From: Acholeplasma sp.
GTDB lineage: Bacteria > Bacillota_I > Bacilli_A > Acholeplasmatales > UBA5453
Length of the DNA stretch: 32,694 nt
Direction: 5' to 3'
NCBI GenBank assembly: GCA_012839355.1
Contig: DUNK01000018.1
Span: 1-32,694 of the forward strand
Both the position numbers and the translations under genes were made by a program. Every line of letters starts with the position of its first letter. Positions within the stretch are counted from its first letter, which is position 1. This document shows positions 1 through 32,694 of this stretch, in pieces. Under the pieces are notes generated by a model. The model saw nothing but the letters and a program-made list of their open reading frames with translations, made no database searches and was not told the DNA's origin.

Positions 1-119
1 AATACCCCCAAAATAAACTTAAAATAATTTTTCCTTAATTTTTGTTTATTCAACATATTAAGTATTTTTAATTATTTATCGTGTCTACTTTGGGAGTATC
101 ATATCAAACGGATGCCTCA
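1..119. other. Non-coding tail downstream of ntpD
   Basis: AT-rich stretch after the ntpD stop. I see no open frame with a ribosome binding site and no convincing hairpin followed by a T run on the minus strand, so where the V-ATPase transcript ends is not clear from the sequence. Confidence 0.5.
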
Positions 120-752
120 TTATTTGTTTTTCTTAATTGAGAGTTCTTTAGATTTCATCATTCTAACTGTATTAAATCTTTCATGATCATCTAACTTTAA
201 GACAATCATCTTAATGTTCGCTCTTAAGTTAGGAAGTCTAATGTGTTCAATTGCGTTAACTCTTCTTCTTGTGTTTTCAATCTCTTTTGTCATTAAATCA
301 ACACGCTTTTGAACTTCTGCTAACTTGATTAGTTTAGGAGCTAATTCTTTTAAGCTTAATACTGCTTCATCTAAAGATGCTGAAGTAAAACTAAAACTAA
401 AAGGTACATTTTTAATTCTAACTTCATCAACTTTTATTTCTGGAACTTGAACAGACATGACGTTTCTTGTTGAATAACTGAGGTCTAATTCACCCGAAGG
501 GATAATTAAACTATCATAGATGGCACTTTTACTTGTTCTTGCTGTTGCATCATTTAATTTTCTTGTTGCACTTACTAGCAATAAAGAAACCTCTTCATGC
601 AAAGTTTTCGCCTCACCGACAACTTCCATGAAAAGCCTAATAAGTTCATCTTGTTTGTCTTTCAACAAGCGGTATCCACGCTCTGTAATTTGCAGTTCGC
701 GTTTTAACCGTTGTAATTCCATCCTTGTTGGATTAACAACGTCTCTACTCAT
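120..752 (-). CDS. ntpD: V-type ATPase subunit D (central stalk)
   Basis: Subunit D of a bacterial V-type ATPase, the coiled-coil rotor shaft that turns inside the A3B3 head and couples ATP hydrolysis or synthesis to c-ring rotation. At 210 residues it equals the usual family length. The N-terminus (NPTRMELQRLKRELQ, residues 7-21) is the family signature, and the protein is helical and charged at both ends with a less charged middle, as expected of an antiparallel coiled coil. An AGGAGAG Shine-Dalgarno sits just before the ATG. It starts 8 bases after the ntpB stop and is the last gene of the operon. The identification is firm; ion specificity cannot be read from this subunit. Confidence 0.95.
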   Translation of the reverse strand: MSRDVVNPTRMELQRLKRELQITERGYRLLKDKQDELIRLFMEVVGEAKTLHEEVSLLLVSATRKLNDATARTSKSAIYDSLIIPSGELDLSYSTRNVMSVQVPEIKVDEVRIKNVPFSFSFTSASLDEAVLSLKELAPKLIKLAEVQKRVDLMTKEIENTRRRVNAIEHIRLPNLRANIKMIVLKLDDHERFNTVRMMKSKELSIKKNK

Positions 753-760
753 AAACTCTC

Positions 761-2128
761 CTAGTAATACTTCTTAATGTTTGCTTCACTAATTCTTCTT
801 AATTCACTAACTGGAAACATTCTTAAAAGTTTCCAACCAATATCTAATGTTTCTTCAATTGAACGGTCAGTATTAAAACCCTGATTTAAATACTCTTCTT
901 CAAATCTATCAGCAAACTTAGCATAAACTTTATCAAGTTCAGATAAAGCCGCTTCACCTAAAATAGTTGATAACTCTTTTGCTTCTTTCCCTCTTGCATA
1001 ATTTGCGAATAATTGGTTCATTGTATCAGAGTGATCTTCTCTTGTTTTACCTTCTCCAATACCTTTATCTTTAAGTCTTGATAAAGATGGTAAAATGTCA
1101 ATCGGTGGTGTAACACCTTGTAAGTTTAAACTTCTTGATAAAATGATTTGTCCTTCTGTAATATAACCTGTTAAGTCAGGAATTGGATGCGTAATATCGT
1201 CTTCTGGCATCGTTAAAATAGGGATTTGTGTAACTGATCCACGATTACCTTTAATACGTCCTGATCTTTCATACAATGATGCTAAGTCAGTATACATATA
1301 ACCTGGATAGCCACGTCTACCTGGAACTTCTTTTTTAGCCGCACTAATTTCTCTTAAAGCTTCAGCGTAGTTAGTAATATCAGTCATAATAACTAAAACA
1401 TGCATTCCCAACTCATACGCTAAATATTCTGCAGCTGTAATTGCCATTCTTGGTGTTGAAATTCTTTCAACTGCTGGGTCATTAGCTAAGTTTACAAACA
1501 TAACTGTACGATCTAATGCACCACTTTTACGGAAGTCTTCGATAAAATAATTAGCTTCTTCAAAAGTAATTCCAATTGCCGCAAACACCACCGCAAAGTT
1601 TTCATGATCCCCTAAAACTTTGGCCTGTCTTGTAATTTGGGCTGCGAGACGACTGTGTGGAAGTCCTGAACTTGAGAATATCGGTAACTTTTGTCCTCTT
1701 ACAAGTGTATTAAGTCCATCAATTGCACTAACACCTGTTTGAATAAACTCATTTGGATAGTCTCTTGCATAAGGATTGATTGGTGCTCCATTAACATTAA
1801 TGTACTTTTCAGGAATAAGTGGTGCCTTATCATCTTTAAGTCTACCTATTCCATCATATACTCGACCTAACATATCTGGACTAACACCTAATTCTAATCC
1901 TCTACCTAAAAAGACCGCCTTTGCATCATCAATTTTTAAACCTTGACTACCTTCAAAAAGCTGAACTAAACTAGCCTCATCACTTACTTCTAGAACTTTC
2001 CCAATTCTCGTTCTACCTTCTTTTGGTTGAATGTAAACTAACTCATCATAAGTGACATCTTTAGTATTTTTAATTAATACTAACGGCCCGACAACTTCTT
2101 TAATTGTTTTATATTCTCTAATTGCCAT
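761..2128 (-). CDS. ntpB: V-type ATPase subunit B
   Basis: Non-catalytic (regulatory) subunit B of the A3B3 head. The 455-residue length fits the family (about 460). The nucleotide-binding region has the degenerate B-subunit form ([15 protein letters not shown]) in place of a canonical Walker A, which separates it from subunit A. Conserved segments such as [20 protein letters not shown] and [11 protein letters not shown] are present. It begins 4 bases after the ntpA TGA stop and runs directly into ntpD, consistent with coupled translation of stoichiometric subunits. It contributes to three catalytic interfaces with subunit A but hydrolyses no ATP itself, as known for the family. Confidence 0.96.
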
Positions 2129-2132
2129 ATAA

Positions 2133-3890
2133 TCACTCTCTTTCTAAGTTAGAAAACTCTTCTTTTAACTCGCTGTATAACTTATCTAAAGTCTTTTTAA
2201 ATTTATCTTCTGGAACATACTTTAATCTGCTAATTCTTTGTTTGACTTGCATATTTTCAACACTACTTAAAGCTGCTCCTGCATTGACTTTATTTGTTGC
2301 CAGTTTATGCCAGAATAAAATAATTTCTAACATCCCATATTGTTTATCAACTGATGTATATGTGTCTATCTCATCAAAAGCATTTTGGTGCAAGAAATCT
2401 TCTCTAATCATTTGTGTAGTTAATAGTTTCACTCTATCTGCTTTTGATAGTGTATCAATACCGACTAATCTAACAATTTCTTCTAACTCTTTTTCTTCAT
2501 TTAAAAGAGCCATTGTTTTATTAACTTGACCTGACCAACCATCTTTAATACTATCAAAAGAATCCATTATTACATCATCATATAATGTATAACTTCTCAA
2601 CCAGTCAATAGCCGGGAAGTGCCTTCTGTTAGCCAAATCTGATGATAAACCCCAGAACACTTTAACAATTCTTAAAGTAGCTTGTGTAACAGGCTCACTC
2701 ATATCTCCCCCTGGAGGTGAAACTGCCCCTATCGCACTGACTGCTCCATGGTTTTTATCACCAATAGTTTCAACAAGTCCTGCACGTTCATAGAACTCTG
2801 CTAATCTACTACCTAAATATGCCGGATAGCCTTCTTCACCTGGCATCTCTTCTAATCTTGAACTCATCTCTCTTAATGCTTCAGCCCATCTACTAGTTGA
2901 ATCTGCCATTATCGCAACTTTATAACCCATGTCACGGAAATATTCCGCAATTGTAATACCTGTATAAATGCTTGCTTCTCTTGCCGCAACAGGCATGTTT
3001 GAAGTATTGGCAATTAATACTGTTCGTTTCATTAAAGGTTCGCCAGTTTTAGGATCAACAAGTTTTGGGAACTCATTTAAAACGTCAGTCATTTCATTAC
3101 CACGTTCTCCGCAACCAACATAAACAATAATATCTGCATCTGCCCATTTCGCTAACTGATGTTGCACAACTGTTTTACCAGAACCAAATGGTCCAGGAAT
3201 AGCTGCAATACCGCCAATCGCAATCGGGAATAACGTATCAATAATTCTTTGACCTGTAATCATCGGTTCGGTTGGTGGCAGTTTTTTGCTGTATGGTCTA
3301 CCAACTCTAACAGGCCACTTTTGAACCATTGTATATCCTTTTTCAACATCTTTATTTTTTAGTTTATAAACTACATCTTCTATTGTATATTCGCCTTCTT
3401 TAGCAACAAATATCAGTTCGCCTTCAACATTTGGTGGAACCATGATTTTATGACGCACAACTGTTGTCTCATCAACATAACCAATCATCTGTCCAGCAGT
3501 TACTTTATCGCCTTTCTTTTTAACAGGAATAAAGGTCCATTTTTTCTTTAAATCTAATGGTTCTACTGTCACTCCACTAGCGATTAAATCTCCCGCTTTT
3601 TCATAAACTTTATCAAGTGGTCTTAATATCCCATCAAAAACCCCTTCAATTAACCCTGGCCCAAGTGTCGCACTCAAAGGTTGTTCCGTGAAAAAAACTG
3701 GTTCTCCTGGACCTACTCCAGCAGTCTCTTCGTAAACTTGAATAGAAGCGATATCGTCTCTTAACTCAATAACTTCTCCCATCAGTTTTTTATGGCCCAC
3801 ATATACAACGTCATAAACTTGTGCTGCTTCCATTCCAGAAGCTAAGACAAGCGGTCCAGATACTTTTGTTATTTTTCCATGTTTTTCCAT
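2133..3890 (-). CDS. ntpA: V-type ATPase catalytic subunit A
   Basis: Catalytic subunit of the V1/A1 head. Counting from the chosen start, the P-loop GPFGSGKT is at residues 233-240 and GERGNEM at 261-267. The long insertion before the P-loop (about residues 110-200, the non-homologous region specific to A subunits) is present. The length is 585 residues, normal for the family. The frame is open further upstream to 3968, but that extension would overlap the preceding gene; the ATG at 3890 begins the typical MxKxGKIxKVSGPLV N-terminus and is preceded by AGGTGGAG, so I use it. The stop is TGA, which helps show that UGA is not read as Trp here. Confidence 0.96.
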
Positions 3891-3903
3891 CTCTCCACCT
3901 CTT

Positions 3904-4209
3904 TTATAATATTGCCATTCCAATCGCTCGCTCAACATCTTTCTTGAGCTTTTCAATACCGATATCACTTTCTTTACCCTCTAAAGGAATAAACAGTAAA
4001 ATCGGATAGGTTTGATATTTATATTTTTCTACTACATCATCTAAGAGCGGACTTAAAGATTCGCTAATAAAAATAATCTTCGCTGTTGGTGCTAGTTCTT
4101 CTATTTTATTTTTAAGTTCAACTTCATTATTTATAATAAAAGATTCAATACCAATCCCTTGAAACAATAAAACTGTTTGAGTTGAACCTATCGCAAATAT
4201 ATCTTTCAT
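3904..4209 (-). CDS. ntpG: V-type ATPase subunit F (NtpG)
   Basis: Small subunit (101 residues, usual 100-105) of the central stalk that binds subunit D. The N-terminal [19 protein letters not shown] pattern, with an alternating beta-alpha layout and a later KIIFISESL strand, is that of V/A-ATPase subunit F (NtpG in Enterococcus hirae). It lies in the canonical position between subunits C and A, with GGAG a few bases before its ATG and only one base after the ntpC stop. Modest sequence conservation is normal for this subunit, and the operon position gives much of the confidence. Confidence 0.88.
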
Positions 4210-4210
4210 C

Positions 4211-5140
4211 CTATCGCTCCAATATAAACAACTTATCTAGTGATGTATCACGATTGTAATAAATTATTTTAATATTTTTTAATTCCATCAACTTTTCATA
4301 AATATAAGTCATAATATAACCTAAGCCTTCAGTCTTAAAACTATAGTCAATTAAAACCTTATATAAATCGGCCTCTAAATTGCTTTCTAAACTTTCTAAA
4401 TCTTTATTTCTGCGGTACTCTTCTAATGATCTCTTTACTGAAAAATAACCTAAATTATTAGCTTTTCTTTCTAACCCTTCCAGCGTACTATCGTATAACT
4501 CTATAAACTCTTTTTTACTTAATGAATTTGTTTCAAAGATGGCGTCCTCTAAAAATTCTTTTCCAAGATTTAATTTCTTAACTCTTATCACTGTAAGTAA
4601 GTTAGTAACATCTAATTTAACAGTTAAGTATTCAGTTAAAGGGGATGAACCCTTCACAGTTTCTTTCATCCTTTCAATAAAGAGGCTATCAATGATATAA
4701 TTTATCTTTTGATAATTCGTTTCTTTAATCTTTCTAATTTCACCAAAGAGTTCTTCATGTTCTTTTAAATCCATATATTTTCCATACTTTAAAGTTTGAT
4801 AAATATCACTTGGATTTATATTTCCACAATCAAGGTAAAACGCTTCAGTTTGGATGTTTTCCTTAATTTCCTTATAGATTAATTTAGTGTTTAAAACATC
4901 ATATGGATAAAAGAAAATCTTAAACTCTTTTAAATCTCCTAAAGCGTCTTCTAAATCCTTTTTAAGTGCTTTAATTTCTTTAACATATAAATGCTCAATA
5001 GATTCATTAAAGCCAAACCCATAGTTTCTTAAAAGCTCAAAAAACTTCTCATCGCTTTTTGCGATCAAAGACTCTAATTGTTGTTTAGATAATAGTTTTG
5101 TTGATTTAGCTTTAAAATAACTATTTGCATAATATGACAA
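4211..5140 (-). CDS. ntpC: V-type ATPase subunit C (d-type)
   Basis: Subunit C/d, the funnel-shaped helical protein that sits on the c-ring and docks the central stalk to it. The 309 residues are slightly short for the family (about 330). The opening (YYANSYFKAKSTKLLSKQQLESLI) and the helical repeats containing VKLDVTNLLTVIRVKKLNLG fit the vATP-synt_AC39 family. The start is TTG (5140) with AAGGTGAT five bases before it; no ATG lies at a better distance. It follows ntpE by 14 bases and is followed one base later by ntpG. Confidence 0.9.
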   Translation of the reverse strand: MSYYANSYFKAKSTKLLSKQQLESLIAKSDEKFFELLRNYGFGFNESIEHLYVKEIKALKKDLEDALGDLKEFKIFFYPYDVLNTKLIYKEIKENIQTEAFYLDCGNINPSDIYQTLKYGKYMDLKEHEELFGEIRKIKETNYQKINYIIDSLFIERMKETVKGSSPLTEYLTVKLDVTNLLTVIRVKKLNLGKEFLEDAIFETNSLSKKEFIELYDSTLEGLERKANNLGYFSVKRSLEEYRRNKDLESLESNLEADLYKVLIDYSFKTEGLGYIMTYIYEKLMELKNIKIIYYNRDTSLDKLFILER

Positions 5141-5154
5141 ATTAAATCACCTTT

Positions 5155-5766
5155 TTATTCGTATAAAATCTTATGAATTTCTCTTTCGTAAGTTCTTCTA
5201 ATTCTTTCAATTTGTGGTTCTAATGAAAAGTTTAAATCATACACTTCCCCAACTAACATAAACCCATCAGTTATCGCTGCAGGTGTTTTATCTAGTTTAA
5301 GATTATAACCTTTGCCTAACTTTTTGTTTAATAGGTCTAATTCAACTAAATTAGCACTTTTAGGAGCAGATGAAAATAACTTTAAGTAACGATTATAATC
5401 TTCCTTCTTAACTCTTACCAGTTCATTACCGGAAATCTTTTGAGCCTTAATAAGTTTATAGGTATACTCAAATAATTCACTATCATTTAAGTTAAGAAGT
5501 TTTTCTTTAAACAAACTTAAAACACGCTCAATTTGAGTGTTTTTTTCTTCTAAGATAAGTTTTTTCTTCTCCTGCTCAAACTCTAATTTCTTACTAGAAA
5601 TCTTTTTATTAGCTTCCTTTTCAGCATTGTTTAATAAAGTTGACACTTTTTTGTCTACCTTTTCTTGTTCAGCTTTAAGTAATGCTTTTTTCTCTTCTTT
5701 TGCTTCTGCTAAGATAGTTTTGGCTTGTTCATTTGCTTGTTCATAAATTAATTTTTTTAAACCCAT
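5155..5766 (-). CDS. ntpE: V-type ATPase subunit E (peripheral stalk)
   Basis: Peripheral-stalk subunit E, which pairs with the small coiled-coil subunit encoded at the head of this operon to brace the head against the membrane stator. Residues 1 to about 100 are a highly charged continuous helix rich in Lys, Glu and Ala (coiled coil); the C-terminal half is a mixed domain ending in LEPQIERIRRTYEREIHKILYE, typical of E subunits. The length of 203 residues is normal. GAGGG precedes the ATG. Confidence 0.9.
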   Translation of the reverse strand: MGLKKLIYEQANEQAKTILAEAKEEKKALLKAEQEKVDKKVSTLLNNAEKEANKKISSKKLEFEQEKKKLILEEKNTQIERVLSLFKEKLLNLNDSELFEYTYKLIKAQKISGNELVRVKKEDYNRYLKLFSSAPKSANLVELDLLNKKLGKGYNLKLDKTPAAITDGFMLVGEVYDLNFSLEPQIERIRRTYEREIHKILYE

Positions 5767-5782
5767 TTCTTATCCCTCTTTT

Positions 5783-6253
5783 TTAAAATGAAAGCCAAAT
5801 TAATACTGTAACTAATAACGCTAATAATTGTGTAGTCTCAACCATCGCTGCTAAAATCATACCTCTAGTTGCTAAACTAGAATCTTTCCCTGTCATTGTA
5901 ATAGCTGATGCTGCAACTTGCCCTTGGTAAATACCAGAAACTAGTCCAACTAAAGCAACCGGAATTGATGCAAACAAGTATGCAAAGCCTTGATGTGCTG
6001 TTAAAGTTGCTAAATCACCACCAACGATACCTAACTTGGTTAAATATAAAGCTGCAACTAAGAAACCATAAATTGCTTGTGTACCAGGAAGCGCTTGAAT
6101 TACTAAAACTCTACCATATAAATCTGGTTTTTCAGGCAATACTCCTGATGCTGCATTACCAGCTTTTGCCATTCCTACTGCACTACCAATAGGTCCTAAT
6201 GATGCTGCAATTGCAACACCTACTAACGCCATAACCATTCCAAAATTCATCAT
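5783..6253 (-). CDS. ntpK: V-type ATPase membrane rotor subunit K (16-kDa proteolipid)
   Basis: The c-ring proteolipid that carries the transported ion. It has 156 residues with four hydrophobic helices (two fused hairpins), the same length as Enterococcus hirae NtpK. Aligned by eye to NtpK, the Na+ ligands are all present: Leu55, Thr58, Gln59 and Tyr62 in LPGTQAIYG, Gln110 in GIYQGQ, and the essential carboxylate Glu139 in MVET. From the established NtpK structure this set predicts Na+ coupling; that is inference here. The start overlaps the ntpI stop by four bases (ATGA), with GGAGG nine bases before it. Confidence 0.96.
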   Translation of the reverse strand: MMNFGMVMALVGVAIAASLGPIGSAVGMAKAGNAASGVLPEKPDLYGRVLVIQALPGTQAIYGFLVAALYLTKLGIVGGDLATLTAHQGFAYLFASIPVALVGLVSGIYQGQVAASAITMTGKDSSLATRGMILAAMVETTQLLALLVTVLIWLSF

Positions 6254-8196
6254 ACTTCATTTCCTCCAAAATCTTTATTATTTATTACTTCATTTAAATG
6301 ATTTAACTCTAACGATAATGGTCTAAAACTTCTTCCATCACCATCAAAGAATTGTCCATAGAATTCAACATATTGTAATCTTGAGTCATGAATATAAGTT
6401 GATAATAAACCCATCGCTATATTGAATATATGACCAACTACATATATAACTATTGATAACAATATTCCAAATATATTACCAGCCAACATTCCTGCAAGTG
6501 TATTAAATGTAAAAGCGATAACTGCTGTTGATAATGCTAGTGCTAATAATCTTGAATACGAAAGGATATTAGATAATTGGTTAACTAATCCATATAAACC
6601 GCCAAGTTTTCCTGTAATAGCTTTTAAAATTCCTTGATTGTTGCTGGTAAAAACTAACACTAAGAATACACCTAAAATAATTACGCTTACTCCTACCCAC
6701 ATACTTAAACTTGGTAGAACGAATGTTAAAACTACTAACCCTAATCCTGTTAATATTAACACAATTGCAATACCTTCACCAATTGCTCCCTGCCAATCTT
6801 TTAATTTAAACAAGCGAATCGCTTTTAAGATTAAGCCATGGTTTATTTGGAAAAACCCTAAGATAAGAGCGTATATTAACATAGTTAAGGCATCATTGAT
6901 AGGATTTAATAACACAAGTGTCCACTTTTGATTAAAGAGTGAACCGATTATCGCACCTAAATCAAAATCAAACCCAAAGAATGAACCATGAAGTATTCCA
7001 AAGAGAACTGTTGTAAAACCTCCATAGAATAACACCGTAAGTAGTTTTCTTGTTCCGCCTTTTGGCTTTAAATACTTAATCGCAAGTCCGCAAGCTAAAA
7101 TTAATAATAATCCATAACCAATATCACCCATCATAATCCCAAAGATTATCCAATACCAAATACTCATTGATGGGTTAGGGTCTAAGTCTGTACCACCTGG
7201 AGTCCCAAATTGTTCTGTTATCATTTCAAACGGTTCAACAAACTTATTGTTTTCTAGTGCCGTAGGAACAATCTCATCATCCGCTACTACTGCATCTTCT
7301 AACTCATATGCAATCTCGTTTTTTGTTAAAACTTCTTTTAATTCGTTTTCTCTTTTTGATTTAATCCAACCATTAATTTTAACAATATTTAATTCTTCTG
7401 AATGAACTTCATAAGGAGCTTGTTTTCTTACTTTATCACTTGCGATTTGATCAGCATAAATATATAAATCATTCAAGTTTTGTAAATAAGAACTAACCTC
7501 TTTTTGAGTTTCTTTTAACAACACTTCATATTGAATTTTTTCTATTTTGAAATTATCAATATATTCACTTATATTGCCATCATAAACTGGCATTTTCACT
7601 TCTTTAAAATCTAGTCTTTTTGCTTCTTGTAAGTATGTTTTTTCATCAGACTTTAATACGGCAAACGTTATAGCTACGCCTCTTTTATCTTCTCCAAAAA
7701 AACTATGAGCTATATCATTTCGAATAAATAATTCCTTTAATTCTTCAACTTTTTTCTCATGAATAAAACCATGATAAAAATCGATATATCTTGTCCTAGA
7801 CATATCTTCTAAATTTAATTCATTGTTGATAAAAGGCAGATAGTTTTCTATCTCTTTATCTAAATCTTTTATTTTTAATGCTTGTGTGTTTTCTCTTTTT
7901 TCTAATCCTTCAATCGTCTCTAAAAGTTTTAAGTAGTTTCCTGAACGATCATCAAACTCTTCGTACGATGCTTCTTTGTAGTTGAAAAACTTTCGTTTCT
8001 CACGAAATCCTTCTAAATACTTAATCGTTTGACCTATTCTAAAAATTAACTCTTCATCTTTACTGACATCTTCTGTTTTACTTGAGTTATCGTTACCTTC
8101 AATCATCATAAATTGATTCATTTGAAGTATCTTCATTAACTCTTCATATTGATTTTTTGTAACATAAAGATTGACCTTTTTAACAGCTACCTTCAT
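6250..8196 (-). CDS. ntpI: V-type ATPase membrane stator subunit I (a subunit)
   Basis: Stator subunit that forms the ion half-channels against the c-ring and anchors the peripheral stalks. The 648 residues fit the family (about 660). Residues 1 to about 340 are a soluble, coiled-coil-rich cytoplasmic domain; the rest has about seven to eight membrane segments. The conserved arginine region LSYSRLLALALSTAV and the later HDSRLQYVEFYGQFF motif near the C-terminus are both present; these carry the arginines needed for ion release in the family. The start overlaps the preceding gene by four bases and the stop overlaps ntpK by four bases, indicating coupled translation. Confidence 0.95.
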   Translation of the reverse strand: MKVAVKKVNLYVTKNQYEELMKILQMNQFMMIEGNDNSSKTEDVSKDEELIFRIGQTIKYLEGFREKRKFFNYKEASYEEFDDRSGNYLKLLETIEGLEKRENTQALKIKDLDKEIENYLPFINNELNLEDMSRTRYIDFYHGFIHEKKVEELKELFIRNDIAHSFFGEDKRGVAITFAVLKSDEKTYLQEAKRLDFKEVKMPVYDGNISEYIDNFKIEKIQYEVLLKETQKEVSSYLQNLNDLYIYADQIASDKVRKQAPYEVHSEELNIVKINGWIKSKRENELKEVLTKNEIAYELEDAVVADDEIVPTALENNKFVEPFEMITEQFGTPGGTDLDPNPSMSIWYWIIFGIMMGDIGYGLLLILACGLAIKYLKPKGGTRKLLTVLFYGGFTTVLFGILHGSFFGFDFDLGAIIGSLFNQKWTLVLLNPINDALTMLIYALILGFFQINHGLILKAIRLFKLKDWQGAIGEGIAIVLILTGLGLVVLTFVLPSLSMWVGVSVIILGVFLVLVFTSNNQGILKAITGKLGGLYGLVNQLSNILSYSRLLALALSTAVIAFTFNTLAGMLAGNIFGILLSIVIYVVGHIFNIAMGLLSTYIHDSRLQYVEFYGQFFDGDGRSFRPLSLELNHLNEVINNKDFGGNEV

Positions 8197-8498
8197 AAAA
8201 CAATTACCTCTAGTAATTTCTTAACTGTGTTATCAACCTTTTTATCGATATCTTTGCTTAAAGATTTTTTCAATTCCTTTAATTCTTTTTCAAAGTCTTC
8301 AGTCAATTTTTGTAGTTCTTTTTCGGTATTCTTATTTAATTCTTTAATCTTTGCTTCAACATCTTTAAGTTTTTCGCTTTCATATTCTTTAATAGAAAGT
8401 TCTACTTCTTCTTTAACTTTCTCTTTTTTCTTTAAAGCATTATTAACAATTTTAGATGCTTCCTTTTCAATTTCTAATAAAGTCTTTAATTCTTGCAA
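8193..8498 (-). CDS. ntpF: V-type ATPase small coiled-coil stalk subunit (subunit H/G type)
   Basis: First gene of the operon, about 101 residues, almost entirely Lys/Glu/Leu coiled coil with no globular domain. Its position and character match the small peripheral-stalk partner of subunit E (NtpF in Enterococcus hirae, AhaH in archaea). Start choice: the frame is open from a GTG at 8507, but that GTG lies inside the Shine-Dalgarno TGAGGTGG, so I take the TTG at 8498, five bases after it. The product cannot be recognised by sequence identity alone because coiled coils look alike; the context is decisive. Confidence 0.83.
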   Translation of the reverse strand: MQELKTLLEIEKEASKIVNNALKKKEKVKEEVELSIKEYESEKLKDVEAKIKELNKNTEKELQKLTEDFEKELKELKKSLSKDIDKKVDNTVKKLLEVIVL

Positions 8499-8534
8499 GA
8501 AAACCACCTCACATTTTATTTTAAAGCCTTAAAT

Positions 8535-8563
8535 ATATTAACATAATTTTCTCTTGTTTACAA
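8535..8563 (-). promoter_or_regulatory. Promoter of the V-ATPase operon
   Basis: On the minus strand, TTGTAA (8563-8558), a 17-base spacer and TAATAT (8540-8535), about 36 bases before the TTG start. The -10 context TTATGTTAATATA is identical to that of the rpmB promoter in this window. This is the only promoter-like match in the gap between the lipoprotein gene and the operon. Confidence 0.7.
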
Positions 8564-8567
8564 CAAG
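8553..8567. promoter_or_regulatory. Palindrome over the V-ATPase -35 box (possible operator)
   Basis: CTTGTT-TAC-AACAAG is a perfect inverted repeat with six-base arms and a three-base centre; the predicted -35 hexamer lies within it. A repressor bound here would block the promoter. No regulator gene lies nearby, so function is inferred from position only. Confidence 0.4.
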
Positions 8568-8613
8568 AAAGAGTATTTGACAAGTATTTACGAGTTCTTT
8601 ACATTTACGTATT

Positions 8614-11600
8614 TCAACTTAAATATAAACTAGTCTCTTTTCTTTCTGCGTAAAAATATAATGGCATATTGTACGATGCAACAATTCCCGCACCTGGTTC
8701 AAAGTAAGTATAACCTGCATCTTTCAATCTAACTAAATATGCATAGAATGCCTCATATAAATCTGCATGAATCATTACTTCATCATAAACACTTTCAAAA
8801 ATTGATCTATTAAAATTGTTATAGAAAAAGTAATCATTTGTCGCAACTCTATAATATTCGTAATCATCGATACTATCATAAGGGATTTTTAAATATGTAT
8901 ATGTTTCACGATTGTATAATGTCTTTAAATCTGCTCCTGTTATTTCTACGCTAACAACTCTATTATCAAATGGAGAAACCTTGAAAACATCACTGGCCAT
9001 TATTGAACCTTGATAAATAGATGCTCTTGTACCGCCTGAGTTTTGAATTCCTAAAACTGCTCCTTCTGCTTCGCTTACCATCAATTTAGCAATGAAAAAC
9101 GCAAGTTCGCTTTGACTTAAATTTCTATTAGCTTTAATTATTTCTTCTTCATATAAATGTCTTACAGAATCATAATAAGTGTTAATAATAAATTCTATTT
9201 CCATATCTGGTGAATTTAAGTGTTCATGATTATAAAGATTAGTTATTGATGAGTTAACAAGCGAATATCCCGTATTTTTATTAATTAGTAGTTCCATTCT
9301 ACCTACTCTTTGTCCGTTGCCACCACTTTGCATACAAGGAATATCATTTGGATAAAATTGTTCAACTTGATGTGTGTGCCCATTAAATATTCCTCTTACT
9401 TTTGGAAGCGTTGATACAGCATTATTAAAGCTAGAATCACTGTCGTGATTAACTACTAAAACAAAATCAACTAAACTTTCAATTTCATTAATTGTATCAC
9501 TAACAGCTGTATAAGGATCTGCAAAATAATAATCTTCTACTCGGTATCTCATAATACTACTTTCTAAACCCTTGCCAATAACACCGATAATACCAATTCT
9601 ATAACTTCCTCTTGTAATAATAACGTGACTATCAATAAACTCTGGTCTTTCATTATCAACCTTTCTCTTAACATTCGCAGCCAAGAGTGGAAAGTTCGCT
9701 TTTACACCTGTTGTATTTGGGTCAAAATATGATAAAATAACATCTAATCCCCAATCAAACTCGTGGTTTCCCAACACAAACGCATCAAGACCAATATTAT
9801 TAAATATTTCTATCATCACTGCTCCCTTACTTGAATTAGATAATAGTTCACCTTGAAACATATCTCCACCAGTAATAAAGATTGAATCTTGGTCTGATTC
9901 TTTTTTAATATAATTACCAATCTTCGCTAATCCTAGTTCATAACCATTATTTAAAATTGCTCCATGAGTATCGTTTAAATAAAAGATTTTAAAGAGTTTT
10001 TCTTCTGGGTCAGTGTAAGTGCCAACCTTATTAATTTCTAAATTACTACCAATTCCAACAAAATAATAACCATTATAGATTAAGATAACACTCTTAAGTT
10101 CAACTATATCATTTACTTTTAACTCTCTTAAAAGCTCATAATTAGCAAAATAATACCTAATATCATATATCGCACTCAATGTAAGTCCATCAGTTTCTAA
10201 AGTAAAGATTAGTTTATTCCCAACATCATTAATGTTAGTTATAACTAGACCATCATGGTCAATTAAGCGATATTTAAAGTTCGTTAGTGTCGTATAACCA
10301 GTAATGTTTACACTATTTGGAACAGGTTGAGTAAACGAATATTTAAGCACTACATCCATACTTGTTTCTGCAACAGTCAAGTACCCGATAGTTGTTTTTG
10401 TAACATATGCAGCTATTTCTGTGCCCTTTTTATAGCCTATGTTTTCTAAATCTCTAGTATTATAGCCTGTTATTTTAACTAAAGTAGCGCCTGTCTCGTC
10501 TTCGATGCTTATATATTCATATAAACTAAATGAAGTGATAATTCCGGTTATGACTGCTCGTTCACCTTCATCTAACAACATAAAACTAGAAATGTTTATA
10601 TTATTAGATTCTATATCCATCCATTTAGCAGTTAATACACAGTTTTTTGTAACTTTAAATGGGAAATTAACTATTTCATTATTGTAAGTCCAACCTAAAA
10701 AGAATGAATATAACTTTTCTGGATTAGTTTCTGGAGCATCAATAAAACTGCCACTAACAATGTCTGTTATAGAATCAGGCGTATAATTCCCCCCGTCACT
10801 ATTGAAAGTTACAGTATATGTTTGGACTAATTCATGCCATTTAGCAATTAATGTTATGTTTTCTATAATTGGTGTATCAAAATCAAATGGTTGTTCATTT
10901 AAATACCAACCGATAAATGTATAACCTTCTCTAGTTGAAGGAGTTAACTCTTCCACTTTATTTCCTTCATTTATTTGTCTAACTGTTTTTATACCATCAT
11001 AGCCATAATCAAAAGTAACATTATATCTTTTAACCGGAACGACTACTTCTTCCCATTTAGCATAAAGAGTTATATCACTAGTAATTATTGTATCAAACCC
11101 AAACAGCTGATTATCTAAATACCAACCTAAGAAGTTATAACCTTCTCTATCTGCAAGAATTAATTCTTCGACTCTACTACCTTCTTCTACTTGTTTAATC
11201 GTTGTTAGAGAATCGTAACCATGATTAAATGTAACTGTATATTTAATAGTCGGATTAGAAGTTATTTCCTCCCATTTGGCAGTTAAACTTATGTGACTAG
11301 TAACCTCACTATCAAAATCATATAATACATCGTTCAAATACCAACCTAAAAAAGTATAACCCTCTTTAGTAGGTTCTTCTGGTTCTATTGCCTTATTTTT
11401 ATAATTAACTAATTGTCTATTAATACCATCAACATCAAAATTTACTCTATATGATCTTATATTCCATTTACCTTTTAACACAAGATCTTCTTTAACAACT
11501 TCGTTAAAGTTATAAGGTTCATCACCTTGATACCAGTCAAGAAAAGTATACCCTTCTCTTTCAGGGTCTTGTGGTCTAGTAACTCTAGTGTTTTTATCTA

Positions 11601-11736
11601 TTTCAACAACTTCATAAGTTTGTTCATCATACCCTAACAAAAATGTTACTGTTTGGGTTTGTTTAAAACATCCTACCACAAAAAGTAAGCCAAATATCGT
11701 TGTTAATAAATATAATGTTCGTTTAAACTGTTTCAC
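8614..11736 (-). CDS. Surface lipoprotein: InlB-type repeats plus 5'-nucleotidase/metallophosphatase
   Basis: Large (1040 residues) exported lipoprotein. A basic, hydrophobic signal ends in a VVGC lipobox with Cys23. Residues about 29-372 hold five Listeria-Bacteroides (InlB B-type, Flg_new) repeats, each with GY-F-GWY in the middle and closing with AKW or GKW. About 380-570 are two beta-rich, OB-like segments. From about 583 comes a calcineurin-like metallophosphatase of the UshA/5'-nucleotidase family: NDTHG (588-592), GGD (623-625), GNHEFD (656-661), NHD (763-765) and NGHTH (785-789). The C-terminal nucleotidase substrate domain follows, with NSGGTR at 899-904. It probably dephosphorylates extracellular nucleotides or related phosphoesters at the cell surface, supplying nucleosides and phosphate; the exact substrate is not determinable. 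Its ATG overlaps the stop of the upstream lipoprotein by four bases. Confidence 0.88.
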   Translation of the reverse strand: MKQFKRTLYLLTTIFGLLFVVGCFKQTQTVTFLLGYDEQTYEVVEIDKNTRVTRPQDPEREGYTFLDWYQGDEPYNFNEVVKEDLVLKGKWNIRSYRVNFDVDGINRQLVNYKNKAIEPEEPTKEGYTFLGWYLNDVLYDFDSEVTSHISLTAKWEEITSNPTIKYTVTFNHGYDSLTTIKQVEEGSRVEELILADREGYNFLGWYLDNQLFGFDTIITSDITLYAKWEEVVVPVKRYNVTFDYGYDGIKTVRQINEGNKVEELTPSTREGYTFIGWYLNEQPFDFDTPIIENITLIAKWHELVQTYTVTFNSDGGNYTPDSITDIVSGSFIDAPETNPEKLYSFFLGWTYNNEIVNFPFKVTKNCVLTAKWMDIESNNINISSFMLLDEGERAVITGIITSFSLYEYISIEDETGATLVKITGYNTRDLENIGYKKGTEIAAYVTKTTIGYLTVAETSMDVVLKYSFTQPVPNSVNITGYTTLTNFKYRLIDHDGLVITNINDVGNKLIFTLETDGLTLSAIYDIRYYFANYELLRELKVNDIVELKSVILIYNGYYFVGIGSNLEINKVGTYTDPEEKLFKIFYLNDTHGAILNNGYELGLAKIGNYIKKESDQDSIFITGGDMFQGELLSNSSKGAVMIEIFNNIGLDAFVLGNHEFDWGLDVILSYFDPNTTGVKANFPLLAANVKRKVDNERPEFIDSHVIITRGSYRIGIIGVIGKGLESSIMRYRVEDYYFADPYTAVSDTINEIESLVDFVLVVNHDSDSSFNNAVSTLPKVRGIFNGHTHQVEQFYPNDIPCMQSGGNGQRVGRMELLINKNTGYSLVNSSITNLYNHEHLNSPDMEIEFIINTYYDSVRHLYEEEIIKANRNLSQSELAFFIAKLMVSEAEGAVLGIQNSGGTRASIYQGSIMASDVFKVSPFDNRVVSVEITGADLKTLYNRETYTYLKIPYDSIDDYEYYRVATNDYFFYNNFNRSIFESVYDEVMIHADLYEAFYAYLVRLKDAGYTYFEPGAGIVASYNMPLYFYAERKETSLYLS

Positions 11737-12776
11737 TCAATCCTTCCTTTATTTAAATCTATTTCTAAATATAATTCTTCATTTATACCATTACTTGTTA
11801 AAGACACTTTTAAGCCAATTTTTGAAGCTGTCGGATTATTTTCAATATATCTATTTATATAATCTTTGTTAATTACTAATGTTGAGAAAACTTCAATTCT
11901 ATAATCAACATTCACATTTAACCCTTCTATTTTTGTAATTACATAATCTTTAAATGAAAACTTATACTTAACATCTTCACCAACATAAGGTTGAATATAA
12001 AAAGACTCTAATTCATATGGTTCAGGTAATATTAAAACTCGCTTCATAACATTTTCTTCACCTGAAACGCTTATATATGTTTCACCACCATGTTTAGAAA
12101 TTAAAGATGGCGATAATCTGACGTTTTCTTCTCTCACAGAGACACCATATGCTTTACTTCCGTTCATGTAAACCTCTTTAGCCTTATAGGCTCTTATGAT
12201 ATATGGTGAGTTTTTAAATATTCTTATCATATTATAATCTAACGTAATTGTTTGGTCAGAAATTACTTTTTCTTCCATATAAACTTTTAATCTTATTTCA
12301 TTAACTCCCTCTTTTAAACTTTGAGGGATAGGAAATACATTTTGAGTAACTATAACTGTTTTTAAAGCTAGATTTTCAAAATAATTAATTTCATATGTTG
12401 CTCCATCAACAGCTTCCCAGTACAAGCTCTCTCCATCTGAATACATTAATAATTTAACATTATCACTTACAACAAATGTTATTGTATTGGAATAAATCGA
12501 TTCTTTATTTTTAAAAACTGCTTTAATTTTTACTCTATATAATCCTTTATCACTTTCTCTAAATGAATACTCGTTTGTTTCTGATTCGTATAAGATACCA
12601 TTAATATCTAAAATATAATGAGTTGCCTTATTAACTTTATCCCAATTTAAAGTATATGTTTTTAAATCATAATTGATATTAACTGGTCCAGCAACTGGCT
12701 TATCAGCACATGAAAAAAGAAATGACATTACTAATGTTATTACAAGTAATAAATATAGTGATTTTATCTTTCTCAT
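11733..12776 (-). CDS. Lipoprotein with FnIII-like beta-sandwich domains
   Basis: 347-residue exported lipoprotein of unknown function. The N-terminus MRKIKSLYLLL leads into a membrane segment ending in LFSC, with Cys23 as the lipid-bearing residue. Two similar segments follow: YTLNWDKVNKATHYILDINGILYE and LYWEAVDGATYEINYFENL both have the W-x(3-4)-A-x-Y pattern of fibronectin type III-like sandwiches. The last 150 residues are beta-rich and unrecognised. The frame is open from an earlier ATG, but the ATG at 12776 directly before the signal peptide has AGAGGGTG in front of it, so I use that. A four-base overlap couples it to the nucleotidase lipoprotein; it may help dock or display that enzyme (inference). 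Confidence 0.75.
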   Translation of the reverse strand: MRKIKSLYLLLVITLVMSFLFSCADKPVAGPVNINYDLKTYTLNWDKVNKATHYILDINGILYESETNEYSFRESDKGLYRVKIKAVFKNKESIYSNTITFVVSDNVKLLMYSDGESLYWEAVDGATYEINYFENLALKTVIVTQNVFPIPQSLKEGVNEIRLKVYMEEKVISDQTITLDYNMIRIFKNSPYIIRAYKAKEVYMNGSKAYGVSVREENVRLSPSLISKHGGETYISVSGEENVMKRVLILPEPYELESFYIQPYVGEDVKYKFSFKDYVITKIEGLNVNVDYRIEVFSTLVINKDYINRYIENNPTASKIGLKVSLTSNGINEELYLEIDLNKGRIE

Positions 12777-13001
12777 GCCAACACCCTCTTTTATCAAATT
12801 AAATAAATTGTACAACAATTATATTTCATATACTATTATACTCTATATTTGTTTTTATGATAAGATTTTTAATTTTTAATTTTTATATTTTATAACATAT
12901 TGTTATAACGATGTGTATTATGTTATATACATTAATCAATTCAATAATTTTTATTTAACTTTTTATGAAATTGTTTTCATTGTTTATAACAGCTTTTTCA
13001 T
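12777..13001. promoter_or_regulatory. Divergent AT-rich intergenic region
   Basis: Lies between the minus-strand lipoprotein operon and the plus-strand CBM-like gene and holds no plausible gene. It contains a perfect palindrome at 12806-12820 (AATTGT-ACA-ACAATT) 30 bases before the lipoprotein start, a second at 12890-12908 (TTATAAC-ATATT-GTTATAA), and several further GTTATA half-sites. A minus-strand TATAAT at 12840-12835 could be the -10 of the lipoprotein operon, but I find no good -35 at the right distance. Confidence 0.5.
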
Positions 13002-13029
13002 TTGACAATATACAGTTATTCTATATAAT
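13002..13029 (+). promoter_or_regulatory. Near-consensus promoter upstream of the gene remnant and CBM-like gene
   Basis: TTGACA (13002-13007), 16-base spacer, TATAAT (13024-13029): both hexamers are exact sigma-A consensus. A GGAG follows at 13036-13039, yet no start codon lies at a usable distance from it. Confidence 0.75.
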
Positions 13030-13061
13030 TATTTTGGAGCTGTTCTTTTTTTATTTTATAA

Positions 13062-13388
13062 AAAAATGTTAGGCATGATAAAAGAAATGAGCAAAGTTTT
13101 GAAACGTACACAGTTTCATTGGTTGATATTAACGGTGGAACAACAACTGATACAACACCTTTTACTTTAAATAGTGTTGTAACAGCAACTATAGTTGATG
13201 CTACAGATTATAATGATTTAATCGTCACTAACCTGAGCATTGATAACCCGACCTTAATAATTGGAGGCCCTGCTGCTACTGTTACTATTACTGTATCGCT
13301 AACTGAACCATCAACTGTTGCTATTTATAATCTAATAAGAGGAAAAGTTGTTAACTTACTAACAACTTTTAGTGTGACAAGGCAATGA
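13062..13388 (+). pseudogene. Probable remnant of a secreted beta-rich protein
   Basis: A frame open from 13062 encodes a Thr/Val/Ile-rich sequence (VDINGGTTTDTTPF through TVTITVSLTEPST) that reads like the C-terminal part of an extracellular beta-sandwich protein, but there is no signal peptide. The only start at the beginning of its conserved-looking part is a TTG at 13119 without a Shine-Dalgarno; the GGAG at 13036-13039 has no start codon behind it in this frame. The stop overlaps the next ATG by four bases (ATGA), as in an intact operon. I therefore read it as a gene that lost its 5' end by deletion while promoter and downstream coupling survived. A short intact gene with a TTG start is the alternative. 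I do not recognise the family. Confidence 0.45.
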
Positions 13389-13987
13389 AAAAGAAACTAT
13401 TATTCATTATTTTATCGTTCATATTTATAGGTTCAATTACTATTAGTGCCGTTTGGTATCAAATTCCTAACAACGTATCACAAACCGCTGAACAAAACCT
13501 TAATTTAGGTTATTGGCATACAGGCATTGTTTATGATTACGACCAAAACGCCAATTATAAAAAGGATGATTTAGTAATCAAAAATGGCGTTTTATATGTA
13601 GCTTTGCGCAACATTAATTCAAATGATAATTATCATGATCCTGAAGTCCCAAACACTAATTTGCTCGTTCCAATGAGATGGAGTGAATCTACTAAAGAAT
13701 ATCGTAGTTTTCACCGTTATGTCGTTAATGATTATGTATATTATGAAGGCACATATTATATAAGAAAAACTTTGCCGCACGATCCTAATACATTTACGCA
13801 ACAACCACCAACTCAAACTATTTATTGGGAAGAAGTTACTAATGTTAATCCACTTCACTGGTTTCCTTATGTAGTTTATTATGAAGGTCAAAAAGTTTTT
13901 TATAACAATCAAACTTATGAATGTATTAGAGGCGGTTTTAAAAACGTAAAACCATCATCAAGTTCATCTTATTGGACACAAGTATAA
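13385..13987 (+). CDS. Secreted protein with three chitin-binding-like (CBM5/12-type) modules
   Basis: 200 residues with an N-terminal signal peptide or anchor (KKK followed by about 18 hydrophobic residues, possible cleavage after ISA near residue 22). The rest is three related modules of about 45-50 residues: roughly 50-102, 105-150 and 155-200. Each has an aromatic-rich Y-x(2)-D/G-x-V...G-x-x-Y core and ends in an aromatic-containing W-E/T/S strand (MRWSES, IYWEEV, SYWTQV). This spacing is that of ChtBD3/CBM5/12 carbohydrate-binding modules. No catalytic domain is present, so it is a binding protein; chitin or another amino-sugar polymer is the likely ligand by family analogy. The ATG overlaps the stop of the preceding remnant, and no strong SD of its own is evident. 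Confidence 0.6.
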   Translation: MKKKLLFIILSFIFIGSITISAVWYQIPNNVSQTAEQNLNLGYWHTGIVYDYDQNANYKKDDLVIKNGVLYVALRNINSNDNYHDPEVPNTNLLVPMRWSESTKEYRSFHRYVVNDYVYYEGTYYIRKTLPHDPNTFTQQPPTQTIYWEEVTNVNPLHWFPYVVYYEGQKVFYNNQTYECIRGGFKNVKPSSSSSYWTQV

Positions 13988-14029
13988 AAAATGTCTATCT
14001 TTTAAATATTTTTTTATATAAATAAAAAA

Positions 14030-14048
14030 CAAACTTTAAAAATGTTTG
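14030..14048 (+). terminator. Weak hairpin after the CBM-like gene
   Basis: CAAAC...GTTTG with inner TTT/AAA pairing and one bulged base, followed by GATTGTTTT. The stem is weak, so termination may be partial. Confidence 0.35.
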
Positions 14049-14163
14049 GATTGTTTTATTGTTCAATTTAGTGTATTATAATATTGGACCATTTTTTAGG
14101 GAGAAAAAGATTGTCTCATCTTATCAAAACATAATTATTTTATTATTAAATGAGGTTTTATAC

Positions 14164-15264
14164 ATGTATGAACAAAGAATTTTTGAAAACTTTGACATTA
14201 AAGAAAAATTTATTTCTGTTATTCCCTATGGTAACGGTCATATCAATGATACTTTTTTAGTGCAGACCAAAGGAAAAATTAAAGTAAAACAATACATCCT
14301 ACAAAGAATCAACCACCGTGTTTTTAAAAACGTTGAAGGTTTAATGAATAATATAGAAATTGTAACTGCATATGTAAATATTAATTTTCCTGGTAATGAG
14401 TATCAAAAAATCATTAAAACCAAGGATAATAAGAATTATTACTTTTGCAGCGACACATACACATATTGGCGAGTTTATACCTTTGTAGAAGACGGTGTTT
14501 CTTTTGATGATATTGTTGAACCAAATCTATTTTATGAAACCGGCTTAGCTTTTGGTGAGTTTCAAAAATACATCCAAGATTTGAACGCTGAAAAAATCGT
14601 TGAAACTATCGCTAACTTTCATAACACAAAAATCCGCTTTAAAAATTTTGAAACTAGTGTCAATCTTGATTTAGTAGATAGAGTTCGCTTAGCGAAGCCT
14701 GAAATAGATTTTTTACTATCAAAGAAAGATTATGCTCCCGTTATAGTAGATTTACTAGAAGAGAAAAAAATACCATACAGAATTACCCACAACGATACTA
14801 AGCTAAATAATGTTATTTTTCATAAAACAACTAAAAAAGCTTTATCAGTTATTGATTTAGATACAATAATGCCTGGCTCAATTCTTTATGATTTTGGTGA
14901 TGCCATAAGATATGGAGCGAATAAAGGTAAAGAAGACGATAGAGATTTAACAAAAGTTGGAATTGATTTAAATTTATTTGAACTATTTACAAAAGGCTTT
15001 TTAGAAAACACAGCTAAAATGATGAATAAGACCGAGATTGAGCACCTTGCCTTTAGTGCATTACTAATGACTTATGAGTTATCAATGCGGTTCTTAGAGG
15101 ATTATTTGAATGGTGATAAATACTTCAAAGCAAGTGATGATGAACACAACCTAAGAAGAGCGAGAGCCCAAATAGCCTTAATGAAAGATATTGAAAAAAA
15201 TTTAGACAAAATGAATCTAATCGTTAAAAATATTTATAATGATTGTATGAAAAAGGATTCTTAA
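14164..15264 (+). CDS. APH/choline-kinase-fold sugar kinase, N-acetylhexosamine 1-kinase-like
   Basis: 366-residue phosphotransferase of the aminoglycoside phosphotransferase fold. The nucleotide loop is at PYGNGHIND (21-29), the catalytic loop at THNDTKLNNVIF (208-219) and the metal-binding DLD at 231-233, followed by MPGSILYDFGDAIRYGAN. The HNDTKxxNVxF...IDLDTxMPGxxxYDFGDxIR pattern is that of the branch containing Bifidobacterium NahK, which phosphorylates GlcNAc/GalNAc at C1, rather than of antibiotic kinases. The substrate is inferred. An earlier in-frame ATG at 14059 exists, but GAGG lies eight bases before the ATG at 14164 and homology begins there. It sits downstream of the chitin-binding-like gene, which suits amino-sugar salvage. 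Confidence 0.7.
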   Translation: MYEQRIFENFDIKEKFISVIPYGNGHINDTFLVQTKGKIKVKQYILQRINHRVFKNVEGLMNNIEIVTAYVNINFPGNEYQKIIKTKDNKNYYFCSDTYTYWRVYTFVEDGVSFDDIVEPNLFYETGLAFGEFQKYIQDLNAEKIVETIANFHNTKIRFKNFETSVNLDLVDRVRLAKPEIDFLLSKKDYAPVIVDLLEEKKIPYRITHNDTKLNNVIFHKTTKKALSVIDLDTIMPGSILYDFGDAIRYGANKGKEDDRDLTKVGIDLNLFELFTKGFLENTAKMMNKTEIEHLAFSALLMTYELSMRFLEDYLNGDKYFKASDDEHNLRRARAQIALMKDIEKNLDKMNLIVKNIYNDCMKKDS

Positions 15265-15266
15265 TT

Positions 15267-15299
15267 AAAAAACAGTTACTTTGATTTAACTGTTTTTTT
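15267..15299. terminator. Bidirectional terminator between convergent genes
   Basis: AAAAAACAGTT and AACTGTTTTTT form an 11-bp stem around a ten-base loop, with a T run for either direction. It serves the kinase gene and the nucleotidyltransferase gene, whose stop codon overlaps its edge. Confidence 0.85.
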
Positions 15300-16455
15300 A
15301 TAATCCCATCTTCTTAAAGACTTCTTCTAAATTTTCAACATCATCATCGTTTTTACCAGCAGTTTTTAACTCTTTTAACTTAGCTTTAGTATATTTTCTT
15401 TTTCTAAAGATAAACTTAAATCCCCTCATCAAATACGCAAATGGTAATAAAAACGGCAAATATTTTAACCATGGATAGTTTTCCTTCATGTATGCCCATG
15501 TAGGGAACACAAGTCTCAAAAACGTTCTAAATTTTCCTTTTTTTGCCACTCGCGGAGCCATTACATTAATGTTTCCACTTTTTCCATGAATGCCAGACAA
15601 ACAAATATAATCTAACATTTGTTGGTAATCTTCTTCTTCAACTTTAAAGTCTTTATCCAAGAATGGCGAATCAAGATCTAAAGCTTTTTTATTTATATAT
15701 AACATTGTCTGGAAAAACATTTCTAAATTAGTTTCTTTTAAAAGTTCATGTAAAGTCTCTTTATTAATTTCTTTTTCATAGTAATTAAAAAAGATTGTAA
15801 TGTCTAAAACACTTCTAATGCCTATTCCGCTTGATAGAACGTGTTTTTTCAAGTGATATAGTAAATATACTCCTTCAAATGCATAATCAAGTTTATATTG
15901 ATAATGTTCCATTTTTAGAGCATAATCCCATACTCTTAATAAAGGACTATTATCTTTGCTGCCTTCTTTTACATATATATATCTATGTACTTCTACAAAA
16001 TAATCATCATATAAATAAACATCATGTTCAGCTGTTCTGCTATAGTTTTTAAAACCTGCTTCTTTAAAAATTATTCTAGATTCTTCGCTTTTTTCTTTTC
16101 TAATAACAACATCAATATCACCCATCGGACGGTAATAACTCTCAGGATATATTTCTTTTAAATGTGTTCCTTTTAGAAAAATATGATCAATACAATTATC
16201 ATTAAACGCTTCATTAACCTTTTTTATTAGTCTTTTTTGTACATCATCATTATATACATTTGCGAAAAAATGTTTCTTTAATTTTTTATAGTTCTCTGAA
16301 GAAAAAACACCTTCATCTACACCAACATATAAAAGAGGTATTAATCCATTAGTCTCTGCTTGAATTAAAATCTCTTTTTCATCTTCAGCTTTTTTAGCAT
16401 ATTTTTCGCCTTTTAATGCACATTTAATTATTTCTAAAAATTGTTTGTTTGTCAT
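15298..16455 (-). CDS. NTP_transf_5-type nucleotidyltransferase
   Basis: 385-residue protein of the uncharacterised nucleotidyltransferase family PF14907. The Pol-beta-like core shows HIFLKGTHLKEIYP (91-104) and RPMGDIDVVI (109-118), with Asp113 and Asp115 as expected metal ligands. The remainder is helical with a basic, partly hydrophobic segment near residues 310-355 (WLKYLPFLLPFAYLMRGFKFIFRKRK), which may touch the membrane. In Firmicutes this family recurs beside PqqD-like proteins in peptide-modification loci such as some lasso-peptide clusters; the target molecule is unknown. Its ATG overlaps the stop of the peptidase gene by four bases, making it the third gene of a coupled cassette. 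Confidence 0.8.
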   Translation of the reverse strand: MTNKQFLEIIKCALKGEKYAKKAEDEKEILIQAETNGLIPLLYVGVDEGVFSSENYKKLKKHFFANVYNDDVQKRLIKKVNEAFNDNCIDHIFLKGTHLKEIYPESYYRPMGDIDVVIRKEKSEESRIIFKEAGFKNYSRTAEHDVYLYDDYFVEVHRYIYVKEGSKDNSPLLRVWDYALKMEHYQYKLDYAFEGVYLLYHLKKHVLSSGIGIRSVLDITIFFNYYEKEINKETLHELLKETNLEMFFQTMLYINKKALDLDSPFLDKDFKVEEEDYQQMLDYICLSGIHGKSGNINVMAPRVAKKGKFRTFLRLVFPTWAYMKENYPWLKYLPFLLPFAYLMRGFKFIFRKRKYTKAKLKELKTAGKNDDDVENLEEVFKKMGL

Positions 16456-16874
16456 TTTATTCTCTTAAATAGTTTAATAATTATCCTTCTTGGTAATAAT
16501 CTATAAATAAACACTTTAAATCTGTATTTTTTACTAGTTACAAAAATCTCTTTCTTCTTATTTTTATAAGATACTAACTCTGCAATTAATGATTCTTTTT
16601 TAACTGTTTCTCTTTTAACATTACCATCACCTCTAAAGATTAAATCTTCACCTTTTATCTTAACAAGGCGGTGAATAACGTGTCTTCCTTCAAATTCAAA
16701 AAGATAACTTTTTCCTTTTTTAATTTCTGTAATTTTCGCTAGTTTAACTTTTGTTTTATTCTCTTTAAAAAACGGCCACATTGATGTGCCAGTTACTGTT
16801 AATGTTACATCAGAAACTTCTAAAAGTGCATCAATATCATCAAAAACATTAATGCCTTTATCCTTTTCCATCAT
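16452..16874 (-). CDS. S24/S26-family peptidase (signal-peptidase-like)
   Basis: 140-residue protein with signal peptidase/LexA-type motifs: TGTSMWPFF with candidate nucleophile Ser31, HVIHRLVKI with His68 where classical bacterial SPase I has Lys, and FRGDGNVKRE (80-89). A Ser/His pair is the ER/archaeal/SipW-type arrangement. There is no N-terminal membrane anchor; instead the C-terminus (KKYRFKVFIYRLLPRRIIIKLFKRIK) is strongly basic and amphipathic, which could hold it at the membrane. Start at ATGATG overlapping the PqqD stop by four bases. The substrate is unknown. The context suggests cleavage of a peptide handled by the neighbouring PqqD-like protein (inference). Confidence 0.72.
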   Translation of the reverse strand: MMEKDKGINVFDDIDALLEVSDVTLTVTGTSMWPFFKENKTKVKLAKITEIKKGKSYLFEFEGRHVIHRLVKIKGEDLIFRGDGNVKRETVKKESLIAELVSYKNKKKEIFVTSKKYRFKVFIYRLLPRRIIIKLFKRIK

Positions 16875-17134
16875 ATAATATCGTTTAACTTGAGCATTTC
16901 AACGAATTCGCTGACATCTTTAGCTGCAACATCTTCTTCAACTTCATAGTTATCAAGTAAAATATTAACCAGATCTTTTTCTTCTAAATCATCTTCCATC
17001 AAAGCTTCAAATAATAGCTTTGCTGAGTCATTTAAATGGATGATATAGTCAAAGTCAACCTCTCTTTTTTCTGTTGACACTACGATATTTTCGCCAGCAA
17101 CTTCTCTAACTAAATAGCCTTTTTTGATTTTCAT
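16871..17134 (-). CDS. PqqD-family RiPP recognition element protein
   Basis: 87 residues over a complete PqqD domain: GYLVREVAGENIVVST (6-21), the central IIHLNDSAKLLFEAL (31-45) and EEKDLVNILLDNYEVEEDVAAKDVSEFVEML (51-81). PqqD proteins are small winged-helix peptide-binding chaperones that present leader peptides to modifying enzymes in ribosomally made peptide pathways. No precursor peptide or known tailoring enzyme (radical SAM, cyclase, B2-type protease) is seen within the window. AAAGGAGC precedes the ATG. It begins 31 bases after tRNA-Leu, so it may be read through from the tRNA promoter. Confidence 0.83.
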   Translation of the reverse strand: MKIKKGYLVREVAGENIVVSTEKREVDFDYIIHLNDSAKLLFEALMEDDLEEKDLVNILLDNYEVEEDVAAKDVSEFVEMLKLNDII

Positions 17135-17165
17135 AATTTAATGCTCCTTTAATATATTTATTGCT

Positions 17166-17250
17166 TGGTGCAGAGAAAGGGACTCGAACCCTCACGACAT
17201 CTGTCATATGGCCCTCAACCATACGCGTCTACCAATTCCGCCACCTCCGC
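17166..17250 (-). tRNA. tRNA-Leu (anticodon GAG)
   Basis: 85-base type II tRNA. On the minus strand it starts GCGGAGG, with D-arm GCGGAATTGGTAGACGC, anticodon stem TATGG/CCATA around loop TTGAGGG (anticodon GAG, reading CUC/CUU), a long variable arm (TGACAGATGTCG), T-arm with TTCGAGT and an encoded CCA end. The acceptor stem pairs fully with two G-U pairs. Confidence 0.97.
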
Positions 17251-17264
17251 ATTTTTACTACCTT

Positions 17265-17293
17265 ATTATATCAAATTATAACATTACTTTCAA
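17265..17293 (-). promoter_or_regulatory. Promoter of tRNA-Leu
   Basis: TTGAAA (17293-17288), 17-base spacer, TATAAT (17270-17265), ending 14 bases before the tRNA 5' end. It may also feed the PqqD cassette, since no terminator separates the tRNA from it. Confidence 0.75.
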
Positions 17294-17299
17294 AACATA

Positions 17300-17322
17300 A
17301 AAAAAAAAGAGGCCGGAGCCTC
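17300..17322 (-). terminator. Terminator of fakA
   Basis: GAGGCTCCGGCCTC hairpin (17322-17309) followed on the minus strand by a run of T, just after the fakA stop. Confidence 0.85.
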
Positions 17323-17325
17323 TAA

Positions 17326-19014
17326 TTATTCTGCTGCAATTATATATGAATATATGTCTTGTCTACCATCAATCAACTCTATTTCAACATGTGGGTTAAT
17401 CGAGTAGATATATTCACTAATCTCTTCTGCTTCAGATAGTTCTACATCTCTACCATAAAAGATACTTGTAATTTCAGTTTCTTCATCAATTAATTCATCA
17501 ATTAATTTCTTCATAGAATCAATTCTTTTTTCTGCTGAAGCTACTATCTTTCCGCCTGTAATACCGATAAAATCGCCTTTTTTAATCTCAAAACCATTAT
17601 AAGTAGTATCCTTAACTGAGTATGTTAATTCACCCGTTTTAACTGATGATAAAGCCTCTGTCATTACTTCCATATTTTCGTCAATATCTAAAGTTTCATC
17701 GAACATCATCATTGAGAAGTATCCACCAGGGATTGATTTAGTTTTTAAAACTCTAACATTTGAGTCTTCAACTAATTGAGCAGCTTGCTCTGCAGTTAAT
17801 ATAATATTTCCGTTGTTTGGTAAGATAATAATGTTATCAGCATTCAATTCTTCAATCGCTTTAACAAATTCATCAGTAGGTGGATTCATTGTTTGGCCAC
17901 CATCTATGATATAGTGTACGCCTAGTTCTTTAAAGACTTTTTTGATTCCAACGCCTGAAGCAACTGCAATTATACCATAATTTACGCGTTCTTCGTTAAC
18001 TAATTGGAAAACTTCGTCACTATCAGTTAAAGCATTGTCATCAATCACATTTTCTCTATCAAAACTTTCAAGCATTGCAGAATTTTGCAATCTCATGTTA
18101 TCAACTTTCATAGTTTGTAATTCACCATACTTTTGACCAAGTGTAATGATAACTCCAGGCTGATTTGTATGAACATGGACCTTTAAAAGCTCTTCATCTT
18201 GCACTAAAACTAGCGAATCGCCCATGTTTTCTAATATTCCTTGTAATGTTTTTTGGTTAAAACTAGCTTGATCATATAGTTTTACAATAAATTCTGTACA
18301 ATAACCAAACTTAATATCCTCTTGATTAATTTCAAATATGTTTTCTTCTTTTGGCGTTTCATGAATTATTGGTTCATCTAAAATCTCGATTTTTTCGCCT
18401 TGTACAGCCAACAACATACCTTCTATAATCTTGATAAATCCGGCTCCACCAGCATCCACAACTCCAGCTTCTTTAAGAACAGGTAATATTTCTGGTGTTC
18501 TATCTAATGATTTTGTTGCTTCTTCTAAATAGATCTTTAGCACATCCTCAATACTATCAATTTCAGATCTTCTTGCTTTAACAGCTTCCGCAGACTCTCG
18601 TACAACAGTTAAGATTGTTCCTTCAACCGGCGTCATAACGGCCTTATATGCCATTTCATAGCCCCCCACCAATGAATCAATAAACTCATCTATCGTTGCA
18701 CTTCCATTTTTAATAATTGATAGTTTAGAGTACAAACCTCTAAAGAACTGCGATAAAATAACCCCAGAGTTTCCTCTAGCGCCCATTAAACATCCTCTAG
18801 AGAGGATTTTTGATACATCTACGATTGATTTGCTATTAGTATTAACGGCTTCGTTTGTCCCAGCCATAATTGTCATTTGCATATTTGTTCCTGTATCACC
18901 ATCAGGTACAGGAAACACGTTTAACGAATTAATTTCTTGATGATTATTTTTAAGGTTAGCAGCACCATTTGCAATCATATTCTTAAATAGTGTTCCGCTT
19001 AGTGTTTTTACCAT
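17326..19014 (-). CDS. fakA: Fatty acid kinase subunit FakA (DhaL/YloV family)
   Basis: 562-residue protein of the YloV/FakA family. The N-terminal DhaL-like kinase domain carries NVFPVPDGDTGTNMQMTI near residues 33-50 and MGARGNSGVILSQFFRG near 77-93; the C-terminal half has the EDD/DegV-like extension ending in GRDVELSEAEEISEYIYS. With a FakB (DegV-type) partner encoded elsewhere it phosphorylates exogenous fatty acids to acyl-phosphates for phospholipid synthesis. An upstream in-frame ATG at 19029 overlaps the Shine-Dalgarno (ATGGAGG) and cannot be served by it, so I use the ATG at 19014, eight bases after GGAGG. The small Asp23/YloU gene that precedes it in Bacillus is absent. Confidence 0.92.
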   Translation of the reverse strand: MVKTLSGTLFKNMIANGAANLKNNHQEINSLNVFPVPDGDTGTNMQMTIMAGTNEAVNTNSKSIVDVSKILSRGCLMGARGNSGVILSQFFRGLYSKLSIIKNGSATIDEFIDSLVGGYEMAYKAVMTPVEGTILTVVRESAEAVKARRSEIDSIEDVLKIYLEEATKSLDRTPEILPVLKEAGVVDAGGAGFIKIIEGMLLAVQGEKIEILDEPIIHETPKEENIFEINQEDIKFGYCTEFIVKLYDQASFNQKTLQGILENMGDSLVLVQDEELLKVHVHTNQPGVIITLGQKYGELQTMKVDNMRLQNSAMLESFDRENVIDDNALTDSDEVFQLVNEERVNYGIIAVASGVGIKKVFKELGVHYIIDGGQTMNPPTDEFVKAIEELNADNIIILPNNGNIILTAEQAAQLVEDSNVRVLKTKSIPGGYFSMMMFDETLDIDENMEVMTEALSSVKTGELTYSVKDTTYNGFEIKKGDFIGITGGKIVASAEKRIDSMKKLIDELIDEETEITSIFYGRDVELSEAEEISEYIYSINPHVEIELIDGRQDIYSYIIAAE

Positions 19015-19303
19015 AATAAATTCCTCCATATGTCATAGCACTAAACAAACATTTTAGAAATTCGGATTGAGTTTTAGTTATTCTATATAAATATTAATTA
19101 TTATCTTAATTTTGTTTGTTTCCAAATGTTTTGTTTTGCTTGTGTTAAAATGATGTCTAAATTTAAAACTATAATTTCATTATAATATTAATCTATAACT
19201 ATTCAAAAAGCAAACATTCATTACTTTTAACACGAGTGAAACCGCTTTTTACACATTTTTACCACAATTTTTACAAACTTTTTACTTTTAAAATTTTTCT
19301 CTC
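19015..19303. other. Intergenic region between fakA and rpmB
   Basis: AT-rich, with no coding frame of note on either strand. It must contain the fakA promoter; a weak candidate on the minus strand is TTGGAA near 19124-19119 followed by TAATAA 16 bases later. No Asp23 remnant is apparent by eye. Confidence 0.4.
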
Positions 19304-19332
19304 TTGTATTATTAATATACTTATGTTAATAT
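19304..19332 (+). promoter_or_regulatory. Promoter of rpmB
   Basis: TTGTAT (19304-19309), 17-base spacer, TAATAT (19327-19332), about 37 bases before the ATG. The -10 context TTATGTTAATATA is the same as at the V-ATPase operon. Confidence 0.7.
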
Positions 19333-19369
19333 AAGTAAGACGTTGATTTTAACGTAAAGGAGTGAGAAT

Positions 19370-19558
19370 ATGGCAAAATGTTACGCTACAGGAAGAACGA
19401 CTTCATTTGGACACAAACGTAGTCGCGCATTAAACGCTACGAAAAGAACTTGGAAAGCTAATTTACAAACAATTACAATCATAGATGAGAACGGAAATAA
19501 AAAGAAAGTTAAAGCATCTGCGAGAGCATTAAAAAAAGGCGTTCCTAATCGCGTTTAA
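19370..19558 (+). CDS. rpmB: 50S ribosomal protein L28
   Basis: 62 residues, the standard length of bacterial L28. The N-terminus [20 protein letters not shown] and the [10 protein letters not shown] ending are typical. The protein is very basic. Only Cys4 is present, so this is not a zinc-binding Cys4 paralogue. AAAGGAGTG precedes the ATG. As in Bacillus it is transcribed against thiN on one side and fakA on the other, with its own promoter and terminator. Confidence 0.97.
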
Positions 19559-19562
19559 GAAT

Positions 19563-19587
19563 AAAAAAAGGCTATTGCCTTTTTTTT
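19563..19587. terminator. Bidirectional terminator of rpmB and thiN
   Basis: AAAAAAAGGC-TATT-GCCTTTTTTT: perfect stem with T runs in both directions, lying between the convergent stops; its edge overlaps the thiN stop codon. Confidence 0.88.
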
Positions 19588-20185
19588 ATTTCGATTGTAC
19601 AACTAAAACCTTTCCTTGATCAATTTCTATAGTTGCTTTGTCTCTAACAATCTCATTAGAAAGCCCTAAAGTATCATAAGCATTCAACTCTTTTTTGTTC
19701 AATATATACTTAGTTCCGCTGATAGAAATTATAGAATTAGTCACAGGCAATATTGTTAAATAGTCATAGTTTTCCTTATTTATATTGTGAGTTCCTTTTT
19801 CTAATATGTATAACTTATTAGTGTCATCAAACATCACTAGATTCTTATACTTATCAAGCAATACGACATTAGCTAAAAAGTGATCAACTCTACTACCTTT
19901 AATGCCGCCAATTAAAACGACTTTATTAGAATGGTTATAAGCATGATTTATAGCATAACTAGTATCTGAAAAGTCTTTTTCTTTATTTAGTTTGATTGTT
20001 TTCAAACCTTTTAACAAATCGTGATTCCGCAAAGAGTCAAAATCGCCTATCGCCAAATCAATCTTTATACCCTGCCTTAAAAGTTCACTAACCGCGTCAT
20101 CACAAGCATAAACTACATATTCGTCAATGTTTACTATACCCTTAATGTTCTTTGGAACATCAGGTGAAATTACAGCTATTTTCAT
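19586..20185 (-). CDS. thiN: Thiamine pyrophosphokinase
   Basis: Transfers pyrophosphate from ATP to thiamine to give TPP. 199 residues, close to the family norm of about 210. The catalytic N-domain shows YACDDAVSELL (27-37), IDLAIGDFDSL (42-52), a KDFSDTSYAI segment and GGIKGSRVDHFLANV; the C-terminal TPK_B1 domain follows (SISGTKYILNKKEL...GLSNE). The start overlaps the rpe stop by four bases. It is the last gene of the rlmN-rsgA-rpe-thiN operon. Confidence 0.93.
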   Translation of the reverse strand: MKIAVISPDVPKNIKGIVNIDEYVVYACDDAVSELLRQGIKIDLAIGDFDSLRNHDLLKGLKTIKLNKEKDFSDTSYAINHAYNHSNKVVLIGGIKGSRVDHFLANVVLLDKYKNLVMFDDTNKLYILEKGTHNINKENYDYLTILPVTNSIISISGTKYILNKKELNAYDTLGLSNEIVRDKATIEIDQGKVLVVQSK

Positions 20186-20811
20186 CTCAATGACTCAATT
20201 GCTTTCTTAGGATTTTTACTTTTAGTTATATAAGTTCCGGCAACCACAATGTCAACACCGGTATTTCTAACAAAATCTATTGTTTCATCATTAATTCCTC
20301 CATCAACTTGAATAACATATTTGTACCCGTGTTTTTCCCTTAGTTTAGCGAGATATTCTACTTTTTTCATTTGTTCTTTCATAAATGTTTGTCCGCCAAA
20401 CCCAGGTTCAACCGTCATAACCAAGACTAAATCTATCGTTTCTAAAACCGGAAGCAATTCTTCGATTTTTGTGTTAGGTTTTAATGATATTCCTGCTTTT
20501 ATTCCTTTATTTTTTATGCGCTTAATTGTTTCTATCGGCTTATTTGCTTCAATATGTATTGTGATAATTTTACTGCCTATTTTTTCGAAGTCATCTATGT
20601 AATCATATGGGTTTTCTATCATTAAATGTGAATCAAGCGATATATTTGTTATATTTTTTAAATTTTTAAGCACTGGATAGCCAAAAGAGATGTTTGGAAC
20701 GAAATGTCCATCCATAACATCTAAGTGTAAATAATCACTTGTAGAGATTTTTTTAATTTCTTCTTCTAATTTATTAAAGTCACAATTTAAGATTGATGTT
20801 GCTACTTTCAT
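20182..20811 (-). CDS. rpe: Ribulose-phosphate 3-epimerase
   Basis: Interconverts ribulose 5-phosphate and xylulose 5-phosphate. 209-residue TIM barrel with the family motifs SILNCDF near the N-terminus, LHLDVMDGHFVPN (catalytic Asp, metal-binding His/Asp), DSHLMI, VMTVEPGFGGQTFM and QVDGGIN, and a phosphate-binding VAGTYI loop. Its ATG shares one base with the rsgA stop (TAATG), so it is translationally coupled. Confidence 0.96.
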   Translation of the reverse strand: MKVATSILNCDFNKLEEEIKKISTSDYLHLDVMDGHFVPNISFGYPVLKNLKNITNISLDSHLMIENPYDYIDDFEKIGSKIITIHIEANKPIETIKRIKNKGIKAGISLKPNTKIEELLPVLETIDLVLVMTVEPGFGGQTFMKEQMKKVEYLAKLREKHGYKYVIQVDGGINDETIDFVRNTGVDIVVAGTYITKSKNPKKAIESLR

Positions 20812-21758
20812 TAATAAATCTCCTTTTTATCCTTAATTTCATTATAAAATAATTGATAGTTATTTCTTCTTGATTCTAAAATCTCATCATTGTTCTTAAC
20901 ATTACAATCTGGTTCGTTTATATGATAACATCTATTTTTAAATTTACAACCCAAACTATACTGGCCAAACTCAATAAAATATTCCTTCAATTCTGTTTCT
21001 GTTATTTTACCAAAACTTAACTTGGAAAAGCCAGGAGTATCAGCAACTAATCCGCCTTTATATAAAAACAGTTCTGTGTGTCTAGTTGTATGTTTTCCCC
21101 TTCCTAGCGCTTTACTTGGTTCTTGAGTTCTAAGTTCTAAATCAGGTCTTAGTGAATTTAAAAGAGTTGATTTACCGACCCCTGTTTGGCCGGCTACCGC
21201 AGTAACCTTGTCTTTAAAGACATCCTCTAAATCCTCTAAAGTCTCAGCATCTAAATTGTTTACTAAGTGAACATCATATCCTATTTTCTTATAATACATT
21301 ATATTTCTTTCTAATTCATTATGCTCTTCTTCGTTAATTAGATCAATTTTAGAAATAATTATTATCGGTTTTATATTAGCTTGCTCCATAATTACCAAAA
21401 ATCTATCTAGTAATATATAACTCAAATCTGGCAAAACCGCTGAAAACATTAATAATATTTGATCTATGTTTGCAATATCAGGACGGAAAAGTTCGTTTTT
21501 TCTTTCAAACACTTCTTGAATTGGATTATTGTCGTCTTCATCATCATATCTAACTATATCCCCTACTTTAGGACTAATTTGAACGGTTTGCGGCTCTTTT
21601 TTTGTTCTTCGCGAAACTGAAACATTAAAAGGTGAGTATTCATCTACTCTTACAAATCTTAATTTCCCGCTCGCTACAGCATCTAATAATTCACCAGACT
21701 TTAAATCTTGAATCGTATATAGTCCGCCAATAAGTTTTATAATTCTCGCTAATCTCAA
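20811..21758 (-). CDS. rsgA: Ribosome small-subunit-dependent GTPase RsgA
   Basis: Circularly permuted GTPase that acts in late 30S maturation. 315 residues: N-terminal OB fold (about 1-90), then G4 SKID (136-139) before G1 GQTGVGKS (190-197) and G3 DTPGF (240-244), the permuted order that defines the family. The C-terminal zinc knuckle is C271-x5-C277-x-H279-x5-C285; E. coli RsgA has four residues between the first two Cys, so there is one extra here. The start overlaps rlmN by four bases. In Bacillus prpC and prkC sit between these two genes; here they are absent. Confidence 0.95.
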   Translation of the reverse strand: MRLARIIKLIGGLYTIQDLKSGELLDAVASGKLRFVRVDEYSPFNVSVSRRTKKEPQTVQISPKVGDIVRYDDEDDNNPIQEVFERKNELFRPDIANIDQILLMFSAVLPDLSYILLDRFLVIMEQANIKPIIIISKIDLINEEEHNELERNIMYYKKIGYDVHLVNNLDAETLEDLEDVFKDKVTAVAGQTGVGKSTLLNSLRPDLELRTQEPSKALGRGKHTTRHTELFLYKGGLVADTPGFSKLSFGKITETELKEYFIEFGQYSLGCKFKNRCYHINEPDCNVKNNDEILESRRNNYQLFYNEIKDKKEIY

Positions 21759-22789
21759 ACTCTCTCTCCTTTTACTGTTTTACTTCTTAATTGCCCACAG
21801 GCAGCATCAATATCACTACCTAATTCTTGTCTAAATATTGCATTAATCTTATTATCTATCAATGTTTGCTGAAAGTTTTTTAATGTTTCTGTTGAACTTT
21901 TTTTATAAGAAACTTCAACTATTTCATTATAAGGTATTAAATTAACATATACATTTAAACCTTTTAATACATTCGCTAGTTCAATAGCGTGTTCTTTTTG
22001 ATCATTAATATCTTTTAACAAAATATATTCAATCGTAATTCGCCTATTAGATTTAGTCATATAATATTTTATTGCATCAACAACATCTTTTAATTTATAT
22101 TTTCGATTGATTGGCATTATCTCATCACGAAGTTTATCATTAGAAGCGTGTAAACTAATCGCTAAATTTACTTGAAGTTTTTCTTCTGAAAACTCTTTTA
22201 TTTTCGGAACTAAACCGCATGTTGACGCCGTTATATGTCTTGCTCCAATGTTTAAACCTTTATGATGATTGGCATTTTTAATGAATCTCATAGTATTATC
22301 ATAATTGTCAAACGGTTCGCCAATCCCCATCACTACTATATTACTAATTTTTTCAGCAAAATCTCTTTCGCTTTCTATAACTTGCGCAATCATTTCGCCA
22401 GCTTCTAAATCTCTAATTTTCTTTAGTTTTCCGCTTGCGCAAAACTTACATCCCATATTGCAACCGACCTGCGAAGTCACGCAAATTGAATTCCCATAGT
22501 TCTGACGCATAATAACAGTTTCAATATAATTTCCATCTTTCAATTTATATAGATATTTTACTGTTCCATCTTCACTAACTTGTTTATTAATCATCGTTAA
22601 AATAGGAAAAGAAAAATTATCTGTTAAAAGTTTCAAGCTTTCATCATTTAAATTGTTCATTTCGAGAAAAGATTTAACTCGCTTTTCATATAACCACAAA
22701 AATGTTTGACTAGCACGATATTTTTTCTCGCCATTGTTTAGAAAGAATGTTTCTAACTCAGAAAATGTTATATCATATATGTTTTTCAC
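21755..22789 (-). CDS. rlmN: 23S rRNA/tRNA adenine-C2 methyltransferase RlmN
   Basis: Radical SAM enzyme that methylates C2 of A2503 in 23S rRNA and A37 in tRNAs. 344 residues with the 4Fe-4S motif GCNMGCKFC, VMGIGEPFDNYD, and the second catalytic Cys in GSDIDAACGQLR near the end. The start codon is GTG at 22789, with GGTGG six bases before it. Minus-strand TATAAT copies at 22812-22807 and 22807-22802 could supply a -10, downstream of the pheT terminator. It heads the rlmN-rsgA-rpe-thiN operon. Confidence 0.95.
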   Translation of the reverse strand: MKNIYDITFSELETFFLNNGEKKYRASQTFLWLYEKRVKSFLEMNNLNDESLKLLTDNFSFPILTMINKQVSEDGTVKYLYKLKDGNYIETVIMRQNYGNSICVTSQVGCNMGCKFCASGKLKKIRDLEAGEMIAQVIESERDFAEKISNIVVMGIGEPFDNYDNTMRFIKNANHHKGLNIGARHITASTCGLVPKIKEFSEEKLQVNLAISLHASNDKLRDEIMPINRKYKLKDVVDAIKYYMTKSNRRITIEYILLKDINDQKEHAIELANVLKGLNVYVNLIPYNEIVEVSYKKSSTETLKNFQQTLIDNKINAIFRQELGSDIDAACGQLRSKTVKGERV

Positions 22790-22837
22790 ACTTATCCACC
22801 AATTATATTATACTATATTTATTTATTAACAGAAAAT

Positions 22838-22857
22838 AAAAGAGGCGCTACGCCTCA
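22838..22857 (-). terminator. Terminator of pheT
   Basis: GAGGCG-TAG-CGCCTC hairpin followed on the minus strand by TTTTATTTT, immediately after the pheT stop. Confidence 0.85.
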
Positions 22858-22858
22858 A

Positions 22859-25210
22859 TTATTGTCTTATTTCAGCCTTTAATTCTTTATCAAGTCTAAA
22901 CATAATGCTTTTCATTATCTTATCAACATCTTCATTTTCCAATGTTTTATCTGGACTATTAAATGTTAATCTAAATCCTAACGATACTTTATCAGCGCCA
23001 ATTTTATCACCTTGATAAAGGTCAAACACTTCTAAATTTGTTAAATAGCCTTTTGTTGTTTGAGTTATTAACTCTTTAATCTTTCTAGCTTCTAAACCCT
23101 TATCTACAACAATTGCTAAATCTCTTGAAATACTAGGATATTTGCTGATAGCCGCAAATTTTTCTTGTGCATTAACTTCACCAAACAACATCTCTAAATT
23201 AATCTCAAACGCATAACTATCATCTAAAATTGATGGGTGAATTTTACCAACTAAGCCTAGTGTTTTATCCTTAAGCATTATTCTTGCACATGCGCCCGGA
23301 TGAAATCCTTTAATATCGCTCTCTTTTATGTATTTAACTTGAACATTATATTCTTTTAATAAATCTTCTATAATACCCTTAATTAAATAGAAACTACCTT
23401 TAATTGTTTGTTTTGTAAATGCTCCATTAATATAATTACCATTAATTATTGCCGCTAAATAAAGTGGCTCTTCATCATCATAATAGACATTTCCAACTTC
23501 ATAAAGTGCTAAATCACTATGTTGTCTAGATAAATGGTGTTCCACATTTCCTACTAAGCCATTTAATAAACTATGTCTCATATATGTTCTATCATCTCTT
23601 AATGGATATAAAAGTTTAAGTGGTTGTGGACCTTCATCTCGATATAAATGAATATCTTTAAGTTCACATAAACTATAATTAACAACTTCATTAAATCCTA
23701 AATATTTAAATCTCTTTCTAATCTGATTAGTAAAGGTTTGTTTAGGTGAATAACTACCTGCTTTATTGCTTTTCGGCATTGTAAAGGGAATATTGTTATA
23801 CCCATAAAGTCTACCAACCTCTTCAATTAAATCAGCAGGAATTGTCAAATCTTTTCTATATGTAGGAATTAAATAACTATCCGCTTTTGTTTCAATAATA
23901 TTTAGTCTTTTTAAAATATCTTTAACTTCTTGCTTAGTTAATGTTGTTCCTAAAACTTTATTAATCTCTTCAGGTGTAATATTAATTATCTCTGGTTTTT
24001 TGAATGAACCACCACTAAACGCAATACCATCGTAAACTCTTGCATCAGCATATTTAATTAATAATTCAGCAGCTCTATTAATCGCTGTTCTAACTCTAAC
24101 TTCATCGATTCCGCGCTCAAACCTTAAACTTGAATCACTAATTAAATCAAGTCTGCGAGAAGTGTTTCTAACTCTTTTTGGATCAAATGAGGCCGCCTCT
24201 AATATTACCCTAGTGGTAGAGTCGTCTACCATTGTATTTAAAAGACCCATAACTCCACCTAACGCAACCGGTTCTATACCGTTAGAAATAACGATATCGC
24301 CCTTTTTAAGTATTCTTATATCGGCATCAAGCGTCATTACCTCTTCTAAATCTCTTGCCTCTTTGACAACAATCTCATGTGTTTTAAATTTATCCGCATC
24401 AAAAGCGTGTAATGGTGTTCCCAACTCCATCAACACATAATTTGTTATATCAACAACATTATTAATCGGTCTAACACCTGAAGCAATTAAATCAGCCTGC
24501 ATCCAAATAGGTGATGGTTTAACTTTAATATTGTCTAAATATCTTGCATAATATCTGCTGCAACCTTCATCAAGAATGGTAACTTTTAAAGGGTTTTTAG
24601 GTCCTGTCTCATTTACAACCGGCTCCTTAAAGTCAACTTTTTCATCAATTGCTGCACCTAAATCATAAGCAAAACCTAATACGCTTAATAAATCAGATCT
24701 ATTTGGCGTTACATCTAATTCTAATGAAACTTGGTCTAACGCTAGTGCAGTAACAGCATTTGAACCAATTTCATGTGGTTCATCAAACATATAAATTCCA
24801 TCTTTATATTCTGGCGCAATAAGTTTTTCACCATAACCAAGTTCATCAAGCGAGCAAATCATTCCGTTTGATTTTACACCTCTAATCTCAACTGGTTTTA
24901 TTTCAAAGTTGCCAGGTAAAACTGCACCAACTTTCGCAACTATAACATATGAATCAGCTCTAACATTCGGTGCACCACAAACGATTTGTTCTAAAGAACC
25001 TGTACCTAAATCAACTTGACAAACTGAAAGTTTATCAGCGTTTGGATGTCTTATGCAACTATTTACATATCCTACAACAAGATTTTCTACTTGAAGTAAT
25101 GTGCTAACCGACTCAACTTCAGTTATATATTCATTTGTTAATTTATATAATTCATCTTGTGTAAGGTTTCTATTTAAATATCTTTTTAACATATTTGAAG
25201 AGACTTTCAT
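22859..25210 (-). CDS. pheT: Phenylalanine-tRNA ligase beta subunit
   Basis: 783-residue beta chain of the alpha2-beta2 PheRS. Domains in order: N-terminal EMAP-type tRNA-binding domain (about 40-150, HPNADKLSVCQVD), B3/4 editing region (about 210-380, ending DSSLRFERGID), B5 domain (about 405-475), catalytic-like core (about 480-680) and C-terminal ferredoxin-like anticodon-binding domain (about 690-783, SKYPSISRDLAIVVDK). Its ATG shares a base with the pheS stop (TAATG), ensuring equal synthesis. Confidence 0.96.
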   Translation of the reverse strand: MKVSSNMLKRYLNRNLTQDELYKLTNEYITEVESVSTLLQVENLVVGYVNSCIRHPNADKLSVCQVDLGTGSLEQIVCGAPNVRADSYVIVAKVGAVLPGNFEIKPVEIRGVKSNGMICSLDELGYGEKLIAPEYKDGIYMFDEPHEIGSNAVTALALDQVSLELDVTPNRSDLLSVLGFAYDLGAAIDEKVDFKEPVVNETGPKNPLKVTILDEGCSRYYARYLDNIKVKPSPIWMQADLIASGVRPINNVVDITNYVLMELGTPLHAFDADKFKTHEIVVKEARDLEEVMTLDADIRILKKGDIVISNGIEPVALGGVMGLLNTMVDDSTTRVILEAASFDPKRVRNTSRRLDLISDSSLRFERGIDEVRVRTAINRAAELLIKYADARVYDGIAFSGGSFKKPEIINITPEEINKVLGTTLTKQEVKDILKRLNIIETKADSYLIPTYRKDLTIPADLIEEVGRLYGYNNIPFTMPKSNKAGSYSPKQTFTNQIRKRFKYLGFNEVVNYSLCELKDIHLYRDEGPQPLKLLYPLRDDRTYMRHSLLNGLVGNVEHHLSRQHSDLALYEVGNVYYDDEEPLYLAAIINGNYINGAFTKQTIKGSFYLIKGIIEDLLKEYNVQVKYIKESDIKGFHPGACARIMLKDKTLGLVGKIHPSILDDSYAFEINLEMLFGEVNAQEKFAAISKYPSISRDLAIVVDKGLEARKIKELITQTTKGYLTNLEVFDLYQGDKIGADKVSLGFRLTFNSPDKTLENEDVDKIMKSIMFRLDKELKAEIRQ

Positions 25211-26211
25211 TACTTTCTTCCCCCTTTAAATTGATTTAAAAAGCGAACATCATTTGTATAAAAACGTCTAATGTCATCAACTTCATATTTGAGCATTGCT
25301 AATCTTTCAACTCCAATTCCAAACGCAAAGCCTTGCATCTTTGTTGAATCATATCCCGCCATTTCTAAAACGTTAGGATGAACCATTCCTGCCCCTAATA
25401 TTTCAATATACTCCTCGCCATCAAACACATCAACTTCAACAGATGGTTCAGTAAATGGGAAATATGAAGGTCTTAATCTAATTTCTTTCTCTTCACCAAA
25501 GAAATACTTAATGAACGCATTTAATGTCCCGTTTAAATCACCCATAGTAATGTTTTCATCAATCACCAACCCTTCAATTTGCATAAACTGATGGCTGTGA
25601 TATTGATCATCATCATCTCTACGGTAAACTTTTCCTGGACAAATAATTTTAATTGGCTTCCCCTTAGCTTTTAACATAGTTCTAATTTGAACTGGTGATG
25701 TATGACTTCTAAGTAGTTTATTTTCGTTAAAATAAAACGTATCATGCATCGCTCTAGCAGGATGATCTTTCCCAATATTAAGCATTTCGAAGTTGTAGTT
25801 ATCAAACTCAACCTCCGGACCTTCCTTAACTTCATAACCTAAACCGATAAAAAACTGTTCAAAATCTTCAATAACATTCTTAAGTAGATGTGTTGAACCA
25901 CTTGGAACATTAATTCCTGGCAAAGTTACATCAATTGTTTCTGCAGATAGTTTTTTCTCTAATTCTACGCTTTTTAATTCCTCATCTTTTAGATTAAAAA
26001 GTTCACTTAATAATGTTTTTGTCTCATTAATTAACTGCCCCATTCTTGGTCTTTCTTCTGTAGGCAAATCTCTTAATGATGACATCATGTCGTTGATTTC
26101 GCTTTTTTTGCCTAAGACTGAACTTTTTAAATTTCTAAAACTGTTTTCATCTTTAATAAGTGCTAACTGTTCTTTAACATCACTTACTATTTTGTTTAAT
26201 TTTTCATTCAT
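25210..26211 (-). CDS. pheS: Phenylalanine-tRNA ligase alpha subunit
   Basis: 333-residue catalytic subunit that charges tRNA-Phe. It has an N-terminal coiled-coil arm (about 1-85) for tRNA contact and a class II core with motif 2 ([20 protein letters not shown]), EPSVEVDVF and motif 3 ([16 protein letters not shown]). AGGAGG lies upstream of the ATG. Expression is governed by the T-box leader directly upstream. Confidence 0.97.
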
Positions 26212-26229
26212 TAAACATACCTCCTAAAA

Positions 26230-26453
26230 ACAAAATAAACCCTTAGCAAATCTAAGGGCGATTAATCCGCGGTACCACCTTAATTCCGTAAAAGTTACGG
26301 CACTCAACTTGCTTTAACGCAGCAAATCACGAATTCTAAAAGGGCGAATTCAATAAATATCTAATAACTATTTACACCAACCATAGTCTCTCTTAAAATA
26401 GATTTTTTATTTACTACTTCCTTTTTTATAGCGAATTATTATAATTAAATCTA
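26230..26453 (-). promoter_or_regulatory. T-box riboswitch leader of pheST
   Basis: Contains the diagnostic T-box AAGGTGGTACCGCGG (26281-26267), the stem I AGAGAG box (26393-26388) and the TTGGTGTAAA element (26380-26371). A small hairpin CCGTAACTTTTACGG precedes the T-box. Downstream is the terminator CCCTTAGATTTGCTAAGGG (26258-26240) followed by TTTATTTT. The specifier is expected to be UUC (Phe); two GAATTC sites (26346-26351 and 26331-26336) each offer it. Uncharged tRNA-Phe would stabilise the antiterminator and permit pheST expression. Confidence 0.95.
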
Positions 26454-26459
26454 TTACTT

Positions 26460-26488
26460 ATTATACAAATAAATTACTAAAACTTCAA
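26460..26488 (-). promoter_or_regulatory. Promoter of the pheST T-box transcript
   Basis: TTGAAG (26488-26483), 17-base spacer, TATAAT (26465-26460). Transcription would begin near 26453, just before the T-box stem I. Confidence 0.78.
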
Positions 26489-26501
26489 CCATTCTAATTA
26501 A

Positions 26502-26534
26502 AAAAGACTATAACAAAACTAGTTATAGTCTTTT
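26502..26534 (-). terminator. Terminator of the Bax-inhibitor-family gene
   Basis: AAAAGACTATAAC and GTTATAGTCTTTT form a 13-bp stem with a seven-base loop. T-rich on both sides; on the minus strand it ends transcription from the upstream gene before the pheST promoter. Confidence 0.82.
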
Positions 26535-26551
26535 AGTTGTTTTATACTTTC

Positions 26552-27322
26552 TTAATCTCTTCTTGTTCTAGCGTATATTATAATAATTAATCTTATTACT
26601 TGAACATATATGTAAATAATAGATACAAGCAATCCTAAACTAACTGCCCATTCATATTTTTTATCTGCGCCTGTAGAGACTATCATTTTCGCATTATCAA
26701 AGTTAATAACTAACATGAATGATCCATATAATATCAGTAACAAGGTGATAAAGAGCACTAGTGGACTATAAGCATTACCAAACATTGCATACCATAAAGC
26801 ACCATTATCAAATAGTGATACAATTCCAACTGTGATAAATACTGCTATTATCGAAAACGAAATTCCAAACATTACACGTCTAAATCTTGAACTTGCAACA
26901 ACTAGTTTAGTCGAATATAAGACTAACATTGCTACAAATATACCAAGCGTTACTAAGACTGCTACAAAAGCAACCGGAAATTCAGGAATCGCCAATGAAA
27001 CAATTAATGTTAATGTTCCTAACCACATTCCCTCGCATAGTGCATAGATAATACTAAATGTTGGCGCCAACCTTGGACTTGCTGATGCTATCATTACTGA
27101 TATGAATCCTAAAATCATTGCAACAAAGAATAATGCAATAAATACATTAGGGTAATTAACAAGTAATAATAAACTTGCAACACCTGATACAACTACTAAC
27201 AATAGTAAAAGTAATGTTTTAAGTGTTATTCCTTTATACGATGCACCATAACCTTGAACATCTACTATGTCTCTTTCTATTTTGGCAAATACTGGATTTG
27301 AACTGCCTCTTTTATTTTCCAT
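26552..27322 (-). CDS. Bax inhibitor-1/YccA family membrane protein
   Basis: 256 residues with a hydrophilic N-terminus of about 40 residues and seven predicted membrane helices. The start (SSNPVFAK, residues 7-14) and the acidic/aromatic loop ALCEGMWLGTL in the third to fourth helices are typical of the bacterial YccA/TMBIM branch with an N-terminal extension. The family forms pH-sensitive Ca2+ leak channels (BsYetJ) or interacts with FtsH (YccA); which applies here is unknown. GGAGG lies eleven bases before the ATG, somewhat far. It stands alone between polC and the pheST leader with its own terminator. Confidence 0.82.
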   Translation of the reverse strand: MENKRGSSNPVFAKIERDIVDVQGYGASYKGITLKTLLLLLLVVVSGVASLLLLVNYPNVFIALFFVAMILGFISVMIASASPRLAPTFSIIYALCEGMWLGTLTLIVSLAIPEFPVAFVAVLVTLGIFVAMLVLYSTKLVVASSRFRRVMFGISFSIIAVFITVGIVSLFDNGALWYAMFGNAYSPLVLFITLLLILYGSFMLVINFDNAKMIVSTGADKKYEWAVSLGLLVSIIYIYVQVIRLIIIIYARTRRD

Positions 27323-27364
27323 AAATCATCATTCCTCCTACTTATTATTATATCGCATATTATT

Positions 27365-30300
27365 TTAAAGTGCAAAGAGTCCCTGTTCTAATATGTCTTC
27401 TTCCTCAATTAAATCGTCAAATGCACCACATTTTGACATATTTTCAAAGACTGTTTTGTTAATTTTCGTTCTTTCGTTTACATCTTTGACTGTTTTAAAC
27501 GGTTTTTCGTTTCTTGATTCAACAATATCTGTTGCTACTTGTACCCCTAAACCATCCATTGATGCAAACGGCATTCTTAGAGCGTTACCATTTTCAATTT
27601 CAAATCTTGTTGCTGAGGATTTATGAATGTCAACTGGTAAAAACTTAAACCCTCTTAAATGCATTTCATAAGCTACTTGTAATGTAATTAATAAGTTAGC
27701 TTCTTTTTCTGTTTGTTGGTTTGGAGTTTTCTTTTCTATTTCCTTAATTCTATTTCTAATTCCGTTTATACCACTAACCATCGTATCATGTTCAAACTGC
27801 GTAGCGCGGATAGAAAAGAACGAACTATAAAATATTATCGGTTTATGTACTTTAAACCAAGCAATTCTTACCGCCATCAATACATATGCTGCTGCGTGAG
27901 CTTTCGGGAACATGTACTTAATTTGTCCGCAACTCCAAATATACCATTCAGGAACATTATTTCTTCGCATTTCTGCTTGGTACTCTTCCCATCTAGTTTT
28001 GTTTTTGGAAGGCGAACCTCTTCTAACAAATTCCATAATCTCAAAAGCTTTTGCGGCACTCATCCCAAATGTCATTAAATCAACCATAATATCATCACGA
28101 CATCCAATGATTTCTTCAAAAGACACTTTTGGAAACTCAGTATCGCCAGCAATTAAATCACGAGCATTACTTAACCAAACATCTGTCCCATGTGACAAAC
28201 CTGATATCTTTACAAGACCCGCAAACGTATTTGGTTTAGTTTGCTCTAACATTCCTCTAACAAATGGCGTCCCAAATTCTGGTAGTCCATACGAAGGTAC
28301 AGATGTCTCTAATTGTTGTTCTGTAAGATTAATTGATTTAGGACTATTAAATAATCCATAAACTTTTTTATCATCTAGAGGAATATCCTCTGCTTTACTA
28401 AACGGAAACTCGTTTGGGTGTTTTTCTACATAGTCCATTAAAAACTTTAAGACCGTCGGATCATCATGTCCTAATACATCTAATTTTAATAAATTAGCCT
28501 CAAATGAATGGTAATCAAAATGTGTTGTGTACCAATCAGCAGATGTATCATTTGCTGGATATTGAACAGGCGTTACATCAAAGATTTCTTTGTGGTTTGG
28601 AACTACAACAATACCGCCGGGATGTTGCCCAGTTGAGCGTTTTACGCCTTCTATTCTTTTAGCTAAATACTTAATTCTTGCTTCTCTAACATCTTCGATT
28701 TCTTGTTTCTCTAAATAACCTTTAACATAGCCTATTGCATTTCTTTCAGCAACTGTTTGAATTGTTCCTGCTCTAAATGCATATTGTTCGCCAACCAACT
28801 CTCTAACATAGCTGTGCGCCTTAGATTGATAGTCGCCACTAAAGTTTAAATCTATATCAGGTATTTTTTCTCCTGTAAAACCTAAGAATGTTTCAAACGG
28901 AATATCTTGTCCATCTTTTATTAATGTTTCGTTACATATCGGACAAGTTTTTTTAGGTAAATCATATCCTGAATAAACACCATCAAAATACTTTTGAAAA
29001 TCTTTTTCAACTGATGATAGTTCATAACCATTCATTTCTTTTTGATCCTCAGCAAAAATTGTTATACAACCATTCTTGCATCTATAGTGTGGTTTAAGCG
29101 GGTTAACTTCTGTTATCTCCATTAATGTTGCTACAAAACTTGAACCAACAGATCCTCTTGAACCAACTAAATAACCATCTTCTTTAGATCTTTTTACTAA
29201 CAAATAGGATATATAATATATTGGTGCATATTCATTATCAATAATAACTTTTAATTCTTTTTCAATTCTTTTTTCCACTATCGGATGAAGTTGTTTACCA
29301 TACCATTTATGAGCGTTCTCATAAACCATTTCTTCAACAACTTGTTTAATTGATTCAATCCCTAACCCTTCTTCAAATACATCATCACTTAAAGAGTATA
29401 ACCTTTCAGGGAAGGCTTCAATCTTTTCAATTTTACTATTTAATGCCTTTGTATTGTCAACAGCTATTTCATATGCTGTTTTTTCTCCTAAAAACGAAAA
29501 TCTTTCAAGCATTTCATCGGTCGTTAAAAAAGGAACAATTGGCGATTTCTTATATCTTGCTAAATCGTGTAGTCCTCCGCCAACAAGTCTAGCATTAATA
29601 TATATTTCTCTATATTGCGCATCTTCTTCATCTAAATAATGAACATCACCTGTCGCAATAACAAGTTTATTTAACTTTTGAGCCGTTAAAACTATTTTTC
29701 TGATGACTGATTCAATTATGAATTTCCCGTCTTCTCCAAGGTCATATACAAGATGTTCATAAGCTGCTGGAGGTTGAACTTCAATGTAATCAAACATCTT
29801 CATTGCTTTTTCTAACTCTTCATCTGTATCATATAGTGCTTTTTCAAACACATCGCCTTTATAACAAGCACTACCTACTAATAACCCTTTTCTATATTTG
29901 TTTAAAGTTCCTTTAGTAAGTCTTGGTCCATCATAATAATAGTTCGTTAATGTTTCGCTAACTAATTTAAATAAGTTTTTATAACCTTCTTGGTTTTGAG
30001 CTAGTACAACTATATGGTTAGTAAAACCACACTTCCATGCCTCATTTAAATCAATTAATTTATTTAAATCACTATGTAGGACCACATCTTTTTTATATAA
30101 ATCAACAAGCATTCTTAAAAATATTTCGCCTGTTGCACGAGCGTCATGTTCTGCTCTATGGTGTTGTTCAAGTTTCACTTGGAATAATCTTGCAACGCTC
30201 TTTAAATTAAATCTTTTAATTTGATTAGAATAGAAATATCTTGCAATATTTATTGTATCAATAGCAGGATATTCTTTTTCTTCTAATCCTAAACTTCTTG

Positions 30301-31843
30301 TTTTTTCGTATAAGAAACCTAAATCAAACTTAACATTGTGTGCAACTAAAATAGAGCCCTCAATAAACTCTAAAAACTCAGGCAATACTTCTTCAATAGT
30401 TCTTGCGGCCGCTAACATCTCATCTGTTATAGATGTAAGTTCGATAGTAAACTCAGAAAGTTTTTGTTCTGGATTAACAAAAGCATTAAACTGATCAACA
30501 ATATTCATATTTTCAATTTTTACAGCACTTATTTCAATAATTTTATCGCGCGTATAGGAAAGACCTGTTGTTTCAAGGTCAAAGACAACATATGTTGCTT
30601 TTCTTAACTCAATATCTTGGTCGTGAAATGCTAACTTAAATTGCTCTTCATCTATATATTCTAACTCAACACCATAAATTGGTTTAATATCCTTACCTAA
30701 ACTATACTTAGCAATCTCAGGAAAAGCATATAATCCTTCGTGGTCAGTAAAAGCAATCGCCTCGTGACCCCAATCTATCGCTTGGTCGATATAATCTCTC
30801 ACCTTACCTATACCATCTAGATTGCTCATTTGTGTATGGAGATGAAACTCTACTCGTTTTTCTTTTGCTCTATCTCTTCTTACCTTCTTATCAATCTTTT
30901 CAATTGTTTCAATCGAGCTAGCCATTATCACTACATCTTTAATAAATGTATCGTAATTAATTTCTCCTGAAACTTTAACTAAATAATCTACTTCATATTT
31001 ATTAGCTTCAATGACATCAGTTTCTCTATTTAAAAACTGTTTAACAATAATTGCATCGTCTTTATCAGCAATAATCATCTGCAATAGATGCGAACTTTTA
31101 AGCGCTCTAACTTCAACCTCAACAATAACGCCTTCAATAGTTATATACTTATCATTACTGGTATTTAAATATATGTCTAAATCACGGTTTGTTTTAGGAA
31201 TCGCGCTAATAGGTTCAACTTTACCTGTTCCACCTCGTCTTCTTGTTCGTGTTGCAACTGTTTGACTTTCTCCTTTTTCAATCCGTCTTTGATAAACCGG
31301 CATCTCAGTTAGTGCTTTAGATTTTTTTTGTTGAAGTTTATCGCCACTAGTTGATAAAGTCTCATCAACCTTTAATTCAACTTCAACATCTAAGCCGTGT
31401 TTCTTTAAAAGCGGGTCCATTAGTTTTTTAATTTTTGCTGTTTTAACTGATTGTTTATCAATATGTAAAACAATTTTACCATCTATAAATTCTGTTTTAT
31501 AAGTTTCATATACACAATGACTTGATTGCTTTTCAATTAGACCTTTCAACAACCATTTATAGTACTCTATTATTTCATTATCTAATAAAGTTTGATTATT
31601 AAATGATATGAAATAATCAACTTTATCAACAATAGGCTTATCTACAAAATAAATGTTTAACATTTCAACAAACAACTTTAAACTCTTAAGCGATGGACTA
31701 TTATCAAATTCAACAAAAAAAGTCCAACATTTTTTAGTTTTATTAACAACAACTTTTTTTAATGTCGCTTTTTGAAGAATTGGATCTTTAAAATTGTTTT
31801 GTTCTAAAAAAAGACTAAACTTGTCCTTCCCCATCGCCTTCAT
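27365..31843 (-). CDS. polC: DNA polymerase III PolC (Gram-positive replicase)
   Basis: 1492-residue replicative DNA polymerase with built-in proofreading. In order: N-terminal domain (1-170), basic linker, OB domain (about 230-315), PHP part with HLHT (334-337) and TDHEG (366-370), DEDDh exonuclease inserted at about 415-585 (FDLETTG 421-427, NVKFD 503-507, HRAEHD 562-567), then PHP remainder, a Cys4 zinc site (CKNGC ... CPIC), the polymerase core with DIDLNFSGD and RAGTIQTVAERNA, STGQHPGGIVV, and a helix-hairpin-helix tail. It is slightly longer than B. subtilis PolC (1437). Two starts are possible, 31843 or 31834; GAGG nine bases ahead favours 31843. The 5' end overlaps the displaced tail of the DUF1189-like gene. 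Confidence 0.97.
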   Translation of the reverse strand: MKAMGKDKFSLFLEQNNFKDPILQKATLKKVVVNKTKKCWTFFVEFDNSPSLKSLKLFVEMLNIYFVDKPIVDKVDYFISFNNQTLLDNEIIEYYKWLLKGLIEKQSSHCVYETYKTEFIDGKIVLHIDKQSVKTAKIKKLMDPLLKKHGLDVEVELKVDETLSTSGDKLQQKKSKALTEMPVYQRRIEKGESQTVATRTRRRGGTGKVEPISAIPKTNRDLDIYLNTSNDKYITIEGVIVEVEVRALKSSHLLQMIIADKDDAIIVKQFLNRETDVIEANKYEVDYLVKVSGEINYDTFIKDVVIMASSIETIEKIDKKVRRDRAKEKRVEFHLHTQMSNLDGIGKVRDYIDQAIDWGHEAIAFTDHEGLYAFPEIAKYSLGKDIKPIYGVELEYIDEEQFKLAFHDQDIELRKATYVVFDLETTGLSYTRDKIIEISAVKIENMNIVDQFNAFVNPEQKLSEFTIELTSITDEMLAAARTIEEVLPEFLEFIEGSILVAHNVKFDLGFLYEKTRSLGLEEKEYPAIDTINIARYFYSNQIKRFNLKSVARLFQVKLEQHHRAEHDARATGEIFLRMLVDLYKKDVVLHSDLNKLIDLNEAWKCGFTNHIVVLAQNQEGYKNLFKLVSETLTNYYYDGPRLTKGTLNKYRKGLLVGSACYKGDVFEKALYDTDEELEKAMKMFDYIEVQPPAAYEHLVYDLGEDGKFIIESVIRKIVLTAQKLNKLVIATGDVHYLDEEDAQYREIYINARLVGGGLHDLARYKKSPIVPFLTTDEMLERFSFLGEKTAYEIAVDNTKALNSKIEKIEAFPERLYSLSDDVFEEGLGIESIKQVVEEMVYENAHKWYGKQLHPIVEKRIEKELKVIIDNEYAPIYYISYLLVKRSKEDGYLVGSRGSVGSSFVATLMEITEVNPLKPHYRCKNGCITIFAEDQKEMNGYELSSVEKDFQKYFDGVYSGYDLPKKTCPICNETLIKDGQDIPFETFLGFTGEKIPDIDLNFSGDYQSKAHSYVRELVGEQYAFRAGTIQTVAERNAIGYVKGYLEKQEIEDVREARIKYLAKRIEGVKRSTGQHPGGIVVVPNHKEIFDVTPVQYPANDTSADWYTTHFDYHSFEANLLKLDVLGHDDPTVLKFLMDYVEKHPNEFPFSKAEDIPLDDKKVYGLFNSPKSINLTEQQLETSVPSYGLPEFGTPFVRGMLEQTKPNTFAGLVKISGLSHGTDVWLSNARDLIAGDTEFPKVSFEEIIGCRDDIMVDLMTFGMSAAKAFEIMEFVRRGSPSKNKTRWEEYQAEMRRNNVPEWYIWSCGQIKYMFPKAHAAAYVLMAVRIAWFKVHKPIIFYSSFFSIRATQFEHDTMVSGINGIRNRIKEIEKKTPNQQTEKEANLLITLQVAYEMHLRGFKFLPVDIHKSSATRFEIENGNALRMPFASMDGLGVQVATDIVESRNEKPFKTVKDVNERTKINKTVFENMSKCGAFDDLIEEEDILEQGLFAL

Positions 31844-31963
31844 CCTTTACATCCTCTTCAGTTTCTTGTGGTTCAAAATCTTTTCTAACCATTAATGTCA
31901 TTGCAATTGTATTTATATATGCTTTTCTAGCGTTAAGCATCATCATAACTATTCCTATTATAG
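31815..31963 (-). other. Displaced C-terminal part of the DUF1189-like gene (-1 frame)
   Basis: Directly after the T6 run, the -1 frame reads on without a stop as IIGIVMMMLNARKAYI (a natural last membrane helix) followed by a polar, strongly acidic tail (EPQETEEDVKDEGDGEGQV) ending at TAG 31817-31815. Restoring one T to the run would join it to the upstream frame as a single 278-residue protein. It could also be made as a separate 43-residue peptide from the ATG at 31946, which has AGGA six bases before it. It overlaps polC by 29 bases. Confidence 0.6.
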
Positions 31964-32650
31964 AAAAAATCCAAAACCAAATAAGTTCTCTAATAATACA
32001 GTGAAAAAATAAATTGTTGATGCATAACTAATTAAAATAAATCTATATCTTACTAATAGTTTTGGTGTTTGCATAGAATAGAATCCGACAAATAGTAAAA
32101 TTATCAATATTGCTAAAACCGCTAGCCCAATAACAAGTCCAACACTTTCACCAACTATCAAAATAGTTTTAAAATCATTATAAATGCTGCTAAACGCATC
32201 TTTCATTTTCTCTTTGTCTGTTTTGTCTTTTAAATTAAGTTCAATATTATCTAATCTTAAATCTACATAAGAATAGCTCTTAAGTTTGTGTGTAGAGGCA
32301 TAAAGAACTAATTCGCTATCCTCTAACATAAAAGTAAAACCCATATATTTAATTTTATTGCTCTTAGCTCCAAAATATATATAATTCCCAATTAAAAAAG
32401 GATCAACACTTTCACCAACATATTCATAATCAACAACTTGTGATTCTAATTTTTCTAATGCTATATTAGCTGTAAAAGCATCTCTAATGTTTTCTTCTCT
32501 AGTATTTGTATAACTAATCTCAACAATTAAGGGAATATTTACAACTAACGATAAAAAGAGAATATATAATATTACATATCCTACTTTATCTTTTAAGTAT
32601 TTTCCTATTTCTGATGGCTTAAATAAATTCGTGTAAATTCTTTTAAACAT
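31958..32650 (-). CDS. DUF1189-like membrane protein, apparently frameshifted
   Basis: 230 residues as read. The N-terminus MFKRIYTNLFKPSEIGKYLKDKVGYVILYILFLSLV, a first membrane helix, an extracytoplasmic domain of about 120 residues, then two or three more helices match the DUF1189 layout. Function unknown; in Bacillus-type genomes members are poorly characterised envelope proteins. The start is the ATG at 32650 with AAGGAG seven bases before it, not the in-frame TTG at 32656. The frame stops abruptly inside a helix (FGFGFFL then TAA) right after a run of six T, and the missing end is in the next frame. An extended -10 TGCTATAAT lies at 32679-32671; its -35 falls at or beyond the window edge. 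Confidence 0.68.
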   Translation of the reverse strand: MFKRIYTNLFKPSEIGKYLKDKVGYVILYILFLSLVVNIPLIVEISYTNTREENIRDAFTANIALEKLESQVVDYEYVGESVDPFLIGNYIYFGAKSNKIKYMGFTFMLEDSELVLYASTHKLKSYSYVDLRLDNIELNLKDKTDKEKMKDAFSSIYNDFKTILIVGESVGLVIGLAVLAILIILLFVGFYSMQTPKLLVRYRFILISYASTIYFFTVLLENLFGFGFFL

Positions 32651-32694
32651 TAGCAAACTCCTTATATGTAATTATAGCACAAAATTTGATTTAT

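Follow-up and report, generated by a model that had tools for sequence, protein, structure and literature searches.

What task is served by three genes, encoding a PqqD-family protein, a peptidase and a nucleotidyltransferase-fold enzyme, that are joined end to end on an Acholeplasma contig with no visible substrate beside them? The window, by which we mean the whole 32,694-nucleotide stretch analyzed, is contig C16 of a 0.96-Mb draft genome (G000) that is 86% complete, so that absences from this genome are soft evidence. On its minus strand lie the genes for an 87-aa stand-alone RRE of the PqqD family (16871–17134), a 140-aa soluble S24/S26-type serine peptidase (16452–16874), and a 385-aa PF14907 nucleotidyltransferase-fold enzyme (15298–16455). 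ATGA-type 4-bp overlaps join these ORFs (16871–16874 and 16452–16455), as the initial annotation had described. That annotation read the trio as a minimal peptide maturation route in which the S26-like protein stands in for the customary leader protease. We put at about 0.7 the probability that the trio forms the common core of a RiPP-like system for modifying peptides, one that draws on scattered precursors and on a kinase encoded on contig C40; its chemistry we infer from sequence comparison.

The surroundings of the cassette suggest how it may be expressed. The gene for tRNA-Leu(GAG) (17166–17250, minus strand) lies 31 bp upstream of pqqD and occupies the place of a kinase gene in relatives. 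A promoter-like site with an extended −10 element, TTGAAA-17-TATAAT (17265–17293, minus strand), lies upstream of the tRNA gene and the cassette; it is a consensus match only, and such sites are no commoner in the cassette region than in shuffled sequence. It is preceded by the terminator (17308–17323) of the upstream fakA-like gene, and no terminator was found between the tRNA gene and pqqD. Given the promoter-like site before the tRNA gene and the uninterrupted stretch after it, tRNA-Leu(GAG) and the cassette are probably co-transcribed.

No cyclase or transporter adjoins the cassette in the window, in agreement with the initial annotation. An APH/choline-kinase-like protein (14059–15264, plus strand) is a syntenic neighbor of the cassette in a sister species, with 56% identity to the gene beside the L040 cassette, and is probably outside the system. 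A fibronectin-like lipoprotein (11733–12818, minus strand) is a possible accessory: many relatives encode homologs of it close to a cassette or precursor (25 gene matches in such loci, some being the same gene in overlapping loci). The window also carries a V/A-type ATPase operon (120–8507), in which several subunits were identified; a gene for a secreted protein of 1040 aa that combines five List_Bact repeats with a 5'-nucleotidase/metallophosphoesterase module (8614–11736); and one for a small protein that looks exported and bears CBM_5_12 carbohydrate-binding modules (13385–13987), which has no homolog in the cassette and precursor loci compared.

The identities proposed earlier for the two outer proteins hold, each matching its profile above cut-off. 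The PqqD protein scores 43.2 bits against PF05402 (cut-off 23.4; E = 5e-11), and its closest NCBIfam models are the lasso B1/PqqD families. It is the single PqqD-domain match in the window genome; the related genomes G001 and G032 likewise have one each. The PF14907 protein scores 132.9 bits against a cut-off of 31.2 (E = 1.9e-38), and its G112-D113-x-D115 and E155-x-H157 motifs are invariant in the alignment. Sequence search found no solved relative of it; its AlphaFold2 model (pLDDT 88.9) resembles ANT(2'')-Ia, which is an aminoglycoside nucleotidyltransferase, and LnuA (E values of 3e-3 or worse) and, weakly, FKRP. Its sequence relatives come first from Acholeplasmataceae (nearest 56% identity), including the cultured Acholeplasma laidlawii, A. 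granularum, A. equifetale, Peloplasma and Paracholeplasma, and then from Izemoplasmatales, Erysipelotrichales and Clostridia. A plasmid search gave one weak Butyrivibrio match and nothing further.

The middle protein carries GTSMWPF, VIHRLV and GDGN boxes with Ser31, His68 and Asp83. It scores below cut-off against both Peptidase_S24 (20.2 bits, cut-off 23.3) and TIGR02228, the archaeal-type signal peptidase I (26.1 bits, cut-off 51.85), and a sequence search for solved relatives returned only insignificant internalin B matches. Its AlphaFold2 model (pLDDT 85.9) matches the C-domains of LexA and UmuD and the signal peptidases SpsB and SipA. Ser31, His68 and the G82-D83 box do not vary in 17 aligned homologs. 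The N-terminus, MMEKDKGINVFDDIDALLEV, contains no hydrophobic stretch, nor do those of the aligned homologs, which indicates that there is no N-terminal membrane anchor; the C-terminus forms two basic helices in the model (115–126 and 129–138). The earlier description of a Ser31/His68 signal-peptidase-like protein with a basic C-terminus and no anchor agrees with these data. Since its S24/S26 homology is weak by sequence, leader cleavage by this protein is assumed; being found with PqqD, it is probably a cytosolic leader peptidase.

Twenty or more relatives carry these genes together again, mostly in one order, so that the grouping is not due to chance. The complete operon in relatives reads kinase-PqqD-S24-PF14907, the first gene encoding an HprK/ScmC-like protein, and in one family a type-I-like ABC exporter gene stands between the S24/S26 and PF14907 genes. 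Several of the parts are fused: kinase to PqqD in one genus (363-aa proteins), and kinase to S24/S26 protein in G022 and G052 (one frame, 370 or 382 aa) and at locus L181.

The neighborhood comparison proposed with the initial annotation also revealed a conserved small ORF. In relatives, an ORF of 35–50 aa lies just after or near the cassette and encodes YxxPxIExxEFExxDSIAxS...EEIWG, that is, an N-terminal Y-x-x-P-x-[IL]-E, an EFExxDSIAxS block and an EEIWG-like end. The window contains no small ORF with this motif or a WG end, and a profile search of it was equally negative. The same profile found three copies in the window's own genome, all on other contigs: C14 (1070–1183, plus strand; MRKEYEKPILEVVEFEYDVSTQSVGSVDFDLSDSNWW), C30 (261–374, minus strand; MRKEYEKPTLEVIEFEYDVLTESVGSVDFDLKDSNWW) and C36 (30355–30483, minus strand; MKKTYEKPIIEVMIFEYDVLSASVPQGSAEVEIDVGEKWFGK). 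The suggestion that the substrate is encoded elsewhere is borne out to this extent. The C14 and C30 copies differ at 11 codons synonymously and at 5 non-synonymously (dN 0.069, dS 1.47) and are under purifying selection.

Across 64 peptides aligned on the tyrosine (Y0, by construction), proline occupies position 3 in 62 and I, L or V position 5 in 61, and a serine lies 19 residues after the tyrosine in 53. Outside the seed alignment these columns persist: P3 in 36 of 38 peptides, E or D at position 6 in all 38, A17 in 31 and S19 in 34. The core that follows varies in sequence and length. Two classes can be told apart: class A, with SIAxS...EEIWG, and class B, with GSxNVxxWW. The precursors of the window species belong to class B; they lack the SIAxS block and have serine at position 18, not 19. 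The peptide has no NCBIfam or Pfam family, its matches to DUF4315, MPN214 and LolA2 being weak and below threshold. A near-identical class-A precursor was observed at L158 (G257:C66) and L112 (G003:C16), in genomes of two families; as G257 has no PF14907 gene, contamination or recent transfer is possible there.

Most precursor ORFs overlap, or end 0–25 nt before, the gene of a large, apparently secreted protein whose N-terminal signal sequence was judged by a crude hydrophobicity score; the copies at L106, L070 and L073 have no secreted protein directly following. Some 300 N-terminal residues form a domain common to the class-A partners, matched in 56 genes, a number that includes double counts where loci overlap. 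Those of class B share a domain of the GASIRxxGxQGLRF type, and beyond these domains the partners are diverse (GDPD, pectate lyase, LTD, List_Bact repeats). Examples of partner genes are found at L035 (10638–13238), L037 (6469–8982) and L105 (1177–4368).

Peptide and enzymes also go together across whole genomes. Among 61 relatives, part of which supplied precursor seeds, the precursor was found in 26 of 26 genomes with a PF14907 match over cut-off and in 1 of 35 without (a weak match; p = 2e-16). For the short S24/S26 protein the counts are 26 of 26 and 1 of 35, and for the kinase 25 of 26 and 2 of 35, the single exception among the positives being a cassette cut by a contig end. Seven genera mix positive and negative members, and within them precursor and PF14907 track each other, bar one weak match. 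As an out-of-sample test, the precursor profile was run on a phylum sample of 392 genomes, no seed having come from outside the window's own order. Outside that order it detected the precursor in 18 of 25 PF14907-positive genomes, missing it in 7, and in only 4 PF14907-negative ones (Fisher p about 3e-20, using an assumed, conservative 290 double negatives). The PF14907 gene lies far from the other parts in several genomes, so this co-occurrence does not require linkage.

These data bear on the view that the small ORFs are cis-acting leader peptides for the secreted-protein genes downstream and that the cassette is unrelated to them, serving, for example, to modify surface polysaccharides or carriers. 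The position of most ORFs directly before such genes would suit it, and NCBIfam names other HprK-related kinase systems (TIGR04352, TIGR04355). We nevertheless consider it unlikely, because selection acts at the amino-acid level, the Tyr-Pro-Ser spacing is fixed over the 64 peptides, some copies have no secreted protein behind them, and the ORF follows the cassette from genome to genome.

Additional enzymes in some clades bring a second alternative. In clusters of the Izemoplasmatales type, a radical SAM protein is encoded ahead of the kinase, and at L183 the two are fused; such clusters were seen at L179 (1057–2022), L186 (11962–12924), L183 and L180, and several of their peptides end in CGEEIF/Y-like sequences rather than EEIWG. 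The peptide could accordingly end up as a small cofactor or redox-type compound, in the manner of PQQ or mycofactocin, for use by a secreted partner, instead of being secreted as a phospho- or glycopeptide. A PqqD-type RRE accompanied by radical SAM enzymes, and a precursor paired with one secreted protein family, are compatible with such a product. It is quite improbable, however, in view of the variable core, from which PQQ and mycofactocin precursors differ, and of the lack of a radical SAM gene in the window cassette and in most of the Acholeplasmataceae cassettes compared.

The kinase gene heads the operon in most relatives and is missing from that of the window; in a related genus, a kinase homolog (L071, G003) occupies the same tRNA-Leu/fakA/rpmB site. 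The window genome encodes a paralog outside the operon, on C40 (3836–4540, plus strand). The motifs that are invariant in the kinase alignment, which includes this C40 protein, comprise Walker A (S148, G151, K152, T154), NDDK (N169-D170-D171-K172) and, in PFSG, P188, S190 and G191. The kinases, like the peptides, fall into two classes: class A of 270–290 aa and class B of 235 aa, whose genes in G001, G003, G022, G032 and G052 lie no more than a few kb from a class-B precursor. Both precursor classes and both kinase classes occur in G001 and G032 alongside a single PqqD, and the window species has class-B peptides, the class-B C40 kinase and one PqqD, that of the window. On these grounds the trio looks like a shared core and the kinases like the class-specific part, as far as the incomplete genome can tell.

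In several genomes, a gene for a secreted GHL10 glycoside-hydrolase-like protein comes next after the class-B kinase gene or lies near it; on C40 (L069) this gene spans 4527–5555, and L070, L073 and L117 have the same pattern. The order in G003 is kinase-PqqD-S24-GHL10-like protein. Two orphans, a kinase (G028:C1:969448-970239) and a short S24/S26 protein (G044:C1:1105920-1106312), occur in genomes with neither PF14907 nor the precursor and are possible remnants.

An operon that has no kinase, in a genome where no class-A peptide was found, might itself be a decaying remnant, whose remaining genes stopped working once the kinase and the class-A peptides were lost. This is very unlikely, since all catalytic residues and both overlaps are intact, and the genome retains a complete class-B kinase as well as three class-B precursors, two of the latter under purifying selection. 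The initial annotation would have given up the idea of one system had the three genes rarely co-occurred or had close homologs of the peptidase lost the catalytic pair; they do co-occur, and the pair is conserved. That the trio forms part of one system is supported by linkage, fusions, the precursor family and co-occurrence; that it is minimal is not, as the system also includes the kinase encoded outside the operon, the scattered precursors and, in other clades, an exporter or radical SAM enzymes.

Least probable of all, and rejected on the PF13471 test, is a lasso-peptide cluster with its cyclase and B2 protease elsewhere in the genome: lasso clusters of Bacillota are known to contain PqqD, an HprK-like kinase and PF14907 and to use a YxxPx[IL] leader, but the B2 protease profile exceeds its cut-off in only 1 of 52 PF14907-positive genomes, G000 not being among them, and no conserved Asp or Glu is apparent at core positions 7–9 (64 peptides up to Tyr+25; leader/core boundary inferred).

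For the preferred reading, a shared RiPP-like core, lasso enzymology offers a guide to the steps. In lasso precursors, the PqqD-like B1 protein binds the Y, P and L of YxxPxL, located at −17, −14 and −12; the HprK-like kinase BsfK phosphorylates core Ser3, and B1 speeds the reaction (PMC10368454). A triple Ala change of YxxPxL in BsfA did not stop phosphorylation, so the motif may be dispensable for the kinase step (PMC10368454). In pseudomycoidin, PsmK phosphorylates a Ser (PMC9266682), and PsmN, an annotated nucleotidyltransferase, is required for hexose addition (PMC9266682; PMC8498205).

By analogy with the B1 recognition motif, PqqD, the sole RRE found in the genome, would bind the N-terminal YxxPx[IL] of the precursor. 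The HprK/ScmC-like kinase may then phosphorylate a Ser or Thr about 16–19 residues after the Tyr; in the lasso YxxPxL register, Ser19 would be core position 3. By the PsmN parallel, the PF14907 enzyme could add a sugar or nucleotide to that phosphate. The soluble Ser31/His68 peptidase would remove the leader beside conserved small residues, S-I-A in class A. Signal peptidases prefer small residues at −3 and −1, which an S-I-A preceding the core would fit. The product would then be exported, in some clades by the dedicated ABC transporter. Because most precursors lie directly upstream of its gene, the large Sec-secreted partner protein may, more speculatively, be what the product acts with or on. 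This route is proposed on the strength of the lasso kinase and PsmN parallels, the near-absence of PF13471 and the occurrence of an S24/S26 protein in every PF14907 carrier among the 61 relatives. Linkage, fusions, the precursor family and near-perfect co-occurrence likewise favor the original idea that an S26-like enzyme would replace the usual leader protease.

A broader proposal, to which we give somewhat less than even odds, is that these loci form a RiPP class not described before, at home in Bacilli (Acholeplasmatales, Izemoplasmatales, Erysipelotrichales and further Bacillota), that makes linear phospho-glyco- or phospho-nucleotidyl-peptides with one common RRE, S26-type peptidase and PF14907 enzyme and with class-specific kinases, each peptide being paired with its own large secreted protein and acting jointly with it at the cell surface. 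If true, an undescribed RiPP branch would exist in Acholeplasma relatives, whose reduced genomes are an unlikely place to look for such products; cytosolic removal of the leader would fall to an enzyme of the signal-peptidase type; and tailoring by kinase and PF14907, which until now was known from lasso peptides, would operate without the lasso. Annotation pipelines will miss the precursors, as the libraries searched hold no family model for them, and the profile built here makes them searchable. PF14907, named 'Uncharacterised nucleotidyltransferase' in Pfam, gains a clear genetic context and a candidate substrate residue, and Acholeplasma laidlawii, a carrier available in culture, opens the way to direct tests.

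We compared the system with those already described. Among open-access papers, those on these protein families dealt with lasso peptides or RiPPs of other chemistry and described no matching system, and no paper on SynChlorMet was found. SynChlorMet (NCBIfam TIGR04249 ScmC, ScmE/ScmF) is similar in that, among named families, the kinase matches ScmC best and radical SAM enzymes occur in some clades. It differs in that the kinases score only 27.9, 23.4 and 36.1 bits against the ScmC cut-off of 125, and neither the PF14907 plus S24/S26 core nor the YxxP precursor could be tied to it. The HprK-related kinase A/B systems (TIGR04352, TIGR04355) belong to the same kinase family, with scores of about 20 bits against a cut-off of 200. 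The cassette peptidase shares SM.P, HR and GD boxes with Ser/His type I signal peptidases (SipW, Sec11, archaeal) and has a predicted fold like that of SpsB and SipA; unlike the membrane enzymes, it has no anchor, is 140 aa long and is found with PqqD. The phosphorylated or glycosylated lasso peptides (paeninodin, pseudomycoidin with PsmK/PsmN, and the BsfK system) share with it a stand-alone PqqD RRE (B1), an HprK-like kinase, an annotated nucleotidyltransferase, the YxxPx[LI] leader motif and a Ser near the expected modified position. In contrast to those clusters, a soluble S24/S26 peptidase is always present here where no transglutaminase-type B2 protease was detected, and the precursors, in which no conserved ring acceptor was seen, often lie away from the enzymes, beside secreted-protein genes. 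Thus, the window holds the shared core of a real multi-part RiPP-like system, which resembles the tailoring part of phosphorylated lasso clusters and, by the PF13471 test, is distinct from them.
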